Assembly (NCBI RefSeq): GCF_003664005.1
Contig: NZ_RCCJ01000001.1
Span: 930,001-994,000 of the forward strand
Source of the DNA: Hydrogenivirga caldilitoris
Lineage (GTDB): Bacteria; Aquificota; Aquificia; Aquificales; Aquificaceae
Reading direction: 5' to 3'
DNA length: 64,000 bases
Positions within the stretch are counted from its first letter, which is position 1. Each line of letters starts with the position of its first letter. This document shows positions 1 to 64,000 of the stretch, in pieces. The notes beneath the pieces are model-generated. The model did not search any database. It was not told the DNA's origin and worked only from the letters and a program-made list of their open reading frames with translations. The position numbers and the translations under genes were made by a program.

Positions 1-848
1 CTTCCGATATGTGACCCAAAGAAGAAAGTGCCTGAAAGGTAAAGGCAGAATCTCTTATCCAAACATACCTGTAATCCCAGTTTCTCTCCCCGCCTATGGA
101 CTCTGGAAGGGATGTGGTGGGAGATGCTACAACAGCCCCATTATCGGTTGAGAGAAGCTTCAGAACCAAACCCGACCTTACGGCGAGATCATGCCATGGT
201 CCTGCAAAGACACACCCTCCTGGTTCGCACCTGTGTACCCAGTTATTCCAGAAGTTTATCTCCTCAGAGAGTAGTTCTTCACATCCATAGTAGTTAAGGT
301 CTGGGGGGTTTACCGTAAGATAGGAGCGTCCAAAAGCTCTGCCCGTTTCTGAGCTTGATTGTTAGCTCTACGCCTCCATCGTCAAACTTTACATGTTCCG
401 GCTCCCAAAGGATTTTAAGGTGTAGTGCTTCATTTCCGCTATAGAAAGTAAAGTTTTCCTCTCTGAAGTCTACCGTAGGCCTATCCCTTCCATAGTTAAA
501 CTTCGGGTAACATCTTATTCTCACATTACAGCTACCACGCCTGCACTTCACCCTTCTAAGGAGCAAGTCTTTACCCCTCGGCATAAAACTGGTAACAAGG
601 ATATCGTGGTCATAGGCAGAGAAAACATTTTCAAGGATGTTGGTTTTCTCAACGTAACCCAAGCTCAGGTTCTGGTGTTCTTCGGAAGATATTGAGTAGT
701 AACCCGCAGACGGGTCAAGGACTGCAGAGAATACGGACGGAGAATCAAAGAAAGGGAGGCAGAGCCAATCCACAGAGCCATCGGAGTTTATGAGAGCACA
801 GGTACTTCCATTTCCGATAACTCCGTAACTCTCTATAGACTTCCACAT
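1..848 (-). pseudogene. GH15 glucoamylase-like protein, frameshifted and cut by window edge
   Basis: Glycoside hydrolase family 15 enzymes (glucoamylase, trehalase types) remove glucose from alpha-glucans. The frame from 848 to 294 (184 residues) starts with the typical N-terminal GH15 text (YGVIGNGSTCALINSDGSVD) and stops at a TAA at 294-296. Just before it is a run of six C on the coding strand (positions 303-308 as G). If that run had five C, the protein would continue as KPPDLNYYG into the other frame, which is open to position 1. That frame carries the conserved GH15 stretch GERNWDYRYVWIRDSAFTF. So one extra base breaks the gene; it may be a real mutation, phase variation at the C run, or a sequencing error. 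The C-terminal half lies outside the window. The gene follows merA on the same strand with a 43-base gap. Confidence 0.85.
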
Positions 849-891
849 ACCAGGAACTTAACCTCTATGAATACTATTTCTGTAAACCAGT

Positions 892-2523
892 TCACTGAGC
901 ACAGCAGGAGAGTTTAGAAACGTCCTTCTTGAAGGTCTGGGCACAGAGTTTGATGGATTCAGAAAGGGTTGGGTAAACGTCTACCGTTTGTATAACCTCA
1001 TCAACAGTGAGACCGTATCTGACCAGCAAGACAGCCTTATGTATAAGTTCGGCTCCATGGGGTGCAAGGATGTGAACTCCAAGTATCTTCTCGCTATCCT
1101 TCTCCACTATCATCTTTATCAGCCCATCCGTCCTAAAGCTGAGAGCTGCTCTGGGAACTTTGGAGAACTCCAAGACCCTCACGTCAACCTTTATCCCCTT
1201 CTCCTCAGCCTCCTTCTCCTTTAAGCCTACACCGGCAAGCTCTGGGTCGGTGAATATGGCATGAGGGACAGAGAGATAATCCATACTCCTCCTGTTACCG
1301 AGGAGTGCGTTCTCCGCCGCTATACCCCCTTCCATGGCTGCGACGGTAACCAACATGACCTTCCCAACGCAGTCACCAGCAGCATATATGTTTGGATTGG
1401 AAGTCTGCATGAACTCGTTTGTCTCTATAAAGCCTCTTGAGTTGGTCTTGACGCTGACCACCTCCAAACCTATGTCCCTTGTATTCGGGGCTCTGCCGGT
1501 AGCCACCAGGAGATCTGTGCCTCTTATTATCCTCCTCTCTCCCCTGTGCTCTACCTCAAGAACTATCTCCTCTCCTTCCTCTCTGACCTCGGAAACGGTC
1601 GCGCCGATGAGGATATTCATACCTTCCCTTTTAAGAAGTTCTCTGAGCTTAGCCCTCAGCTCTGGCTCTTCTCCCATAGCTATATCAGGAAGAGCCTCCA
1701 CTATCGTCACATCGCTCCCCATCCTGAGGAAAGCCTGTCCCAGCTCAAGACCTATAGCGCCTCCCCCGATAACTATCAGGTGCTCCGGAAGATGGTCTAT
1801 GTTGAATATGTCGTCACTCGTGTAGTATCTTACCCTGTGTAGGTTTTTAATGGGAGGTATTCCAGGTCTGGAGCCGGTGGTTATCACAGCTTTTCCAAAG
1901 CTTATCTCCTCCTTGCCCACCAGAGCCTTCCCCTCTCCCAGAAACTTGCCTCTGCAGTCCCTGTAATCTATCTGTGGGTAGGCTTCCAGAACATTCCAGT
2001 ACTTCTCCTTCCTAAGTCCTTCTAAGAGCCCCTCCTTCGCCTCTATTACCTCCTTTATATCTATACTTCCCTCCTCAAGCTCTATTCCTGGAAAAGGGTT
2101 CCTCAGTGGAGTATAAAAGGTATTTGCACCCTCTATCAGATACTTGGAAGGCACGCAACCTCTGTTCAGACACGTTCCCCCAATGATATTATCCTCAGCT
2201 ATCAGAACTTTAGCTCCAAGGTCTGAAGCCTTTATAGCCGCCGCAAAGCCGGCAGAACCTCCTCCGAGGATAAAAAGGTCGTATACGCCCTCCTTGGGTA
2301 TGTAAACCTCTGGAGATTCCTTTATCTCCTCCGCTCCGTAACCTGACCTTCTGACAGCTTCTGTAAGATCGTTGACGGGTACCTCTTTCTCTATCTCCAC
2401 CTCCGCGTAACCCTGAGGAAAGTAAACCTTCGCCTCCCTCACACCTTCAACGCTCTCAAGAGCTTTCTTGACCGTCTGAGCACAGTGCTCGCAGGTCATA
2501 CCAGTTATCTTCAACCTTATCAT
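892..2523 (-). CDS. merA: Mercuric reductase with N-terminal HMA domain
   Basis: Flavoprotein that reduces Hg(II) to volatile Hg(0) with NADPH in the cytoplasm. An HMA metal-binding domain occupies about residues 1-70 (GMTCEHC, C11 and C14). The FAD-binding GGGSAG follows at 87-92 and the redox-active pair CLNRGC at 118-123. The second dinucleotide motif GGGAIGLELG and the C-terminal vicinal cysteines (CCAQ, 540-541), which hand Hg to the active site of the partner subunit, are present. All catalytic features of MerA are therefore intact, which separates it from lipoamide dehydrogenase. The start is supported by AGGAGG nine bases upstream. It is the last gene of the csoR-merT-merP-merA operon. 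Confidence 0.95.
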   Translation of the reverse strand: MIRLKITGMTCEHCAQTVKKALESVEGVREAKVYFPQGYAEVEIEKEVPVNDLTEAVRRSGYGAEEIKESPEVYIPKEGVYDLFILGGGSAGFAAAIKASDLGAKVLIAEDNIIGGTCLNRGCVPSKYLIEGANTFYTPLRNPFPGIELEEGSIDIKEVIEAKEGLLEGLRKEKYWNVLEAYPQIDYRDCRGKFLGEGKALVGKEEISFGKAVITTGSRPGIPPIKNLHRVRYYTSDDIFNIDHLPEHLIVIGGGAIGLELGQAFLRMGSDVTIVEALPDIAMGEEPELRAKLRELLKREGMNILIGATVSEVREEGEEIVLEVEHRGERRIIRGTDLLVATGRAPNTRDIGLEVVSVKTNSRGFIETNEFMQTSNPNIYAAGDCVGKVMLVTVAAMEGGIAAENALLGNRRSMDYLSVPHAIFTDPELAGVGLKEKEAEEKGIKVDVRVLEFSKVPRAALSFRTDGLIKMIVEKDSEKILGVHILAPHGAELIHKAVLLVRYGLTVDEVIQTVDVYPTLSESIKLCAQTFKKDVSKLSCCAQ

Positions 2524-2534
2524 GATTTGACCTC

Positions 2535-2813
2535 CTAAAACTTAGCCTTTCCTATGACCTTGCCTTTGTAGTTTCCTGCTTTGGAGATCGCCCTCAGCAC
2601 GCTATCCTCCTTCACGTTGTCCTCAGTTACCACTACCGCTATGCGATTCTGCAGCGAAGTCTTGACCCACTTGACACCTTCCACTTCGGAGACAGCCTTC
2701 TTGACCGCTAGGGGGCACATCTCACAGGTCATTCCCTCAACGTCAATAACGAGTACATTTTCCGCAAAGGTAAAGCCTACAAGAACGAGCAGAGATAGAA
2801 GCAGCTTCCTCAT
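2535..2813 (-). CDS. merP: Periplasmic mercury-binding protein MerP
   Basis: Small periplasmic Hg(II)-binding protein that passes mercury to MerT. The 92 residues comprise a signal peptide (MRKLLLSLLVLVGFTFA) and one HMA fold with GMTCEMC, the paired cysteines of the metal site. The beta-alpha-beta-beta-alpha-beta length is normal for MerP. It sits 11 bases upstream of merA and 3 bases after merT, so the genes are surely co-transcribed. Family assignment is firm; specificity for Hg rather than Cu follows from the operon. Confidence 0.9.
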   Translation of the reverse strand: MRKLLLSLLVLVGFTFAENVLVIDVEGMTCEMCPLAVKKAVSEVEGVKWVKTSLQNRIAVVVTEDNVKEDSVLRAISKAGNYKGKVIGKAKF

Positions 2814-2816
2814 CTT

Positions 2817-3185
2817 TCAACCTCCGTAAATTTTCGTGAGAACGTAAGGGTAGAAGGTGGCAAAGACCAGAAGTATTAAAGCGGTCCACGTTATACCCCT
2901 GCTCAGCTTCCTTGTCCAATTGGGCTCCTCACAGGCACACTCAACAGCCGGTCTTTTGAAGATCTTTTCCTTCACCCAGCTCTTGAGATACAGGTTGTAA
3001 AGGGAGTAGCCCACTGCAAGGTATCCCACCGCCAAGAAGTACCACCTGTAAGGCTCTAAGAACTGGAGTGAGCTCAACCCTCCGGCAGATACACCGAAGA
3101 CCACGAAGAGGGTAGGAGCTATGCAGCAGGAAGCTGCAAAGAGCGAAGCGAGTGTTCCGATGAGGCTTCCGATAGCTTCCCTCAT
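2817..3185 (-). CDS. merT: Mercuric ion transporter MerT
   Basis: Inner-membrane protein that imports Hg(II) for reduction by MerA. Three hydrophobic segments are visible: about residues 8-30, 45-65 and 95-115. The first contains the vicinal pair CC (20-21) that accepts Hg from MerP. The cytoplasmic loop between segments 2 and 3 carries a second cysteine pair (ECACEE) used to deliver Hg onward. Length (122) is normal for MerT. The gene starts one base after the csoR-like stop region and precedes merP. Confidence 0.92.
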   Translation of the reverse strand: MREAIGSLIGTLASLFAASCCIAPTLFVVFGVSAGGLSSLQFLEPYRWYFLAVGYLAVGYSLYNLYLKSWVKEKIFKRPAVECACEEPNWTRKLSRGITWTALILLVFATFYPYVLTKIYGG

Positions 3186-3186
3186 A

Positions 3187-3480
3187 TCAGCACCCTCCCT
3201 TTATCAGCTTCTTAACCGCCTCTAAGAAATCTTCCAGAGCCTTTAAATCTCCAGCCTCAACGCTTGGTTTTACGCAGGATTGAACGTGGTCTTCCAGGAG
3301 TTTAGTGGCAACACCATTCAGAGCCGATTTCACCGCAGATATCTGTATGAGTATCTCATCGCAACTCCTTTTCTCTTGAATCATCCTTTGAATACCTCTG
3401 ATCTGACCTTCTATCTTGGAGAGCCTGCTGGTAAGTTCCTTTACACTTTCCTCAGAAAGATACACATCACATCCCTTCAT
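3187..3480 (-). CDS. CsoR/RcnR-family metal-sensing repressor of the mer operon
   Basis: All-helical DUF156 repressor. The metal-site pattern Cys-x24-His-x3-Cys is visible (C40, H65, C69), with the same spacing as the Cu(I) sensor CsoR. The helix SRLSKIEGQIRGIQRMI is typical of the family. As first gene of a mer operon it takes the place normally held by MerR or ArsR-type sensors, so it is inferred to release its operator on Hg(II), though a copper response cannot be excluded. A CsoR-type palindrome lies just upstream of its start codon, so it is probably autoregulated. Two extra cysteines sit at the termini (C4, C97). Confidence 0.88.
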   Translation of the reverse strand: MKGCDVYLSEESVKELTSRLSKIEGQIRGIQRMIQEKRSCDEILIQISAVKSALNGVATKLLEDHVQSCVKPSVEAGDLKALEDFLEAVKKLIKGGC

Positions 3481-3483
3481 ACC

Positions 3484-3529
3484 TATACCCCCTACGGGTA
3501 TATATTAGGGAAATACAGAGTTTTGTCAA
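3484..3529 (-). promoter_or_regulatory. mer operon promoter with CsoR-type operator
   Basis: Reading on the minus strand, TTGACA (3524-3529) and TAATAT (3502-3507) are separated by 16 bases, a strong sigma-70-type promoter. Touching the -10 is a perfect inverted repeat TATACCC-CCTAC-GGGTATA (7-5-7, 3484-3502). Its core resembles published CsoR operators (TACCC...GGGTA). The site covers the expected transcription start, so bound repressor would block initiation. The csoR-like start codon is only about 15 bases from the likely start site. Confidence 0.82.
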
Positions 3530-3569
3530 GGCTTGTTTAAAAGGAGGTTGTGGGATAATTTAAACTCTC

Positions 3570-5372
3570 ATGAGCCTTGATAAAGTAAGGAACTTCTCAA
3601 TAATAGCTCACGTTGACCATGGCAAGTCTACTCTTGCAGACCGCCTTCTGGAGTTTACTGGGGCTGTAACTGAAAGGGAGAGAAAGGAACAGCTATTGGA
3701 CACTCTGGACATAGAAAGGGAGAGGGGTATCACGATAAAGATGCAGGCAGTTAGAATGCTCTACAAAGCGAAGGATGGTGAAACTTATAAACTTCATCTT
3801 ATAGATACACCAGGGCATGTAGATTTCTCCTATGAAGTGTCAAGAGCTCTCGCCGCTTGTGAAGGTGCGCTTCTGCTTGTAGATGCAACTCAAGGGATAG
3901 AAGCTCAAACGGTCGCAAACTTCTGGAAGGCTGTTGAGCAAGACTTGGTGATAATTCCAATAATAAACAAGATAGACCTTCCCGCAGCGGAGCCTGAAAG
4001 GGTTATAAAGCAGATAGAGGATATCCTCGGTCTTCCCAGGGAAGAAGTTATACTGGCTTCAGCAAAGGAAGGTATAGGTATTGAGGAGATACTTGAGTCT
4101 ATAGTTCAAAGGATACCGCCACCCAAGGGAAAGGTAGATGCACCTTTAAAGGCTCTCATATTTGACTCTTACTATGACCCATACAGGGGAGCGGTTGCCT
4201 TTGTCAGGTTATTTGACGGAGAGCTTAAAGCTGGAGACAGGATAAAGCTCTTCTCCACCGGGAAGGAGTATGAAGTCACCGAAGTGGGCGCTCAAACTCC
4301 AAAGATGACAAAGTTTGATAAGCTTGAAGCCGGAGACGTAGGATACATAGCTGCCTCAATAAAGGATGTCAGGGATATAAGGATAGGGGACACCGTAACC
4401 CTTGCAAAGAACCCAACCAAGGAGCCTGTTCCTGGTTTTAGACCTGCAAAGCCCATGGTTTTCGCGGGAATTTACCCTACCGAAGACACAACCTTTGAGG
4501 AGCTTAGAGATGCTCTTGAGAAGTATGCAATAAACGATGCTGCCATAGTTTACGAGCCCGAAAGCTCTCCGGCTCTGGGTATGGGTTTCAGGGTCGGCTT
4601 TCTGGGACTCCTACACATGGAGATAGTTCAGGAGAGGCTTGAGAGGGAGTACGGGGTAAAAATTATTACCACAGCGCCGAATGTAATATACAGGGTGAAG
4701 AGGAAGCACTCCGGAGAGATTTTGGAGGTCAGAAATCCCTCAGAGTTTCCGGATAATCTTGGCTTAGTTGAGAGGGTAGAAGAACCTTATGTTCTTGTAA
4801 CTGTTATAACTCCTAAGGAGTATGTTGGCAACATAATGCAACTGTGTCAGGAAAAGAGAGGCGAGCAAAAGAAGTTCTCCTACCTTGATGAAAACACAAC
4901 AATGCTGGAATACGAAATACCCCTTTCAGAGGTTATTCTTGACTTTCACGATAAAGTGAAGACCCTCTCCAGAGGTTTTGCTTCCTACGACTACGAGTTT
5001 ATAGGCTATAAACCTTCGGACCTCGTTAAGCTCCACATTCTGATAAACAAAAAGCCGGTTGATGCCCTTTCCTTCATAGTACATAGAGACAAGGCTTACA
5101 GAAGAGCAAGGCTGATAGTTGAAAAGCTCAAGGAGACTATACCCAGACAGCTCTTTGAAATACACATTCAAGCAGCCATAGGAGGAAAGGTTATAGCATC
5201 GGAAAGAATAAAGCCTCTAAGGGCAAATGTTACAGCTAAGTGTTACGGGGGAGATATAACCAGAAAGAAAAAGCTTCTTGAGAAACAGAAAGAGGGAAAG
5301 AAAAGGATGAAGCAGTTTGGTAACGTTTCATTACCACAGGAGGCATTCCTAAGCGTTCTTAGTGTAGAATAG
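3570..5372 (+). CDS. lepA: Elongation factor 4 (LepA), ribosome back-translocase
   Basis: Translational GTPase that helps stalled or mis-translocated ribosomes. At 600 residues it is full length. The G domain begins [19 protein letters not shown], followed by RGITIKMQ (switch I), DTPGH (G3) and NKID (G4). The LepA-specific C-terminal domain ends in a basic tail ([17 protein letters not shown]). The only Shine-Dalgarno-like AGGAGG lies 21 bases upstream, too far for normal use. A GATAAT hexamer sits 10 bases before the ATG, so the transcript may be leaderless or nearly so. It is divergent from the mer operon. Confidence 0.97.
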
Positions 5373-5379
5373 GAGCATT

Positions 5380-6222
5380 ATGAGGGAGAAGGACAGGTAC
5401 GTCAACATCTTAATAGTTGGATACGGAGGGAGAAAGGCAAAGAGCCTAAAGTTAAACGTAACCTTTCTAAAGAGAACGTTAGTTCTATCGGGGATACTCT
5501 TTGCCGGAGTGCTAACCTTTTCCTTGCTGTCCTTTTACGAGAACCTCAGCCTGAAAAGGGAAGTGGCACAGCTAAAGGCAGAAAGAGAAAAATTGAAAGT
5601 TTTACTTGCAAAAGAGCAGGAAAGGAACTCATACCTTCAGGAATTCAAGGATAAGGTAAAACTCCTTGAGGGAAAGCTGGTTACCATAGATAAGTTTCTC
5701 AGAGAAAAGGGGATAAGGCGAGTTCCAAGCGGTGTTGGTGGAGCTAAAACCAAGCTTGATATCCTTGACATTGAGTATGTGAGCTTCCTTCATGAAGAGG
5801 CAGACAAGTTTCAGAAGTACCTCAGCAGGGTACCCCTTGGACCCCCCGTTTGGGGAAAGATCACATCCCGGTATGGATACAGAACCGACCCTTTTACAGG
5901 AAATTATGAGTTCCATGAAGGGGTGGATATAAAGGCTCCCTGGGGAACAAGGGTTAGAGCCACAGCCGATGGAAAGGTCATATACGCAGGCTGGAAGGGT
6001 GGTTACGGAAAGGTTGTCATACTTCAACATGCTTACGGGTTCAGGACTATGTATGCTCACCTTTCAAAGATAAGCGTTAATCCGGGTCAATGGGTCAAGT
6101 CTGGGGATGTGGTTGGTTACGTAGGTTCAACAGGAAGGTCCACAGGTCCTCATGTCCACTACGAAGTGTGGAGATACTCAAAACGTGAGAATCCAATAAA
6201 ATACATGTATGTGAGGTGGTGA
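5380..6222 (+). CDS. M23 (LytM) peptidoglycan endopeptidase, membrane-anchored
   Basis: Cell-wall hydrolase expected to cut peptide cross-links in the periplasm. A membrane segment at about residues 30-50 is followed by a coiled coil (55-110) and a C-terminal LytM domain (about 155-275). The zinc motif HEGVD (HxxxD), the H of YAHLS and the HVHYE (HxH) motif are all present, so the enzyme should be active. It starts 7 bases after lepA and ends 1 base before a bactofilin gene. M23 peptidase plus bactofilin is a recurrent pair that controls cell shape or stalk structure in other bacteria. Confidence 0.92.
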   Translation: MREKDRYVNILIVGYGGRKAKSLKLNVTFLKRTLVLSGILFAGVLTFSLLSFYENLSLKREVAQLKAEREKLKVLLAKEQERNSYLQEFKDKVKLLEGKLVTIDKFLREKGIRRVPSGVGGAKTKLDILDIEYVSFLHEEADKFQKYLSRVPLGPPVWGKITSRYGYRTDPFTGNYEFHEGVDIKAPWGTRVRATADGKVIYAGWKGGYGKVVILQHAYGFRTMYAHLSKISVNPGQWVKSGDVVGYVGSTGRSTGPHVHYEVWRYSKRENPIKYMYVRW

Positions 6223-6223
6223 A

Positions 6224-6619
6224 ATGTTCGGTGGAAAAAAGGAGTCCTTTAAGGCTATAGAGGCTGCAGATGTCAACACTTTGATAGGTGAAGGGTGCAC
6301 CTTTGAGGGAAATCTTAACCTGTCAACCTCTACCAGGATAGACGGGAGAGTTAAAGGGAATATAAAGAGTGAAGGTACACTTGTAATAGGAGAGACAGGA
6401 AGAGTTGAGGGTGACATTCAGTGCACAGAGATACTCATATACGGAACTGTGAACGGAAACGTTGATGCCCAGAGGATAGAGCTTAAAAAAGGTGCAGCAC
6501 TGAGCGGTGACGTCCGTGCCGAAGTGTTCGTCATTGAGGAAGGGGCTACCTACAACGGGCACTGCTCAATGGGAAGGGTAACTCTACCGGAGACGTCCGA
6601 GATTAAAATTCCCGATTGA
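6224..6619 (+). CDS. Bactofilin (polymer-forming cytoskeletal protein)
   Basis: Bactofilins form nucleotide-free filaments that scaffold cell-wall enzymes. The 131 residues show the right-handed beta-helix pattern: repeated short strands with glycines and valines (STRIDGRVKGNIKSEGTLVI, GRVEGDIQ). It is the immediate downstream partner of the M23 peptidase. Its 3' end overlaps the convergent panE-like gene by 17 bases. Confidence 0.93.
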   Translation: MFGGKKESFKAIEAADVNTLIGEGCTFEGNLNLSTSTRIDGRVKGNIKSEGTLVIGETGRVEGDIQCTEILIYGTVNGNVDAQRIELKKGAALSGDVRAEVFVIEEGATYNGHCSMGRVTLPETSEIKIPD

Positions 6620-7529
6620 GGAGTTCCTTTGCCTTAACCAGCTCTGTAATTACCATATTTACAGGCGTAGCTACATTATGCTTTTCGCCTAACTTACATA
6701 TGGCTCCGTTGAGGGCATCTATCTCTGTTTTTCCTCTCTTTATATCCGCAAGCATGGAGGGAAAGTGGGCTGCGGTTGGCGGAATTAACTTCTCATAGAA
6801 TACCCTTTTGTAGTCTTCAGCACTCTTCCAAAAGGTTTCTATGCCCGCAGACCGTGTTACTTCAAAGATTTCATAGATGATTCTATCCATTAAACTCCTG
6901 GTGTGGGGATTTTCAGAAAGGGTACCGTAGTTCACCTCAAGGAGGGCTCCAAGAGGGTTCAAGGCACAGTTGTATATTATCTTATCCCACAGGTATCTGT
7001 ATACCTCTCTCTCGTATCTTGTTGGTATTCCCGCCCTGGTGAAGATGTCGGCAAGCTCTGTGAGAAACTTTTCACTCAGTATTCCAGAAGGGTCACCTAT
7101 GACTACGTCGTCTGCAGATACAGTTATCTCTATAGCTCCCGGCTCTATAATCCGTGAACCGAATATTACGCGTGCAAGGATCACTCTTCCCTTTCCGTAC
7201 CTTTCTACAGCTGCCTCGTAGTTACCGTAGCCGTTCTGGGCTATCATTAACAAAGTGTCTTTCCCAAACACAGGTCTTATCAATTCCAGGGCACTGACCG
7301 TGTCATAGGACTTCACGGACAGTATTATCAGGTCGGGTACAGACCCCAGTAAAGATATATCCTCTACGGTTTTCACAGGGGTATCAAACTCCCCCCATAT
7401 GCCCCTTACCGAAATCCTGTTAAGTTTTCTCCCCCTTTTAACCAACCCAATGGCATCATGACCCGCTTTCGTTAAAAAAGCCAGGTAAGCACTCCCTATA
7501 GCTCCTACACCCACTATAAGAAACTTCAT
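6603..7529 (-). CDS. panE: 2-dehydropantoate 2-reductase (ketopantoate reductase)
   Basis: NADPH-dependent reduction of ketopantoate to pantoate for CoA synthesis. The Rossmann motif GVGAIGSAYLAFL is at the N terminus (residues 7-19). The family's catalytic lysine lies in WDKIIYNCALNPLGALL (about residue 188 onward). Length (308) is normal. It runs in the same direction as, and 4 bases after, the deacetylase gene, and converges on bactofilin. Some ApbA/PanE relatives act on other 2-oxoacids. Confidence 0.88.
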   Translation of the reverse strand: MKFLIVGVGAIGSAYLAFLTKAGHDAIGLVKRGRKLNRISVRGIWGEFDTPVKTVEDISLLGSVPDLIILSVKSYDTVSALELIRPVFGKDTLLMIAQNGYGNYEAAVERYGKGRVILARVIFGSRIIEPGAIEITVSADDVVIGDPSGILSEKFLTELADIFTRAGIPTRYEREVYRYLWDKIIYNCALNPLGALLEVNYGTLSENPHTRSLMDRIIYEIFEVTRSAGIETFWKSAEDYKRVFYEKLIPPTAAHFPSMLADIKRGKTEIDALNGAICKLGEKHNVATPVNMVITELVKAKELLNREF

Positions 7530-7533
7530 GCCC

Positions 7534-8565
7534 TCACTTTATTATGAGCCAGAAGCTTTCAGCCCATTTGCTTGTGTTGTTGTTCCTGCACTTTACTCCG
7601 ACCCTGTCCCACCTCCTCTTTAGTTCCGGTAGACCGTCTCTGAATATAAGACTGTCTTCTCTCTTGGCTATCTTCCAACCCAACTCCGTTATGTAAATCC
7701 TGCAGTGCGAATAAACTCCCGAATTCTTTATAACCGCACCTATTTTTTCGGGCGGATTTTTCTCCAAAAACCCCCAGCCTGGAACAAATGTTTCAATGGG
7801 AAGAACCTCACGGTTTAATTTCTTCTTGAAATTGTTCATTTCACTCCAGCTACCCACTATAGCTTGCCTCGGTATCCTGTATAAGTCGGTAGTGTGGTCA
7901 ACGTTTCCTGGGTCTTGGGTAAAAACCGCCTCGTACCCTCTTTCTCTAAGAATTTCCAATATCTCTTTATTGTAATACCCAAAAGGTAGGGCGTAAAACC
8001 TTGGCTTTACCCCAAAAAGCTCTTGGAACCTCTTCTCGCTTTTATGCAAGTCTTTTAAAAACTCCCCCGTGCTTTTGATAAGACCAAAAGGCTTGTGAGA
8101 GTAAGAATGGTTTTCAAACTCAACCAGCCCTGAGTTCTTAAGCTCCTCCAGTTCCTCCATGGTCAGAAAGTCAGGATACCTTCCTACGGCTTCCATATAA
8201 AGGAATACGGTGAAAGGGAAGTTGAACTTCCTGAGAACTCTGTACGCTCTGTAGGTTGAGCGGTAGCCATCATCTATAGTTATAACCACTGTCTTTTCTG
8301 GGATTTTCTCCCCTTTTTTAAGAAGTTCAACCAGCTCGCTGAGTCTTATAACCCTGTACCCTTCCTCCTTTAAGTACTTCATCTGAGATTCAAACTTCTC
8401 CATGCTCACAGAGGTAGTCGGATATCTATCGTCACCGAACCTGTGGTAGAGAAGTATAGTTGCAGTCCCTGCAAACAGCTCACCTGAGATAAGAAGGGTC
8501 AAGAACACAGTAATCAAGCTCGGTAAGATTGTTCTCCTTAATAATTCTCCTAAGCTTCCTAACAT
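7534..8565 (-). CDS. Exported polysaccharide deacetylase (NodB-type)
   Basis: Metal-dependent carbohydrate esterase family 4 enzyme, likely removing acetyl groups from peptidoglycan or a surface polysaccharide. An N-terminal membrane/signal segment is present (about residues 10-32). The NodB motif 1 TIDDGYRST and motif 2 HSYSHKPF (HxxxH) are intact. The ATG at 8565 has GAGAGG six bases upstream and is preferred even though it overlaps the upstream gene by 86 bases. Shorter starts would cut into the signal segment. It is transcribed after the Bax-like gene. Confidence 0.87.
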   Translation of the reverse strand: MLGSLGELLRRTILPSLITVFLTLLISGELFAGTATILLYHRFGDDRYPTTSVSMEKFESQMKYLKEEGYRVIRLSELVELLKKGEKIPEKTVVITIDDGYRSTYRAYRVLRKFNFPFTVFLYMEAVGRYPDFLTMEELEELKNSGLVEFENHSYSHKPFGLIKSTGEFLKDLHKSEKRFQELFGVKPRFYALPFGYYNKEILEILRERGYEAVFTQDPGNVDHTTDLYRIPRQAIVGSWSEMNNFKKKLNREVLPIETFVPGWGFLEKNPPEKIGAVIKNSGVYSHCRIYITELGWKIAKREDSLIFRDGLPELKRRWDRVGVKCRNNNTSKWAESFWLIIK

Positions 8566-9337
8566 ATCTACCTCTCTCTATGGAATAAAACTCTAAAAAT
8601 TTTAATAGCTTGACAGAGCCAAATCCCTTTAATCGGTACTTTCTGAACTTTTCGTAAGCCCATCCTGCGTTCACGTTGTACATGTAATCCCTCACCGCAT
8701 CAAGTATTGAGCTGTAAGCCCTCAAATGGACATTATTTTCCTGAGCTTCAATAGCGTTGCTTTTATCCTTAAATGCCCATATACCAAAGAGGTTGTTTCC
8801 CTCTAGGAAGAATCTGGATGTACCCCAACCACTCTCAATAGCAGCCTGGGCTATAACCAGACTTGGGGGAACGGGATGAGCTTTTAAAAGGGCGTCCTCT
8901 ATTGACTCCGACTTACACCTGCCAAGAACACTCTCCACAAATTCTCTTTCAGCTCTGCTGAGCTTGTATCCCAAATCCAGTTTTTCAAGAATCTTTGACA
9001 GGTTTTTCCTTGTTTGGGCAACCTCATAATTTGCTATGAGGACAGAGGGTAAAACCATGTCTATGAACTTTCTTTTCTTTTCCTCTGGTTGAAGCTCAGC
9101 AAGAGAAACCGCATTCGTATAGGTAACGGGGATTACAGCTTCACACCTAACATTTATTATGTCTTCCGGGGAGTTCAAGCTTCTGTAAATCACCTTTATG
9201 TTAGGAGGTTTTATGAGGGTTACCTGTCCAGTCAGGATGGAGGCTATCCTCTTCCTATCTGGAAAGGAATTGAGTGACACAAACAAGACACCCAGGAACA
9301 GCAGCAAAGGGGTAAAAAGGGAGATGGCTCTCCTCAT
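8480..9337 (-). CDS. Bax-like endo-beta-N-acetylglucosaminidase
   Basis: Putative peptidoglycan glucosaminidase of the Bax/FlgJ-like group. A signal anchor covers residues 1-24. The glucosaminidase core begins at VPPSLVIAQAAIESGWGTSR, with the catalytic glutamate in AIESGWG, and continues through GNNLFGIWAF. Length (285) fits Bax. It overlaps the deacetylase by 86 bases, suggesting translational coupling of two wall-modifying enzymes. Confidence 0.85.
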   Translation of the reverse strand: MRRAISLFTPLLLFLGVLFVSLNSFPDRKRIASILTGQVTLIKPPNIKVIYRSLNSPEDIINVRCEAVIPVTYTNAVSLAELQPEEKKRKFIDMVLPSVLIANYEVAQTRKNLSKILEKLDLGYKLSRAEREFVESVLGRCKSESIEDALLKAHPVPPSLVIAQAAIESGWGTSRFFLEGNNLFGIWAFKDKSNAIEAQENNVHLRAYSSILDAVRDYMYNVNAGWAYEKFRKYRLKGFGSVKLLKFLEFYSIERGRYVRKLRRIIKENNLTELDYCVLDPSYLR

Positions 9338-9339
9338 GG

Positions 9340-9357
9340 CTTTATAATTTTATAAAG
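9340..9357. promoter_or_regulatory. Symmetrical AT-rich divergent promoter element
   Basis: The 22-base gap between the divergent Bax-like gene and dcd holds CTTTATAA-TT-TTATAAAG, an 8-2-8 inverted repeat. It places a TATAAT/TATAAA-like -10 on each strand. It may serve both genes or bind a repressor; -35 elements would lie inside the genes. Confidence 0.4.
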
Positions 9358-9359
9358 TT

Positions 9360-9893
9360 ATGATTCTGAGTGACAGAAGTATAAGGGAGCTTATAGAAAA
9401 GGGGGTTCTGTCTGTAGAGCCCTTTGAGGAAGCTCAGGTACAGTGCTCCTCCCTTGACCTCAGGTTAGGGAGAGAGTTTGCAAGTTACAAGGAAACCGAC
9501 GTTATAGATATAAAAAGGGGAACTTACAGGGTTGAGAAGATTGAGGTGGACGAGTACATAGAGATAAAGCCTAAGGAGTTCCTTCTGGCTACTACAGTTG
9601 AGTATATAAAACTACCTTCCCACATAACCGCCTTTGTAGAAGGACGCTCCTCTCTGGGGAGACTTGGTCTTTTCATTGAGAACGCCGGGTGGGTTGATGC
9701 AGGCTTTGAAGGACAGATAACTCTTGAACTCTACAATGCAAACAACGTTCCTATAAGACTTTACGTAGGTATGAGGATATGTCAACTTGTTTTCGCAGAG
9801 CTTGATAGAATACCCGACAGAGTTTACTCGGGAAAGTACAAGGGACAGAGGGGTGTAACGCCTTCCAGGATTGAGATGGACACGGACCTATGA
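9360..9893 (+). CDS. dcd: dCTP deaminase
   Basis: Converts dCTP to dUTP for thymidylate synthesis. The signature EGRSSLGRLGL and the following AGWVDAGFEGQITLELYN give the nucleotide-binding and catalytic region (catalytic Glu in GFEGQITLE). Length (177) is typical of monofunctional Dcd or the bifunctional archaeal/aquifical DCD-DUT form; which one cannot be decided by eye. The last 4 bases overlap the next gene (ATGA). Confidence 0.95.
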   Translation: MILSDRSIRELIEKGVLSVEPFEEAQVQCSSLDLRLGREFASYKETDVIDIKRGTYRVEKIEVDEYIEIKPKEFLLATTVEYIKLPSHITAFVEGRSSLGRLGLFIENAGWVDAGFEGQITLELYNANNVPIRLYVGMRICQLVFAELDRIPDRVYSGKYKGQRGVTPSRIEMDTDL

Positions 9894-10312
9894 AGTTTTT
9901 ACTTACGGCTGTAATTATGCTTATCGTGTCCTGCGCCCAGAGACCTGTAAAGGTGGAAAAACCTGAAATTAAGGTGCCCGAATACTTTACCCCCGTGAAG
10001 GGAAACTTCCATAAAGGTGAAAGAGGATTCTTCATAGAGACTAAATGCTCCGATTTCGTGAGAGCGGTAGAGTCCGGAAAGGTCATATACGCAGGCAGAG
10101 ACCTTGAGAACTACGGCTGGGTGGTCATAGTGGAGCAAAGCGATGGCTTTGTCTCAGTGTACGGCAAGCTTAAAGACCCATGGGTAAAGACAGGAGAGGG
10201 TATAAAGAGCAGGCAGGTTATAGGAAAGGTGGGAGAAGATAAGGGAACCTGTGGTATATATTACGAACTGAGGGATGCTTACGGGAAGCCCATATTTCCC
10301 GCGCTGAGGTGA
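9890..10312 (+). CDS. Lipoprotein with degenerate LytM/M23 domain
   Basis: The 140-residue protein starts with a lipoprotein signal (LIVSCAQ, Cys at residue 15). The rest resembles the LytM fold of the M23 gene upstream (GKVIYAGRDLENYGWVVIV, then GKVGEDKGTCGIYYELRD). The metal ligands are gone: no HxxxD, and HxH is replaced by IYYE. It is therefore probably a non-catalytic regulator or binding protein, as known for EnvC/NlpD-type LytM factors. Overlap with dcd suggests co-translation. Confidence 0.75.
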   Translation: MKFLLTAVIMLIVSCAQRPVKVEKPEIKVPEYFTPVKGNFHKGERGFFIETKCSDFVRAVESGKVIYAGRDLENYGWVVIVEQSDGFVSVYGKLKDPWVKTGEGIKSRQVIGKVGEDKGTCGIYYELRDAYGKPIFPALR

Positions 10313-10316
10313 TACC

Positions 10317-10565
10317 ATGGTGTTAATTCTCCTCTTTGCTTTGCTCACGGCAGCTCACGGTATTGAGCTTGGGGATAGATGCGATATTCAGTACGGCAGG
10401 TGTATCTTTGACTGTGTGCAGGAGTTCCCCCTTGACAAAAAGAAAAGGAGCGGTTGCGAGACAAGGTGTAAGATAAACAAGGGGTGGTGTAAAACCAACA
10501 AGGCTATGAAGGATATAGCCAACGATATAAGCAAATTCTTTCAGGGGTTTTCAAAGGAAAAGTGA
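10317..10565 (+). CDS. Small secreted six-cysteine protein
   Basis: Not recognised. The 82 residues have a hydrophobic N terminus (MVLILLFALLTAAHG), likely a signal peptide, and a mature part with six cysteines (RCDIQ, RCIFDC, GCETRC, WCK) followed by a lysine-rich helix. The even number of cysteines suggests disulfides in the periplasm or outside. The stop codon overlaps the GTG start of the subtilase (GTGA), so the two are probably made together. A role as partner or substrate of the protease is only inference. Confidence 0.7.
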   Translation: MVLILLFALLTAAHGIELGDRCDIQYGRCIFDCVQEFPLDKKKRSGCETRCKINKGWCKTNKAMKDIANDISKFFQGFSKEK

Positions 10566-12181
10566 GTAGTTACCTCGGACTTTTCCTGTATCTGTTGCTG
10601 TTTACTGCCACGAATACCTTTGGTGAGGAATACATCGTAAGAGCTAAAGACCTGGCAGATGTCCCAGGTACTATACTCAAAAAGATTGATAGGAACACTT
10701 ACCTTGTTGAGCTTGAGAGTTTGCCCGTTGGACTTAAAAGTCTCTCTACGGGAACGCTAATTGAAAAGAACTACAAGCTCTGGGCTTTAAATGCCCCGAA
10801 TGACCCATGTTTACAGGCAAGGTGGGACTTGAATTTTATAAGGGCTTATCAAGCCTGGGATATAAGTACCGGCTCCAGGACAATTTACGTTGCCGTCCTT
10901 GACACGGGAGTTGACTACAGTAACCCAGACCTTAAAGACAACGTATGGAAGAACCCAGATGAGGTCTGTGGCAACAATATTGACGATGACGGTAACGGAT
11001 ACGTTGATGACTGCTACGGCATAGATGTGGCAAATGGCGACTCGGACCCGATGGACGACAACGGGCATGGAACGGCCATAGCGAGTGTTATAGGTGCTGT
11101 AGGAAACAACGAAACCCTCATAGCGGGTGTTAACTGGAGCGTAATAATAATACCCTGCAAGTTCTTAGACTCATCCGGAGGTGGAACCATCGCGGGAGAG
11201 ATAGAGTGCCTTAATTACATATTGAACCTTAAAAGGAACAAGGGATTGAACATAGTTGCGGTAAACGCGAGTTATGGAAATGTTTACCCGGACAGCGAGA
11301 TACAGAGGGAAAAGATAAGGGAACTGGCTAACGAAGGGATAATGTACGTAACCGCTGCCGGGAACGAAGGGGCTAACAACGACCTCATATCTATGAACCC
11401 CTGTAACTACGACCTTGATAATATGCTCTGCGTTGGGTCCGTGAACTCAACGGGGGACAGATCCGGCTTTTCAAACTATGGGTTTAACAAGGTCAAGTTA
11501 TCGGCTCCAGGAGAGAATATACTTACCCTTGAAAACAACAATTCCGGCAGCAGCTGCTCGGACCTTACTTCCCTTTCTGGAACCTCATTCTCAACCCCTT
11601 TTGTTACGGGTGCGGTTGCACTTTTCAAAAGCACCTATCCCCTGAGCAGTTACACTGAGGTTAAAAAGCACCTACTGACCACGGGCAGGAACAATCTGTC
11701 CCTTTCCGGGCAGACTTACACCTGCAATATACTTGACCTTTATTCTCTCATGAACGGGGCTGTTTCCCCAAAGGTTTGTGCCTCAACGCTATCCTTGGAT
11801 TGGGGCGATGTCCAGGAGTGTACAACCGTTGAAAAGGAGCTTATTATTAGGAACACTGGGAATCAAAGGGTTCAGGTGGCAAACCTTTACCTAGAGGGTG
11901 GGGGTTTCCTCCTTACAAAGGACGGGTGTTCCGGGAGGTTGCTTGATACCTTTGAGGAATGCAGTGTCTTCCTTGCCTTTTCTCCTGGAGGCTCAGGCGA
12001 CTATACCGGTAGCATGTACATACACTTCTCTGATTCAGGACTGGATTTCAGCGTAAGCCTCCACGCTGCAAGCTCCTCAAGCTGTGGCAAATCCGGAGGG
12101 TGTACTACGGGAAACCCTTGGGTAGCGTTTATACCTGTCCTTGTATTCTTAAGGCTGCTTACAAGGTTAAGAAGACGTTGA
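10562..12181 (+). CDS. Exported subtilisin-like serine protease with C-terminal anchor signal
   Basis: S8 family protease, 539 residues from a GTG start overlapping the previous stop. A signal peptide is followed by a short prodomain-like region (about 22-75). The catalytic triad is visible: Asp in VAVLDTGVDYS, His in NGHGTAIAS, Ser in SGTSFSTPF. An Ig-like module (about 405-505, choice-of-anchor D type) follows. The tail has GGC-TTG, a hydrophobic stretch and RLRRR, a tripartite CTERM-like sorting signal similar to the end of the 929-residue protein at 20240-23029. It is expected to be surface-anchored after processing. Confidence 0.9.
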   Translation: MSSYLGLFLYLLLFTATNTFGEEYIVRAKDLADVPGTILKKIDRNTYLVELESLPVGLKSLSTGTLIEKNYKLWALNAPNDPCLQARWDLNFIRAYQAWDISTGSRTIYVAVLDTGVDYSNPDLKDNVWKNPDEVCGNNIDDDGNGYVDDCYGIDVANGDSDPMDDNGHGTAIASVIGAVGNNETLIAGVNWSVIIIPCKFLDSSGGGTIAGEIECLNYILNLKRNKGLNIVAVNASYGNVYPDSEIQREKIRELANEGIMYVTAAGNEGANNDLISMNPCNYDLDNMLCVGSVNSTGDRSGFSNYGFNKVKLSAPGENILTLENNNSGSSCSDLTSLSGTSFSTPFVTGAVALFKSTYPLSSYTEVKKHLLTTGRNNLSLSGQTYTCNILDLYSLMNGAVSPKVCASTLSLDWGDVQECTTVEKELIIRNTGNQRVQVANLYLEGGGFLLTKDGCSGRLLDTFEECSVFLAFSPGGSGDYTGSMYIHFSDSGLDFSVSLHAASSSSCGKSGGCTTGNPWVAFIPVLVFLRLLTRLRRR

Positions 12182-12213
12182 ACAGGAGGTGTTAAGTTCC
12201 GATATTATTACCT

Positions 12214-13778
12214 ATGCTCAGGCGTGTGTCTATAGAAAACTTCCTGCTTATCAAAGACTTAGAGATTGAGTTCTCTGAGGGATTGAACATAATCTCCGGG
12301 GAGACGGGTACCGGTAAGTCTATGACTATATCAGCCCTTGAATTTGTTATGGGGAAACAGGGGGATTATCCGGAAGGAACCGCTGTTGAGGTTGAGGTTG
12401 AAACAGGGAACGAGGCGGTTATCCTAAGAAGGGAGATAAGGGCTGGAAGAAGCAGATACTTCTTGGACGGAAGGGGTACCTCTGCAAAGACCGTGAAGGA
12501 ACTCCTTGACGGTACGGTATCAATACAAGGGCAGAACGAGTTTATAAAACTGTTGAAGCCCGATTTTCATCTCCAAGTTCTTGACAGGTTTGGTTCATTA
12601 GAAAGTTTAGTGGGAAAGGTAGAAGAGCTCTATGCAGACTACCTCTCAAAGAATAGGTTTTTAAAGGAGCTCTTTAGCCAGAAGCAGGAGATGCTCCAGA
12701 AGAGAGACTTCCTGGAGTTCAAGCTCAGAGAGATAGAAGAGGTGGGGCTCAAACCTGAGGAAGTTCTGGAGCTCAGAGAGAGGTCCCAGACCCTCAAAAG
12801 CTTGGAGAAGATAAAGAAGCTTGTGAGAGAATCCCTTCAGTATATATACGACTCGGAAGGCTCTGCCTATTCGGATTTAGGTAACGCTTTGAAGCTCTTG
12901 TGGAAAGCGAGGGAGATTGATCCGAGTGTTGAAAAGGAGCTTGAAGCCCTGTCCACGATTAAAGACAAACTCCTTGAAATATCTGATTCTCTGAGGAGTA
13001 AAGATTTTGACCTCTCTCAAGAGGAGATAGACAGGATAAACGAGCTGCTCTTCAAGGTTCAAAGGCTTGAAAAGAAATATGGAAAACCTTATGGAGAGAT
13101 AGTTAAGGAGGCTGAAGAGATAAAGGAGCAGCTTTCTAAATCATACAGCTACGATGACCAGATTGAAGAACTCAGAGAGGAAGTCTTCCGTTTGGAGCGT
13201 GAGTTGTTAGAGCTCAGTGGGGAACTTAGCAGGATGAGAAAATCTGTAGCCAAAAAGCTTGAGGAAGAGATAGAAGGCGTACTTAAAGAGCTTAATCTTG
13301 AAAGGGCAAAGCTCAAAGTCCAAATAGAGAAGAGAGACCTAAGCAGGTACGGTATAGACAAAATCAACTTCCTCTTTTCCTCCTACGGTGGAGACCTGAA
13401 GCCCATTGAAGAGGTTGCCTCAGGCGGTGAGCTTACGAGGTTATTCCTCGCACTCGCATTGATCAAGCCCCCAGCAAGTACCTACGTATTTGATGAGGTA
13501 GATGTGGGTGTTAGTGGCGAGACTTCCGTTAAACTGGCAAAACTCCTTAGAAAAATCTCAAGGAACATGCAGGTAATAGCTATAACCCATTCCGCCCCTA
13601 TGTGCGCTGCGGGGGACGTTAACTTTCTTACTGAGAAAAAATATCTGGGAGACATACCTTACATTCAGGTAAGGAAACTTTCCAGGGAGGAGAAGCTCAA
13701 GGAAGTAGCAAGGTTAATGGGAACCCAGACAGAGAACACAATAAGGGGAGCTGAAGAGCTTATGGAGCTTGTAAATCT

Positions 13779-13782
<4 letters not shown>
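12214..13782 (+). CDS. recN: DNA repair protein RecN
   Basis: SMC-like ATPase acting at double-strand breaks. The Walker A motif is GETGTGKSM (near residue 28), a long coiled coil spans about 145-350, the ABC signature is ASGGELTRL, and Walker B is TYVFDEVD. Length (522) is slightly short but complete. There is no usable Shine-Dalgarno close to the ATG; the AGGAGG is 25 bases upstream. A TATTAT hexamer lies 5 bases before the ATG, so this may be a leaderless start. Confidence 0.95.
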
Positions 13783-16386
<2,604 letters not shown>

Positions 16387-16390
<4 letters not shown>

Positions 16391-16794
16391 TTAGCCTCTC
16401 CTTGATACAGTTCTATATTCTTTACATCGGTTATATAAAACTCTACATTTCCCACTTCCGTCTGAGCACTGCACCTGGTGGAAGAGGGTAAATGAAATCC
16501 CTCAACCTTACCATCCTTCAGATGCACCATAACTCTCACAGAACCATCCTCAACACCCAGAACTCTTATACTTTTTATAGATACCAGTGAAAGGGTGTAA
16601 TCAAGGCTGCCCCGTTTGAACTTCAGGGTTGCTCCCTCGTTACACCTAAAAGCTTTAAGTTCATGAACAACACCCTTAGTATCCTCCACCTTTGCTTTGA
16701 GGTTCCTGAGTTCTGGAGGTATCTGGGCGGGCTCCGACATGCCATATACAGAAGTAACTGATAAGATTAACACAAGGACGTAGAGGATACCCAT
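16387..16794 (-). CDS. Periplasmic protein of unknown function
   Basis: Not recognised. The 135 residues begin with a signal peptide (MGILYVLVLILSVTSVYG). The mature part is beta-rich, with two cysteines (C52 in AFRCNEG and C107 in TRCSAQ) that could form a disulfide. Its stop overlaps the ctpA start (ATGA type), so it is co-translated with the protease and may be a partner or an envelope sensor. Confidence 0.7.
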
Positions 16795-16806
16795 GCTTTC
16801 CCTATT

Positions 16807-17529
16807 TTATACCAAAAGTTTTTCCAATTCCCTGCGGTTGATTATCTCTATGTATCCCCTTTCCGTATTTATTATCCCCTGTTTTTTCCATCTGCTCATA
16901 ACCCTTATGGCGGTTTCAACCGTTGTTCCAGTCATCTCCGCTATGTCCTGCCTGGTAAGAGGAAGCTTGATTATTATCTTCCCATCCTTTTCAACACCTA
17001 TTCTGTCCGCAAGCTCCAGTAAAACCTTCGCGATTCTCTCCTCAACCCTTCCAGAGGCTATGCTCTTAAGTATTTCATAGGTTTGGAGTAAGTTCGCCGT
17101 TGCATCACAGGTCATCTTTATTGCAACCGCAGGATACTTTATGGCAAGCGTTATAAAATCTTTGTTGGATATATACAGAACCTTTGACTTAAGTATAGCC
17201 ATAGCTGTGTAGGTACTTTTAGGAGTGTTCCTGCCCCACTCTATCCATCCAAAGACATCTCCAGGGAAAACAAGCCTGACTATGATGGTTTTGCCATCTT
17301 GGGTTTCCTTTATTAGCTTGACAAGACCATCAATAAGTATAAAAATGCCCGGTTCTGCATCCTCTTCAAAGAAGAGATAGTCATTCTTATCGTATTCCTT
17401 TATGTTCATATATCTTACAGCTTCCCTGAGCTCATCAGGGTTAAGGTCCTCAAAGAGATGAACCTTCTGTATGAATTCAAGCTTTATATCTTCTGGAGTT
17501 CGCCCTTTAGCAGTAGCTTTTTTTCCCAT
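16807..17529 (-). CDS. Crp/Fnr-family transcriptional regulator
   Basis: Cyclic-nucleotide-binding beta-barrel (about residues 20-135), dimerisation helix (about 135-165) and winged HTH (about 185-235). The recognition helix reads TTVETAIRVMSRWKKQG, close to the FNR form (TVET..R). There is no N-terminal cysteine cluster, so it is not an Fe-S oxygen sensor of FNR type; the ligand is unknown. The ATG has AGGAGG seven bases upstream and overlaps the upstream aminopeptidase gene by 46 bases. A Crp-type palindrome at 54851-54868 is a possible target elsewhere in the window. Confidence 0.92.
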   Translation of the reverse strand: MGKKATAKGRTPEDIKLEFIQKVHLFEDLNPDELREAVRYMNIKEYDKNDYLFFEEDAEPGIFILIDGLVKLIKETQDGKTIIVRLVFPGDVFGWIEWGRNTPKSTYTAMAILKSKVLYISNKDFITLAIKYPAVAIKMTCDATANLLQTYEILKSIASGRVEERIAKVLLELADRIGVEKDGKIIIKLPLTRQDIAEMTGTTVETAIRVMSRWKKQGIINTERGYIEIINRRELEKLLV

Positions 17530-18578
17530 CCTTTTCCTCCTATTAAAACTGTGGGTTTGAACACCACGTAATCTGTGTGAAATCCAACCTTATTCAGTCC
17601 TCCAAAGGTATGGTTGTCGCCTATAGCTACGTGTACAGTTCCCAATATTTTCTCTGCCTCAAGTAGATTATCAGGTCTGGAAGCCTTTGGGTTTGTCCCT
17701 ACTCCAAACTCCGCTATAAACCTAGCCTCAGGCATCTTCTTAAATATATCCTCAATAAAGTATCTGTAATCTTCAAACCCCTCTATGCTTTCAACACCTC
17801 CATCTATGAACTTCATAGTGATAGGCCTTTCAAGCTCTCTGTCAGGAGCGTAAAGGATAACAAGCCTACCGTATGCCTCCGTTTCAATGGGAGCGGTGAA
17901 AGCTTCCCCTGCAGGCAGGTTTCCAAACTCACCGGGATTATGAAAAAGCCCCGTATCCGCTATGCCCTTTCTGCCTTTAACTGAAAACTCCAGGTCCGTT
18001 CCGTACTCGGATTTAACATGAACCCATTCGGCTTCTGTAAGCATATCCGCTATATCTGTGCTTAGCTTGGCAACAAAGCCCCAGTCTACATTCATTGAGG
18101 TGAGAAACATGGTTGGGTCAAAGAGAGGCATTGAAACATACCGAGCACCAAAAACCTCTGTAAGAGCCTTTCTGTAAAAGGTATGTGTCGTTGAGAAGTA
18201 GGGAAACGCAACTACGGCAGTGGGTACATCCTGGGCTTTCTCTTTGAGTATCTGTGATACCTCCTCCTGGGAGTAATTTTCCTTCATAAGAACTTTCTCA
18301 AGAAGACCTTTCTCTTTCAATTCACTTATAGCTTCCTTTCCAAAGGTGATTTCCCAAAGCTCCTCCGGAGGCTCGGCTCCATGGGTTTTTGTAGAGCTGT
18401 AAATCGTAAACTTGATGTTCTGAGTAAACTCCCTGCCCACTTTTGCAAAATCTTCTATGAGCTCCTGAAGATAGTCTTTCTCATCGTCGGTAAAGAGGAG
18501 AAGTCTATCCTTTACATTAAGGTTGAGGTTCGTCTTATAAAGGTTTCTTATCTGGTCACTATACATGGCTCTCCTCAT
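17484..18578 (-). CDS. M29 thermophilic metallo-aminopeptidase
   Basis: Aminopeptidase of the AmpS/aminopeptidase T family. Conserved metal-site regions are visible: GEAFTAPIE, EFGVGTN, GDNHTFGGLNK and HTDYVVF. Length (364) fits. Two starts are possible: ATG at 18578, which has TATTTT 7 bases upstream but no Shine-Dalgarno, or ATG at 18566, which has GAGGAG four bases upstream. The longer form is listed. It is 17 bases downstream of the MCE-domain gene and overlaps the Crp-type regulator gene. Confidence 0.87.
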   Translation of the reverse strand: MRRAMYSDQIRNLYKTNLNLNVKDRLLLFTDDEKDYLQELIEDFAKVGREFTQNIKFTIYSSTKTHGAEPPEELWEITFGKEAISELKEKGLLEKVLMKENYSQEEVSQILKEKAQDVPTAVVAFPYFSTTHTFYRKALTEVFGARYVSMPLFDPTMFLTSMNVDWGFVAKLSTDIADMLTEAEWVHVKSEYGTDLEFSVKGRKGIADTGLFHNPGEFGNLPAGEAFTAPIETEAYGRLVILYAPDRELERPITMKFIDGGVESIEGFEDYRYFIEDIFKKMPEARFIAEFGVGTNPKASRPDNLLEAEKILGTVHVAIGDNHTFGGLNKVGFHTDYVVFKPTVLIGGKGWEKKLLLKGELQKI

Positions 18579-18595
18579 ATAAATTAAAATACCAC

Positions 18596-20167
18596 CTAAG
18601 GAAAGGGAAGCCCCATTCCACCCAAGAGATACTTAAGATACTCCTCAGAGAACTCAAGACCTACTCCAACAAAGGCTCCTCTCAACTTATCGTTCAGCAG
18701 GTCATCTCCACCGAAGCGGGTGTAAAGAGGTCCCTTAAGTCTGAGCTGGATACCGACCTGCAGGTTGGGTTTGAGGTCTTCTTCTTCGGGTCTATCTTTT
18801 CTTCCCGTATCCCATATGTCCGAATAAAGTTTTATCCTTTCAGAGGGAGAAAAATCAAAACCCACCCCACCTGTTGACTCCTTTAGACCGGCTCTCACAG
18901 AGAGGTAACTCTCCTCACCCACATAGAACTTCTTTGCTATCTGAAGGGTAAACTCAGGCTTGAACTCCTTCTTGACAACCTCCCCGTTTCCCACTATCTC
19001 CTCGGTGTAAACCCTTCCTCTTGAATCACCAACCACCTCGGCGAGGTAGTATGTGTTTCTGTCAGGCTCTATTCTTAAGGACATATAACCTTTTGTGTCT
19101 CCTCCAGAGTACAGCTCTCCCCCAAAACCTACGAAGACCTTTGTCCTTGTTATTACGTCTCCAGCCTCTCCAAAAAGCTTTGCTCCTTTTGAGACGCTCC
19201 TGTATAGCTCTTCATCGGTAACCAGCTTTCCAAGGGTCCCTTCTCCGCTCTCAACCTTTGCAAGGATGTTGTCCAACCTACCAGAGGTTGTTTTTAACCT
19301 CTGGGTTATCTCCGATAGATTCCTTATAGAAGTCTTGAGGTCTACCCTGTTCTCCTTAACAACCTCATTCAGGTTACTGGAAAGGGAATTCAGATTTTCC
19401 ACAAGACGAGGAAGCTCTCCTTTAAGTTCGCTGGATACGCTTCTTAGGTTAGATACGAGGATTCTTATATCCTCCCTATTCTCCGAGGCTATACCGCTCA
19501 GCTCATCAGCAAGCCTATCTATGGAGGCGATAGCTTCAGGGAGCGTCCTGTTGAGACTTTCAGTAAGCTGAGCCATCTGGGCAAGAGCTACCTTCAGGTT
19601 TTCCTGATTCTCTTCGGCGATCCTTCTCAACGTCGCGGTCAGCGCGTTTAAGTTCTCAAGGGTATCTTTCAAGTTTCTTCTGTTCTCTTCAAGCATTCTG
19701 TTCAGGTTTTCGGCAACCAGCTTAAAGCTCTCCGCAGTTCTCGTTAGCTCCCTTATCAACCTGTCCGTATCTGCCACCCCCTCGGCTGTCTTTACAGCGC
19801 CGCCCTCCGGGAGCTCTCCGCTTTCAGGCGTCCCAGGATTTATAGCCAGGTATTTATCCCCCATCAGTCCAAGGGTTCCTATAGTCGCAGATGTATCTCT
19901 GAAAAGCTTTATCCTTTTATCCACATTGAAAACAACCTTCACCCTGCTGTCTTCAAGGGTTATATCTTCAACTTTTCCAGCTCTTATACCCGAAACCCTG
20001 ACCTCCGCACCTATAGACAAACCCCCAACGTCTTTGAAGTAAACCACATAGCTCTTTGTGGAGGGCTTAAAAAGGGGTATCTCGCCAAAAGTGAGTATCA
20101 GGAATGCAAAAGCTAAGGATGTGGCAAGAACGAAAGCCCCCAGTTTGACCTCTGTTGTTATCCTCAT
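18596..20167 (-). CDS. MCE-domain (MlaD-like) lipid transport protein
   Basis: Periplasmic substrate-binding component of an MCE lipid transporter, anchored by one N-terminal membrane helix (about 9-29). The MCE domain (about 38-118) has the usual VGGLSIGAEVRVSGIRAG start. It is followed by about 180 residues of helical repeats punctuated by LNxL and by a C-terminal beta-rich region (about 340-520) that could be barrel- or strand-forming. The 523 residues are long for MlaD. The ABC and permease partners are not next to it. A TATACT hexamer lies 8 bases before the ATG, with no Shine-Dalgarno. Confidence 0.88.
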   Translation of the reverse strand: MRITTEVKLGAFVLATSLAFAFLILTFGEIPLFKPSTKSYVVYFKDVGGLSIGAEVRVSGIRAGKVEDITLEDSRVKVVFNVDKRIKLFRDTSATIGTLGLMGDKYLAINPGTPESGELPEGGAVKTAEGVADTDRLIRELTRTAESFKLVAENLNRMLEENRRNLKDTLENLNALTATLRRIAEENQENLKVALAQMAQLTESLNRTLPEAIASIDRLADELSGIASENREDIRILVSNLRSVSSELKGELPRLVENLNSLSSNLNEVVKENRVDLKTSIRNLSEITQRLKTTSGRLDNILAKVESGEGTLGKLVTDEELYRSVSKGAKLFGEAGDVITRTKVFVGFGGELYSGGDTKGYMSLRIEPDRNTYYLAEVVGDSRGRVYTEEIVGNGEVVKKEFKPEFTLQIAKKFYVGEESYLSVRAGLKESTGGVGFDFSPSERIKLYSDIWDTGRKDRPEEEDLKPNLQVGIQLRLKGPLYTRFGGDDLLNDKLRGAFVGVGLEFSEEYLKYLLGGMGLPFP

Positions 20168-20205
20168 CGGTATATAGTATAAACAGAAGGCTTATTTAAG
20201 TCCCC

Positions 20206-20227
20206 GGTGGGGAAAGGAAGCCCCACC
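20206..20227 (-). terminator. Stem-loop after the SBBP surface-protein gene
   Basis: GGTGGGG and CCCCACC pair perfectly around an 8-base loop, 12 bases after the stop codon of the 929-residue protein. There is no clear U-run, so it may be a weak or factor-assisted terminator, or a 3' stabilising hairpin. Confidence 0.5.
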
Positions 20228-20239
20228 GCAGGGATAAAA

Positions 20240-23029
20240 CTAAACCTTGTACCTTCTTAAAAGGTGAACTACTGTGAGGGTAAGCAGTATAAGTAGGTAA
20301 GTGGGTGAAGAAGAGCCTCCAAGTGAACATCCACCATCGTCTCCACCACCACTATCAGGAACGAGCATGACAAGAGGGTCCGTTATCTCACCGCTGTTAG
20401 TGTTGCTGTCATAGATTCCGTTGTCATTAACAGTTAAGCTCACCGTGTTGCCGTTCACACTGACCACCGAGTTTACATCGTGATAGTTGCCGTTAACGAG
20501 CTTGTAAAAGAGTGCGTTGGGAGGGATGTTGGGGAACGTAACGCTGACGGTTATACTCCCAGTTACACTGTGAACTGTAAAGTTAACAGCTCCGCAAGGT
20601 GCTGTGGCATTTATGGGGAATTGGGGCAGGTTTTTCATAACTGAAGCTCCCTCCTTGAACAGTCCGCCCTGAATGTTTACGGTTATGTTTCCACACTCCG
20701 CATCGGGGATTGATGAAGAGGAGCTATCAAAGTTTGCCGTGCAGGTCTTATCAGAATACATAACTATCTGACAAGACACGTTCGTATCACAGCTCGCACA
20801 GTCTCCTCCCCACCCCGTAAAGGTTGAACCTGTGTCCGGAGTGGCGTTTAGCGTAACACTGCTCTCTACGTTAAACTGAGCTGTGCAGTTTACTCCGCAG
20901 TTGATACCCGCAGGGTTGCTCGTCACGGTTCCTGAGCCTGTTCCGGTTTTGTTGACGGTAAGGGTGTGGGTAGGATTTGGTTCGGAGAACTTCGCCACGA
21001 AGGCGTCTTGCAAACCTTTTCTTTCAGATTGGTTCTCGTTCTTCAGAGGGAAGTCTGTTGATTGAGTATGTCCTGTTATGTAGATACTATTGGAATTGTC
21101 TACAGCTATACCCCAACCTTCTTCATTACCGCTACCGCCAAAGTAGGTCAGGTAGATTATGGAACTTCCCGTAGAGTTGATTTTGACTAAGAAAACATCC
21201 AGAAAAATTCCATTGAGAGAATCTTGGTAAGCATCGTCAGTGACAGGGAGGTCAGTGGAAGTTGTGAAACCTACTATGTAAATGTTCTTGGAGCTATCTA
21301 GGGCTATGTCCCTTCCTGCATCAGTGCCGTTACCTCCTAAATAACTTGAATAGACCAAGCTGTCCTGTTCCGACTTAGTGGTATCTATCTTTGTAATAAA
21401 GGCGTCTTGTGAAAAAGGGTCGGAGTCCAAAGCATCTGGTGTTGTCGGAAAAGTGGATGACCTTGTCTCTCCTGTGATGTATGCAACTCCGGAATCATCG
21501 GCGGCAATCCCGTAGCCTATATCGTCGCCATTTCCACCTAAATAGGTGGCGTAAAGGGTATTTCCGTTAGGGTCTAGCTTCACAACAAAGGCGTCGTATT
21601 TGTTCGAATCACAGCTGCTGTTATCGCCACAGGTTGAGTCGTAAGCGTTCATGGTAGGAAAGCTTGGTGATACGGTATGCCCGGTCACATAGGCGTTCCC
21701 GGAGCCATCAATAGCTATATCATACCCAGTGCTATCGTTTCCTATGTTCCTTAAGTAGATTAGACTGTTCTGTCCCTGCTGGTTGGTGTCTATCTTTGCC
21801 ACAAAGGCGTAGGAGACACCCGATTCCCAGGTGTTGCCCGTTATGTAAGCGTTCCCAGAGTCATCAACAGCTAACCCGAAAGCAGCCGTGTTATATATAT
21901 TTTGAGTCAGGTTTGCAAGATAATTCCAATATAGAACCTGGTCGCCGCTAGGATTGAGCTTTATTATGAAACCATTATTGCCGGTTATGTAAATATTCCC
22001 AGAGCCGTCTACGGCTATGTCCCACGCTATCTGGTCGTCCGTTACGTCTATATAGGTAGAGTAAAGTAGATTTCCAGAAGGGTCAAACTTTGTTATAAAT
22101 GGGTCACCATCACAGGTGTTCGGATCGTTATCGGTACCGCAATCGTTATCGTATTCATTCATTAGAGGAAAGTCTGTTGAGTTGGTGCTTCCGGTCACAT
22201 AGGCATTTCCAAAGTTGTCCACCGTGATAGCTCTCCCGAGCTCACCGCTACTCCCACCCAGGTAAGTAGAGTAAGAGAGCACAGGGTCTATAAAGAGGGC
22301 ATACCTCTCATCGTAAGGACCCAGCCTGAAGGTGTAAACAAAGGAGTCTCCCTCCCTGTTTACCACATACTCGCCCTCTATTACCTTCTTCTTCCCTCCT
22401 ATCTCCTGATAAACGTAGGGTTTTTTCTGAATTACCTCCCTACCGGAGAGAAGAACTGCCAAGAGCTCTCCCCTATCGTTTACCTTCAGCTCCTTAACAC
22501 CTTCATAGCTGAACCTCACCACACCAGGGTCAACCCCAGGCTTCACCACCACATCGTATTCAAGTCTCCTCTGGTTCCCGTAAAAGACGAGGTCTATACC
22601 CTCATATACCTCTCTGTATCTGACCTTCCCGTAGGTCGGTATGTTGGTTCTCCAGTTCTTCGGGTCTTTACCCTTGAAGTAGTTGACCTTTCCTGAGAGT
22701 TTATCCTCCGCCTCTATATTTGTTTTTGGGTTTGCTCCGAGGGGTGTTATCTTCACCACTTCTGGTTTGGAGTTTTTCTTGCTGAGGGTTATATATATGC
22801 CTTCTTTGGTGAAGTAGGTGCTGTGTCCTGTGCCTTTCTCGTAGAACTTTACCTTGCTGTCAACCTGTCCCCTGTTCTCTATGAAGAAGAGGGGAAGCTC
22901 TCTATAAATGTTTGTTAATCCCGTCTTCTGCTGTTGTGTGTGAGGTCTAACACTCTCTTCCTGTATCAAGAAGAGTAGTGATAACGTAATTAAAGCAAGA
23001 GAGAAAGTTAATATGTAAACTCTCCTCAT
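20240..23029 (-). CDS. SBBP beta-propeller surface protein with CTERM sorting tail
   Basis: Large exported protein of unknown role. In order: signal/anchor (residues 1-22); a conserved N-terminal module (about 45-250; ELPLFFIENRGQVDSKVKFY); many SBBP repeats (about 250-690) with the recurring text DxSGNxYxTGxT; a bacterial-repeat module (about 695-765; TGSGTVTSNPAGINCG); a choice-of-anchor U-type domain (about 775-890). The tail is GGGDDGGCSLGG, a hydrophobic stretch and RRYKV. This Gly/Cys-helix-Arg ending matches JDVT/MYXO-type CTERM signals, implying proteolytic processing and surface anchoring. Its gene has its own sigma-54 promoter and upstream sites, so expression is tightly controlled. 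Confidence 0.87.
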   Translation of the reverse strand: MRRVYILTFSLALITLSLLFLIQEESVRPHTQQQKTGLTNIYRELPLFFIENRGQVDSKVKFYEKGTGHSTYFTKEGIYITLSKKNSKPEVVKITPLGANPKTNIEAEDKLSGKVNYFKGKDPKNWRTNIPTYGKVRYREVYEGIDLVFYGNQRRLEYDVVVKPGVDPGVVRFSYEGVKELKVNDRGELLAVLLSGREVIQKKPYVYQEIGGKKKVIEGEYVVNREGDSFVYTFRLGPYDERYALFIDPVLSYSTYLGGSSGELGRAITVDNFGNAYVTGSTNSTDFPLMNEYDNDCGTDNDPNTCDGDPFITKFDPSGNLLYSTYIDVTDDQIAWDIAVDGSGNIYITGNNGFIIKLNPSGDQVLYWNYLANLTQNIYNTAAFGLAVDDSGNAYITGNTWESGVSYAFVAKIDTNQQGQNSLIYLRNIGNDSTGYDIAIDGSGNAYVTGHTVSPSFPTMNAYDSTCGDNSSCDSNKYDAFVVKLDPNGNTLYATYLGGNGDDIGYGIAADDSGVAYITGETRSSTFPTTPDALDSDPFSQDAFITKIDTTKSEQDSLVYSSYLGGNGTDAGRDIALDSSKNIYIVGFTTSTDLPVTDDAYQDSLNGIFLDVFLVKINSTGSSIIYLTYFGGSGNEEGWGIAVDNSNSIYITGHTQSTDFPLKNENQSERKGLQDAFVAKFSEPNPTHTLTVNKTGTGSGTVTSNPAGINCGVNCTAQFNVESSVTLNATPDTGSTFTGWGGDCASCDTNVSCQIVMYSDKTCTANFDSSSSSIPDAECGNITVNIQGGLFKEGASVMKNLPQFPINATAPCGAVNFTVHSVTGSITVSVTFPNIPPNALFYKLVNGNYHDVNSVVSVNGNTVSLTVNDNGIYDSNTNSGEITDPLVMLVPDSGGGDDGGCSLGGSSSPTYLLILLTLTVVHLLRRYKV

Positions 23030-23052
23030 AATCCACCTCCTTAATTTTTGCT

Positions 23053-23068
23053 TGCAAGAAGTGTGCCA
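23053..23068 (-). promoter_or_regulatory. Sigma-54 (RpoN) promoter of the SBBP protein gene
   Basis: On the minus strand the sequence reads TGGCAC-ACTTC-TTGCA, an essentially perfect -24/-12 sigma-54 promoter (GG and GC elements at correct spacing). It is 24 bases upstream of the start codon, which also has AAGGAGGTGG close by. rpoN itself lies in this window at 48395. Confidence 0.88.
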
Positions 23069-23137
23069 GGAGGGCTTAAAGAGTTGAAGCGGTAGGGGGA
23101 AGGGCTTTATTCAGTTCTTTGGTATATGTCCTTTTTG

Positions 23138-23247
23138 TGTTAAAAAGTTTTACACTTCTATTGAGTTACAGAACCGCTGAATGGTGCAGCCCAAGATTGA
23201 GATATATATATGTAAAATTTGTTTACATAGTGTAAAAAATTCTTACA
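23138..23247. promoter_or_regulatory. Three 17-bp palindromes, probable activator binding sites
   Basis: Three similar 17-bp inverted repeats occur upstream of the sigma-54 promoter: TGTTAAAAAGTTTTACA (23138-23154), TGTAAAATTTGTTTACA (23211-23227) and TGTAAAAAATTCTTACA (23231-23247). Their consensus is TGTAAAAnnnnTTTACA. Centres are 73 and 20 bases apart, near whole helical turns. They lie roughly 95-205 bases upstream of the expected transcription start, the usual range for enhancer sites of NtrC-type activators. The activator is not in the window. Confidence 0.72.
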
Positions 23248-23250
23248 GTT

Positions 23251-23697
23251 CTATTCGGTTTGCGTCATAAATAGACTCTTAGGATGTTCCTCCAGCCTTT
23301 TGTTATCAATTATATGGAGTACCTCAAATCCTTCTTTGACGAGTGCCTCTGCAATGAACCTCCTATGACATTCCCTCCAGTTTTTCTCAGCACACATAAA
23401 GGCAGTTTTTCCGCCCCCTGAGAGTTCCATGAGCCGCTCCAGACCCCTTTTAAAGCCTTCCTTATTCATATAACCCAGGTAGCCCTCTTTCCTCATTCCT
23501 CCAAGCTCAGGCAAATGAAAGTAAGTTATGCCTGCCTCTTCAAGGGCTTTCTCTAAATTCTCTCTGCTAAAGTGGGGGAAACGGGAACTTTTGGGGTAAC
23601 TTCTCACATCAACAAGAGTTTTTATACCATACGTTTTAAGTAAGGAGATAAACTCCACTATCTCCCTTGAGCTGTGCCCAACTGAAAATATTCTCAT
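23251..23697 (-). CDS. DUF488-family protein
   Basis: Conserved cytoplasmic family with unproven biochemistry. The hallmark opening IFSVGHSSREIVEF, the LVDVRSYPKSSRFPHFS motif and the CAEKNWRECHR cysteine-histidine motif are all present. Length (148) is standard. Its ATG overlaps the stop of the sirtuin gene upstream, so the two are co-expressed. The three palindromes begin just after its stop codon. Confidence 0.88.
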   Translation of the reverse strand: MRIFSVGHSSREIVEFISLLKTYGIKTLVDVRSYPKSSRFPHFSRENLEKALEEAGITYFHLPELGGMRKEGYLGYMNKEGFKRGLERLMELSGGGKTAFMCAEKNWRECHRRFIAEALVKEGFEVLHIIDNKRLEEHPKSLFMTQTE

Positions 23698-24404
23698 AAC
23701 ATTTCCGTAACCTTTCTCAGTCCCTCCCCTGCCTTCTCACGAAGAGAATAATCCGCATAGGGTGTTATGGGTGTCTCCTCTGGATTAACCTCTATGAGTT
23801 TTGCTCCTTCCCTTTTGGCTATTAGAGGGAGTTCTGCAGCAGGATACACAAGCGCTGAGGTTCCCACGACTATGAACACATCAGCATTCTGGGATAACTC
23901 GTATGCCTTGCTAAGGGCATCTACAGGTAAAGACTCCCCGAACCAAACCACGCCAGGACGAAGTAATCCTGAGCATTCCCTACACTTAGGTGGAATCTCA
24001 GGCAGGGGGGTAGTGTATTCGTAATATTCCGCTCCGCAGTTTAAACACCTCACCTTCCATATGTTTCCGTGGAGTTCAATCACCTTCTTTGAGCCTGCCC
24101 TCTGGTGAAGCCCGTCTACGTTCTGAGTTATAAGCCAGAAGTCTGAAAAAAGCTCCTCCATCTTTGCTACTATCCTATGCCCTTCATTGGGCTGCGCTTT
24201 AGCTATAAGCTGCCTTCTCCAATCGTACCACTCCCATACCAGCTTTGGGTTTTGCTCAAAGGCTTCCGGTGTTGCAAGTTCTGCAGGGTCGTACTTGTTC
24301 CATAGTCCATCTTTTCCCCTAAAGGTGGGTATGCCGCTCTCGGCAGATATACCAGCTCCTGTAAGTACCCTTATCTTCATAACTTCCAATTTAAACCTTG
24401 ACAT
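23694..24404 (-). CDS. cobB: NAD-dependent protein deacylase (sirtuin)
   Basis: Removes acyl groups from lysines using NAD. The motif GAGISAESGIPTFRG, TQNVDGLHQRAG and catalytic His in ELHGN are intact, with four zinc cysteines (CLNC and CREC). Length is standard. Two starts are possible: ATG 24404, or ATG 24380 (MKIRVLTGAG), which fits the usual sirtuin N terminus better. The longer form is listed. It is divergent from slyD and overlaps the DUF488 gene. Confidence 0.94.
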   Translation of the reverse strand: MSRFKLEVMKIRVLTGAGISAESGIPTFRGKDGLWNKYDPAELATPEAFEQNPKLVWEWYDWRRQLIAKAQPNEGHRIVAKMEELFSDFWLITQNVDGLHQRAGSKKVIELHGNIWKVRCLNCGAEYYEYTTPLPEIPPKCRECSGLLRPGVVWFGESLPVDALSKAYELSQNADVFIVVGTSALVYPAAELPLIAKREGAKLIEVNPEETPITPYADYSLREKAGEGLRKVTEML

Positions 24405-24455
24405 AATTTCTTAAAACCTTAAATTGAACAAATCAAACTATAAAGGAGTTGTATC

Positions 24456-24950
24456 ATGTCACAATCAGTTGAGAAGAACGCAGTTGTCTCCTTCCACTAT
24501 ACCCTTAAGGATAAGGAGACCGGAAGTGTAATTGAGTCCAGCAAAGAAGGTGGACAGCCTGTATCCTTCCTTGTAGGAGCCGGCGAGATAATCCCTGGTC
24601 TTGAAAGCAGAATGCTGGGAATGACCGTTGGTGAGAGCAGGGATATTGAGGTTCCCGCAGAAGAAGCATACGGACCCAGAAACCCGGAGCTTATACAGAA
24701 AGCTCCTCGTGAGTACTTCCAGAATGTACCCCTTGAAAAAGGGCTTCCTCTGCAAGCTCAAACCCCAGAGGGAAAAGTTATAAACATGGTCGTGGTTGAT
24801 TTTGATGAGCAAACAGTTACAGTTGATATGAACCATCCGTTGGCTGGTAGAGACTTGGTTTTTGAAATTGAAATCCTTGATGTGAGGGAAGCCTCACCGG
24901 ATGAGATACTTCACAGACACGCTCACGGACCGGGCGGGGCTCATCACTAA
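24456..24950 (+). CDS. slyD: SlyD-like FKBP-type peptidyl-prolyl isomerase
   Basis: Folding helper and, in relatives, a nickel chaperone for hydrogenase maturation. The FKBP domain with inserted IF chaperone domain is visible (VSFHYTLKDKETGSVIESS ... EAYGPRNPELIQKAPREYF). The tail is histidine-rich but short (HRHAHGPGGAHH), enough for some metal binding. Length (164) fits. Start is supported by AAGGAG nine bases upstream. The 3' end overlaps the convergent ABC permease gene by 4 bases. Confidence 0.93.
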   Translation: MSQSVEKNAVVSFHYTLKDKETGSVIESSKEGGQPVSFLVGAGEIIPGLESRMLGMTVGESRDIEVPAEEAYGPRNPELIQKAPREYFQNVPLEKGLPLQAQTPEGKVINMVVVDFDEQTVTVDMNHPLAGRDLVFEIEILDVREASPDEILHRHAHGPGGAHH

Positions 24951-25747
24951 GAGCTGAAAGCTCTTCTGAGAAAGGCTAAGCCGAATAGGAAAATCATAGC
25001 CCCCACTATCGTGCCGCTTGGGGGCAAATCGTAATAGAAGGCCAACGCTATACCCGCGACCACAGATACAAGCGATACACCCGTAGATACAATTACAGCG
25101 CTGAGAAAGGAGCTTCCCATGAGTAAAGCTGTCAAAGCGGGTATAACTATCATTGAAGAGGCTAATATTATTCCAACAGCCTTTATTGCCATAACTATAA
25201 CCAGTGAAGAAACGGATACTAGCAGATGGTTCATAAGGGTAAGATTTACGCCTTTCAGCTTGGCAAGCTCCTCGCTAAAGGATAGAAGGACAAGTTTCTT
25301 ATAAAAGACTATGAAGAATAGGAGAACCAATGCAGAGGATACCAAAGAAAAGTAGAGTTCTTCCCTTGTGACTATGAGTATGTTTCCAAATAGGTAACTG
25401 AATATGTATTCTCCAAATCCCTTAACTATACCCAGGATAAGCACCGCAAGGGCAACACCTCCTGAGAACACAAGGGCTATTGCAGCATCACCAGGCACAC
25501 GTCTGTGGTAAATTAGCACCTGAACCAGGTTGCCAACAAGTATCGTAAAAATAGAGGTAAACAGAAAAGGTTCAACACCCAAAAGCATACTCAGTGCTAT
25601 ACCGCCGAAGGCAGCATGGGATAAACCCGCTCCGAGAAAGGACATTCTCCTCAATATCAGGAAGACGCCTGCGATAGCAGAAACTATGCCCACCGTTACG
25701 CCTGTTAATATTCCTCTCTGAACAAAGTCATAACTAAGGAGTTCCAT
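24947..25747 (-). CDS. Metal ABC transporter permease (ZnuB/MntB type)
   Basis: Integral membrane permease of a Zn/Mn-type importer. About eight hydrophobic helices are visible in 266 residues, with family text such as LGAGLSHAAFGGIALSML and VGIILASSMIVIPALTALLM. It is the last gene of the DJ-1/SBP/ATPase/permease operon and overlaps the ATPase gene by 14 bases. Zinc versus manganese cannot be told from sequence alone. Confidence 0.92.
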   Translation of the reverse strand: MELLSYDFVQRGILTGVTVGIVSAIAGVFLILRRMSFLGAGLSHAAFGGIALSMLLGVEPFLFTSIFTILVGNLVQVLIYHRRVPGDAAIALVFSGGVALAVLILGIVKGFGEYIFSYLFGNILIVTREELYFSLVSSALVLLFFIVFYKKLVLLSFSEELAKLKGVNLTLMNHLLVSVSSLVIVMAIKAVGIILASSMIVIPALTALLMGSSFLSAVIVSTGVSLVSVVAGIALAFYYDLPPSGTIVGAMIFLFGLAFLRRAFSS

Positions 25748-26432
25748 TTTTGATACCTCTTCTTATACCAAATAACTCCTCTATGGTGTCCAAAGCCTCA
25801 TCGGGTTCCCCATAGTAATGTACACTCCTGTTTATACACAGAACCTTATCCACGTTTTTCAGAACCAAACCCAAATCGTGGGATATCATAAGTACGGTTT
25901 TTCCTTCGTTTGTAGACAGCTCTCTTAGTATTTGGGTTATGTGCATCTGAGCGTGTATATCCAATCCCGCGGTTGGCTCGTCAAGGAGTAACAACTCAGG
26001 TTCCGATGCGATAGCCATACCCAAGAGAACAAGCTGCTGCTGTCCTCCAGAGAGCTTCAGGAACTGTCTGTCTATATAAAAGTCTATATGTAAGAAGTCT
26101 GCGATATCCTTGATCCTTTCCCTTCCAGCTACCAATGAGAGGAGTTCTCTTACTGTTGCTGGGAAGTTCTGTTCAACGTTTAGCTTTTGGGGAACGTAGC
26201 CTATCCTGTTCCATTCCTTGAAGTGCTTTATATCCGTCCCGAAGAGCTTCACCTTCCCCCCAGTTGGTTTCAAAAAACCAAGAATTATCCTAAACAGAGT
26301 TGTTTTTCCTGCACCGTTTGGTCCTACGATACCGATAAACTCTCCCTTCTTTACCTTGAAGTTTACGTTTTCAAGGGTATTGACCTTTCCGTCATAGGAA
26401 AAAGATAGGTTTTCCGCTTCTACTACATACAT
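25734..26432 (-). CDS. Metal ABC transporter ATP-binding protein (ZnuC/MntA type)
   Basis: ATPase of the importer. Walker A GPNGAGKTT, Q-loop VPQKL, signature LSGGQQQ, Walker B LLLLDEPTAGLD and the switch His in ISHDLG are all present. Length (232) is normal. It overlaps the binding-protein gene by 10 bases and the permease by 14, showing tight coupling. Confidence 0.95.
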   Translation of the reverse strand: MYVVEAENLSFSYDGKVNTLENVNFKVKKGEFIGIVGPNGAGKTTLFRIILGFLKPTGGKVKLFGTDIKHFKEWNRIGYVPQKLNVEQNFPATVRELLSLVAGRERIKDIADFLHIDFYIDRQFLKLSGGQQQLVLLGMAIASEPELLLLDEPTAGLDIHAQMHITQILRELSTNEGKTVLMISHDLGLVLKNVDKVLCINRSVHYYGEPDEALDTIEELFGIRRGIKNGTP

Positions 26433-27268
26433 TCCAGTGCTTCCCTGAGGACCTTCAGATTGTATCTCATTATGGAGAAGTAATCCTTACCGTGCTCTGA
26501 GGGGATAATTTTGACGTTCAGTCTGTAAATCCTTAGATTGTATTCTTTAGTGAACACGTCAGCATACTTTGACCTTGCCCCGTATATTTCAAACATAAAG
26601 TTTATACCTTTCTCCTTTACCTCAGAAATGAATCGGGAGAGCTCTATCGGTGATATATCCCCGTGAACATCGCCACTGCCTATGGAAAGCTGGCTCAATC
26701 CGTAATCTTGTGCAAGGTAACCAAGGGCAGGGTGGGGTATAGGTATCACCCTGTGCTTGCAGCTCTTGAGGTTTTCTCTGTAATCCCTGTCCAGCTCCTT
26801 GAGTTTATCCAGAACTTTACGCAGGTTCTCTCTGTAAATGTCTTCCTTATCTGGTTCAAGTTTTACAAAGGCTTTGTAAGCGTTCTCTGCTACAAGCATC
26901 ATCCTTTTGGGTGAGAGCCATATGTGGGGGTCAGTTTTAACACCTCCATGCTCGCCGGAACTTTTAAGCTCTATACCCTCAGCCAGTTTAAAGGCTCTGT
27001 TTCCGGATATCTCTTCAACCTTTCTCTCCCAACCCCCTAACGGTATCCCGCTAACGAATACAAGCCTTGCCTGAGATATCTTCTTGATTTCCTTTGATGA
27101 AAGTTCGTAAAGATGGTAATCAGCCTTCGGTGGTATCAGAACCTCAACCCTGAATCTATCCCCCGATAACTCTTTCAGCACGTCGTAGAAGGGGTACACG
27201 CTCACGAGAACAAACTCTTTAGCCGTAGTAATGAGAGGTATAAGTATAAGGACTAAGAGGAATCTCAC
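26423..27268 (-). CDS. Metal ABC transporter substrate-binding protein (ZnuA type)
   Basis: Periplasmic cluster A-I binding protein. A signal peptide (MRFLLVLILIPLITTA) precedes the metal ligands: His in PPKADYHLYE, His in DPHIWLSPK, His in PIPHPALGYLA, and an acidic C-terminal residue in EIYGARSKYADV. There is no long His-rich loop, though a short EHGG is present. Length (281) is normal. It overlaps the DJ-1-type gene by 4 bases. Confidence 0.9.
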   Translation of the reverse strand: MRFLLVLILIPLITTAKEFVLVSVYPFYDVLKELSGDRFRVEVLIPPKADYHLYELSSKEIKKISQARLVFVSGIPLGGWERKVEEISGNRAFKLAEGIELKSSGEHGGVKTDPHIWLSPKRMMLVAENAYKAFVKLEPDKEDIYRENLRKVLDKLKELDRDYRENLKSCKHRVIPIPHPALGYLAQDYGLSQLSIGSGDVHGDISPIELSRFISEVKEKGINFMFEIYGARSKYADVFTKEYNLRIYRLNVKIIPSEHGKDYFSIMRYNLKVLREALECM

Positions 27269-27789
27269 GTTTTAGCCTCTTCCACCTTGTTCAGCTTCCT
27301 AATTACTACACGAATCATATCCAGCATTGAGTTTGGGTCTGTGGCGGTTATAAGGTTTTTGTCCGCCTCCACTGGTTCTCCTGTGTAGTTGGCTCCAGCG
27401 TTTATCAGGTCGTCCTTTATGGCTGGAAAGCCGGTAACCCTTTTCCCCTCAACGAGTTTTGCGGATATCAAGACCCATGGACCGTGGCATACCGCACACA
27501 CTAACTTACCCTCTTCATAACTCCTCTTGACAAGACTCAATACCTCTGTATACCTTCTGAGTCTGTCAGGAGCGTAGCCGCCTGGAATAAAGACACAATC
27601 AAAGCTCTCGTGGATAATGTCTTTCAAAACCACGTCTGGTTTAAAGCTCATGCCCTTTTTCCCTTTATACTCTTTCATAACGGGTCCTGCAGATACAACT
27701 TCGTATCCCTCCTCCTTAAAGCGCATGTAAGGGTAAAGGAACTCTACATCTTCAACAAGTTCTTCCAAAAAGATTAAAACCTTCTTCAT
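27265..27789 (-). CDS. DJ-1/PfpI-family protein
   Basis: Member of the DJ-1/PfpI superfamily, which includes glyoxalases, deglycases and chaperones. The nucleophile cysteine lies in LVCAVCHGPWVLIS (the C of VCHGP). Length (174) fits PfpI/YhbO. It is first in the metal-transporter operon, with a 4-base overlap into the binding protein. Function within the family cannot be resolved. Confidence 0.9.
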   Translation of the reverse strand: MKKVLIFLEELVEDVEFLYPYMRFKEEGYEVVSAGPVMKEYKGKKGMSFKPDVVLKDIIHESFDCVFIPGGYAPDRLRRYTEVLSLVKRSYEEGKLVCAVCHGPWVLISAKLVEGKRVTGFPAIKDDLINAGANYTGEPVEADKNLITATDPNSMLDMIRVVIRKLNKVEEAKT

Positions 27790-27807
27790 GGGTTTAAATT
27801 TTACTTC

Positions 27808-28959
27808 ATGAGGGAAGCTTTAACCTTACTTTTCCTTATAGTCTCCTATAACTTCCTCCTATGGTACATAACAGCCTCTGGGCTTTCTCCAATACCGTTG
27901 TTTCCGGAGGATGTTCACAACGTGATACTTGTGCTCGCTTACACTTCCGTTCTCTATATAAGCTGGTTGTTCGGGGAAAGACATGGAACCGTCCAGTGGA
28001 TAGGTTACCTTTTCTTCTTCCAAATAGTAGCTCTCAGTGTATACTTTGGTAACTTAGAGATAATTGTTAGAGACTTACCGCCTGTTATCTTTACCTTTGC
28101 ACTGGTGGCGCTCTTTGAATCTCCAACGGAGAGGAACCTAAAACAGATACAAAGGGAGAGGGAGGAGCTCTTAAGAGAGATTGATAGGGTCGTTAAGGAG
28201 AGGGAAAGGATAGAAGTACACCTCCGTCTTTTGAAGCAGGAAATAGAGAAGGTTGAAAAGGAAAGGGGCGAGGAAGTTTCGGAAGAGAGGGAGCGGGAAC
28301 TTGAGGAAAGGCTTGAGGAGCTTCAGAGAGAGCTTAAGGAATATAAGGAAAAGGAAGAGAAACTTGTTGAAGCAAATAGGAAACTCTTTCGGCTCCTGGA
28401 GGCTATGAGAGAGGAAGAGGGGCATACGGGGAGTAGAGATGAGCTTGTGAATCTCAGGAAAGAAAGAAAGAGACTTATAAAAGAGCTTCTTCAACTTCAA
28501 GAGCTCGTTGACCTTTATTCAGATGAAAACGAAAAACTCAAAGAAGAGGTTGAAGGACTAAAAAGAGAGGTTGAAAACCTCAGCGTAAAGGTTAGTGCCC
28601 TTGAAATAGAGCTTGAACAATGTGGGAAGACTGAGGGCAGAGGGCTGCTTAAAGAGGTGTTCAGCTCAATTCCCGGTGTAAAGTTCGGTGATAGAGCCCT
28701 TGAGGAGCTTATAAAACTGCCCCCGGAAAAGAGGAAGGTTGTTATAAAAGAGGTTCTCCGCCTATCCCAAAGACAGGGTAATGAGAATGTAGAGCCTTTA
28801 ACCACATTACCTGACATTTACAAGTTAAGGTTCTCCGGAGGGAGAATTTACCTCAGGAAAGCCAACAACTCTTGGGAAATCGTGGGTGTGCTTGGTTCAG
28901 AGGACAATAAGGAGAAGGAGCGTTACATAAAGAACGTTTTAAGTAAAATATATAAATAA
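27808..28959 (+). CDS. Membrane-anchored coiled-coil protein with RelE-like C-terminal domain
   Basis: Not a known family as a whole. Residues 1-105 hold four hydrophobic helices; residues about 110-285 are a continuous charged coiled coil (Glu/Lys/Arg heptads). The last 95 residues look like a RelE/ParE toxin fold: an ALEELIKLPPEKRKVVIKEV helix pair, then PLTTLPDIYKLRFSGGRIYL, WEIVGVLGSEDN and a final helix. The resemblance is by pattern (helix-helix, conserved L-LxLRxGxxR-type strands) and needs structural support. No antitoxin gene is adjacent. Directly downstream are an eRF1-like protein and a NYN RNase, so a ribosome-linked role is inferred. A TAAATT hexamer lies 7 bases before the ATG with no Shine-Dalgarno. 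Confidence 0.75.
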   Translation: MREALTLLFLIVSYNFLLWYITASGLSPIPLFPEDVHNVILVLAYTSVLYISWLFGERHGTVQWIGYLFFFQIVALSVYFGNLEIIVRDLPPVIFTFALVALFESPTERNLKQIQREREELLREIDRVVKERERIEVHLRLLKQEIEKVEKERGEEVSEERERELEERLEELQRELKEYKEKEEKLVEANRKLFRLLEAMREEEGHTGSRDELVNLRKERKRLIKELLQLQELVDLYSDENEKLKEEVEGLKREVENLSVKVSALEIELEQCGKTEGRGLLKEVFSSIPGVKFGDRALEELIKLPPEKRKVVIKEVLRLSQRQGNENVEPLTTLPDIYKLRFSGGRIYLRKANNSWEIVGVLGSEDNKEKERYIKNVLSKIYK

Positions 28960-28987
28960 AACAACGCAGAAAAAAGGAGGAAAATAT

Positions 28988-30211
28988 ATGGCAAGTTTAA
29001 GAGAAACTCTTGAGAAGCTCGCCTCTTTAAGGTCCGAGAGCGCTCTGGTAACGTCTCTTTATCTTCACCTGAGACCAGAGGAGAGGCAGGACAACAAGTA
29101 CCTGAGAATTTACAAAGATATGGTAAAGGAGAAAAAGGAAGAACTCTCAAAGAGGAACCTCTCTAAAGGGCTTTTTGACTCCCTTGAGAGGGATTTTGAG
29201 ACGATAGGTGAATTTCTATCTGAACCGAAGAACTTAGATGGGTGCAGGGGCATAGCTATCTTCTCCTGTTCGGCAGAGAATATCTTTGAGGTGGTAAAGC
29301 TACCTTACGTATATAGGAACAGACTTATGGTAGCTCCCGACCCTCTTATAAGAGAGATAGCCGCCATAGACGAGGAGTTCGGAAAGGTGGCTGTCCTCCT
29401 GTTGGACAGAAAGCATGTTAGGTACTTCCTCATGGATATAGAGGAAACGACAGAGAAGGTAGATTTCCTTGAGCCGCTTGCTACCAGGGCACACAGATTC
29501 CATAGCGGGGGTGCTGCCTTAAAAGGTGCACAGGGAACATTTCAGCTCAGGATGCCATCCAGAGGAGCAGCTCCAAATATGGTTCAACACTCTTACGGCG
29601 AGTGGCGTTTTCACATGAGGATAAGGGAGGAGTGGCACAGGGTTCTCAAGCTTGCTGCAGATGCAGCCTTTGAAGACTGGAAAGAGAGCAAGTTTGACAG
29701 GCTTGTCATCGGAGGCTTCCTTGAAAATGGTATCAGGGAGATAGAAAACCACCTTCACAGGTACCTTAAGGAGAGACTGTTGGGGTACATAGAGGTGAAC
29801 ACCTCCGAGGCTAAACCTACGGAGGTCAGAGAGAAGGTTCTCAATCTGCTATGGGAAAAGGACAGAGAAGAGGAAAGGAAGCTGATATCTGAGCTTGAGG
29901 AACTTATTGGGAAGGGTCTCGCCGTAAACGGCACCTCTAAAGTTCTTGATATGCTCGCCGTTGGCAATGTAAGGACCATCCTGGTTCCTGAGAACTTTGA
30001 AAAACCCGGGTATCTATGTCCGGAAACCCACCTAGTATCTCTGAAACCGGAGTGCCCCCTTGAAGGGGAAAAACCTGTTGAGATAGGGGACATAGTTGAT
30101 GAGGTTATAGAAGAGGCACTTGACCAGAAGGCAACCGTTGAGATAGTCGTAAACGAGGAGTTACAGAGGAAGATTGATGGGCTCGCTGCCTTTCTGAGAT
30201 TTAGCCTATGA
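28988..30211 (+). CDS. Bacterial eRF1-like (baeRF family) protein
   Basis: The 407-residue protein has the three-part layout of bacterial/archaeal-type release-factor homologues: an N-terminal region (about 1-125), a central domain (about 126-270; KVAVLLLDRKHVRYFLMDIE) and a C-terminal L7Ae/ribonuclease-like fold (about 270-400; KVLDMLAVGNVRTILVPENF). A Gly-rich segment at 175-190 (HSGGAALKGAQG) stands where eRF1 family members have a catalytic or GGQ-type loop, but no GGQ is present. A role in ribosome rescue or stalled-complex processing is inferred from the family. It overlaps the NYN gene by 4 bases. Shine-Dalgarno AAGGAGG is 6 bases upstream. Confidence 0.8.
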   Translation: MASLRETLEKLASLRSESALVTSLYLHLRPEERQDNKYLRIYKDMVKEKKEELSKRNLSKGLFDSLERDFETIGEFLSEPKNLDGCRGIAIFSCSAENIFEVVKLPYVYRNRLMVAPDPLIREIAAIDEEFGKVAVLLLDRKHVRYFLMDIEETTEKVDFLEPLATRAHRFHSGGAALKGAQGTFQLRMPSRGAAPNMVQHSYGEWRFHMRIREEWHRVLKLAADAAFEDWKESKFDRLVIGGFLENGIREIENHLHRYLKERLLGYIEVNTSEAKPTEVREKVLNLLWEKDREEERKLISELEELIGKGLAVNGTSKVLDMLAVGNVRTILVPENFEKPGYLCPETHLVSLKPECPLEGEKPVEIGDIVDEVIEEALDQKATVEIVVNEELQRKIDGLAAFLRFSL

Positions 30212-30804
30212 ACGAAGAGAGGTTAATGATTTTCATTGATGGCTCTAACCTCTTTCACGGTATAAGGTATCTCAACATCAAGATTGACTACGGAAGGCTT
30301 ATTGAGTTTTTGAGGGAAAGCAGAAGGCTTGTGAGGACGTACTTTTATACTGCAGTTCCTCAGGACAGGGACGTTAGAAAGGGGACTCCCGAGTGGGAAA
30401 GTCTCGTTCGTCAGAAAAGATTTCTGGATGAGCTTGCCCTCTCAGGTATAAAGGTTAAGCTTGCAAAGTTGAGAAAACTACCCTCAGGTGAGTTTGTAGA
30501 AAAGGAAGTTGACATAATGCTCGCCACGGACATGCTCTCCTTGGCTTATCAGGATGCTTATGACACTGCCATACTTGTGAGCGGAGACAGCGACTTCATA
30601 TATACAGTTGAAGATATACAGAGAATAGGGAAAAGGGTTGAGAACGCAACCTTTAAAAAGACGAGCTCCTATAACCTCAGAAAAGCCTGTGACAGGTTCA
30701 TACTCCTTGACGATTTCCTTGATAGGTTCACTTATGAGGAGAAACCTGCACTGTACGAAGAGGTTGGTTTCTGGGCAAAGATAAAGAGCCTTTGGAAGAG
30801 ATGA
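30208..30804 (+). CDS. NYN-domain (LabA-like) putative RNase
   Basis: PIN-like nuclease fold. The acidic residues that bind metal are present: IFIDGSNLFHG, KEVDIMLATDML and LVSGDSDFIYTVE. Family members cleave RNA. The 198 residues include a short C-terminal extension (about 165-198). ATGA overlaps on both sides tie it to the eRF1-like gene and rdgB. Confidence 0.88.
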   Translation: MNEERLMIFIDGSNLFHGIRYLNIKIDYGRLIEFLRESRRLVRTYFYTAVPQDRDVRKGTPEWESLVRQKRFLDELALSGIKVKLAKLRKLPSGEFVEKEVDIMLATDMLSLAYQDAYDTAILVSGDSDFIYTVEDIQRIGKRVENATFKKTSSYNLRKACDRFILLDDFLDRFTYEEKPALYEEVGFWAKIKSLWKR

Positions 30805-31403
30805 AGCTTCTTGTTGCAACTACAAACCCAGGTAAACTCAAGGAAATAAAGAGGATACTGGAACCCATAGGTCTTGAAGTGGTTGAGCCTACGGAGAATA
30901 TAGAGGTGGAGGAAACAGGAACTACGTTCCTTGAGAACGCCTACCTTAAGGCAAATGCTTACTATGATAAGTTCAAGCTTCCCACCCTTGCCGATGACTC
31001 TGGTCTCGTTGTTGACGCTCTTGGAGGTTATCCAGGGGTTTACTCAAGCAGATTCCATGAAATAGAGTTTGGGGGTAAAGAACCAATCATAGGAAGCAGG
31101 GACGAGACAAATATAAGGAAACTCCTCAGACTTATGAAGGGAAGAGAAGACAGAAGTGCAAGATTCGTTGCCTTTGTGGTTCTTTACTTCAACGGCAAGG
31201 GATTCTTTGCAGAGGGCGAATGTAAGGGAACGATAACCGAAAGTCCAAGGGGGCAGGGTGGTTTTGGGTATGACCCCATCTTTAAACCGGAAGGTTTCAA
31301 GAAAACGATGGCTGAGCTCTCCCCCGCAGAGAAAGATGCAGTTTCCCACCGAGGGAAGGCTTTGAGGAATATGTCAGAGCTCCTGTCCAAGTGTAAGCTG
31401 TAG
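30801..31403 (+). CDS. rdgB: XTP/dITP pyrophosphatase
   Basis: House-cleaning enzyme that hydrolyses non-canonical purine nucleoside triphosphates. Motifs: LLVATTNPGKLKEIKRIL at the start, ADDSGLVVDAL, and SPRGQGGFGYDPIF followed by SHRGKAL. Length from the ATG at 30801 is 200 residues. That ATG overlaps the NYN stop (ATGA) and is preferred over an upstream TTG. Confidence 0.95.
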   Translation: MKLLVATTNPGKLKEIKRILEPIGLEVVEPTENIEVEETGTTFLENAYLKANAYYDKFKLPTLADDSGLVVDALGGYPGVYSSRFHEIEFGGKEPIIGSRDETNIRKLLRLMKGREDRSARFVAFVVLYFNGKGFFAEGECKGTITESPRGQGGFGYDPIFKPEGFKKTMAELSPAEKDAVSHRGKALRNMSELLSKCKL

Positions 31404-32617
31404 TGAGTGTGAAAAGAAAGATAAAAACTCTGGAAGCTTTAAGAAGCACTTTAAATGTCTGGGAGGTGATAGCTGTCAACAGGTATAAGAAGTACAGCTC
31501 TGTTGTTGGCGCTCAACTTCCTTACTTTCTGAGACTCCAGGAAGTTCTTGAACATCTTTACTCTCTTTACTCAGGAGTAAGGATAGACCTGCTGGAGTTA
31601 AGGGAGGAGAAGAATGTTGATGTACTTGTCCTTACTTCAGACAGGGGTTATATAGGAGATTTTGTTACAAGAACGCTTAAGACCCTGAAAAGCTTCATTG
31701 AATCTAAGAAAGACAAGAATATAAATCTCTTTCTTGCCGGCAAGAAGGGAGCCACCAGCAGGTTACTTGATACAGGGGCTGTTGTTTTTGAAGGTGTTCT
31801 CACAAAGGATATAGATTGGGATGCAGTCGGAAATATAAAGAGTGTCTTGGTAGAAAGGTTCAGGAAAGGTTTCAGCGATGCCTGCTATGTAATATTCCAG
31901 AGACCCGAGGTTGAGCTGGGGGAGTTGATAGAAATTGAGGAAAGAGAGAGGAGGGAAGCACTGCTTGAGGAAAGCCCTTTCTTTTATCCAAAGTTTGAGG
32001 AGGTTTTCAAAGTGAAACCCATGCTTGCTGCGGAGAGAGGGAGATACAGGCCTGTAATCACCAGGTTTCTTCCCGCAGACGTAAGGAAGAGGTACTCCAA
32101 AGAGATCATTTTAAACATTGAAGCTCCTGAAGAAGCGTTCATAGATGGACTCCTAAGGCTTTATATCAGTTTTTTTATAAAGGAGGTATTCCTTGAGCAT
32201 TTCACATCCATAAACTTTGCAAGGTACAGAACTATATCAAGGATACTTGAGAATATAGATAGGAAATTAAACACTTACAGGTTTGTGCTGAATAAACTCA
32301 GGCAGGAGAAGATAACAAAAGAGATAGAAGATATAGTATTTGCCTTCTTGGCTACCGAAGAGAAAAAGCTGAAAAGCCTCTTTGAGAGGGGGTATATCTT
32401 GGAGATAGACGTAAAGGCTGAGGACACGAGAGGGAGAGAACTCAAGGAAAGGTTGGAAAAGCTTGGCTTCCCGATAAGGGAGGTCCGTAAGAGGGTCCTT
32501 ATAGGTGGTTTTAGGCTTTTAAGAGAGGGGGAAGCTATAGATTTATCCGTTGAAGGGGTGTTCAATTTACTGAGAGGCAGCATCAAACGCCGTATATTGA
32601 GAGGCAAGGACTGGTAG
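31403..32617 (+). CDS. F1-ATPase gamma-like protein fused to a delta C-terminal-like domain
   Basis: The N-terminal helix (VKRKIKTLEALRSTLNVWEV), a Rossmann-like part (VDVLVLTSDRGYIGDFV) and the long C-terminal helix (RKLNTYRFVLNKLRQEKITK, then EIEDIV) follow the order and spacing of the F-type gamma subunit. The last ~75 residues (LEIDVKAEDTRGRELKERLE, then VRKRVLIGGFRLLREGEAID) look like the C-terminal domain of the delta/OSCP subunit (pattern GGxxxRxGxxxID-S). A gamma-plus-delta fusion of 404 residues is not a standard architecture. The GTG start overlaps the rdgB stop by one base. Whether it is the main or an extra subunit is unknown; no other ATPase genes are in the window. Confidence 0.72.
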   Translation: MSVKRKIKTLEALRSTLNVWEVIAVNRYKKYSSVVGAQLPYFLRLQEVLEHLYSLYSGVRIDLLELREEKNVDVLVLTSDRGYIGDFVTRTLKTLKSFIESKKDKNINLFLAGKKGATSRLLDTGAVVFEGVLTKDIDWDAVGNIKSVLVERFRKGFSDACYVIFQRPEVELGELIEIEERERREALLEESPFFYPKFEEVFKVKPMLAAERGRYRPVITRFLPADVRKRYSKEIILNIEAPEEAFIDGLLRLYISFFIKEVFLEHFTSINFARYRTISRILENIDRKLNTYRFVLNKLRQEKITKEIEDIVFAFLATEEKKLKSLFERGYILEIDVKAEDTRGRELKERLEKLGFPIREVRKRVLIGGFRLLREGEAIDLSVEGVFNLLRGSIKRRILRGKDW

Positions 32618-32620
32618 CCG

Positions 32621-32652
32621 GCAGTCAGAGGTTCAAATCTCACCAGCCCACA
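32621..32652 (+). other. tRNA 3'-end-like relic
   Basis: Immediately after the gamma-like gene the sequence contains AGGTTCAAATCTC followed by ACCAGCCCACA, which resembles a T-loop and acceptor end of a tRNA. T-stem pairing is poor and no matching 5' half is present upstream (that space is coding). It is not a functional tRNA gene. It could be the remains of a tRNA 3' end left by an integration event, or chance. Confidence 0.25.
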
Positions 32653-32666
32653 GTAAACTAATTTAT

Positions 32667-33848
32667 GTGTTAAAACTTCTAACTTTACTCTTCCTCATAA
32701 GCTCTGTTTCCTATATAGACAGGATAAACATAGCCGTTGCGGGTAAGGGACTCATGGAGGAGTACGGGATAGACCCGGTAAGGATGGGGGTTCTCTTCTC
32801 CTCCTTCGTCCTGGGATACGCCCTCTTTCAACTGCCCGGCGGAGCTTTCGCCGACAGGTTCGGAGGTAAACTCACCCTCTTTGTAGCCCTAATATGGTGG
32901 TCGGTTTTTACCGCCCTTACGGGTGTGGCAGGTGATATAGCCCTTTCCCTCGGATTTTCCGTCCTGCCCTTTCTCGTTCTCGTCAGGTTTCTCGTAGGTG
33001 CTGGTGAAGCGGCAGCCTTCCCCTCCTACAACAGGATAGTAGCCTCGGAGCTTCCGGAGGACAAGAAAGGCTTGGGAATGGGTATCTCAATAGGCGGTAT
33101 AGGTGTGGGCGCCGCTCTGACACCTCCCTTTGTGGTCCTGGTAATGGAGAGCCTCGGCTGGAGGTGGGCTTTCTACCTCTCCGCTCTCCTCGGAATTCTG
33201 CTCGCTTTCCTGTGGTGGGTTTCGGTGAGTGAGAAAGGAAGTAAGAAGATTGAAGAGAGAGGCAACTTCCTGCAGGTTTTGAAAAGGAAGGAGGTCTGGT
33301 TCCTCACACTGAGTTACTCCACCTTCGGGTACATCGTTTACGTTTACTACTCCTGGTTCTTCCTCTACCTTAACGAGGTGAGGGGTATAAACCTGAAGGA
33401 AAGTGCACTCCTGAGCATGCTTCCCTTCGTATCTCTAACGGCAGGGTCTTTTATCGGTGGATATATGAGCGACAGGTTGAGGGAGAGGTTCGGGCTAAAC
33501 GTCGGAAGAGTTCTCGTGGTGGTGTCAGGTATGAGCCTTGCAGGGTTTTTCATTCTTCTCGGAGGGGCTTCTGAGGGTAACCTGACTGCCGTTTTCAACC
33601 TTTCCGCCGGAGCCTTCTTCCTCTTCCTATCCCTCGGAGCCTACTGGGCTCTTCCCATAGAGTTTTCCAATCCCAACGCAGGGAAGATATCGGGGATAAT
33701 GAACACAGGGGCGAACCTGGGCGGGACCATATCTCCCACCCTTACACCCCTGATAGCTCAGTCCTTCGGCTGGCAGAACGCCATAAACTTCTCAGCCTTA
33801 ATGGCTTTCCTTGGAGCCCTTCTCATATTAGGATGCTGGAAGAGATAG
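32667..33848 (+). CDS. MFS transporter (ACS-type organic anion permease)
   Basis: Twelve hydrophobic segments in 393 residues. The N-terminal SYIDRINIAVAGKGLMEEYG, the loop 2-3 motif GGAFADRFGGK and LVRFLVGAGEAAAFPSYNRI are typical of the anion:cation symporter group (hexuronate, tartrate, phthalate and related). The substrate cannot be told. The GTG start is 49 bases after the gamma-like gene. It converges on the GAFWLP-repeat gene with a 1-base gap. Confidence 0.88.
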   Translation: MLKLLTLLFLISSVSYIDRINIAVAGKGLMEEYGIDPVRMGVLFSSFVLGYALFQLPGGAFADRFGGKLTLFVALIWWSVFTALTGVAGDIALSLGFSVLPFLVLVRFLVGAGEAAAFPSYNRIVASELPEDKKGLGMGISIGGIGVGAALTPPFVVLVMESLGWRWAFYLSALLGILLAFLWWVSVSEKGSKKIEERGNFLQVLKRKEVWFLTLSYSTFGYIVYVYYSWFFLYLNEVRGINLKESALLSMLPFVSLTAGSFIGGYMSDRLRERFGLNVGRVLVVVSGMSLAGFFILLGGASEGNLTAVFNLSAGAFFLFLSLGAYWALPIEFSNPNAGKISGIMNTGANLGGTISPTLTPLIAQSFGWQNAINFSALMAFLGALLILGCWKR

Positions 33849-33849
33849 C

Positions 33850-34104
33850 TCAGAGGGGAAGCCAGAAAGCGCCTTCCCCGGAGTATCTTTTACCCTTTAC
33901 CTCAAAGTCGGTATCTTCCCTTTCTTTCTCTCCTGGAAGCCAGAAGGCTCCTTCACCTTTATATTCGTAGGCAGGAATATCTTTCACGCATTCCCTCTTT
34001 ATATCTCCAGGAAGCCAGAAGGCACCCTCTCCGTGATAGGGGTCCCTCTCAACGGCAAGAACCACACCAGCTCCAGCAAGCAATGCAAATACAAAACCTT
34101 TCAT
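33850..34104 (-). CDS. Small secreted GAFWLP-repeat protein
   Basis: Not recognised. The 84 residues comprise a signal peptide (MKGFVFALLAGAGVVLA) and a mature part with three copies of YxGEGAFWLP (residues 23-32, 48-57, 74-83), spaced 25-26 residues apart. The linkers between copies are charged. Start at 34104 has GGAGGT seven bases upstream; a longer reading frame lacks a Shine-Dalgarno. A Fur-type box lies 29 bases upstream. It has its own promoter region but sits at the end of the hydrogenase operon. Confidence 0.78.
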   Translation of the reverse strand: MKGFVFALLAGAGVVLAVERDPYHGEGAFWLPGDIKRECVKDIPAYEYKGEGAFWLPGEKEREDTDFEVKGKRYSGEGAFWLPL

Positions 34105-34132
34105 CTTTCTAACCTCCATAATAATTTTTAAC

Positions 34133-34147
34133 TGATAATAATTTTCA
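34133..34147. promoter_or_regulatory. Fur/PerR-type 7-1-7 box
   Basis: TGATAAT-A-ATTTTCA matches the 7-1-7 Fur-family consensus (TGATAATnATTATCA) with one mismatch. It is upstream of the GAFWLP-repeat gene in an AT-rich promoter region. Iron, zinc or peroxide control is implied; which Fur paralogue is unknown. Confidence 0.6.
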
Positions 34148-34208
34148 ACCAAGAAGGGGTATTATTTCTATGAGGACTGTCACAAAACTTGAAAAACTTG
34201 ACAACAGG

Positions 34209-34499
34209 TTAAGGAAGGTAGATAACTACGTCCCCCTTCCCGTTCAGCTTAGCCTGACATGCGAGCCTTTCGTTTTCCTCAAGTCCTTTCTCCTCTATGG
34301 TTTCAGCCTCTTCAAACTCCGGCGGATAGAGGTTCTCCATACCCTCAAGGACTATGACCTTACAGGAGGTGCACTGCCCGTGCCCGCCACAGGCACTATC
34401 AAGTTCGTAGCCGTGCCTGTACAGCACATCCATGATGCTCTGGTTTTCTATACCCTCAAATTCCTGACTGCCGAGGTTCAGAACCCTCACCTTGGGCAA
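34209..34499 (-). CDS. 2Fe-2S ferredoxin of the hydrogenase operon
   Basis: Plant-type ferredoxin fold. The cluster ligands are in SACGGHGQCTSC (C-x5-C-x2-C) with a fourth cysteine in ERLACQAKL. Length (96) is normal. Its start lies inside the previous gene (44-base overlap). As the last member of the hup block, it may carry electrons for cluster or hydrogenase biogenesis, or accept electrons; this is inference. Confidence 0.9.
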   Translation of the reverse strand: MPKVRVLNLGSQEFEGIENQSIMDVLYRHGYELDSACGGHGQCTSCKVIVLEGMENLYPPEFEEAETIEEKGLEENERLACQAKLNGKGDVVIYLP

Positions 34500-34866
34500 G
34501 CCTCTTTACCTCCTTCAGCCTTTCCTCCAGAACCCTCACCGCTTCCTCAATGTCCTCCCTCTGAGAGGCTGCGAGCCTCGGAAAGTCGGTTATCTCTATC
34601 GTTTCAAGAACAGGTTTCTTATCCCTGTCGTAAATTATCCCTATCCACACCCCGTATATCCCCGTCTCCTTCCACTCGGCGGGCTGGGTTTTAGACTCGT
34701 AATATATCCTGACCTGACCCTCTCCGAGGGTGTCAAGTATTGCTTCCCTATCTTCAGGAGTTATGGGAACCTTGTTTATGTAAATAGTATGGGTCTCTCC
34801 CTTCTCAAGGAAGTCTTTCAGAGCCTGTAAAATTTCCGTTAGTATGGGGACGGCATTCATCAGCAT
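34456..34866 (-). CDS. HupH/HyaF-like hydrogenase maturation protein
   Basis: Likely helps mature the small subunit (HyaF/HupH family). The diagnostic region is GIYGVWIGIIYDRDKKPVLE followed by TIEITDFPRLAASQREDIEE. At 136 residues it is much shorter than HupH of proteobacteria and corresponds to one repeat of the HupH C-terminal domain. It overlaps the HupG-like gene by 7 bases. Confidence 0.8.
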   Translation of the reverse strand: MLMNAVPILTEILQALKDFLEKGETHTIYINKVPITPEDREAILDTLGEGQVRIYYESKTQPAEWKETGIYGVWIGIIYDRDKKPVLETIEITDFPRLAASQREDIEEAVRVLEERLKEVKRLAQGEGSEPRQSGI

Positions 34867-35198
34867 AGGAGCTCTCCCACGGCGGAGGTGTATTCAGCCC
34901 AGCTCTTTATACCTTCCAGCTTTTTCACCGGTTTTCCTTCCCTGATAACAAGCACCACCGGAGCAAAGAGGACGCCGAGCTCCTTCAAAAGTTCTTTAGC
35001 ATCACCGATATCAACGACGTAAAACTCAAGGTCTGGAAAACTCCGGGCAAGCTCCGGGAAGACCACATCAACGTCAAATATCTCCTTTATCTTCTCCCTG
35101 TCCTTCTCCGAGCGGACGTAGAGAACAAAGTTCCTTTTCTCCGTTATAAGCTTTCCGAGCTCATCCGCCGATAGCCTTTTCAACTCCTCAAGCCTCAC
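34860..35198 (-). CDS. HupG/HyaE-like thioredoxin-fold hydrogenase chaperone
   Basis: The 112 residues have thioredoxin-fold spacing (NFVLYVRSEKDREKI, FYVVDIGDAKELLKELG, APVVLVIREGK) but no CxxC. This matches HyaE/HupG chaperones that bind the Tat signal and small subunit of uptake hydrogenases. It overlaps hupD by 11 bases. Confidence 0.78.
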   Translation of the reverse strand: MRLEELKRLSADELGKLITEKRNFVLYVRSEKDREKIKEIFDVDVVFPELARSFPDLEFYVVDIGDAKELLKELGVLFAPVVLVIREGKPVKKLEGIKSWAEYTSAVGELLC

Positions 35199-35679
35199 CG
35201 AGGACCTCCTTCTCCTTCACCTCAACACCCCACTCCTTCAACTGTTCTAAGGCTCTCTCTATCAGTTCCGGTATCTTCTCCTCCACCTCCGGTGTTAGCT
35301 CCGTGCTGAGTTCAAAACTCTTGGGCTCTATTCCCATAACAACTATCTCGGGAATTGGCTTTCCCATCACCTCCATCAGTGCGAGAACCTCCTGAAATCC
35401 TATCTCGTGCATGGAGACCTTCCTTCTGAAGTAGCTCTTCACCTCTTCTCCTTTAATGACGTAAAGGGTCCCGGGGGGCTTCCCTCCGGATACGGCGTCA
35501 AGAACTAAGAGCTTGCTTACTCCTTCAAGGTGGTAAAGGAGGTCTATCCCGAGGGTCCCCCCGTCCATGAGCCGAACCTCCTCGGGGAACTCATACAGCT
35601 CTCCCAACCTCTCTAAAGCCCTTACCCCGAGACCCTCATCGCTCAGGAGTATGTTCCCGATGCCGAGAACGGTAATCAT
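35188..35679 (-). CDS. hupD: Hydrogenase maturation endopeptidase
   Basis: Cleaves the C-terminal extension of the NiFe large subunit after nickel insertion. The start LGIGNILLSDEGLGVRALE contains the nickel-sensing Glu (DEG). The Asp in LVLDAVSGG and the His in SMHEIGFQ complete the metal site. Length (163) is normal. It sits between hupE and the HupG-like gene, overlapping both. Confidence 0.93.
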   Translation of the reverse strand: MITVLGIGNILLSDEGLGVRALERLGELYEFPEEVRLMDGGTLGIDLLYHLEGVSKLLVLDAVSGGKPPGTLYVIKGEEVKSYFRRKVSMHEIGFQEVLALMEVMGKPIPEIVVMGIEPKSFELSTELTPEVEEKIPELIERALEQLKEWGVEVKEKEVLGEA

Positions 35680-36227
35680 ATCAGGGCAACCGCGAGGGCA
35701 AGAAGTGCCGCACCGGCGAGTTTCACATACCTTTCCCTCATGAGGCTTCCGACAGCCATACCAGAGAGGTGTAGCATCGTTGTTGAGAGAAGTAACCCGA
35801 GCACGTAGAGGGCAGGGCTATGCAGAGCCGGTGCCTCAAGTCCGTGGAGATTTCCGTGGACAATTCCAGAAAGGGCTATCAGGGGTAAGGCTACACTAAG
35901 ACCGATTCTCTTTGTAAGGAGGAGCAGTCCCATAGCCACGATGGAAAGGAGGGCTCCTACCTCTCCGCCAGGAACGGGGACTCCCCCGAGACCTAAGAGC
36001 GTTCCTCCGAGCATAGAAGCTAAAAAGATGGAAACGGGGATTAAGGCTCTTATCCCAAGCAGGTAAGCCCCCCACAGACCGACGGCGACGGCAACGCTCA
36101 GGTGGTCAACACCGCTCAGAGGGTGAAGGAATCCCGAAGAGAAGGAGCCGCTTCCGTAGTGAACGTGTCCAGGGTGAGCCAGCGCCATCCCCGTGCTCAC
36201 GAACAGTGCAAATACAAACTTTCTCAT
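35676..36227 (-). CDS. hupE: HupE/UreJ-family membrane protein
   Basis: Probable nickel permease accompanying the hydrogenase. Signal peptide followed by about six hydrophobic helices. The conserved HPLSGVDHLSVAVAVGLWG motif (His and Asp for metal) is present, and HGNLHGLE is a second His-rich segment. Length (183) fits. It lies 13 bases downstream of hupC. Confidence 0.9.
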   Translation of the reverse strand: MRKFVFALFVSTGMALAHPGHVHYGSGSFSSGFLHPLSGVDHLSVAVAVGLWGAYLLGIRALIPVSIFLASMLGGTLLGLGGVPVPGGEVGALLSIVAMGLLLLTKRIGLSVALPLIALSGIVHGNLHGLEAPALHSPALYVLGLLLSTTMLHLSGMAVGSLMRERYVKLAGAALLALAVALI

Positions 36228-36240
36228 GACAGGACCTCCT

Positions 36241-36948
36241 TTACTTTATATCCTCAATATCCACTGGCTCTTTCTCAAAGACCTTGTAGCCGTTAAACAT
36301 TGAAGAGAGCTCCCCGTTCTTCTTTATAGCCTCCTCCCTCACGACGAAGTAAACGTGAAGCACCGCAAATATTATTATGAGCCAGGCGACCCAGTGATGC
36401 CACATGTGGGTGGGAAACTCTCCCCCGAGGAGCCATATTATCCATCCGAAGAGACCAGCCCAGAAGCCATTCGGATTGGACATACCGTACATGGCAAAAC
36501 CCGTAACTATCATGAAGAGTATGGCGAGGTAAACGAGGGGGTAAACCGTCCTTGCGCAGGCGTTCCTTATATACTCGTGCCCTTCGTCGTCCCTCATGAA
36601 GAGGAGGTATTTCAGGGTTATCTCCTTAATCCCTATCCAGTAATCTTTCCTCCAGACCGTAGGGAGGACGAGCCTGTCTCTCTTGCTGAAGATGGCTATT
36701 ATCAGGCGGAAGATAAAGCTCGCGAGGAGGACGTAGCCCGCTATGAAGTGAACTTTCCTGATTAGCCCCATCGTCAGCCCTTCCTCGTAAGCGTAGGTAG
36801 CCTCAACACCTGTCGGTCCGAGGAAGAAGGCTCTCCCTATGTAGAGCCCCGTTACGAAGAGAGTTATTATCGTGAGGAAGTTCACCCAGTGCCATATCCT
36901 GAGTCCGGGACTGAAGATGTATATCTTCTTAGCTTCCCTTACGTCCAT
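36241..36948 (-). CDS. hupC: NiFe-hydrogenase cytochrome b subunit
   Basis: Membrane anchor that takes electrons from the hydrogenase to the quinone pool. Four hydrophobic segments carry the haem-ligand histidines (RIWHWVNFL, RKVHFIAGYVL, HMWHHWVAWL, FAVLHVYFVV). Length (235) fits HyaC/HupC. It follows hupL by 13 bases. Confidence 0.93.
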   Translation of the reverse strand: MDVREAKKIYIFSPGLRIWHWVNFLTIITLFVTGLYIGRAFFLGPTGVEATYAYEEGLTMGLIRKVHFIAGYVLLASFIFRLIIAIFSKRDRLVLPTVWRKDYWIGIKEITLKYLLFMRDDEGHEYIRNACARTVYPLVYLAILFMIVTGFAMYGMSNPNGFWAGLFGWIIWLLGGEFPTHMWHHWVAWLIIIFAVLHVYFVVREEAIKKNGELSSMFNGYKVFEKEPVDIEDIK

Positions 36949-36961
36949 AGCTCACCTCCCA

Positions 36962-38863
36962 TCAGCAGGCGGGAATTCCGCCCTGAACCTTGACCTCAAC
37001 TATCTCGTTCCCCTCAGTGTCGTAAAGGTGGGTTGAGCAAGCGAGACAGGGGTCAAAGGAGTGAATGCCCTTCAGAACCTCCACGGGCTTCTCCGGAACC
37101 TTGACAACCGTGTCCTTCATGCACTCCTCAAAGGCTCCCTGACCGCCCATGGGGTCTCTCGGAGAGCCGTTCCAAGTGGTAGGGACAACGCACTGGTAGT
37201 TCTCTATCTTCCCGTCTTTGATTATCACCCAGTGTCCGAGGGCTCCCCTTGGGGCTTCCGTTATGCCCACACCCTTAGCCTCCTTGGGCCACTTTTCGGG
37301 CTCCCACTTCTCCATGTTGGCAACCGCCGTATCTCCGGCTTTAATGTTGTCTATAAGCTTCTTGAAGAAGTAGAGGTTTGCCGCAACACCGACCTGAGCC
37401 TCAAGACCTCTCGCTGCCGTCCTTCCCACCGTGGTGGGGAGCCACACGTGGGGAGGCACTCCGAGAACCTTGGAAACCGTGTCTATCTGGTTGACTATGA
37501 GTTCGTCCATCCAGCTCGGCTTTATGTGCCCCTGCTTTACGGCGGTGTAGGTGATTATGTATCTCGCTAAAGGTCCAACCTCACAGGGCTTTCCTCTCCA
37601 TCTTGGTGACTTGAGCCATGAGTACTTACCCTGCTCGTCCAGATACTTCCAGTGGGTCTTGGTTCCCTCCTTGGGTCCAGTGTAGTTGGGTTCGGTTATC
37701 CCTTCCCAGGGGTGGAGTCCCTTGCTCTCGTCGGGATACTTGTACCAGGAGTGGGCAACGAACTCTTGAATTACTTCAGGGTCGGTGAAGTCCTTACCTA
37801 CCATCGGATAGTACTTGGCTTTATCAACTCCGAGGGCGAAGTCTTCAACTACTCCGTTGGAGTGGTAGAGAATCTTGTTGTGGTAATCTCCCCCCTTTAT
37901 GTCGTCGTAGGGCTCGTCGGGGAACTCTCCGTATCCGAGAACCCTCTTCTTGGCGAGACCCCCACCGTAGGTCCATCCCTTCTGAACGTATATGTGCCCT
38001 ATTGCAAGGAGGTCTACGAGGTAGAAGAGGTTCACAGCCTCAGCCTGAGTGTATATGGCGTCCTCAACCACAGCGAGCTTCTCGGCGTTTATGGGTGCGT
38101 TCATGTCGTCCATTGATATGGAGCACATCATACCTCCAACTATATAGTGGGGATGAGGGTTCTTACCTCCAAAGACCACCTGTGGAATGAAGAGCTCCCT
38201 CTGAACGTCCAGCATGTTCAGGTAGTGGGCTACTGCCATCAGGTGAACCTCAGGAGGTAGGAGCTTGTAGTCGGGATGGTCCCACCAGTGGGCGGCGAAT
38301 ATACCGAGCTGTCCGCTCTCAACGAGCTTTTTAATCTTCTCCTGAAATGCTCTGAAGTAACCGGGTGTAGCCTTCGGGAATTTCCTCGGATAGGCTCTGT
38401 GCCCGAGAGGGTCGGGCATCAGCTCCGCTATCCCTCCGTACTTCTCAAGGAGCTTGTTCTGGAGTGCAGCGGTGGCAACGGGGTCAGCCTTTAGGGCTTC
38501 CACCGGAGAAACCCAGTCTAAGGCGTGGAGGTGGTAGAAGTGGACGGTGTGGTCGTGAGCCTGAAGAGTTCCGTACATTATGTTCCTTATGTAGTTGGCG
38601 TTCTTGGGTATCCTTATCCCAAGGGCATCCTCAACGCATCTGACCGAGGCGTAGGCGTGGATAGAGGTGCACACACCGCATATCCTCTGGGCGAAAGCCC
38701 AGGCGTCTCTGGGGTCCCTACCTCTGAGTATAAGCTCTATTCCCCTCCACATCGTCCCTGCCGAGACGGCGTCCTTGACCTTTCCAGTCTTCTCATCAAC
38801 GATAAGCTCAATCCTTAAATGTCCCTCGATCCTCGTTACCGGGTCAACAACCACCCTCTTCAT
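36962..38863 (-). CDS. hupL: NiFe uptake hydrogenase large subunit
   Basis: Catalytic subunit with the Ni-Fe site. The N-terminal motif is RICGVCTSIHAYASVRC (RxCGxCxxxH) and the C-terminal DPCLACSTH. Sixteen residues after the His (LYDTEGNEIVEVKVQG...) form the extension removed by HupD. Length (633) is slightly long, typical of group 1. It lies 13 bases downstream of the small-subunit gene. Confidence 0.97.
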   Translation of the reverse strand: MKRVVVDPVTRIEGHLRIELIVDEKTGKVKDAVSAGTMWRGIELILRGRDPRDAWAFAQRICGVCTSIHAYASVRCVEDALGIRIPKNANYIRNIMYGTLQAHDHTVHFYHLHALDWVSPVEALKADPVATAALQNKLLEKYGGIAELMPDPLGHRAYPRKFPKATPGYFRAFQEKIKKLVESGQLGIFAAHWWDHPDYKLLPPEVHLMAVAHYLNMLDVQRELFIPQVVFGGKNPHPHYIVGGMMCSISMDDMNAPINAEKLAVVEDAIYTQAEAVNLFYLVDLLAIGHIYVQKGWTYGGGLAKKRVLGYGEFPDEPYDDIKGGDYHNKILYHSNGVVEDFALGVDKAKYYPMVGKDFTDPEVIQEFVAHSWYKYPDESKGLHPWEGITEPNYTGPKEGTKTHWKYLDEQGKYSWLKSPRWRGKPCEVGPLARYIITYTAVKQGHIKPSWMDELIVNQIDTVSKVLGVPPHVWLPTTVGRTAARGLEAQVGVAANLYFFKKLIDNIKAGDTAVANMEKWEPEKWPKEAKGVGITEAPRGALGHWVIIKDGKIENYQCVVPTTWNGSPRDPMGGQGAFEECMKDTVVKVPEKPVEVLKGIHSFDPCLACSTHLYDTEGNEIVEVKVQGGIPAC

Positions 38864-38876
38864 AACTCAAACCTCC

Positions 38877-39935
38877 TTACTCTTTCTTACCAGAGTTTCT
38901 TATCTTGGAAGCTACACCGTGGATAATCGCACCACCGACGGCGGCAGCGGCGACGGCAGCTCCAACCTTATCGGCGTCAGCCTCCTGCTTGGGAACAGGT
39001 ATGCTGGTTAACCTCTGATAGAAGGGTCCGTTGTCCCAGAAGTCCTTCTCCGCACAGCCTATGCATCCGTGACCTGCCTGTATGGGATAGGAGAGTCCGT
39101 TGTACCACCTTATGCTTCCACACTGGTTGTAGGTCGTGGGTCCCCTGCACCCGACCTTGTACAGGCACCATCCCTTCTTTGCGTTCTCATCGTCAAACCT
39201 CTCAACGAACTGCCCTGCGTTGAAGAATGCTCTCCTGTAACAGGTGTCGTGTATCCTGTTGCCGTAGAACATCTTGGGTCTTCCCTGAGAGTCTAAGGGT
39301 GGAATCCTGTCAAAGAGGACAAGGTACATTACGACGCCCGTCATCACCTCCGCTATCGGGGGACAGCCGGGAACCTTTATAATGGGCTTGTTGGTTATGA
39401 CCTTATCAACGGGAACGGCGGTTGTGGGATTGGGCTTTGCAGCCTGAACGCATCCCCAGGAGGCACAGGAACCCCAGGCTATTATCGCCTTTGCCCCCTC
39501 GGCGGACTCCTTAAGGTGCTCAAGGAAGGGCTTTCCGGCAACTATGCAGTACATACCGTCCTCACCGAGGGGTGGGTTTCCCTCAACGGCGAGTATGTAG
39601 TTACCCCAATACTCCTTCATTATCTTCTTCCTGTGCTCCTCAAGAGGTTCTCCCGCAGCGGCGGAGAGGGTATCATCGTATTCAAGGGAAATCATTGATA
39701 GAACCACGTCCGAGGCTAAAGGGGTTGCGGACCTTATGAAGGACTCGGAGCAGCAGGTGCACTCAAGTCCGTGTATCCATATGACGGGAACCCTCGGCTT
39801 AGTCTCCATCGCTCGGACAACCTCCGGTATCATCGTGGGAGCGAGACCCATCATCCCCGTTATAGTGGTCGCAAACTTTAGAAAGTCCCTCCGACTAACC
39901 CCGTGCCTTTTAAAGGTATCCCAGAAGGTTTCCAT
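38877..39935 (-). CDS. hupS: NiFe uptake hydrogenase small subunit, O2-tolerant type
   Basis: Electron-transfer subunit exported by the Tat pathway ([18 protein letters not shown]). The proximal-cluster region reads [10 protein letters not shown] and [11 protein letters not shown]. The two extra cysteines (ECTCC and ASWGC) are those that build a 4Fe-3S proximal cluster in O2-tolerant group 1d enzymes. A C-terminal hydrophobic helix ([20 protein letters not shown]) anchors it. It is the first gene of the operon, with AAGGAGG before the ATG and a TetR-type palindrome in the promoter. Confidence 0.95.
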
Positions 39936-39952
39936 ACCTCACCTCCTTTAAA

Positions 39953-39966
39953 TGAACAATCATTCA
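39953..39966 (-). promoter_or_regulatory. TetR-type operator at the hydrogenase promoter
   Basis: On the minus strand, TTGACA, a 19-base gap and CATAAT form a promoter. Two bases after the -10 is TGAATGATTGTTCA (TGAA-N6-TTCA). The site resembles FadR-type TetR operators (TGAATGA...). A similar site with the same position stands at 44935-44948. Confidence 0.62.
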
Positions 39967-40032
39967 ATATTATGATTTTACTCAAAACCTCCCTGTCAAG
40001 AAAGAAGTTTTTAGGAAATGTATAAGAACTTC

Positions 40033-40884
40033 TTATAAAACTTCCGTCCTGTTCTTCCCCTTTTCCTTTGCAAGATACATAGCTCTGTCAACCCTGTTCA
40101 TCAGGGTCTCCACAGTATCCCCCTTCTTCAAACCCGTAACGCCCGCACTAACGGTTATCTTTCCAACCCTGAGGTCAAGGTTCTCTATGTCTTTGCGTAT
40201 CCTCTCCGCAACAAGCTTTGCCCTCTCTGGAGTTGTTTCGGGAAGGATTACCAAGAACTCTTCACCTCCTAACCTGCCCAGATAGTCGGTCTTCCTCAAG
40301 CTCTCCCTTATAACACTCACTATCTCTTTTAAAACCATGTCACCTGTTTGATGTCCGTAAGTGTCGTTGAGCTGTTTGAAGTTGTCTATATCTATAAGTA
40401 TCACGGAGAGAGGATTTCCGTATCTCTTTGACCTTTCTATTTCACCCTCTAAGATTTCCTCTATCTTTCTTCTGTTGTAAACACCCGTAAGGGTGTCTAT
40501 CTCGGCTAAAAACTTGAGCTCTTTTATAAGGCTCTCTATGTACCCGTCAATATGGAGTTCTATGAAAAGGTCTTCGTCAAGCTTGCCTGCCACGAGCAGG
40601 TGTAGTTTGGAGTTTTTGTGTTCGTGATAGGCGTAGGGTTCCTCTCTAAACTGGAGTTTCTTGACCGGGCAGGCGTCCTCTCCGAAAACCTCCCAGCAGG
40701 GGCGGTCTATACCATGGGTAAGCTCGTAACACTTTTTACTAAATAGATTTGCTCTGAACCTATCAAGAGCACTTTCGTTCAATAAAACTACTTCGTAGTT
40801 GGAATCCACCACCAAAGCAGGAAAGGGAAGGCTGTTTACGTACCTTATAACCCCCTCCTTCTTTGCCTTTTCAAGCAAACTCAT
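40033..40884 (-). CDS. PAS-GGDEF diguanylate cyclase
   Basis: Makes cyclic di-GMP. The N-terminal part (about 10-120) is PAS-like and carries a cysteine cluster (KKCYELTHGIDRPCWEVFG, then DACPVKK) that could bind a cofactor. The GGDEF domain (about 125-280) has the active GGEEF loop and an RxxD inhibitory site (RKTD) five residues before it, so it should be active and product-inhibited. It is the next gene after the TetR gene on the same strand, within the hydrogenase locus. Confidence 0.92.
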   Translation of the reverse strand: MSLLEKAKKEGVIRYVNSLPFPALVVDSNYEVVLLNESALDRFRANLFSKKCYELTHGIDRPCWEVFGEDACPVKKLQFREEPYAYHEHKNSKLHLLVAGKLDEDLFIELHIDGYIESLIKELKFLAEIDTLTGVYNRRKIEEILEGEIERSKRYGNPLSVILIDIDNFKQLNDTYGHQTGDMVLKEIVSVIRESLRKTDYLGRLGGEEFLVILPETTPERAKLVAERIRKDIENLDLRVGKITVSAGVTGLKKGDTVETLMNRVDRAMYLAKEKGKNRTEVL

Positions 40885-40966
40885 GGCTCCCCTCCTTTCA
40901 TCAGAAAGGGTAAATTATCACTCCGCGCAACGCAATTAATCACCTTTATAGCTAAATAAAAAGACT

Positions 40967-41548
40967 TTATACTTTTAGGGCGTTCCATATGTTCTCTGCT
41001 ATAGGCTCGGCGTAATCCATCAGAGGTTTTTCCAGAACCCCCTCTCCGTGAAGGAAAACTATCCCTCCCATCGGACCCATCACCGTCACGAAGGCGGAGA
41101 AGAAGTCCTGATTCCTGAGCTCCCCTCTCTCCACTCCATTTGAGAGAAGTATCATCACCTCCGTCACAACCTCTCCCACACAGGCGAAACCTTCGCACCC
41201 TTCTTTAAAGACCTCCCTGTTGGATAAAAAGACCCTCAGAAAGTAGTCTATCAGCTCAGGCTCTTGAAGGGATATCTCAAAGAAATTTCTTACCAGCTCT
41301 CTTATCTTCTCTTCAGTGGGAATGTCCTTCTCGTTTATACTCCTGAGCCTTTCAGCAACCCAGCGGGATACTGTCAGCATAACCTCCTTGGCGAGCTCCT
41401 CTTTGGATTCAAAGTAGTTGTATAGATTCCCGACGCTCATGCCGAGTTCGGCGGCTATGTCGGGCATAGTGGTGTTGTAATAGCCCCTTTCGGCAAAGAG
41501 CCTGCAGGCTGTCCTTATTATCTGAAGCCTCTTCTTCGCTGCCATCAC
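40967..41548 (-). CDS. TetR-family transcriptional regulator
   Basis: HTH at residues 25-47 (TTMPDIAAELGMSVGNLYNYF), followed by a long helical ligand-binding domain. Length (193) is standard. It overlaps hypB by 4 bases. Palindromes at the hydrogenase and hyp promoters (TGAA-N6-TTCA) fit FadR-like TetR sites, so it is the likely local regulator; its ligand is unknown. Confidence 0.88.
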   Translation of the reverse strand: MMAAKKRLQIIRTACRLFAERGYYNTTMPDIAAELGMSVGNLYNYFESKEELAKEVMLTVSRWVAERLRSINEKDIPTEEKIRELVRNFFEISLQEPELIDYFLRVFLSNREVFKEGCEGFACVGEVVTEVMILLSNGVERGELRNQDFFSAFVTVMGPMGGIVFLHGEGVLEKPLMDYAEPIAENIWNALKV

Positions 41549-42294
41549 CCGACCCTCAGCCTCCTCTTTGACCTTATAAAGTCAAGCCACAGGTCAAAGC
41601 CTTCTCCCGTCTTGGAGGAAACCTTGATTATATCAAGCTTAGGGTTTACTCTCCTGGCTGAGGCTACGGCTCTCTCCACGTCAAAGTCCATGTAAGGCAG
41701 GAGGTCTATCTTCGTTATGAGCATAAGCTCCGCACTCCTGAACATGACCGGATACTTCTCCGGCTTGTCGTCCCCTTCGGTGGTGGATAGCAAAACAACG
41801 TTTACGTGCGCTCCAACATCGTAGGATGCCGGACAGACGAGGTTACCCACGTTCTCTATGAACACCACGTCCAGTTCCTCAAGGGGAAGGTGGTGAATCC
41901 CCTCATGAACCATGAAGGCATCAAGATGACAGGCTTGACCGGTGGTTATCTGATAGGCAGGAACTCCCTTCGCCCTTATCCTCTCAGCGTCCCTGTTGGT
42001 CTCAAGGTCTCCCTCTATCACACCTATCCTCAGCTCATCCTTTAAAAGCTCTATCGTCCTCTCAAGGAGCGTTGTCTTCCCCGCTCCCGGGGAGCTCATG
42101 AGGTTTATTGCTAAGATGCCATGCTCCTCAAAGTGTTCCCTGTTTGACTGAGCCTGTCTGTCGTTGGCGTCAAGGATTTTGATCAGAACCTCAATGGTCT
42201 TTTTGTCACCGAGCTCTGGGTTGTGGTGATGGTGGTGTCCGTGCTCATGCTCATGATTATGCTCCGTTATAGAACATCCGCAATCCCTGCACAT
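41545..42294 (-). CDS. hypB: Hydrogenase nickel-insertion GTPase HypB
   Basis: GTPase that delivers nickel to the large subunit. The N-terminal CxxCGC (MCRDCGC) is followed by a His-rich stretch. The GTPase motifs are SSPGAGKTTLL and IEGDLETNRDAERI, with the metal-site region THKP-like in GQACHLDAFMV. The start at 42294 has AGGAGG eight bases upstream and begins at the conserved MCRDCGC; an upstream ATG would add 20 odd residues. It overlaps the TetR gene by 4 bases. Confidence 0.94.
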   Translation of the reverse strand: MCRDCGCSITEHNHEHEHGHHHHHNPELGDKKTIEVLIKILDANDRQAQSNREHFEEHGILAINLMSSPGAGKTTLLERTIELLKDELRIGVIEGDLETNRDAERIRAKGVPAYQITTGQACHLDAFMVHEGIHHLPLEELDVVFIENVGNLVCPASYDVGAHVNVVLLSTTEGDDKPEKYPVMFRSAELMLITKIDLLPYMDFDVERAVASARRVNPKLDIIKVSSKTGEGFDLWLDFIRSKRRLRVG

Positions 42295-42335
42295 ATCCCG
42301 ACCTCCTGAATATCCGTTCACCAATAATATAAACC

Positions 42336-44570
42336 CTACTTCTCTGAGGAGCAAACCACCTGCCCTAAACTTATACCCCCGTCGTTGGGAGGAACCCTCT
42401 GGTGGGTATATACCTTAAAACCGTTCTCCTCCAGAAGTTCCCTTATCTTGGAGACGAGGGGGTCGTTCTGCATAACACCTCCGGAGAGACATACCCTTTC
42501 TTCCCCCACCCTCCGAGCCACGTCCAGGGCTATACGGACTAAGGTGTTTATAAACTTGGAGGCGGCAACCTTTGGGTTTTCCTCCTCCAGAAGGGAGAGG
42601 AAGATGGGAGCCCAGTTAATCTGACTCCCTTCAATCTCATAGGGAAAGCTATCCTTAATCCCTGAATCGTAAAGGTCTTCTATCATCATCGCAGCCTGAC
42701 CTTCGTAGCTGAGAACCTGCCTTATACCGAGTAAGGAAGCAACCCCGTCAAAGAGCCTCCCCACTGAAGAGGAGTAGGGAGAGTTTATCCCCCTTTCCCA
42801 GCTTCTGTAAAGGTTGATTATCTCCCTCTCCGAGAACTCACCCAGCCTTTCCAGTACTATATTTATCCCTTCCTCTCCGAAGAGTTCAAAGAGTATTGAG
42901 AGTGCTACCCTCCTGGGCTCCTTGACCACCTTCTCCCCGCCTATAAGTCTGAAGGGTTTGAAGTAAAAAGCTCTCTCGTAACTTCTATAATCGCAGAGCA
43001 GAAACTCTCCTCCCCAGAGCGTCCCGTCCTCTCCGTATCCAGTCCCGTCCCAGGCTATACCGAGAACCTTACCCTCTATACTGTTCTCAGCCATACAGGA
43101 GAGCACATGGGCGTAGTGGTGCTGAACCTTTAGAAGAGGTATTCCCTTTTCCTGGGAAAACTCCTCAGCCCATCTCGTCGTTTCATACCTCGGGTGGAGG
43201 TCGCAGACGATAACTTCAGGCTCAAACTCGTAAAGCTCCATAAGGTCAAAGACCGCCTCCTCAAAAGCCTCTAAGGTCGTTAAGTTCTCCACATCCCCTA
43301 TGTGCTGGCTCAGGATCGCCCTGTCTCCCATTCCGAGGGCGAAGGTGTTCTTGAGCATTCCTCCAACCGCCAAAACCTTCTTAGGTAGTTTGAAAGGAAG
43401 TCTGACGGGTAGGGGAGCGTATCCCCTTGACCTCCTTATTGGAGTCGGGATACCGCCTATAACCTTTACAACCGAGTCGTCGCACCTTCTCCTTATCTCC
43501 CTGTTGTGAAGGAGTATGATGTCTGCAAACTGGGAGAGCTTCTCAAGGGCTTCATCGTTGTCCTTGACTATGGGTTCGTCCGAGAGGTTCCCCGAGGTCG
43601 CCACAACGGGAAAGCCGAGCCTTCTGAGGATTATGTGGTGGAGGGGAGAGTAAGGTAGAAAAGCACCTACCCTGCTCAGACCGGGGGCAACGGAGGGGGC
43701 AAGTTCCCTCCTTTTCTTAACGAGAACTATCGGTCTCTCAGGGGAGATAAGGAGACCCTTTTCAAGCTCTGTCGGTTCTGCGTGCTCCTCCACCTGCTTA
43801 AGGTCTCTGAACATAACGGCGAAGGGCTTTTCCTGTCTTCTCTTTCTCTCCCTCAGCGTTCTTACACTTTCTTCCTTTCGGGCATCGCATATGAGGTGAA
43901 ACCCGCCTACACCTTTCACGGCAACTATCTTTCCCTCCATTATGGCTTCCAGCAGCAGCTCTATAGCTTCCTCCCTCTCCGCTATCAGATTACCTTCTCT
44001 GTCGTAGAGGCTCACCCAGGGACCGCAGACAGGGCAGGCGTTGGGCTGGGCGTGGAACCTCCTGTTTAGAGGGTCTTCATACTCCCTCCTGCAATTGGGA
44101 CACATATCAAAGACCTTCATGGTGGTGTTGGGTCTGTCGTAAGGGAGTTTCTCTATAATTGTGAACCTCGGTCCGCAGTTGGTGCAGTTTATGAAGGGGT
44201 AAAGGTAGCGTCTGTCCTTAGGATCAAAAAGTTCTCTCAGGCAGTCCTCACAGGTGGCTATGTCGGGGAGGATAAGAACCTCCTTCTTTCCCTCTTCTTT
44301 GCTCTCCCTTATCTCAAAATCCGTATAGCCGAGGGGTTCAAGAAACTCAATCTCCTGGGAGTAAATCCTTGCCAGAGGTGGCTTCTCCTCGTTAAGTCTC
44401 TTTAGAAAAGTATCAAGGAGTTCCTTCTTTCCCTCCGCCTCTATCTCAACACCGAAGGAGTCGTTCAGGACGTAACCTTTAAGCCCGAGCTCCTTGGCTA
44501 TCCTGTAGACGAAGGGTCTGAAGCCGACCCCCTGAACTGTGCCGTTAAGCCTTATCCTGAGCCTCTTCAT
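42336..44570 (-). CDS. hypF: Carbamoyltransferase HypF
   Basis: Makes the CN ligands of the NiFe site from carbamoyl phosphate. The order is acylphosphatase-like domain (TVQGVGFRPFVYRIA, residues 10-24), zinc fingers (CEDCLRE; CTNCGPRF; CPNCRREY; CPVCGPW), a YrdC-like domain (VAVKGVGGFHL) and the Kae1-like domain (HHYAHVLSCM and CLSGGVMQN). Length (744) is standard. It overlaps hypA by 26 bases. Confidence 0.96.
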   Translation of the reverse strand: MKRLRIRLNGTVQGVGFRPFVYRIAKELGLKGYVLNDSFGVEIEAEGKKELLDTFLKRLNEEKPPLARIYSQEIEFLEPLGYTDFEIRESKEEGKKEVLILPDIATCEDCLRELFDPKDRRYLYPFINCTNCGPRFTIIEKLPYDRPNTTMKVFDMCPNCRREYEDPLNRRFHAQPNACPVCGPWVSLYDREGNLIAEREEAIELLLEAIMEGKIVAVKGVGGFHLICDARKEESVRTLRERKRRQEKPFAVMFRDLKQVEEHAEPTELEKGLLISPERPIVLVKKRRELAPSVAPGLSRVGAFLPYSPLHHIILRRLGFPVVATSGNLSDEPIVKDNDEALEKLSQFADIILLHNREIRRRCDDSVVKVIGGIPTPIRRSRGYAPLPVRLPFKLPKKVLAVGGMLKNTFALGMGDRAILSQHIGDVENLTTLEAFEEAVFDLMELYEFEPEVIVCDLHPRYETTRWAEEFSQEKGIPLLKVQHHYAHVLSCMAENSIEGKVLGIAWDGTGYGEDGTLWGGEFLLCDYRSYERAFYFKPFRLIGGEKVVKEPRRVALSILFELFGEEGINIVLERLGEFSEREIINLYRSWERGINSPYSSSVGRLFDGVASLLGIRQVLSYEGQAAMMIEDLYDSGIKDSFPYEIEGSQINWAPIFLSLLEEENPKVAASKFINTLVRIALDVARRVGEERVCLSGGVMQNDPLVSKIRELLEENGFKVYTHQRVPPNDGGISLGQVVCSSEK

Positions 44571-44913
44571 CGCATTCCATCTCCATACTTTTGAGAAAGA
44601 GGTCTTCCCCGCCGGTAACCTTTGTGTTCAGTGAGTTACAGTTTGGGCAGACAGCGCTTAACTCTTCCTTTGTAAACTCCCCATTGCAATCCAAGCAAAG
44701 AATTCTGAGGGGTTCAACCTCTATAACAAGCTCAGCGCCGCTGGCTATAGTTCCTTCTTTAAAGGTATTGAAAGCTATATCCAATAGATGAGGTTCAACA
44801 CCGGATAACACCCCCACTTGAATGACCACCTTCGTTACAGAGCTGGCTCTGTTTTCCCTTGCATGCTTTTCAATTAGTCCCAAAAGACTTTGAACTATGG
44901 AAAACTCGTGCAT
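44545..44913 (-). CDS. hypA: Hydrogenase nickel chaperone HypA
   Basis: Small Ni/Zn protein. The N-terminal MHEFSIVQSL (MHE Ni motif) and zinc motif CLDCNGEF...CPNCNSLN are intact. Length (122) is slightly long. It is the first gene of the hyp operon; HypC, D and E are outside this window. Confidence 0.94.
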   Translation of the reverse strand: MHEFSIVQSLLGLIEKHARENRASSVTKVVIQVGVLSGVEPHLLDIAFNTFKEGTIASGAELVIEVEPLRILCLDCNGEFTKEELSAVCPNCNSLNTKVTGGEDLFLKSMEMECDEEAQDKA

Positions 44914-44934
44914 AAATCAGAAGATAAGTTCCGG

Positions 44935-44948
44935 TGAATGACCTTTCA
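44935..44948 (-). promoter_or_regulatory. TetR-type operator at the hyp promoter
   Basis: The + strand reads TGAATGACCTTTCA (TGAA-N6-TTCA), 11 of 14 identical with the operator at 39953-39966. On the minus strand it follows TATAGT by three bases, matching the arrangement at the hydrogenase promoter. It overlaps the hypA transcription start. Confidence 0.6.
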
Positions 44949-44985
44949 ATAACTATACATCCTCACTGAAGTAAAATCTAAACCT

Positions 44986-45645
44986 GTGAAGTACAGTGTT
45001 GTTGCTGATATATTCTCCCAGATAAGCAGGGTATACGACAGGTTTCTCACCATAGCCACAATGGGCAGGATTCACAGGTGGCAGAGGGAGTTGATTTCCA
45101 GAATGCACTCTGAAGGAAACTGGCTTGACGTTGGAACCGGAACAGGTGAGGTTCTTATAAAGCTTGGAGAGTCTTATCAGGGTTCCCGTGTTGGCATAGA
45201 CCCCGCCTTTGGTATGCTTTTGGTAGCTAAAAATAAATGTCGGAGTTGTTACTTTGTTCAGTCCCTCGGAGAGAGCCTTCCCTTCAAGGAAGGGAGTTTT
45301 AAAAATATATCCCTCTCCCTGGTTTTCAGGCACCTTGAGGATAAGCGCTCTTTTATTCAGGAAGCGAACAGGGTCCTGGAGAGCGGTGGGAGGGTAGGGA
45401 TAATAGACATAGGGAGGTTCAGAGGCACACCCGCAGTGCTCTTTTTGATGAAAACTTTACTGAAACCTATAGGACTCTTGATATTTGGAAGGGACAAGTG
45501 GAGCTTCTTCATACACTCCGTGGAGGAGAGTTACAGCATAGACGAGGTCAAGCAGATGTTTGATTCTGCTGGATTCAAGAATGAGTACGTAGGTAAAAGA
45601 CTCTTCGGAATCATACAGATTCTCGTATTTGCTAAAACTGCCTGA
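44986..45645 (+). CDS. SAM-dependent methyltransferase, UbiE/MenG-like
   Basis: Class I methyltransferase resembling the demethylmenaquinone enzyme: DIFSQISRVYDRFLTIATMG, SAM motif LDVGTGTGEVL, and SLVFRHLEDKRSF. Length (219) fits UbiE. A menaquinone role is plausible because mqnA is in the window. The GTG start lacks a Shine-Dalgarno and has TAAAAT 8 bases upstream. Confidence 0.82.
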   Translation: MKYSVVADIFSQISRVYDRFLTIATMGRIHRWQRELISRMHSEGNWLDVGTGTGEVLIKLGESYQGSRVGIDPAFGMLLVAKNKCRSCYFVQSLGESLPFKEGSFKNISLSLVFRHLEDKRSFIQEANRVLESGGRVGIIDIGRFRGTPAVLFLMKTLLKPIGLLIFGRDKWSFFIHSVEESYSIDEVKQMFDSAGFKNEYVGKRLFGIIQILVFAKTA

Positions 45646-46645
45646 TGAACCTTATATCGTTCTCGTAGAAGAGTTTTATGTTGTCTATGCCGTATAAGAG
45701 CATGGCAAGTCTCTCTACGCCCATACCAAAGGCAAAACCCTGGTAGAGCTCTGTGTCTATTCCGCAGGCTTCAAGTACATTCGGATGAACCATCCCACAG
45801 CCCATAACCTCAAGCCATCCCGTTTCCTTACACACCCTGCACCCTTCCTGAGAACATATAACGCAACCTATATCAACCTCTGCTGACGGCTCGGTGAAGG
45901 GAAAGTACGAAGTTCTGAATCTCACCGGCAGGTTTGTCTGGAAGAACTCTCTCAGGAACTCCTCTATAACGTACTTCATATGTCTGAAGTTTGCATACTC
46001 GTTGACAACCAGACCTTCAACCTGGTGAAACATGGGAGAGTGAGTGGGATCGTCGTCCCTTCTGTAAACTTTTCCCGGAGCTATCATCTGTATCGGGGGT
46101 TTTCGCTTAAGCATCGTCCTTATCTGTACAGGGGAAGTGTGGGTTCTCAGGAGGTAGCCGGGCTTGTTCACGTAGAAGGTGTCTTGCATCTCCCTTGCAG
46201 GATGGTCAGTGGGTATGTTGAGCATGTCAAAGTTGTACTTCTCAAGTTCAATTTCCGGTCCCTCCTCAACGGTAAAGCCCATTCCACGGAATATGTTTAC
46301 GATCCTTTCAAGGGTTACGGTTATAGGATGTAGGCTGCCAACAGTTCCCTTTATTGGGATTGTGAGGTCTAACCATTCTCTGGAGAGTTTATCCTCAAGC
46401 TCCCTGTTTTTTAACTCCTTTTCCCTTTCCTTGAGCTTTTCCTCAACCAGTTCCTTAAGTTCGTTGACTTTCTTTCCGTAGTCCTTTCTCTGCTCAGGTG
46501 GTATTTCCTTTATAGCTTTAAGGGCAATACTTATAAGACCCTTCTTTCCAAGATACTTTGAACGAACACCCTGAAGCTCCTGAAGGTTAGAAGCTGAGGC
46601 TATATCCCTTAAAGCGGATTCCTTTATGTCTTCTAAATCGTTCAT
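45632..46645 (-). CDS. pheS: Phenylalanyl-tRNA synthetase alpha chain
   Basis: Charges tRNA-Phe with the beta chain (not in the window). The class II motifs are visible (VYRRDDDPTHSPMFHQVEG and GFAFGMGVERLAMLLYG). The N-terminal coiled coil fits. Length (337) is standard. It lies 2 bases after rplT, which is unusual but known in some phyla; the 3' end overlaps the methyltransferase gene by 14 bases. Confidence 0.96.
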   Translation of the reverse strand: MNDLEDIKESALRDIASASNLQELQGVRSKYLGKKGLISIALKAIKEIPPEQRKDYGKKVNELKELVEEKLKEREKELKNRELEDKLSREWLDLTIPIKGTVGSLHPITVTLERIVNIFRGMGFTVEEGPEIELEKYNFDMLNIPTDHPAREMQDTFYVNKPGYLLRTHTSPVQIRTMLKRKPPIQMIAPGKVYRRDDDPTHSPMFHQVEGLVVNEYANFRHMKYVIEEFLREFFQTNLPVRFRTSYFPFTEPSAEVDIGCVICSQEGCRVCKETGWLEVMGCGMVHPNVLEACGIDTELYQGFAFGMGVERLAMLLYGIDNIKLFYENDIRFIRQF

Positions 46646-46647
46646 AC

Positions 46648-46998
46648 TCAGGCAAGGGCAGCCTTTGCCTTTTCCACAATCTTGGTGAAACCTTCAGGGT
46701 CTCTGACAGCCATATCTGCAAGGATTTTCCTGTCCAACTCTATCCCTGCCTTCTTTAGTCCGTTTATAAACTTGCTGTAGCTGAGTCCGTATGGTCTAAC
46801 CGCTGCATTTATCCTAGCTATCCAGAGCCTTCTGAATTCCCTTTTCCTCTGTCTCCTGTCCCTGTACTCGTAGTAGAGGGCTCTCATTACAGCTTCTTTA
46901 GCCCTTCTGTAAGAGGTATGCCTCATTCCCCTGTAGCCCTTGGCAAGCTTGAGTATCTTCTTCTTTCTCTTTCTTGAAGAGGGTCCCTTAACTCTCAT
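46648..46998 (-). CDS. rplT: 50S ribosomal protein L20
   Basis: Primary rRNA-binding protein. The basic N terminus [20 protein letters not shown] and [20 protein letters not shown] are diagnostic. Length (116) is normal. infC and rpmI, usually upstream, are absent here; proA is divergent across a 74-base gap, so rplT has its own promoter and no room for the usual leader regulation. Confidence 0.96.
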
Positions 46999-47072
46999 AT
47001 CCTTTCCTCCTTGGACTGAAGGAAGTATTTTAGCACAAGTGGTTATAATTTAGAAGGTACGGAGGTATGTAA

Positions 47073-48398
47073 ATGGAAGTTGGTACCGAAAAGCTAAAAG
47101 CCTATGCCGAGGAGAAGGTAGAGAGGGCAAGGAGCGTTTTAAGGACGTTGATGTCTCTGAAAACAGACGTAAAGAACAGGACGCTCCTGAGAGCTGCAGA
47201 GCTCCTTGACGAAAAGAGGGATTACATAAAGGAGGAGAATAAAAAGGACATAGAGTATGCAAAGGAGATAGGTCTAAAGCCTGCCGTTATAGACAGGCTC
47301 GTTCTCAACGACAAGAGGATAGACGGGATGATAAAGGTCCTGAAGGACGTTGCAAGCCTTCCCGACCCCGTGGGTGAGGTCATAAAAGCCTGGAATCTGC
47401 CGAACGGTCTCAAGGTGGGGAGGATGAGGGTCCCCTTAGGAGTGATATTTATCGTCTATGAATCAAGACCCAACGTTACTGTAGAGGCAGCATCCCTATG
47501 CATGAAGTCCTCCAATGCTGTTGTCCTGCGGGGAGGTAAAGAGGCTATAAACTCAAACAGCGCTCTCGTGGAGATACTCAAGGAAGCCTGCAGGGAAACG
47601 GGATTTCCTGAGGAAGCGGTGCAGTTTATAGACAGAGCCGAGAGGGAGATAGTCTGGGAAATTCTGAAGATGGAAGGAAAGGTGGACGTAGCGATACCGA
47701 GGGGAGGGGAGAGCCTTATCAGAGCGGTTGCGGAGCATGCGAGAGTTCCAGTCATAAAGCACTACAAAGGTGTGTGTAACATATACGTGGACGATAAGGC
47801 TGACCTTGAGAAGGCTTACGATATAGTTTACAACGCCAAAGTTCAGAGACCCTCAGTCTGCAACGCTGTAGAGAATCTCGTGATAAACAGGGGCATACTC
47901 AAGGAGTTTCTGCCCAAAATGGCTTACTACCTTGGAAAGGCTGGTGTGGAACTCAGGTGCGATGAGGAGAGCCTTCAGGTAATAAAGTCAGACCCAAAAC
48001 TCTCCTTCGTGAAAGCCGTCCCTGCTACTGAAGATGACTATTACGAGGAGTTCCTTGACTTAATAATCGCTATTAAGGTTGTAGGTGATGTGAATGAAGC
48101 TATAGCCTTTATTGAGAAATACGGTTCCAGGCACTCAGATGCAATAATTACTGAAGACTACACTAGAGCGATGAAGTTCCTGAGGGAGGTGGACTCGGCA
48201 GCGGTTTACGTGAACGCTTCCACGAGGTTCACCGACGGGAACGAGTTCGGTTTGGGGGCGGAGATGGGTATATCCACCGACAAGATCCACGCGAGGGGAC
48301 CTATGGCTTTAGAGGAGCTAACAATCCCCAAGTTCATAATCTTGGGTGAGGGACAGATCAGGGACAACTTCGGTGTTCCGGAAGAGTTTAAGAGATGA
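47073..48398 (+). CDS. proA: Gamma-glutamyl phosphate reductase
   Basis: Second step of proline synthesis. The catalytic Cys lies in KHYKGVCNIYVD, with FIVYESRPNVTVEAA and NASTRFTDGNEFGLG as family markers. Length (441) is slightly long because of the N-terminal extension. Shine-Dalgarno ACGGAGGT lies 9 bases before the ATG, and TATAAT stands at 47045-47050. Confidence 0.96.
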   Translation: MEVGTEKLKAYAEEKVERARSVLRTLMSLKTDVKNRTLLRAAELLDEKRDYIKEENKKDIEYAKEIGLKPAVIDRLVLNDKRIDGMIKVLKDVASLPDPVGEVIKAWNLPNGLKVGRMRVPLGVIFIVYESRPNVTVEAASLCMKSSNAVVLRGGKEAINSNSALVEILKEACRETGFPEEAVQFIDRAEREIVWEILKMEGKVDVAIPRGGESLIRAVAEHARVPVIKHYKGVCNIYVDDKADLEKAYDIVYNAKVQRPSVCNAVENLVINRGILKEFLPKMAYYLGKAGVELRCDEESLQVIKSDPKLSFVKAVPATEDDYYEEFLDLIIAIKVVGDVNEAIAFIEKYGSRHSDAIITEDYTRAMKFLREVDSAAVYVNASTRFTDGNEFGLGAEMGISTDKIHARGPMALEELTIPKFIILGEGQIRDNFGVPEEFKR

Positions 48399-49594
48399 TG
48401 CTAAAAAACGAGCTTCAGCTTAAGCTTAAAGCAAACCTAAACCTTTTGCTCAGAAACCAGGTGGAGATACTCCTCCATCCAGTTCAGGAACTTGAGCAAC
48501 TTCTTAAAGAGGAGAAGGAATCTAATCCGTTTATAGAAGAGGTTTGCGTGTGCGGAAGGGGGTATGAGCTTTTTGAGGAAAGGAAGTCTCCTGAACCCAT
48601 CGTGAAGGCTCACCCACTGGAAACCTTGCAGAGGAACGTGAGAGCTGAGCTGGAAGGTATTGACATTGAAATAGCGAACGAACTGATATCTCAAACTGAC
48701 GAGAGGGGCTTTTTTAAAGGAGACATATCAAAAATAGCGAGAAAGTATGGCGTAGATGAGAGTTACGTAGAGGATATAAGAGAATTTATCATGAAACTTG
48801 AGCCGCTTGGGATTTGCTCAAAGAACTTGCTTGAGTTTGTTAAACTCCAGGTTGAAGAGCTTTACCCTGACGAGCCTGAACTTTTAAGTGCCTTTGAGGA
48901 AGCTCTTGCAGGCAAACCTTTGCCTAAGGAGGCAAAGCTTAAGCTAAGTCATGTGAGGCTATCACCCATAGAGGAAGATGTATCCGTACCCCGCGTAGGG
49001 AAAGTGGACGCAGTTATAGAGCTGGACGATGGGGAGCTGGTAGGATACGTGTATGAAGAGCTGATAGAGATAAAGCCTAACCGTTACTATATGGAAGTGC
49101 TACCAAAGGTTAAGGGTGAGGCAAGGGAGTTCCTGAAAGAGTATATGGAGAGGTATGAGAACTTTAAAAAGATACTCTCAATAAGGAAGGAAAACCTGAA
49201 GGGTATTCTTAACGAGATAATTACCGTTCAGGAAGCCTTCCTAAAGGGTGAGGGAAACCTGAAGAGTTTACTGGTCAAGGATGTTGCCCAAAAACTGGAT
49301 ATAAGCGAATCTACAGTTAGCAGGTTGATAAGCTCAAAGTACGTCAAGACGCCTCAAGGGACTTATCCTTTCAAGTTTTTCTTCGTAAGGGAAACGGTAG
49401 GAGGAGTATCCCAGGAGGAACTTATGCGAGAGATAAAGGAGGTTATATCCAAGGAAGACCGGAGAAAACCTCTGAGTGATGATGACATAGCAAGGATACT
49501 CAAAGGTAAGGGTTACGATGTGGCGAGGAGAACGGTTGCCAAGTACAGGGAAGTTTTAGGAATACCGTCCTCCAGAGAGAGGAGAGAGAGATGA
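48395..49594 (+). CDS. rpoN: RNA polymerase sigma-54 factor
   Basis: Alternative sigma factor requiring NtrC-type activators. Region I (QLKLKANLNLLLRNQVEILL), core-binding domain, HTH (KDVAQKLDISESTVSRLISS) and RpoN box (ARRTVAKYRE, near residue 388) are intact. At 399 residues it is short, as in Aquifex. The start overlaps the proA stop. It likely reads the promoter at 23053-23068. Confidence 0.96.
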   Translation: MMLKNELQLKLKANLNLLLRNQVEILLHPVQELEQLLKEEKESNPFIEEVCVCGRGYELFEERKSPEPIVKAHPLETLQRNVRAELEGIDIEIANELISQTDERGFFKGDISKIARKYGVDESYVEDIREFIMKLEPLGICSKNLLEFVKLQVEELYPDEPELLSAFEEALAGKPLPKEAKLKLSHVRLSPIEEDVSVPRVGKVDAVIELDDGELVGYVYEELIEIKPNRYYMEVLPKVKGEAREFLKEYMERYENFKKILSIRKENLKGILNEIITVQEAFLKGEGNLKSLLVKDVAQKLDISESTVSRLISSKYVKTPQGTYPFKFFFVRETVGGVSQEELMREIKEVISKEDRRKPLSDDDIARILKGKGYDVARRTVAKYREVLGIPSSRERRER

Positions 49595-50655
49595 AGCTGA
49601 AAGAGGTGAAAGACCTTATAAAACGGGAAGGGCTTGACGCGTTTCTCTTCTCATCTCAGGCTAACGTTTTTTATCTTTCTGGCTTCAGGTCAACCCACGC
49701 TTACGCTGTGATAACTCCAGACTCCCAGTACCTTTTAACCGATAGCAGATACTGGGATAGGGCTAAGGAAGAGCTCAAAGGTTGGGATGTGGTTCTGATT
49801 AAGGGAAAAGCTGTAAGCTTTATAAAGGGTTTTCTCCGGGAGAGAGGACTGACCAGAGTTGGATATGAAAGTGATAGGGTCAGCTGTGATTTGAGAAAGT
49901 CTCTAAGAAGTACAAGGATAAAGTGGAAGGGTTATTCCGGTTTTCTTAAAGAGATACGTGCCGTAAAAACCAGGGAAGAGATAGAGCTTATGAGGGAAGG
50001 TGTTAAGAGAAGTGACAAGATATATATGGAACTGCTTAACTACATTTCGCCGGGCATGAGGGAACTAGAGGTCAGGGGTTTCATAGTGGGTAAGATATTT
50101 GAGTACGGTGGGACTGGTGAGAGCTTCCCGGCTATAGTTGCCAGCGCTGAAGGGTCAGCCGTACCTCACTGGGAAAGCTCCCACAAGAAGCTTAAAGCGA
50201 GCGCGCCTGTGTTGATAGATATGGGTCTAATATGGAAAGGCTACTGTACAGACTTCACCAGGACTTTCTATCTGGGTTCTCCGGACGAGGAATTTTTAAA
50301 GGTTTATAACATAGTGAAGGATGCCCACCTGTTTGCCCTTGATAAGGCTCGGGTGGGTAGTAAGCTCGGCGATGTGGACAGAGCGGCAAGGGAGTATATA
50401 GAGGAAAAGAATTACGGGAAGTACTTTACCCACACTACGGGGCATGGCATCGGTGTTGAAATCCACGAGTATCCGAGAGTTTACTATAAGGGTGAAGATG
50501 CCAATAGGTATATAGAGGAGGGTATGGTTTTTACCATAGAGCCGGGCATTTACCTTCCTGGGAAGTTCGGGGTCAGGCTGGAGAACATAGTTGCTATAGT
50601 TAACGGAAGGGGTGAGCCCTTATCGGGTATAGACTTAGAGCTCGTAAAAGTTTAA
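49591..50655 (+). CDS. pepQ: Xaa-Pro aminopeptidase (M24)
   Basis: Metallopeptidase cutting dipeptides or peptides with proline in second position. The N-terminal creatinase domain is followed by the pita-bread fold with the metal ligands D (VLIDMGLIWKG), D (YCTDFTRTF), H (THTTGHGIGVE), E (IEPGIY) and E (RLENIV). Length (354) suits PepQ or YpdF. The start overlaps the rpoN stop. Confidence 0.93.
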   Translation: MKLKEVKDLIKREGLDAFLFSSQANVFYLSGFRSTHAYAVITPDSQYLLTDSRYWDRAKEELKGWDVVLIKGKAVSFIKGFLRERGLTRVGYESDRVSCDLRKSLRSTRIKWKGYSGFLKEIRAVKTREEIELMREGVKRSDKIYMELLNYISPGMRELEVRGFIVGKIFEYGGTGESFPAIVASAEGSAVPHWESSHKKLKASAPVLIDMGLIWKGYCTDFTRTFYLGSPDEEFLKVYNIVKDAHLFALDKARVGSKLGDVDRAAREYIEEKNYGKYFTHTTGHGIGVEIHEYPRVYYKGEDANRYIEEGMVFTIEPGIYLPGKFGVRLENIVAIVNGRGEPLSGIDLELVKV

Positions 50656-50699
50656 CCTTCGTCATAGAAAGTGCCCTCTGCATAACCTAAACTTCTGGC

Positions 50700-51302
50700 A
50701 TGGAGAGGAAAAAAATTGTAAGCCCCATAAATCTCAGAGAGGATAGGCTTCCCCCGGGGCAACACTGGATTAACTATCCGATCGTTTACGATATAGTTGA
50801 GCGCCTGCCAAAATTTGATATTGAGAGATACAGGTTTGAGGTGTGGGGAGAGGTTGAAAACCCCATAGAGCTTTCCTATGAAGAGGTCCTCAATCTTCCA
50901 TCTGTGGAACTGGTTGCCGACTTCCACTGCGTTACCAGGTGGAGCGTAAGAGATGTCCAGTGGGAAGGAGTCCCAACTTCCGAGATAATCAAGCTTGTAA
51001 AACCGAAACCCGAAGCTGGGTACGTTTTCGTATACTGTCTGGAAGGGTACACAACGAACATGCCTATTGAATACTTTTCCAAGGAAGACTCAATACTCGC
51101 CTACAAGATGTTCGGTGAGACTATACCCCAAGAACACGGCTACCCGCTCAGACTCGTCGTACCACAGCTCTATGCTTGGAAGAGCGCAAAGTACGTATGG
51201 GGAATTGAGTTTCGGAGAGAGGATAAACCCGGATACTGGGAAGAGAGAGGTTATCACATGGTCGGTGAACCTTGGAGAGAGCAGAGATACTGGGGAGATT
51301 GA
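50700..51302 (+). CDS. Molybdopterin-dependent oxidoreductase, YedY/sulfite-oxidase fold
   Basis: The 200 residues form the Moco domain of the sulfite oxidase family. The Mo-ligand cysteine is in VADFHCVTRWSVRDVQWEGV. The N terminus lacks a Tat signal, so it appears cytoplasmic, unlike YedY. Substrate unknown. No partner haem subunit is next to it. Start is uncertain by a few residues. Confidence 0.85.
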   Translation: MERKKIVSPINLREDRLPPGQHWINYPIVYDIVERLPKFDIERYRFEVWGEVENPIELSYEEVLNLPSVELVADFHCVTRWSVRDVQWEGVPTSEIIKLVKPKPEAGYVFVYCLEGYTTNMPIEYFSKEDSILAYKMFGETIPQEHGYPLRLVVPQLYAWKSAKYVWGIEFRREDKPGYWEERGYHMVGEPWREQRYWGD

Positions 51303-51903
<601 letters not shown>

Positions 51904-51905
<2 letters not shown>

Positions 51906-51997
51906 AAAGGCTCGCCCGGGCGGGCGAGCAAAAACTCTTGGGGAGGGAGGGGGAGGGAGTTTATCACTCCCGGCCTCTTTCTCACCTATTGAGCTAT
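51904..51997 (-). ncRNA. Candidate C-rich small RNA with terminator hairpin
   Basis: Starting about 6 bases after the promoter at 52003-52031, the minus strand forms three elements: hairpin CUCA-AUAGG-UGAG, hairpin GGGAG-UGAUAAA-CUCCC, a single-stranded run UCCCCCUCCCUCCCC, then a strong 8-bp hairpin (GCUCGCCC/GGGCGAGC, 51910-51929) and CUUUCU. The pyrimidine run resembles the C-rich, anti-Shine-Dalgarno-like loops of regulatory RNAs (UCCCC-type). The terminator has only a weak U tract, and no homologue was checked. Confidence 0.6.
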
Positions 51998-52002
51998 GAT
52001 TT

Positions 52003-52031
52003 AATATACCAAACCCAAAACATTTTGTCAA
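52003..52031 (-). promoter_or_regulatory. Promoter of the C-rich small RNA
   Basis: TTGACA (52026-52031), 17-base spacer, TATATT (52003-52008) on the minus strand: one of the best sigma-70-type promoters in the window. No open reading frame of any size follows, which supports an RNA product. Confidence 0.72.
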
Positions 52032-52112
52032 GTGGTTTGAAAACTGTTGAGAATATAAGCTGCGAATGGACCTGTTCTTTATTATATTAATATACTACCA
52101 GGTAGGGAGGTT

Positions 52113-52637
52113 ATGCTGGGTTTTATTCTCCCCACCTTTCTTATAGCGGCAGCAACAGTTCTGGGAGGAGAGAATATGAAACTGGAGAGCACAGCTTTTA
52201 AGGAGGGAGAGGTTATCCCTGTGAAGTACACCTGTGAGGGTATTGACGTTTCACCACCCATTACATGGTCCGGAGCGCCTGCAGGTACGAGGAGTTTTGT
52301 GTTAATAATGGACGACCCAGACGCACCGATAGGGACCTTTACCCACTGGGTGGTTTACGATATACCATCTGATGTGGGTGGCTTCGCTGAAGATTTACCC
52401 AAGGTGAAGGAGATAGAGGGGATAAAGCAAGGTCTGAACGATTTTGGTTATATAGGCTACGGCGGACCCTGTCCACCGAAAGGTCATGGTTACCACCGTT
52501 ACTTTTTTAAACTGTTCGCTCTTGACATTGACAATGTTGGACTACCTCCAGGAGCTTCAAGACAACAGGTAGAGGAAAGGATGAAGGGACATATCCTTGG
52601 GGAAGCCTCATTTATGGGTAGATATAAGAGAGACTAA
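52113..52637 (+). CDS. PEBP/YbhB-family protein
   Basis: Phosphatidylethanolamine-binding-like fold. DDPDAPIGTFTHWVVYDI and GPCPPKGHGYHRYFFKL are family signatures. A signal peptide is visible (residues 1-17), so it is periplasmic. Shine-Dalgarno GGGAGG is 2-8 bases upstream. Function is unknown in the family. Its 3' end overlaps the convergent thioredoxin-like gene by 30 bases. Confidence 0.88.
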   Translation: MLGFILPTFLIAAATVLGGENMKLESTAFKEGEVIPVKYTCEGIDVSPPITWSGAPAGTRSFVLIMDDPDAPIGTFTHWVVYDIPSDVGGFAEDLPKVKEIEGIKQGLNDFGYIGYGGPCPPKGHGYHRYFFKLFALDIDNVGLPPGASRQQVEERMKGHILGEASFMGRYKRD

Positions 52638-53054
52638 TTCCGGAGGTAGTTGGGGAAAGTTTTTAAGTACCTCACCCCTTTCATTAAAAATTATCGTGGC
52701 CGGTAGGAAAAGGAGCGTAACCTTGTTGGCGAATTCACCCTTGGGGTCTGCCAAAACAGGGTAGTTAGGTTTTATGTTGTTCTTTTGAAGTACCTCCTTT
52801 ACGTCTTGAACGTCCATCATCACAGCTATGGACACAAGGGGGACTTCAAGCTCAGGATAAACCACCGTCAGGCGCTTCAGGTCTTCAACGTGTCCCACAC
52901 AGGTTCCAGACCATACGTACACTATAAACTTTTTACCCCTAAACTGTGAGAGTTTTATCTCCTTACCATCTATACTTCTAAGAGAAAGGTTATAAAGGTG
53001 GTCGCTACTGCAAGATAAAAGAAGTACTGTAAAAAGAAGTAGCAGTACCTTCAT
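52608..53054 (-). CDS. Thioredoxin-like lipoprotein (TlpA/ResA-like)
   Basis: A lipoprotein signal (LLLLFTVLLLSCSS) precedes a thioredoxin/peroxiredoxin fold: LSQFRGKKFIVYVWSGTC, then LADPKGEFANKVTLLFLPAT. Only one cysteine stands in the usual redox spot (SGTCVGH), so the CxxC of TlpA is absent. It overlaps the PCuAC gene by 4 bases and probably takes part in copper delivery or cytochrome oxidase assembly. Confidence 0.8.
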   Translation of the reverse strand: MKVLLLLFTVLLLSCSSDHLYNLSLRSIDGKEIKLSQFRGKKFIVYVWSGTCVGHVEDLKRLTVVYPELEVPLVSIAVMMDVQDVKEVLQKNNIKPNYPVLADPKGEFANKVTLLFLPATIIFNERGEVLKNFPQLPPELVSLISTHK

Positions 53055-53485
53055 CGGTGATGCATCTTCATGCCCATACTTTTTACAGGGGCACTTACAT
53101 TTACCTTTCCACTCTTCCTGAATATAAGTACTATATCCACCTTATCCCCAGCTTTAAGAGGTTTCTTTAAGTTTATAAGCATTACGTGGTTGCCCATAGG
53201 CTTGAATTCAACAGAGCCACCTGCCGGGACTTTCACCTCTTTGAGCGGTCTCATCTTCATCATACCATCTTCCATAACGGTCGTATGTATCTCCGCAGTT
53301 TCTGATACGGTGCTTTCAACACCAACAAGGTAATCATCCTCATTTCCCACATTCTTCAGGGTAAAGAAGGCGGCACTCATAGTTGAAACTGGGGGAACTT
53401 CCCTAACCCACGGGTTTTCAATAATGAGCCTTGGCTGGGAGAATACGAGCCCGACAATCAGAAGCAGCATAGCAAATACCTGCAT
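53051..53485 (-). CDS. Periplasmic copper chaperone PCuAC
   Basis: Delivers Cu(I) to cytochrome oxidase. Signal peptide, then the H(M)x10Mx21HxM site: EIHTTVMEDGMMKMRPL and MGNHVMLINL. A Met/His-rich tail (KSMGMKMHHR) adds metal binding. Length (144) fits. It stands between the SCO gene and the thioredoxin-like gene. Confidence 0.9.
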   Translation of the reverse strand: MQVFAMLLLIVGLVFSQPRLIIENPWVREVPPVSTMSAAFFTLKNVGNEDDYLVGVESTVSETAEIHTTVMEDGMMKMRPLKEVKVPAGGSVEFKPMGNHVMLINLKKPLKAGDKVDIVLIFRKSGKVNVSAPVKSMGMKMHHR

Positions 53486-53495
53486 ATTAGCCTCC

Positions 53496-54080
53496 TTAAA
53501 GCAGTTTATCTATATCTTGAGCCATAAGTTCGGGTTTCTGTCTCGTAGACGGGTATATGAGTTTTAGATTGCCTTCAGGGTCTATAAGGTATATGTAAGC
53601 CGTGTGGTCAACGAGATAACCCGTCTTTGACTCTGTCTCCACCTTTTTGTAGAAAGCCATATAGTTCTTAGCAACCTTTTCTATTTCGCTGGGAGAACCT
53701 GTCAGTCCTATAAAGCTTGGATAAAAGTACTCAGCATATTTCTGGGCTATCTCCGGTGTGTCCCTTTCCGGGTCAACGCTTATAAATATCACCTGAACCT
53801 TCTCCCTAGCTCTTTCGGGTATTGAGTTCATAGTTTTTGAGAGAACCTGAAGGGCAGCAGGACACACGTCCGGGCAGTGAGTGTATCCAAAAAACATAAG
53901 GACTACCTTCCCTTTAAAGTCCGAAAGGCATACCTTTTTCTCTTTACCTTCTTTCCATCCTGTAAGGCAGAACTCCTTTGCAGGTTTATCGTACAGGGTG
54001 CCATTAAACTCCTGCTTCTTTTCGCAGGAAAGAACGAGGAGAGCTAAGAAGATAGTAAACACTAACCACGGTTTTCTCAT
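53496..54080 (-). CDS. SCO1/SenC copper-binding assembly factor
   Basis: Assembles the Cu-A site of cytochrome c oxidase. The copper site is CxxxC (THCPDVCPAAL) plus His in LVDHTAYIYLID. A lipoprotein signal is present (LLVLSCEKK). Length (194) fits. Its start overlaps the metallo-beta-lactamase gene by 4 bases, linking an O2-reactive protein with oxidase assembly. Confidence 0.93.
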   Translation of the reverse strand: MRKPWLVFTIFLALLVLSCEKKQEFNGTLYDKPAKEFCLTGWKEGKEKKVCLSDFKGKVVLMFFGYTHCPDVCPAALQVLSKTMNSIPERAREKVQVIFISVDPERDTPEIAQKYAEYFYPSFIGLTGSPSEIEKVAKNYMAFYKKVETESKTGYLVDHTAYIYLIDPEGNLKLIYPSTRQKPELMAQDIDKLL

Positions 54081-54838
54081 ACTGGTAAAGTATAATCCTT
54101 TTCAGAGAGCAAATCAACACCGCATTCAAGCTGGGAAACCCAATCTATGAACCTGTTAACCAGATCTCTGCCTCTGAACACCGCCCCGTGTTGGGGAGCT
54201 ATTATTTCAATGTCAAGATTTCTGACCATGTTAGCCCACAACTTCAGCACCTTCCCGGAAGCCATGTATCTCCTGTGAAAACCCTCCATGTATCTTATGT
54301 GGCTATCAAAGTCCTCAACGAATACGTAATCCTGTCCCAGAGAAGCTCCCAAGTCTCCTGAGAAGAGTATCTTAGAGCAGGGGTCGTAAACTTGAAAGTT
54401 GCCGGGAGAGTGGATAAAGTGAGCTGGTATTATGAGTAGTTCGCAGTCATCACCCAGCTTTAACTTTCTCCCCCCATCTTCAATGGGTACTACCCTACCT
54501 TCAAGTTTGGAGTCCAGACCAAAGTGAGGCAGGAAACGTATCCAGAGTTTTGATATGAGAGCCTGGGCTTGAGTTGTCATAAGCCAGTAGTTTATGCTCG
54601 CCACTATATCAGGGTCCTGGTGGGACAGAAAGACATACTTGACCTGTTTGGGGGGTATAAGAACGGACATATCTGCAAACAGCTTGGACTGAACCTTATG
54701 CCCTCCAGGGTCAAGGAGCATAGCCTCGTTGTTGTGTATGAGGAGAAACTGGTTTGCCTGAACGGCACTTGCAGGGGTAAGCTCCTCAAAGAGGAAGACC
54801 TTGTGGTTACCCGAATCAAACAGTTTTGTTCCGCTCAT
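54077..54838 (-). CDS. Metallo-beta-lactamase-fold diiron protein (ODP/flavodiiron-like)
   Basis: Belongs to the ODP group, related to the diiron domain of flavodiiron NO/O2 reductases. Metal-site motifs: VFLSHQDPDIVAS (HxDxD-like, the usual second His changed to Gln), AHFIHSPGNF, FSGDLGAS and APQHGAVF. There is no flavodoxin domain (253 residues). In relatives this domain senses or reduces O2 or NO. A Crp-type palindrome lies 13 bases upstream. Confidence 0.86.
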   Translation of the reverse strand: MSGTKLFDSGNHKVFLFEELTPASAVQANQFLLIHNNEAMLLDPGGHKVQSKLFADMSVLIPPKQVKYVFLSHQDPDIVASINYWLMTTQAQALISKLWIRFLPHFGLDSKLEGRVVPIEDGGRKLKLGDDCELLIIPAHFIHSPGNFQVYDPCSKILFSGDLGASLGQDYVFVEDFDSHIRYMEGFHRRYMASGKVLKLWANMVRNLDIEIIAPQHGAVFRGRDLVNRFIDWVSQLECGVDLLSEKDYTLPV

Positions 54839-54850
54839 CTCGCCACCTCT

Positions 54851-54868
54851 TTATGATTTATCTCATAA
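54851..54868. promoter_or_regulatory. Crp/HcpR-type palindrome upstream of the diiron protein gene
   Basis: TTATGA-TTTATC-TCATAA is a perfect 6-6-6 inverted repeat, with the TGA-N6-TCA core of Crp-family sites. It sits between the divergent diiron-protein and GspL-like genes. HcpR-type sites are known to govern nitrosative stress genes, which fits the neighbour; the Crp/Fnr regulator at 16807 is one candidate. Confidence 0.55.
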
Positions 54869-54919
54869 TTCTCTATGATAGCATATACACTATAGAAGCT
54901 CTACAATATCTCTAAACAG

Positions 54920-56080
54920 ATGATATACACAGGCGTTGATGGAGCTAAAAGCGTAAGTGTTGACTTCTCCTTTCTTAAAAGGGATTGGAAAATCTCGGAC
55001 AGAAAGGGCAGAAGGATATACGTGGTTCCTTCCCATCTGAGTTTTGTGAAATTGGAAGACACAGAGGTTAGTAACCTGTACGACCTGAGAAGAGCCTTAG
55101 CCCTTGAGATAGAGGAAAGGTTTGGAGAGGTTCTTTGGGACGTTAAACTCAAAGGTAAGAGGTACTATCTGGGAGTTGTGAGAGACTTTCCCGTTCCGGA
55201 AGATGCTTTCTCCATAGAGCCGGAAATTTTCTCCCTGGCGAGGGTGCCCAGGGCTCTTTCCCTTGACGATTGTTACGTCCTTGACCTCGGAAGGAAAAAG
55301 ACAACCCTGGTAAGGGTGTCCGAGGGTCAACTTCAGTCCTACAGGGTTATCCTGAAAGGTGGCGATTACATAACCCAATACCTTGCCCAGAGGGAAGGTG
55401 TCTCCTTTGAAGAGGCTGAGAGGATAAAGCTTTCAGAAGGCTTGAAAAACTCCAACGTCAGGGACGCTTTGGAGAAGATAATAGCCTCTCTGGGCAGGGA
55501 TATAAAGGGAACTATCCTTATGAGCGGAGGGGGTAGCAGGATGCTCGGGTTGAGGGAGCTCTTTGATAAGACTATAAAGAACGAGTATGTTTCTCCGGAG
55601 CTTAACTCTGCCTTTGGAGCCTCCCTTAAGTTTGTTTACAGGGACTGTTCCCCAGACTTCATAGGGGAAGAACTCTCAGAAAAAGAGCTTAAAAGGGTTA
55701 TGCTCGCCTTTGGGTCTTCCCTTTTAATCTTCCTTATCTCTGTTTCATCTATGAACTTTTTGGGCGACCGCTTTGTAAGAGAAATTAGGGAAGCGGAGAG
55801 AAAAGCTTTCAAAGAGGGGTTTCCCGAGCTTCCAACGATAGCCGTTAGAGACCAGGTTAAGAGTATGGTCACCTCTGGAGGTTATGAGCTCACGAAAGAC
55901 CTGTTAAAACTGTCTGAAAAACTCAAAGAGGGTGTAGAGATTTACAAGTTGGAGTTTAAGGACGGAAAACTCAGTGTTGTGGGTAGCACGAGAGAGGAGA
56001 AGATTGCCACAGAACTCGGCGCTAAATCTTTAAAGAAGACTCCAGAAGGAGCTTACGAGTTTGAGGTGGAGATAGAATGA
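54920..56080 (+). CDS. GspL/PilM-PilN-like assembly protein
   Basis: An actin-like cytoplasmic domain (about 1-250; LDLGRKKTTLVRV, LMSGGGSRMLGL) is followed by one membrane helix (about 258-280) and a periplasmic ferredoxin-like part. This is the order in GspL (type II secretion) or a PilM-PilN fusion. It is followed by a GspM/PilO-like gene with a 4-base overlap. No other secretion or pilus genes are adjacent. Confidence 0.78.
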   Translation: MIYTGVDGAKSVSVDFSFLKRDWKISDRKGRRIYVVPSHLSFVKLEDTEVSNLYDLRRALALEIEERFGEVLWDVKLKGKRYYLGVVRDFPVPEDAFSIEPEIFSLARVPRALSLDDCYVLDLGRKKTTLVRVSEGQLQSYRVILKGGDYITQYLAQREGVSFEEAERIKLSEGLKNSNVRDALEKIIASLGRDIKGTILMSGGGSRMLGLRELFDKTIKNEYVSPELNSAFGASLKFVYRDCSPDFIGEELSEKELKRVMLAFGSSLLIFLISVSSMNFLGDRFVREIREAERKAFKEGFPELPTIAVRDQVKSMVTSGGYELTKDLLKLSEKLKEGVEIYKLEFKDGKLSVVGSTREEKIATELGAKSLKKTPEGAYEFEVEIE

Positions 56081-56475
56081 GCAGGTATTTAAGTCGCAGA
56101 GTGGTTTACCTCTTCTCCGTGGGTTTACTGGTCCTTATACTTGGGTACTCATTCACCAGTTTAAGTGAGCTAAGGGACAGGGTGACTCACGAGTACTTTA
56201 AGCACAAAGAGTTCCTCTTAGACCTGAAGTTGGCGAAGGAGGTGAAAAAATCAACCCCGACGGAGAGCTCTTTGAGGGAGCTACTGGGCAGTATGAGGGT
56301 CAATATAGAGTCTGTGTATGCCTCCGAAGGCGGTATTGAGGTTAGGTTTGAGACTGACTGGAGAAGACTTCCCCAACTTATAAAAGAGCTTGAAAGCAGG
56401 TACAGGATTGTGAATTTTTCCGCCGTTGATAATACTGGCAAGGGTTTCTTTAAGGCACGGGTGGTTGTGCGGTGA
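56077..56475 (+). CDS. GspM/PilO-like membrane protein
   Basis: One membrane helix (about residues 9-29), a coiled segment, and a small periplasmic domain (MRVNIESVYASEGGIEVRFE), as in GspM or PilO. At 132 residues it is short. Its GTGA-type overlap with the next gene and position after the GspL-like gene support the call. Confidence 0.72.
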   Translation: MSRYLSRRVVYLFSVGLLVLILGYSFTSLSELRDRVTHEYFKHKEFLLDLKLAKEVKKSTPTESSLRELLGSMRVNIESVYASEGGIEVRFETDWRRLPQLIKELESRYRIVNFSAVDNTGKGFFKARVVVR

Positions 56476-57119
56476 GCCTGTTTGAAGGTGTATCACTGAG
56501 ATACGACCAGTGGTACGAGAAACCTTTCGGCAGGTCTGCCTTTGAACTTGAGTTAAGCTGCCTTAAAAGGCTGGTGGGTAACTTCAGAAGGGGGCTTGAA
56601 GTTGGGGTTGGGACAGGTAGGTTTGCCTCTGCCCTGGGTGTGGAGTTTGGACTGGACCCATCCTTTGATATGCTGAAGCTTGCCAGGAAAAGGGGAATTA
56701 AATGTGTCCAAGGTGTTGGGGAAGAGCTACCTTTCCGGGACAGGAGCTTTGACCTTGTTCTTATCGTGGTTTCCATATGTTTCGTGGAGGAACCCTTGAG
56801 GGTCCTAAAGGAGAGCAAGCGTGTCTTGAATGAAGGCGGTAAGCTCATACTCGGTTTGATTCCAAAGGAGAGCCTGTGGGCTGAGTTCTACACAAAGAAG
56901 GGCATAGAAGGTCATCCCATTTACAGACACGCAAAGTTTTACTCTCTGAAAGACATTGAGGTCATGCTCTCGGAAAGCGGTTTCGCAATAGGCTCCGTTA
57001 CAAGCACGCTCCTGGAAGAACCTCAGGACGAGAGACCTATCTCTAACAAGGCTATCGTGAAAGGTTTTGCAAGGAATGCGGGTTTCAGCTGCATAAGCGC
57101 TACTTTAACACCTCTGTGA
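56472..57119 (+). CDS. SAM-dependent methyltransferase
   Basis: Class I Rossmann methyltransferase: GLEVGVGTGRFASALG (motif I), VQGVGEELPFRDRSFDLVLI (motifs II/III). The 215-residue protein begins with a GTG overlapping the GspM-like stop. Substrate unknown. Its 3' end overlaps the convergent hydrolase gene by 20 bases. Confidence 0.85.
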   Translation: MSLFEGVSLRYDQWYEKPFGRSAFELELSCLKRLVGNFRRGLEVGVGTGRFASALGVEFGLDPSFDMLKLARKRGIKCVQGVGEELPFRDRSFDLVLIVVSICFVEEPLRVLKESKRVLNEGGKLILGLIPKESLWAEFYTKKGIEGHPIYRHAKFYSLKDIEVMLSESGFAIGSVTSTLLEEPQDERPISNKAIVKGFARNAGFSCISATLTPL

Positions 57120-57966
57120 AAAACTCAACCGCGATAGCACTCAGGTCTTCAGCGGCAAGGTCTCTGAAGAAGTGGTCTGCGTAGTCTATAACCTCAAGCC
57201 TTACGTTCTTCTTGTTTTCTATGTAGGGGTTCAAAAAGTCGGGCAGGTCTTTAACCCTGTCATCCATTCCTCCAGCCACAACCAGTACGGGGATACCAAG
57301 CCTCTGGAGGGAAACTCCTATGTTCCTGTCAAGCCCGTAATAGGTGTACAAGGTTCTTGCACTAACCTTCACCTTCTGACAATAGAAGAAGCTCGTTTCC
57401 AGAAAGGTCTTCCCCTTACCCGTTTTCACCAGCTTCTCAGCCTCCTTCAGCAGGGGGTGTTCCCTTGGAATGCCCTTAGCTGGGGCTACCGCAAGCAGAG
57501 CAACTATGCTTTTATCCCCCTTCATCTCCTCGGCGGTATGTATAACCTGCTGCCCACCTATGGAGTGCCCGGCAAGAACTATCTTTTTAACCCCCTGAGC
57601 TTTGAGCCACTTTATCCACTCCTTTATTTCCCTTATGTTCAGCTCGTAAGGATTATCAATTGGGTAGGAGCAGTCATAGGGCTCCTTCCTGTCACTCCTT
57701 CCAAGGGTAAGGGTGGGAGATAGGACCGGGAAACCTGCAGACACCCAAAGCTCTCTCTGCTGGGCTATGGGTTCTCTCATACTATAAGTCTGGAAAAGTC
57801 CATGGAGCCACAAAACCGCTCCCTTCTCCTTCGGGTCAACCCCCTCTGGAACAACCCATTCGGCGTTAGCCTTTAACTTCCTACCTTCAAAGTCTATGTC
57901 TATGGAGACAGGCTTCCCAAAGGAAAAGACGTACAGAAAAACTATTAAAAAGAGCAACCCCCTCAT
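57100..57966 (-). CDS. Exported alpha/beta hydrolase
   Basis: The catalytic triad is visible: Ser in AGHSIGGQQV, Asp in GGMDDRVKD, His in YADHFFRDL. A signal peptide (MRGLLFLIVFLYVFSFG) begins at 57966, which has AGGAGG seven bases upstream; a longer frame has no such site. It is 288 residues. Substrate unknown. It is divergent from another hydrolase 29 bases away. Confidence 0.87.
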   Translation of the reverse strand: MRGLLFLIVFLYVFSFGKPVSIDIDFEGRKLKANAEWVVPEGVDPKEKGAVLWLHGLFQTYSMREPIAQQRELWVSAGFPVLSPTLTLGRSDRKEPYDCSYPIDNPYELNIREIKEWIKWLKAQGVKKIVLAGHSIGGQQVIHTAEEMKGDKSIVALLAVAPAKGIPREHPLLKEAEKLVKTGKGKTFLETSFFYCQKVKVSARTLYTYYGLDRNIGVSLQRLGIPVLVVAGGMDDRVKDLPDFLNPYIENKKNVRLEVIDYADHFFRDLAAEDLSAIAVEFFTEVLK

Positions 57967-57995
57967 ACTTACTACCTCCTGGATATAATTAAACC

Positions 57996-58691
57996 ATGTT
58001 CTTTTACGATGAGAACAATCCAGAGAAGCTCTGGATACACCTTCACGGCTTTGCAACTAACGTTCTTGGTTCAAAGATAGAGTTTGCGCGGAACTACTTT
58101 AGGAGAACAAAGGCGTACTCATTCTTTGCCATGGATATGGATTACGAGAAACACACAACAACGGAGGTTCTTATCGTTCTTGAGGCTATCGTTCTTGGTT
58201 TTTCGGAAAGATACAAGCACATAACACTGTGCGGAAGTTCCCACGGAGCGTATATCGCAACCAACTACATAAGGTTCAGGAAACTCGGTAACATCAAAGG
58301 TCTCCTGCTGCTTGCACCGTCCTTTGAGACCTTAAGTCTGATAGTAAAGGAGCTCGGTGAGGAGAAGGTTAAGAGGTGGCTTGAGGGTAAAGAGACTCTG
58401 AGGTTTAAAGAGCAGGACCTAGAGATAGAGGTCAGACAAGACTTCGCAACAGACATAATAAGAAACGGGTATGAGATTCTCCAGGGGAACGAGGTCAGGT
58501 TCCCTGAAGAGCCTCCCGTTGACATAGTGATAGTTCATGGAGAAGAAGATGAGGTAGTTCCCATAGAGAGAACGAGGCTCTTCGTTGAGCATGTGAGGGT
58601 GAATAGGTTTCTGGAAGTTGAAGACGACCACCAGCTCAGTAAAAGTTTCGGAAAAGTTCTTACAGAACTTGTTGAGAGAGGCGAGCTTTGA
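57996..58691 (+). CDS. Alpha/beta hydrolase (YqiA-like)
   Basis: Cytoplasmic hydrolase/esterase: HLHGFATNVLGSK, the nucleophile Ser in LCGSSHGAYIA, Asp in HGEEDEVVP, His in DDHQLSK. Length (231). A TATAAT hexamer lies 6 bases before the ATG, without a Shine-Dalgarno. Substrate unknown. Confidence 0.84.
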   Translation: MFFYDENNPEKLWIHLHGFATNVLGSKIEFARNYFRRTKAYSFFAMDMDYEKHTTTEVLIVLEAIVLGFSERYKHITLCGSSHGAYIATNYIRFRKLGNIKGLLLLAPSFETLSLIVKELGEEKVKRWLEGKETLRFKEQDLEIEVRQDFATDIIRNGYEILQGNEVRFPEEPPVDIVIVHGEEDEVVPIERTRLFVEHVRVNRFLEVEDDHQLSKSFGKVLTELVERGEL

Positions 58692-58727
58692 TTTGAAGAG
58701 AACTCCAGTAGGACTTAAATTTCCCCT

Positions 58728-59627
58728 ATGAAGTGTAGAATCTGTGGAAAGAAACCAGTTATATACATGCCCCATCACAGGCTCGCCCTCTGTAAGGAGG
58801 ACTTCATAAGCTGGTTTGAAAGGTACACGGATAGGACTATAAAAGAGTTTTCCATGTTTTCGCCTGAAGACAGAATACTCGTTGCGGTCTCCGGAGGTAA
58901 AGACAGCCTTGCTCTCTGGCATGTCCTTAGAAAACTTGGATACGAGGCAGACGGCTTTTACCTTCATCTGGGTATAGGTGGATACTCTGAGCGTTCAAGG
59001 AATAAGGTTGAAAGTTTCGCCAAAAACCTTGGAGCAAAGGTTATAGTTGTTGACCTGAGGGAAGAGATCGCAGACATACCTCAACTGGAAAGGCTCACCT
59101 CAAGGGAAGCCTGTTCGGTATGCGGTCTTGTTAAGAGATACAACTTCAACAGGGTTGCTAAGGAGCATGGATATAACGTGGTTGTGACAGGGCACAACCT
59201 TGATGATGAGGCGAGCTCACTGCTGGCAAACGTTATAAATTGGAACATCAAATACCTGGGCAGGAAGTTTCCAGTCCTTGAGGAAGAGGAAGGATTCGTT
59301 AAAAAGGCAAAGCCGTTCTGTAAGTTCTCCGAGAAGGAAACAGCCCTTTATGCCCTTTTGAACGGTATAGACTTCATAGAGGAAGAATGCCCCTTTTCCG
59401 AAGATGCAAGCTCCATCTTCTACAAGGAAATCCTAAACAGTATAGAGGAGAAGTTTCCAGGAACAAAGATGAGGTTTTACTTGGAATACCTCAGGAAGAT
59501 GTATCCCAGGTTCAGGGAAGAGGAAGAGAGAACGCTTCAACCCTGCAAGGTATGCGGTGAACCCAGTCCTTCGGAGATATGTCCAGTATGCAGACTCAAG
59601 GAAAGGATTGCAGCGAAGAGAACCTGA
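58728..59627 (+). CDS. ttuA: tRNA 2-thiouridine synthetase TtuA
   Basis: Makes the 2-thio-T at position 54 of tRNA in thermophiles. The N-terminal zinc ribbon (CRICGKK ... HRLALC), PP-loop AVSGGKDSLAL, the Fe-S cysteines in SREACSVCGLV and CPF, and the C-terminal zinc ribbon (CKVCGEP...CPVCRLK) are visible. Length (299) fits. TTGAAG, a 17-base gap, TAAATT and only 6 bases to the ATG suggest a leaderless transcript. Confidence 0.9.
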   Translation: MKCRICGKKPVIYMPHHRLALCKEDFISWFERYTDRTIKEFSMFSPEDRILVAVSGGKDSLALWHVLRKLGYEADGFYLHLGIGGYSERSRNKVESFAKNLGAKVIVVDLREEIADIPQLERLTSREACSVCGLVKRYNFNRVAKEHGYNVVVTGHNLDDEASSLLANVINWNIKYLGRKFPVLEEEEGFVKKAKPFCKFSEKETALYALLNGIDFIEEECPFSEDASSIFYKEILNSIEEKFPGTKMRFYLEYLRKMYPRFREEEERTLQPCKVCGEPSPSEICPVCRLKERIAAKRT

Positions 59628-59634
59628 ACCTATC

Positions 59635-60396
59635 ATGTTCCTTCAGATGCTCAGAGTAGGAAAGGTAGCTTACCTTAACACACTTCCGATGTTTTACTCC
59701 TTTGGTGGCTTTAAACTCGTTGAGGGGCACCCAACAGAACTTGTTAAGAAGCTCAGGGCTGGGGAGATTGATGCGGGTATAGTATCCTCTGCCGAATACT
59801 TTTTCAATCCACAGGACTACTATATACTCCCTGATATATCCATATCCTCCAAGGGGAAGGTATGTTCCGTTCTTCTCCTTTCTAACAAACCTCTTGAAGA
59901 GGTAGAAAAGGTACGCATAACACCGAACTCTCTGACTTCTCGCTACCTTCTGACCTTTGTCCTAAAAGAGGTACATGGTATAGCACCAAAGGAAGTTACA
60001 GAGGGTGAGGACGCCCTTCTGCTTATAGGGGATGAAGCTTTAAATCTTAGGGAGCTGTACAGGTTCACCTATGACCTGGGCGAGGAATGGTTTAATGCTA
60101 CGGGGCTACCCTTCGTGTTCGCTCTATTTCTGATAAGGAAAGACGTGCCAGAGGAGGGAATCCGGGCTCTACACAGGGAACTTAAAACCTCTATACAGAC
60201 TTTCTTCGCCGACCTTAAAAAGGACAGGGTTCAACTTCCAGGGAACAAAGATTTCCTTAAGCATTACTTCTCTAACTGTATAGATTACGAGTTGGGGGCT
60301 GAACACCTGAAGTCCCTGAGAAGGTTCTTCACCTTCTTAGAGAGGGAAACGGGAAAATCCGCTCCTGAGTTTATCTCTCTCTTTCCCCTCTTATAA
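59635..60396 (+). CDS. mqnA: Chorismate dehydratase MqnA (futalosine pathway)
   Basis: First step of the futalosine route to menaquinone. Solute-binding-like fold: [43 protein letters not shown]. The start at 59635 is preferred to frames beginning within ttuA; ATG 59647 is also possible. The 3' end overlaps the inositol-phosphate synthase gene by 26 bases. Confidence 0.9.
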
Positions 60397-61477
60397 ACTC
60401 CTCTACATACTTCTTAGCCTGCCAGTCCGGATACTGAATGGGTGGGTGCTTCATAGTGTAAGCGCTTATAGAGTAAAGGGGTCCACCGATTCCCCTGTCC
60501 CTGGCAAGCTTTGCACATCTAACCGCATCCATCATTGACCCGGCACTGTTAGGTGAGTCTTCAACATCAAGCTTAAGCTCCACATACATAGGAACATCAC
60601 CAAACAGCTTCCCCTCAAGCCTTATGTAGGCTATCTTCCTATCCTTGAGCCAGGGCACCCAATCGGAAGGTCCTATATGGACGTTCTCCCAGCTTATTCC
60701 TCCGGGTATAATTGAGGTTACCGCCTCCGTCTTTGAGACCTTCTTGGTTTTTAACCTCTCCCTTGCAAGCATGTTCAGAAAGTCCGTATTTCCACCGAAG
60801 TTGAGCTGATAGGTTCTCTCCAACTTTACACCCCTATCAAGGAAAAGTTGGGAGAGTGTTCTGTGAACTATGGTAGCCCCCACCTGGGACTTTATATCAT
60901 CTCCTACCACAGGGATTCCCCTCTCCTCAAACTTCTTTGCCCATTCAGGGTCTGAGACTATAAAGGTGGGCATAGCGTTTATAAAAGAAACTCCAGCCTC
61001 TAAACAGGCTTGGGCATAAAACCTTGCAGCTTCCTCCGAGCCTACAGGGACGTAGTTTATCAATACATCAGCTTGAGACTCCTTTAGAACACTCACAACG
61101 TCCTCAAGTTCATCTTCTTTTTCGTTGGCTAAAACGAAAGTTCTGTCCTCGGGATAGTCCTTCATGTGAGGAGCATAACCGTCAAGAACCTTCCCCATCC
61201 TGACCTTAACTCCCAAATTTGGAACTTCAGGCTCAAATACAGCGGTGCAGTTAGGAGGCGCGAATATGGCTTCAGAGACGTCTTTACCGACCTTCCTGGC
61301 GTCTATGTCCCAGGCTGCCACTATCTCAAGGTTCCATGGCTTATACCCGCCTATGTCCTCAGTCATTATGCCTTCAAGATTTGTATTCTGTCTCTTCTTG
61401 TAGTAATAGATACCCTGTATTAACGAGCTTGCGCAGTTGCCAACCCCCGCAATGGCAACCCTGACCTTTCCTGCCAT
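60371..61477 (-). CDS. ino1: Inositol-3-phosphate synthase
   Basis: Converts glucose-6-phosphate to inositol-1-phosphate. The NAD motif [19 protein letters not shown]-like [15 protein letters not shown] and [11 protein letters not shown] are diagnostic. Length (368) is standard for the bacterial/archaeal form. In hyperthermophiles the product can feed di-myo-inositol phosphate or inositol lipids. Confidence 0.94.
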
Positions 61478-61611
61478 ACTCTCTACCTCCTAAGTCTATC
61501 CTTCAGCTGCTCTCCTGTTCTGGTTTTTAATGCAAAGTTATATATTAGCACTACCCCTTGCGTCCTGACCCTGTTATCATAACATTTAATGACTCAATCA
61601 GGAGGTATAAG

Positions 61612-62052
61612 ATGCTTCCCAGAGAACTCATAGATCTGATGAGAGACCTTGGGGTGTTCCCCGTGGTGGTGGGCACGGTGGATTCGGAAGGAAACCAGCA
61701 TATGACTTTCATAACCTGGATATACCCTGCAGACGAGAGAACACTTAGGTTTGCCGTGAGCTCCAAAGCCAAGACCTCGGAAAATATAAGAGCCACAGGA
61801 AAGGTGGCTGTCCAGATATTTGCGCCCGACAAATCTCTTACCTGCTACGGCACGGCTAAGGAAGTTGTCAGCAAAATTGAGGGGGTTCCCTTTGAGGTTT
61901 CCGTATTTGAGCTTACAATAGACAACGTTGAGAACTCCCTATTCCCTGGTTCAACCATAACAGGTGTAATTCCCTTTGCCCACACAGGAAAGGTTTTGAA
62001 GATGGTAGAGTTAGACGAGAAGGTCATGTCGGCTGTAAGAAATAAGACTTGA
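61612..62052 (+). CDS. PNPOx-fold flavin-binding protein
   Basis: Split-barrel FMN-binding family: GVFPVVVGTVDSEGNQHM, TFITWIYPADERTLRFAVS. The 146 residues begin at the ATG with AGGAGG 7 bases upstream. Function unresolved. Its stop overlaps the next start (TGATG). Confidence 0.83.
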   Translation: MLPRELIDLMRDLGVFPVVVGTVDSEGNQHMTFITWIYPADERTLRFAVSSKAKTSENIRATGKVAVQIFAPDKSLTCYGTAKEVVSKIEGVPFEVSVFELTIDNVENSLFPGSTITGVIPFAHTGKVLKMVELDEKVMSAVRNKT

Positions 62053-64000
62053 TGTTGTTCAGGATTTTGCTCCCAAATGGGAGGGTTTCCCTTTACTCGG
62101 GCAGATGGGATAAGGAGGATAGCCCTTTAGGGTGGAGGGCTCTCGTTCCGAGTGGCTCAGGAGGAACTACAGGTATAGTTGTAGGTGTGTCTGAGGGGGA
62201 GACTGAAAGAGAAGTTATTGAGTTTCCTGATGAGGCTCCTCTACTTAACCAGTGGGGGCTCTCCCTTGTGGAAGAGCTTTCCCTTGATTATCTGATGCAC
62301 AAAGGGGTTCTCCTCTTTAAACTTCTCCCGTCAGCCTTTCTCTGGAAGGAAGAGGAGCTTTTAACCATTGCGGATATCAAGCCCGTGGGTCTTGACAGAA
62401 AGAGCCTTGAAATAATTGAGTACGTTAGGAAGAGGAGAGGTGTAAAGCCAGAGAACTTAAAAAAGAAGTACAATCCCGATCTGATAAAGCTGCTTTTAAA
62501 GAAGGGCTTCTTAGCTATCAAGAGAAGCTGGAGAGCTCCAGACGTAGAGGAGAAATTTTACAGGCTGAACCTACCCTTAAAAGAAGCTCTAAAGAAAGTT
62601 CGTTCAAAGGAAAAGAAGAGACTCCTTGTATTTCTTGCAGGTAAGGAACTGGTGAGTGAAGAGGAGCTCATTGAGTGGGGGTTCAAAAGGAGACTTCTGA
62701 ATGAACTCCTCAGGGAAGGTTTAATCTCCCTGGAGAGGGAGCACCTATCAAGGCAAAGGGATAAAGGCAAACCCTCGGTGGAGCTTGTAAAAAGGGTCTT
62801 TGGAGGAAGGGTGCTCATTTGGAGTACCTTTGAGAAGGCTCTTCAGGAGATCGCATTTATTGCAGAACAGAACCTCAACCGTGGACACTCTACCCTTATA
62901 CTGTTCCCCGATTATGGCGAGCTTGAGCGTTCAATAAGTGTTTTGAATTACAGCTTTGGAGATAAACTCATTGAAATTCATTCCAGGCTCCAGGCAAGGA
63001 GGGTTTACGAAAACTGGTTCAGAGCTTACAGAGAACCTGTGGTAGTCGCAGGAACTTACATCTCCATGCTCTGTCCTGCTCACTCCCTTTCCACAGTCGT
63101 GCTTTTTGATGAAAGCTCTGCTGGTGTGAAACTAAGGCATGTGGGCAACCTTGATATCAGGAGGGCGAGTCTTATACTCACAAAAAAGTTAGGAGCAAGC
63201 CTGGTTTTTACAACACCCGCACCTTCTCTAAGCTCTTACTACATGGTGAAGAAGGGAAGGATGAACCTTGAAGGAGAACCCCCTTCTCCGGAGACCACGG
63301 TAATAAAAAGGGACCCAACGGAGGTGCTTACAGAGGAGCTATACAAACAGCTGAAAATATACAAAGATAAGGACATTCTTTTTCTCGTTCCAAAACACGG
63401 CTACAGCTATGTTTACTGCCCAAGATGCGAAACGCTTTCAGAATGCCCGGAATGTGGTACTTTCCTTACCTACTCTTTGAAAAGAGAGGAGCTGTACTGC
63501 ACCAGGTGTCGCTACCAGCGTGAGGAGCTTACATGCCCGGAGTGTGAAGGTGAGCTTGAGGAAGTCGGCTTCGGGCTTGAGAAAGCGGTGGAAGTGATAG
63601 AGGATAATCTCGGCTTAGAGGATAACTTCCACTTCTCTACTCATCCCCACTGGGAGAGTAAACATGAGCTCGTTGTGATTCTGTCTGCGGATAGCCTTCT
63701 CTCGGTTCCCTCCTACAGAGCAAAGGAAGAGCTTCTTTTGTACCTTCTGAAAGCAAAAAATGTGGCTGGAGAAAAGCTATTCGTTCAGACCCTCTTTCCA
63801 GATGAAGAGGTCTTTAAAGCCCTCAATGAGGGTGCAACCGAGACCATTTACTCTAAGGAGCTTGAAGAGAGGGAGAGAGATATGTTGCCTCCCTTCTGGA
63901 GGCTACTTCTTATAAAAACCACCAACAGAGAGTTGGAGAATTACGTATTCAAGGTGGTTTCTCCCAACGTAAAGAGTACTTACAATGTGAGGGAAAACTC
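62052..64000 (+). CDS. PriA-like primosomal protein lacking ATPase motifs (C terminus outside window)
   Basis: The 649 residues visible keep PriA's order: an N-terminal DNA-binding part, winged-helix region, then a helicase-like part with an eight-cysteine zinc domain (YCPRCETLSECPECG ... CTRCRY ... CPECEG). The Walker A position is degenerate (no GxGKT before EIAFIAEQ), DEAH is LFDESSAG, and the arginine-finger region VAGRAGR is replaced by KNVAGEK. It is therefore expected to be inactive as a helicase but may still load the replisome. No stop occurs before position 64000. Confidence 0.85.
   Translation, partial: MLFRILLPNGRVSLYSGRWDKEDSPLGWRALVPSGSGGTTGIVVGVSEGETEREVIEFPDEAPLLNQWGLSLVEELSLDYLMHKGVLLFKLLPSAFLWKEEELLTIADIKPVGLDRKSLEIIEYVRKRRGVKPENLKKKYNPDLIKLLLKKGFLAIKRSWRAPDVEEKFYRLNLPLKEALKKVRSKEKKRLLVFLAGKELVSEEELIEWGFKRRLLNELLREGLISLEREHLSRQRDKGKPSVELVKRVFGGRVLIWSTFEKALQEIAFIAEQNLNRGHSTLILFPDYGELERSISVLNYSFGDKLIEIHSRLQARRVYENWFRAYREPVVVAGTYISMLCPAHSLSTVVLFDESSAGVKLRHVGNLDIRRASLILTKKLGASLVFTTPAPSLSSYYMVKKGRMNLEGEPPSPETTVIKRDPTEVLTEELYKQLKIYKDKDILFLVPKHGYSYVYCPRCETLSECPECGTFLTYSLKREELYCTRCRYQREELTCPECEGELEEVGFGLEKAVEVIEDNLGLEDNFHFSTHPHWESKHELVVILSADSLLSVPSYRAKEELLLYLLKAKNVAGEKLFVQTLFPDEEVFKALNEGATETIYSKELEERERDMLPPFWRLLLIKTTNRELENYVFKVVSPNVKSTYNVREN

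Follow-up and report, generated by a model that had tools for sequence, protein, structure and literature searches.

A sigma-54 promoter with a putative three-site enhancer in Hydrogenivirga caldilitoris: candidate member of a four-operon matrix regulon with a PilZ-domain activator

The promoter of a 929-residue surface protein in the window (the whole 64,000-nucleotide stretch of DNA that was analyzed) is probably one member of a four-operon matrix regulon (probability of roughly 0.8), in which a sigma-54 promoter with a three-site enhancer would be served by a PilZ-domain activator under the control of c-di-GMP. The boxes of this enhancer appear to be of the PrsR-box type, and they are probably gated by c-di-GMP through the PilZ domain rather than by phosphorylation. 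Such a regulon offers a circuit for surface attachment in Aquificota that can be put to the test, with one activator, one DNA box and a handful of operons. The features of the window are as follows.

16807-17529: CRP-family gene
20240-23029, minus strand: secreted surface protein, 929 aa, from sequence and domain matches
23036-23041, minus strand: ribosome-binding site AGGAGG ahead of the ATG at 23029, read from the sequence
23042, minus strand: predicted transcription start, 12 nt past the C of the -12 element
23053-23068, minus strand: sigma-54 -24/-12 promoter TGGCACACTTCTTGCA, an exact match to TGGCAC-N5-TTGCA
23138-23154: proximal putative activator box TGTTAAAAAGTTTTACA, 69 bp from the promoter, center at about -104
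23211-23227: distal putative activator box 1 TGTAAAATTTGTTTACA, center at about -177
23231-23247: distal putative activator box 2 TGTAAAAAATTCTTACA, center at about -197, 20 bp from box 1
48395-49594, plus strand: rpoN (sigma-54), PF04552 match, needed by the promoter

The first-pass annotation had placed a sigma-54 promoter with three 17-bp palindromes upstream of the surface protein gene, and both are present. The promoter carries the GG and GC elements of the consensus TGGCAC-N5-TTGC at their fixed spacing, and the palindromes at 23138, 23211 and 23231 deviate from the proposed pattern at one, zero and one positions, respectively; the fuller box consensus is TGTAAA-N5-TTTACA. Sigma-54 transcripts start about 12 nt downstream of the -12 element, the rule from which the start at 23042 is predicted. 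Promoter and boxes lie between the surface protein gene and a DUF488 gene ending at 23251, with distal box 2 only 3 bp from the stop codon of the latter. The sigma-54 core alone could be a chance occurrence: a match with at most one mismatch appears in 43 of 100 shuffles of the window, which is not significant, and the genome as a whole holds 55 such matches versus 70 in the reversed control. The combined arrangement is significant, because the full triple layout, found once in the window, is contained in none of 300 Markov-simulated windows. Box matches with up to two mismatches number nine in the window against 2.01 expected, a count reached in 0 of 100 shuffles.

The 929-residue protein has a signal-like N terminus, a DUF7948 domain and seven SBBP β-propeller repeats, together with an InlB-B-like repeat, a choice-of-anchor U domain and a C-terminal tail of Gly/Cys, hydrophobic and RR segments. 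A Gly-rich/Cys-hydrophobic-RR tail of this kind, resembling a sorting tag, is common to three box-controlled surface proteins, with the sequences GGCSLGG.., GGCTSAS.. and GGGGGCSSS.. (C terminus of the window gene, L046:4992-6353 and the β-helix gene of L111).

A genome search for the palindrome, the check suggested for it, revealed a recurring triple layout. The 1.75 Mb genome contains exactly four combinations of a promoter, a proximal box and a distal pair 20 bp apart, as follows.

Window, sigma-54 core TGGCACACTTCTTGC: SBBP/choice-of-anchor surface protein, 929 aa
311.8 kb, sigma-54 core TGGCATGAAAATTGC: cellulose-synthase-like protein (BcsA/PilZ), 716 aa, then a BcsS-like gene
316.8 kb, sigma-54 core TGGCACAAAAATTGC: Fap-like operon of an 83-aa secreted protein, a 646-aa repeat protein, a C39 peptidase and an outer-membrane protein
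1383.4 kb, sigma-54 core TGGCATGTTAATTGC: β-helix protein, 453 aa

Searching with the 37-bp distal pair at up to three mismatches also returned four places genome-wide and none in the reversed control. The search with a single box at up to one mismatch recovered three clear triplets, one site at 311.9 kb and a few isolated boxes elsewhere; another five single palindromes lie more than ∼220 bp from any sigma-54 site in the genome and resemble background. The gap between proximal box and sigma-54 core is 69 nt in the window and 52, 66 and 74 nt elsewhere. Only the spacing of the distal pair, 20 bp center to center, is constant, because the step from proximal to distal boxes differs among the loci (73 bp in the window; 55, 71 and 69 bp at the other three). 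The helical spacing proposed for the three palindromes thus holds for the distal pair and fails for the proximal-to-distal step. By coordinates, all four distal pairs touch or run into the 3′ end of the gene upstream.

Within the Fap-like operon, the peptidase is similar to FapD/FilB and the outer-membrane protein to FapF/FilC. The distance from the first base of the sigma-54 core to the start of this operon's first gene is 30-31 nt (L045:8815-8845; also L113, L114 and L116; 40 nt in L114 if ATG is used), which puts the gene start about 4-5 nt past the expected transcript start, and no ribosome-binding site is evident in L045; translation is perhaps leaderless. Directly upstream of the boxes at 1383 kb lies a GAF-HD-domain gene (L046:6569-7666), whose product is likely a c-di-GMP phosphodiesterase judging from its HD-GYP-like look. 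The genome has 25 GGDEF matches, one of which is a diguanylate cyclase gene in the window (40033-40884).

The candidate activator is a 474-residue protein encoded outside the window (G000:C1:307514-308938), 3-4 kb from the 311.8 kb promoter. It consists of a PilZ domain, a four-Cys zinc ribbon, a sigma-54 AAA+ domain with GAFTGA and a Fis-type HTH, so that PilZ and ribbon take the place of a receiver or GAF domain. The scores for PF00158 (Sigma54_activat, 243.7 bits) and HTH_8 (39.6 bits), with GAFTGA present in the translation, identify it as a bEBP. Its PilZ match reaches 30.6 bits against a gathering cut-off of 22.5, with RxxxR and DxSxxG present. PilZ was matched at E ≤ 0.01 in all 15 relatives (31.5 bits for the first member, same cut-off). 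Extraction of the PilZ activators gave no protein from L110 and L102. Residues R2, R6, S30 and G33 are invariant in alignment A2, and both RxxxR arginines and the serine of [DN]xSxxG are invariant in the 15 aligned relatives. Activators from four genomes of genus g10 (L091-L094) read DxSxxA instead of DxSxxG (G33 is Ala), a change that might alter c-di-GMP binding. A PDB search with the N-terminal profile gave no PilZ match, only meaningless weak ones.

Seven full sigma-54 activators are encoded in the genome: the PilZ protein, four response regulators and two GAF proteins. The recognition helix of the PilZ protein reads SRPTIYKLMEKY and resembles its counterparts in PrsR, which read TRPTLYHLLDKY in Vibrio alfacsensis and SRPTFYDLLRKH in Nitratidesulfovibrio vulgaris. 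The C-terminal 45 residues of the PilZ protein share 47% and 42% identity with those of the two PrsRs, and the PrsRs share 36% between themselves. The other six activators share 18%–31% with the PilZ protein, and all lack RPTxY. The AAA+ domains are 45%–56% identical throughout and do not discriminate among the activators. Against the PrsR model (TIGR02915), the PilZ activator scores 409.4 bits, from AAA+ and HTH only, below the equivalog cut-off of 502.6. This family score does not single it out, because the response regulator L061 reaches 414.7 over its full length. Plasmids of Candidatus Manganitrophus, the best tblastn matches to the activator, were rejected as carriers of a related system; their HTH differs and they have no boxes.

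The co-occurrence of boxes and activator was examined in 136 genomes of the phylum, using a composite of one box, 50-80 bp and a sigma-54 core. This composite was found at 36 places in 21 genomes spanning five genera, and nowhere in the reversed control. The PilZ-zinc N terminus is present in 29 of the 136 genomes, including all 21 with the composite, which is absent from the 107 genomes lacking the activator (Fisher 1.8e-18 with relatedness ignored, a statistic inflated by kinship). Within genera g1 and g18, composite matches are confined to the genomes that bear the activator. Eight of the 29 activator genomes have no exact composite match. The distal pair behaves similarly: at up to one mismatch it was found in 12 genomes, all with the activator, and tandem pairs at up to two mismatches in 15 genomes (one in the control), 13 of them with the activator. 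The two without are G104, whose pair has no sigma-54 promoter nearby and was taken as chance, and G009 (91% complete), where a true three-box sigma-54 promoter (L129:3093-3263) precedes the gene for a secreted protein of 177 aa. The search for a PilZ activator in G009 came up empty, and the RPTxY helix is missing from all five of its activators; this genome is the one exception to the match of box and activator. Distal-pair spacing was measured with no spacing imposed in 30 of the 36 composite regions (six without a locus). Among 24 strong pairs, 23 are 18-20 bp apart (six at 18, eight at 19, nine at 20 bp) and one is at 29 bp. A logo of the sites was excluded as evidence, its sites having been chosen by score. 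In the orthologous surface-protein promoter of G015, the sigma-54 core and the distal pair are kept and the proximal box has decayed on one side. The core proposal of the first-pass annotation, that an NtrC-family activator acts through the AT-rich palindrome, gains support from the three further loci, the conservation in G015, the phylum-wide match of box and activator, and rpoN in the window, all at the level of sequence.

When genome contigs from 84,980 species were scanned with the N-terminal profile, 16 loci came up, each of them titled Aquificota, Aquificaceae, Hydrogenothermaceae or Persephonella. At six of them, the activator gene faces BcsS-BcsA, with the Fap-like operon next; at two, both Persephonella, it faces the Fap-like operon only; one, at a contig end, shows BcsS only; and at the remaining seven neither BcsS-BcsA nor the Fap-like operon was seen beside it. 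Boxes with a sigma-54 core accompany nine of the 16 loci. Targets in other genera, named from their sequences, again include genes for BcsA-like proteins and Fap-like repeat proteins, as well as GGDEF and sugar-transferase-like genes. Two g13 (Persephonella-like) genomes, G070 (L144) and G071 (L145), have a box-bearing promoter before a GGDEF-like gene, a possible feedback on c-di-GMP.

From the sites, their layout and recurrence, the co-occurrence, the gene neighborhood and the domains, we infer how binding, hexamer loading, looping and c-di-GMP control, including its sign, might proceed. Activator dimers would bind TGTAAA-N5-TTTACA, and three dimers could supply one hexamer, because two would bind at the distal pair and one at the proximal box. 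Rising c-di-GMP would bind PilZ, and the AAA+ ring would then form or be activated, reach the sigma-54 holoenzyme by looping and open the promoter. The SBBP protein, the cellulose-synthase-like operon, the Fap-like amyloid operon and the β-helix protein would then be switched on together. It is rather more probable than otherwise that the PilZ protein of Aquificota is such a one-component, c-di-GMP-gated activator, with typically three boxes per target promoter for a hexamer of three dimers and the messenger coordinating a cellulose-like polymer, amyloid and adhesins. The stereotyped three-box layout makes the promoters a natural system for studying the step from DNA-bound dimers to a loaded bEBP hexamer. 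Control by nitrogen or phosphate, conditions raised for the window promoter, was rejected, as nothing in the four target operons points there; the likely input is c-di-GMP through the PilZ domain.

Some PilZ domains do not bind c-di-GMP, and the DxSxxA of the g10 members leaves room for a structural or protein-protein role, with activity set by expression or by a partner. For the activator and boxes assigned here this seems unlikely, given the invariant arginines and serine of the PilZ motifs, the PilZ-bearing cellulose synthase among the targets and the abundance of GGDEF matches in the genome. It is more doubtful still that the boxes and promoter are real and another sigma-54 activator, a response regulator or GAF protein, binds them in answer to phosphorylation or some other signal. 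The genome offers six such proteins, and L061 equals the PilZ activator on the PrsR model if its receiver contributes to the score. However, the PrsR-type recognition helix is missing from all six, and the boxes both co-occur with the PilZ activator and lie next to its gene. Judged by C-terminal helix, five of the six have relatives in the box-less genomes G012, G014 and/or G022; L059 is absent among the readable activators of box-less genomes, so that this comparison does not speak against it. RPTxY was found in none of the 21 readable C termini of 23 activator loci (L183 gave no readable protein and L186 no C terminus).

AT-rich palindromes of this look would also suit several repressors, and the CRP-family gene in the window provides a candidate for a regulator unrelated to sigma-54. 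That the palindromes are operators of a Rex-, CRP/FNR- or TetR-like protein, near the promoter by chance, is nevertheless highly improbable. Rex and CRP sites have an even spacer that differs in length. The 50-80 bp distance to a sigma-54 promoter recurs at 36 places against none in the control, tandem pairs are spaced at 18-20 bp, and the five single palindromes with no sigma-54 site nearby look like background.

In the Fap operon, as at 316.8 kb, a C39 peptidase, an outer-membrane pore-like protein and repeat-rich secreted proteins are encoded together. The scores here fall far below the curated cut-offs (FapD NF058616, 119 of 330 bits; FapF NF058560, 160 of 700), and the 646-aa repeat protein has no family match; by sequence, the Fap-like proteins are homologous to Fap but not members. 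Precedents for sigma-54-type activators that are linked both to c-di-GMP and to genes for exopolysaccharide or biofilm exist among the c-di-GMP receptors, which include FleQ, FlrA, VpsR and BerB (PMC10333796, PMC12564702, PMC5552954, PMC7288161, in the portions available). As summarized in those reviews, the c-di-GMP site of FleQ lies in its AAA+ domain, whereas a separate PilZ domain is the likely sensor here; BerB, by the same partial texts, has no N-terminal input domain, in contrast to the PilZ N terminus of the present protein. No PilZ-sigma-54 fusion is named in the available portions of the receptor reviews or the BerB study, or described in titles and abstract openings of the open-access literature, and the combination of sensor and activator appears new.

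The closest parallel is the PrsR/PrsK PEP-CTERM regulon. In the available text of Haft 2006 (PMC1569441), a sigma-54 motif is preceded at 32-92 nt (mean 62.8) by a 17-nt motif ending in TTTACA, sometimes repeated; PrsR is the predicted activator for the 17-nt motif, and the motifs were found only in Proteobacteria. Excerpts of later work report that a PEP-CTERM gene depends on RpoN (PMC9850573) and that a binding assay enriched the PEP-CTERM genes predicted as targets of a PrsR-type regulator (PMC3333781). A 17-nt box with the TTTACA end at 32-92 nt from the sigma-54 motif is present at all four loci described here. The site had been called unusual; it is indeed AT-rich but not unprecedented, because such a box before sigma-54 promoters was described in 2006 (PMC1569441, as excerpted). 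With the pattern used here, the PrsR-bearing plasmids of V. alfacsensis and N. vulgaris contain no boxes, and PrsR targets may be chromosomal; a looser scan of the plasmid stretches gave two weak matches in L132, both inside prsR, and one weak match in L133. Membership in the PEP-CTERM system was rejected for the present regulon: exosortase EpsH (PF09721) has no match in the genome, which also has no recognized PEP-CTERM targets. The host phylum is Aquificota, and the PrsR-like box is thereby extended beyond the Proteobacteria of the 2006 account (PMC1569441, in part). Like the PrsR regulon as outlined there, the present one combines a box ending in TTTACA before a sigma-54 motif with surface or exopolysaccharide targets and a PrsR-like HTH; unlike it, the N-terminal receiver with its kinase input is replaced by PilZ and a zinc ribbon. 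This suggests that the working principle of the enhancer persisted and that sensing passed from phosphorylation to a likely c-di-GMP receptor.

Follow-up and report, generated by a model that had tools for sequence, protein, structure and literature searches.

A RelE-fold domain in a membrane-anchored Aquificales protein encoded beside a Balon-like factor and a NYN nuclease

The window analysed here, a 64,000-nucleotide stretch of the Hydrogenivirga caldilitoris genome, carries on its plus strand three adjacent genes that encode a membrane-anchored coiled-coil protein with a C-terminal RelE-fold domain (protein 1, 383 aa; 27808-28959), a baeRF family 12 protein with a Balon-like three-domain architecture (protein 2, 407 aa; 28988-30211) and a NYN-domain (PIN-like) nuclease (protein 3, 198 aa; 30208-30804). 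Homology of residues ~288-381 of protein 1 (28669-28950) to RelE is established by five agreeing tests, namely a PHROG match, a profile search of the PDB, an hhalign comparison, a ParE_toxin scan and an AF2 model searched with Foldseek, and orthologues with the same layout as protein 1 are found in Aquificales. As the best explanation of the three genes we propose a conserved ribosome/RNA-silencing module of the Aquificaceae that is tethered to the membrane, a reading to which we give an even chance and whose mechanism we infer. The narrower proposal, in which ribosomes at the cell membrane would be silenced or cleared by an antitoxin-free membrane-anchored RelE effector together with a NYN RNase and a Balon-type factor, is more tentative and falls some way short of even. 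A literature search found no description of this three-gene set.

The ORF list agrees with the three plus-strand frames of the initial annotation, which had also described the genes as coupled, a description that fits one of the two junctions. The baeRF and NYN genes overlap by ATGA, whereas the end of the protein 1 gene lies 28 nt from the start of the baeRF gene, which has its own AAGGAGG ribosome-binding site within that gap (28974-28980, plus strand); coupling is thus tight for baeRF-NYN and loose for protein 1-baeRF. The NYN gene in turn overlaps a HAM1/ITPase-like gene by ATGA (30801-31403, plus strand; Pfam 1.3e-62), so that in this genus the local operon extends beyond three genes; HAM1/ITPase is a cassette member in some genera only and lies outside the conserved core. 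The next gene after HAM1 (31403-32617) encodes an F1-ATPase gamma-like protein (Pfam 5.4e-35, far under the NCBIfam equivalog cut-offs) that is longer, at 404 aa, than the usual ~290 aa and is possibly a diverged paralogue. On the upstream side, 18 nt (27790-27807) separate the divergent start codons of a DJ-1 gene and of protein 1, implying that coding sequence contains at least one promoter or that the transcripts have almost no leader. A znu-type metal ABC transporter (24947-27268) is located beside protein 1 in genus g1, with DJ-1 between them, and such a transporter also adjoins protein 1 in genus g11 (L157 5965-9483; L158 4440-7983), where baeRF-NYN is elsewhere; given this proximity, a tie of protein 1 to metal limitation is possible.

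The RelE/ParE likeness of the last ~95 residues of protein 1 had initially been called from a visual match, and it was upheld by profile and structure comparisons. Using orthologues drawn from 64 genomes of the family, we aligned the last ~100 residues of the protein. PHROG 1213, annotated 'RelE-like toxin', matched 18 of the 28 orthologues (best 2.2e-6), and the domain of the window protein at 2.3e-5. When the alignment profile was searched against all PDB sequences, the first four matches were E. coli RelE (E 0.0019-0.0033), followed in fifth place by a coiled coil (E 0.059). Comparison of the domain with Aquificota RelE/ParE toxins by hhalign gave 90.8% (E 1.2e-6), against 1.4% or less for the controls (eight column-shuffled versions and four baeRF pieces; n = 12). 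A blind genome scan with Pfam ParE_toxin (PF05016) retrieved the protein 1 orthologue of genome G109 at 25.2 bits (cut-off 23); as a whole protein, the same orthologue scored 20.5 bits for PF05016 by hmmscan, slightly below the cut-off. The window protein itself has no RelE match in Pfam or in NCBIfam, and a single-sequence search of the PDB with the RelE-like domain returned nothing useful, so that PHROGs, profiles or structure were required to reveal the signal. Structure prediction, proposed at the outset as a check, returned a RelE-type fold: the AF2 model of the domain (pLDDT 87; pTM 0.80) has a strand-helix-helix-strands-helix order, which is the beta-alpha-alpha-beta(3-4)-alpha fold expected of RelE/ParE. 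Foldseek against the PDB placed only RelE/ParE/HigB/YoeB types among the top 27 matches (target-normalised TM up to 0.81), followed by the CARF-RelE effector Cami1.

In E. coli RelE the most important residues are R61, R81 and Y87, with K52/K54 of lesser weight, and R61 is needed for full activity (PMC2807027). The counterparts of K52 (K339) and R61 (R346) in protein 1 are invariant in 28/28 orthologues, the residue corresponding to K54 (R341 here) is basic (Lys or Arg) throughout, and 23/28 have a Tyr near the C-terminus. At the position of R81, placed by sequence alignment of the following strand rather than by superposition, every one of the 28 orthologues has Glu (E365 here). Arg81 is the general acid of RelE. 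The RelE-type pocket of protein 1 therefore appears conserved but altered, and judging from these residues and from the lack of an adjacent antitoxin gene we would put catalysis by the domain at a little under even. The domain may cut mRNA with an altered site, in which Glu replaces Arg81, or may be a non-cutting grip on the ribosome; we lean slightly towards a non-cutting or weakly cutting domain.

Comparison with known RelE proteins revealed both shared and distinct features. Protein 1 has the same fold, profile and K52/K54/R61 positions as the RelE/ParE superfamily (E. coli RelE, HigB, YoeB; PHROG 1213; PF05016/PF05973), but differs from the toxins by the membrane helices and coiled coil in front of the domain, by the Glu for Arg81 and by having no neighbouring antitoxin gene. 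We found no antitoxin-like ORF beside protein 1, whose neighbours are the divergent DJ-1 gene and baeRF, and the locus thus does not have the adjacent, co-transcribed small antitoxin gene of a type II toxin-antitoxin system. In Cami1, a CARF-RelE protein of type III CRISPR, a RelE domain fused to another domain cuts mRNA in the A site (PMC11229360), and like protein 1 it holds its RelE domain within a larger protein without an antitoxin of its own. Cami1 is, however, soluble and switched by cyclic tetra-adenylate, whereas protein 1 is membrane-anchored and no CARF domain was found in it.

The membrane part of protein 1 (27820-28116) comprises about four hydrophobic segments (residues ~5-22, 38-56, 63-80 and 88-103; Kyte-Doolittle, window 19), and the orthologue alignment shows L10, L18, P33, L49, W53, F55, G56 and R58 in this part to be invariant. 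It is followed by a charged coiled coil of ~170 residues (residues ~106-275; 28123-28632; 27% E, 23% K+R, 1% P), the core of which is conserved at residues ~186-244 (invariant N190, L193, E212, L216, R217, R220, L223 and E226) and is likely a docking site for a partner. Searched whole against Pfam and NCBIfam, protein 1 gave coiled-coil matches only; PADLOC matches to JetC, DndD and others were rejected as being of the same coiled-coil kind. Within the searches made, the protein 1 family is confined to Aquificales, the phage collection held no close relative of protein 1, and the plasmid collection held none of its RelE domain. Protein 1 is vertically inherited.

Protein 2 matched Pfam baeRF_family12 (69.5 bits; cut-off 27.7), family 10 (49.6 bits; cut-off 27.1) and eRF1_3 (29.3 bits; cut-off 25.8). 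The NCBIfam Balon-type hibernation families were also matched (E 1.7e-17), although the scores for the Balon equivalogs (64.0, 53.2 and 26.5 bits) did not reach the curated cut-offs (330, 480 and 320 bits, respectively). In the AF2 model of protein 2 (pLDDT 83) the loop at residues 161-194 is disordered, and the best Foldseek match was Balon Msmeg1130 of M. smegmatis (8v9j; E 5.7e-21; TM 0.66/0.72), with archaeal aRF1 ranking behind it. Balon-type factors bind the A site under stress and have an EF-Tu beta-hairpin, a bL27 trap and an HP motif. Alignment of the loop at the GGQ position (29492-29611), which the model shows as disordered, revealed invariant H172, G174 and G175 and a Gln after the GG in 0/26 sequences; NIKS is absent from the protein 2 sequence, and two invariant Cys lie in the C-terminal region, where aRF1 has a zinc ribbon. 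Balon proper also has neither GGQ nor NIKS (PMC10901736), and protein 2 shows the combination that marks the Balon type, three aeRF1-like domains without these two motifs. Peptide release as the default role was rejected, the Gln of GGQ being missing in 26/26 sequences; a Gln at position 200, conserved in 24/26, leaves a small doubt on this point.

In having this three-domain fold without GGQ and NIKS, protein 2 resembles Balon/Msmeg1130/Rv2629 and baeRF families 10/12, but it differs from Balon in scoring below the equivalog cut-offs and in adjoining a NYN gene and a membrane RelE protein rather than RaiA/HPF. By its predicted structure, protein 2 appears more akin to Balon, a hibernation factor, than to release factors, and this closeness, together with the lost Gln of GGQ, makes hibernation or A-site blocking a better guess than termination. 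For the baeRF clade, A-site blocking or rescue was predicted by Burroughs and Aravind, who linked the clade to HPF (PMC6514570). HPF is present in this genome, ~112 kb from the cassette. The Sulfurihydrogenibium yellowstonense SS-5 draft has a lone baeRF, 61% identical, on a contig of 3.8 kb (L098/L161, 540-1757), alongside a gene that by eye is RelA/SpoT-like; the family of this draft is otherwise without baeRF, and we attribute the lone gene to lateral transfer or contamination.

Protein 3 matched Pfam NYN with 115 bits (cut-off 24.2; 4.6e-33) and structure 2qip, and D11, D102, D108, D127 and D129 are invariant in an alignment of 25 orthologues. NYN nucleases follow a three-Asp rule (PMC11346440), and protein 3 is predicted to be a NYN nuclease with an intact acidic active site. 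Of the initial reading of the locus, the membrane anchor, the eRF1-family protein and the PIN-like NYN nuclease hold up. Protein 3 shares the Pfam NYN domain and the invariant Asp with other NYN nucleases (LabA-like; MARF1; CRISPR NYN; Rae1/YacP), but its partners differ from theirs. Rae1 is a NYN-type nuclease of the A site (PMC6613710); unlike protein 3, it belongs to the NYN_YacP Pfam family and not to PF01936. A PADLOC search matched protein 3 to HEC-09 (7.9e-18) and to a LabA-like NYN, and a defence role based on these matches was set aside, as nothing else indicates defence. Aquificales genera that lack both protein 1 and this baeRF also carry NYN orthologues (roughly 52-64% identity), suggesting that NYN is the oldest or most independent member of the three. 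A second NYN paralogue, 39% identical, is encoded in the same genome (1119136-1119618, minus strand; L002) and is likewise widespread in the phylum.

The conserved neighbourhood that had been put forward as a further check is kept across genera: in our survey of families f1 and f3, all three genes are contiguous in 32 Aquificaceae genomes belonging to six genera. The baeRF and NYN genes are adjacent in 45 of the 51 genomes that have both (gaps -1 to 19 nt), and protein 1 and baeRF in 33/49 (gaps 11-77 nt). Family f3 has the three genes apart, on separate contigs, and both protein 1 and baeRF are absent from genus g4 and family f2, with the exception of one draft f2 genome with a lone baeRF. 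Among the names recorded for carriers are Aquifex, Hydrogenobacter and Thermocrinis; one Sulfurihydrogenibium draft is listed too. The whole Aquificaceae cassette is also present on a contig labelled 'Acidobacteria bacterium isolate J001' (L107), which is probably misnamed or from a mixed bin. In genome G052, where baeRF-NYN lies away from protein 1, a gene overlapping the baeRF start (L152 4759-5658) resembles EpmA/PoxA by eye. EpmA/PoxA is the EF-P lysyl ligase, another stalled-ribosome factor. A hand count limited to 88 genomes of at least 90% completeness revealed protein 1 with baeRF in 39, protein 1 only in 3, baeRF only in 2 and neither in 44; by itself this co-occurrence is weak evidence, since the pattern follows phylogeny.

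In the module that we propose, protein 1, probably dimeric, would reside in the inner membrane with its RelE domain in the cytoplasm, where the domain would engage the A site of ribosomes near the membrane. Like Balon, the baeRF would block the A site when ribosomes are idle or stalled, and NYN, docked on protein 1, would trim or destroy the associated RNA. In favour of this picture are the RelE homology with its conserved basic residues, the Balon match, the NYN active site and the gene linkage; Cami1 and Rae1 provide precedents for its RelE and NYN parts. RelE and Balon/eRF1-type factors both occupy the ribosomal A site, so that the RelE domain and baeRF cannot act together on one ribosome and a joint complex is unlikely; the two would instead work in sequence or on separate ribosomes. 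Alternatively, NYN could work with protein 1 while baeRF guards other ribosomes. Of the membrane-linked system for stalled ribosomes and RNA cleavage that was first suggested, the parts thus stand, but its literal joint form is weakened by the Glu at Arg81 and by the shared A site. Counting against the module are also the change of R81 to Glu in 28/28, the dispensability of baeRF, the occurrence of NYN alone in g4 and f2, and the separate contigs of the f3 genes.

Two of the alternatives, a tether and an RNA-decay complex, are specific forms of the same module, and our confidence in them overlaps with that in the module as a whole. The first, which we hold to be a reasonable possibility though clearly below even, is that the RelE fold of protein 1 is non-catalytic and would grip idle ribosomes at the membrane, while baeRF would sit in the A site of others, both serving membrane storage during stress. 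The invariant Glu at R81, the lack of an antitoxin gene beside protein 1, its vertical inheritance and its absence from the phages and plasmids searched, and the Balon-like nature of protein 2 are all consistent with such storage; by contrast, the counterparts of K52, K54 and R61 show full conservation, which would be expected were RNA chemistry or binding still important in the pocket, and the constant partner NYN is a nuclease. RNA decay is anchored at the membrane by RNase Y and RNase E, and in the second alternative, which we consider doubtful, protein 1 and NYN would be the real unit of a membrane RNA-decay complex to which baeRF is accessory. Among the genomes with protein 1 and NYN and without baeRF, protein 1 is located directly before NYN in 6/7 (2-100 nt), indicating that the middle gene is cleanly absent and dispensable, and the coiled-coil core, the likely docking site, falls within the stretch of protein 1 that is most conserved. 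However, in most of g8 and in g10 and g11 it is protein 1 that has moved elsewhere, with baeRF-NYN still coupled.

The trio might also have no functional link, its gene order being kept by chance through common descent, which we regard as improbable. The trio is restricted to a single bacterial family, and its adjacency is mostly a matter of vertical inheritance within that family. As a background for gene order, we compared the 64-kb window with one genome of a distant genus, G057, in which 9 of the 29 adjacent same-strand window pairs with both orthologues remain adjacent, both cassette pairs included. The non-cassette pairs alone survive in 7/27 (26%), a rate that lends the chance reading some weight, although most of these survivors look like functional units themselves (e.g., the znu-type ABC genes). 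G057 has not kept the flanking links to DJ-1, HAM1 and F1-gamma, and in several genera the flanks of the cassette scatter while the trio stays. Moreover, where one gene is lost or has moved, the remaining two stay joined, and they do so in two different pairings, which argues against chance. Finally, an antitoxin-like arrangement, in which baeRF, by occupying the A site, would shield ribosomes from the RelE domain, draws on the expected competition of the two proteins for that site and on their adjacency in 33 genomes, but was rejected as very improbable because protein 1 is retained in genomes that have no family-12 baeRF, the nearly complete G043 (99%) and G062 (96%) among them, so that baeRF cannot be an obligatory antitoxin.

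Balon relatives are widespread among bacteria. In the locus described here, the RelE fold is found outside toxin-antitoxin pairs, in a vertically inherited membrane protein that has a gene-order link to a Balon-family factor. If the narrower proposal holds, protein 1 would be the first RelE protein directed at ribosomes to form part of the membrane, as a component of housekeeping or of stress responses. If our reading is true, ribosome hibernation, A-site RNA cleavage and membrane localisation would be joined in a deep-branching lineage of thermophiles. Aquifex, Hydrogenobacter and Thermocrinis, all of them with strains in culture, appear to belong to this lineage, which makes the proposal directly testable.

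Follow-up and report, generated by a model that had tools for sequence, protein, structure and literature searches.

A conserved C-rich small RNA gene of the Aquificaceae that unites two orphan Aquifex transcripts

What does a strong promoter transcribe when it faces no evident gene? In a 64,000-nucleotide stretch of the Hydrogenivirga caldilitoris genome (the window; contig NZ_RCCJ01000001.1, positions 930,001 to 994,000), the first-pass annotation had described a near-consensus promoter on the minus strand, and a C-rich small RNA (sRNA) read from it. The promoter (TTGACA at 52031-52026, a 17-nt spacer and TATATT at 52008-52003, with TG preceding the -10) is as described, having 11 of 12 consensus matches and ranking first among the 29 promoter-like sites in the 20 kb from 44001 to 64000. 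The sRNA itself is upheld by conservation, promoter, covariation and the published transcripts of Aquifex orthologs, and the C-rich element is almost certainly a real, conserved sRNA gene. Transcription is predicted to start at about 51997-51995, and at its 3' end the RNA runs into the final bases of tmk (stop codon 51903-51905), which is encoded on the opposite strand. Names of neighbouring genes, here and in relatives, were read off translations without a family search. The features of the locus are as follows.

52113-52637, plus strand: ybhB/PEBP-like gene, divergent neighbour (name read off the translation) and best candidate target
52003-52031, minus strand: promoter TTGACA-17-TATATT with extended -10, 11/12 consensus matches
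51902-51997, minus strand: predicted sRNA of about 95 nt, its start placed from the -10 and its end from the terminator
51955-51971, minus strand: 5' hairpin GGGAG-UGAUAAA-CUCCC, present in the minimum-energy fold
51940-51959, minus strand: C-run CUCCCUCCCCCUCCCUCCCC, presumed seed, its first five bases also paired in the 5' hairpin
51930-51939, minus strand: linker AAGAGUUUUU, U-rich across all aligned cores
51910-51929, minus strand: terminal stem-loop GCUCGCCC-GCCC-GGGCGAGC, 8 bp and GC-rich, an intrinsic terminator
51902-51909, minus strand: terminator tail CUUUCUAA, found in 36 of 39 cores
51315-51905, plus strand: tmk, convergent neighbour, from the list of open reading frames (name read off the translation)

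A DNA search of 61 relatives gave strong matches throughout the Aquificaceae (family f1) and matches at chance level only in families f2 and f3. The covariance model R1, built with the terminal stem only from an alignment (A1) of 39 distinct cores, matches 51 of 64 Aquificaceae genomes at E<=1e-18, with partial matches (E<=1e-9) at contig ends in three more (G016, G034, G078). Some of the Aquificaceae genomes with no strong match are incomplete assemblies; G073 (98% complete) and G007, G013 and G085 (90-91%) have none. Across 464 kb of the H. caldilitoris genome the gene scores 93 bits (51901-51977) and the next best match 16.2 bits. The 20-mer C-run is identical, U positions included, in 31 of the 39 distinct cores, and each of the 39 retains at least four tracts of three or more C, though the length of the run varies. 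The 10-mer CCCUCCCUCC is present in 39/39, a count that is partly circular as cores were selected on the C-tract. Circularity touches the C-run counts generally, because the 32 contig loci, L039-L070, were picked by a pattern demanding part of the C-run plus the tail, and a C-tract expression served to excise every core. Among the pattern matches, the spirochaete locus L052 seems to have been hit by chance and was excluded. Contig RFFP01000015.1 (L069), titled Acidobacteria bacterium J001, matches the Aquificaceae locus L085 at 100% identity along 3,077 bp, so that the contig is probably misnamed.

Structure is conserved along with sequence. The 102-nt strand folds to -40.8 kcal/mol, compared with -25.1 +/- 3.1 kcal/mol for shuffles (z -5.15), and none of 200 dinucleotide shuffles is as stable. 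The GC-rich terminal hairpin of the original description is an 8-bp stem-loop with changes on both sides in six of its eight pairs and 98.4% of cells paired in A1, and with its covariation and the spread of R1 matches the conservation in relatives on which that description had been staked is found. The two 5' hairpins that it also drew survive in part: GGGAG/CUCCC forms, its pairs holding in 71.7% of cells and showing little covariation, but the minimum-energy fold pairs the upstream arm also with the linker. The locus thus combines its own promoter, an intrinsic terminator and an unpaired C-rich region, as C-rich trans-acting sRNAs do. The promoter is conserved as well: of 46 distinct loci, 40 have an exact TTGACA and 36 reach at least 11/12 matches, compared with 0.2% of shuffles. 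TTGACA is missing from L030 and from the type represented by the second copies in Aquifex and related genomes (genus g4 and relatives; L031, L032, L049, L051, L059). An AT-rich, TTGCA-containing stretch lies upstream of these second copies, and given this and the loss of TTGACA their control probably differs from that of the other copies.

One genome, G019, we take to be that of Aquifex aeolicus VF5, and the R1 search places two copies in it, at 989736-989817 on the plus strand and 1168990-1169072 on the minus strand. Both coincide in coordinates and strand with reported ncRNAs: n68, identical with Aae-65 (989704-989840, plus, 476/756 reads), and n75 (1168974-1169071, minus, 158/79 reads), for which both strands give Northern signals and whose polarity, in the words of the main article, 'remains unclear' (Lechner et al. 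2014, PMC4227106). That article credits Aae-65 to Willkomm et al. 2005, lists n68 and n75 apart from each other, as orphan candidates with conservation in 2-4 species, and, supplements aside, makes no mention of the two as one family. The first-pass annotation had called for a transcript, and discrete ncRNAs are reported, for the A. aeolicus orthologs only. The H. caldilitoris gene matches the model at 93 bits and has what marks the n68/Aae-65 and n75 family: a C-run and a U-rich linker, followed by a covarying terminal stem with its tail. The Aquifex RNAs likewise have the same type of C-run, terminal hairpin and tail. What the main text of PMC4227106 treats as two orphans, one of open polarity, is here a single directed family, and its promoter and terminator support the C-rich strand as the polarity of n75. 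Our literature search found no further paper on this RNA; an Aquificae genome was analysed in PMC8632094. Transcription of the orthologs is therefore already known and the sRNA family appears newly recognised, so that what is new here is the family, its reach across the phylum and its fixed C-run.

The genes beside the sRNA change from genus to genus. In g1, tmk is convergent to it; in g6, g9 and g11 an sfsA-like gene starts 2-6 nt past the tail; g8 has a purD-like neighbour, g3 a convergent DeoR-like gene and g10 an ABC ATPase-like neighbour, and of the two g4 copies one lies by a permease-like and the other by a phosphoesterase-like gene. As promoter and terminator travel along while the neighbours vary, this points to an RNA that acts in trans. 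At seven of the sfsA-linked loci (L076, L017, L098, L081, L082, L100 and L101, from g6, g9 and g11) the terminator hairpin occupies the Shine-Dalgarno position of the sfsA-like ATG.

Our main reading, to which we assign a probability of roughly 0.55, is that of a trans-acting sRNA whose C-run acts as a seed on a restricted group of mRNAs, pairing with their G-rich Shine-Dalgarno regions, probably with Hfq. The reading leans on analogy with FsrA and RoxS of Bacillus subtilis (PMC8216469) and with the Rhizobiales sRNAs that have CCUCCUCCC (PMC3927594). Such pairing would block ribosome loading or hasten decay of the message, and Hfq bound at the U-rich linker and the 3' tail would probably help; the linker is, from its sequence, a possible Hfq contact. 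Hfq is encoded in the H. caldilitoris genome and in 130 of 136 genomes of the phylum. Two Hfq-like matches are present in most Aquificota genomes and three in most genomes of family f5, and Hfq paralogs seem to be the rule in Aquificota.

Pairing of the C-run with AGGAGG and GGGAGG ribosome-binding sites, as initially suggested, is physically plausible, but it is no better than that of C/U shuffles when scored over the 434 genes predicted in the window and 20 further stretches, together 464 kb or about 26% of the genome. In these genes the C-run favours starts over coding sequence by a small margin, with an AUC of 0.633 versus 0.629 +/- 0.010 for its own C/U shuffles, 41% of 150 of which score at least as well, and strong sites (<=-20 kcal/mol) have the same frequency, 3.7%, at starts and inside genes. 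The first top hits proved to be false starts within a heavy-metal ATPase-like gene and a DNA polymerase III delta'-like gene and were gone after a tighter choice of starts. Long complementary sites were sought in the 64 Aquificaceae genomes; in the 20 stretches examined they lie inside genes, antisense or past gene ends and not at starts. Neither these sites nor a dprA/comM lead gave a target conserved across genera. Target prediction at translation starts, proposed as a check on the sRNA, showed no tuning over shuffles and no cross-genus target, with a ybhB-like gene as a lead at genus level.

Two local leads emerged. A scan of 136 genomes and of 14 g13 genomes with the pattern GGAGGGAGGN{2,12}ATG singled out dprA, in four genomes of g13, and a comM-like gene in one; in g13 loci L225, L227, L240, L234 and L221, GGAGGGAGG, a perfect complement of the C-run core, stands shortly before the ATG. 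A local link of the C-run to DNA uptake in g13 is possible on this pattern. As a target for the family dprA was dropped as lineage-specific, GGAGGGAGG being present in three (L253-L255) of 50 loci, among which several Aquificaceae dprA starts are uncertain, with a fourth in G104/L234. The better candidate, within the one genus g1, is the divergent ybhB-like neighbour: in 11 of 13 g1 orthologs with a recognisable start (G014, whose start is unresolved, was left out) the start region falls within the best 8.3% of background, and GGGGG is present at the start in 9 of these 13 orthologs versus 15 of 434 starts generally. The G-rich start signal is absent in G015, in G006 and in the g6 orthologs. 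In G004 the ybhB-like gene lies 341 kb away from the sRNA, so linkage is not needed. We put the ybhB-like gene forward as a lead rather than a result, because its orthologs are related to one another and we looked at it for being the neighbour.

The absence of tuning to ribosome-binding sites beyond composition would also suit an RNA that acts as a decoy, its unpaired C-run titrating a C-preferring protein rather than pairing with mRNA, as would the retention of at least four C-tracts in 39/39 cores despite varying length. Proteins of this preference include Rho, which binds pyrimidine-C sites, and KH-domain proteins. We consider such titration unlikely, as the exact letters of the run, U positions included, recur in 31/39 cores, beyond what a loose protein preference would demand. 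The same repeated tracts, at least four of three or more in every core, could matter instead as DNA, the G-rich plus strand GGGGAGGGAGGGGGAGGGAG forming a G-quadruplex and the transcript being incidental or serving to open the DNA. This we hold to be very unlikely, given the joint conservation of promoter, covarying terminator and tail, the consideration that transcription uses the G-rich strand as its template, on which the RNA would mask it, and the discrete ncRNAs reported for A. aeolicus (PMC4227106).

The first-pass annotation had seen no open reading frame, which is not strictly correct: a 21-codon GUG frame (51967-51902, minus strand) runs through the C-run to a UAA in the tail, with GAGG 6 nt upstream. 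Translation of this frame into a small protein is highly improbable. Of 45 distinct loci, 25 keep it open between a start codon and the tail UAA, and it is broken in others; most g11 loci lack the start, indels whose lengths are not multiples of three shift the frame (for example -1 in L017 and +5 in L028), the C-rich composition is in itself poor in stops, and changes in the stem preserve base pairs but alter the peptide. The coding reading was rejected on the missing starts, frameshifts and pair-keeping stem changes, and the non-coding reading stands because the frame is not conserved as a frame. It is equally improbable that the element is a leader or 3' end of a neighbour (a tmk terminator, an sfsA leader) and not a free RNA, for although tmk adjoins it here and several genera have an sfsA-like start 2-6 nt beyond it, promoter, C-run and hairpin are constant while neighbours differ by genus, and the A. 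aeolicus ncRNAs are discrete (PMC4227106).

With the trans-acting sRNA as the preferred reading, its likeness to known RNAs can be judged. The C-run had been likened to the anti-Shine-Dalgarno of 16S rRNA; the 16S 3' end here is CCUCCUUUAUAA, and its likeness to a separate C-run plus CUUUCUAA tail is loose. We rejected 16S mimicry, since the tail is not an exact match to the 16S end CCUUUAUAA and relatives have U-tracts. The plain U-tract that replaces CUUUCUAA in the relatives of families f3 and f5 suggests that in the Aquificaceae too this stretch is best read as a terminator tail. FsrA, RoxS and CsfG of Bacillus subtilis are likewise small RNAs with C-rich regions, through which FsrA and RoxS bind mRNA targets, but they have several short regions where the Aquificaceae sRNA has one long run (PMC8216469). 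The Rhizobiales RNAs SmelA075/SmelA099 share with it a conserved C-rich anti-Shine-Dalgarno motif, CCUCCUCCC in their case, amid variable stems (PMC3927594); in them the motif recurs across three or four hairpin loops, in contrast to a single linear run beside the terminator. No Rfam family matches the window at gathering score, and at E<=1 only chance-level matches appear; covariance models thus give no match that would indicate descent from FsrA, RoxS or other Rfam families. A viral collection scanned with the tmk protein yielded one distant relative and nothing bearing on the sRNA.

Outside the Aquificaceae, R1 matches 23 of 41 f3 genomes at E<=1.0e-6, a few of these being of a dubious type, f3C. 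We inspected 25 f3 loci (L103-L122, L136-L139 and L141). In the 11 loci of type f3A the C-run begins 10-21 nt past the -10, TTGACA is exact in nine and all have U-tails. The nine f3B loci (L107, L109, L112, L114, L116, L122, L136, L137 and L139) have GCAUCCCCCUCCCUCCCC and a terminator in common, and in all nine a palindrome, ATGAT-N4-ATC(A/C)T, some 40 nt upstream of the presumed start, which we take to resemble Crp/Fnr-type sites. Type f3B is a second C-rich sRNA type, perhaps a copy under redox or nutrient control; second copies in Aquifex and in f3 have different upstream control sequences. The f3C loci L115, L118, L121 and L141 have C-rich runs and terminators without TTGACA and were left out. 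Five f5A loci present TTGACA-16/17-TATTAT, CCCCCTATCCCCCTCCCTCCTCCCC and a GC hairpin. Kinship of f5 with the Aquificaceae RNA rests on architecture and the shared 10-mer and not on R1 score, because the f5 scores of 22-27 bits are close to those of weak second matches elsewhere, which reach 25.6 bits. At L124 and L126 of f5 the C-rich run and terminator follow directly on an apparent tRNA 3' end, and these RNAs are possibly released by tRNA processing. Weak R1 matches in f2 and f4 (L129, L130, L132) and at L134, L135 and L142 look coding or due to chance and were not counted. In f3A and f5A hardly anything of the RNA precedes the C-run, so that the minimal shared design is a 5' C-run plus a terminator.

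The C-rich sRNA gene is old in the Aquificaceae and has probable relatives in other Aquificota families. More tentatively, and with the odds against it, the Aquificota may share an ancient class of C-rich sRNA in which one fixed core CCCUCCCUCC, often CCCCCUCCCUCC, outlived the divergence of families while the 5' part, genomic site and promoter control changed, the RNA braking G-rich ribosome-binding sites at large instead of a small set of targets.

A 2022 review gives one annotated sRNA for the Aquificae in its Table 1 (PMC9029176), and sRNA regulation in the Aquificota is almost unstudied. The C-rich family unites two orphan Aquifex transcripts and supports a polarity for n75. An sRNA that is present family-wide, keeps its C-run fixed, occurs twice in Aquifex and is accompanied by Hfq in nearly every genome offers an entry point to the question of whether seed pairing works at 70-95 C, and to that of the age of sRNA regulation.
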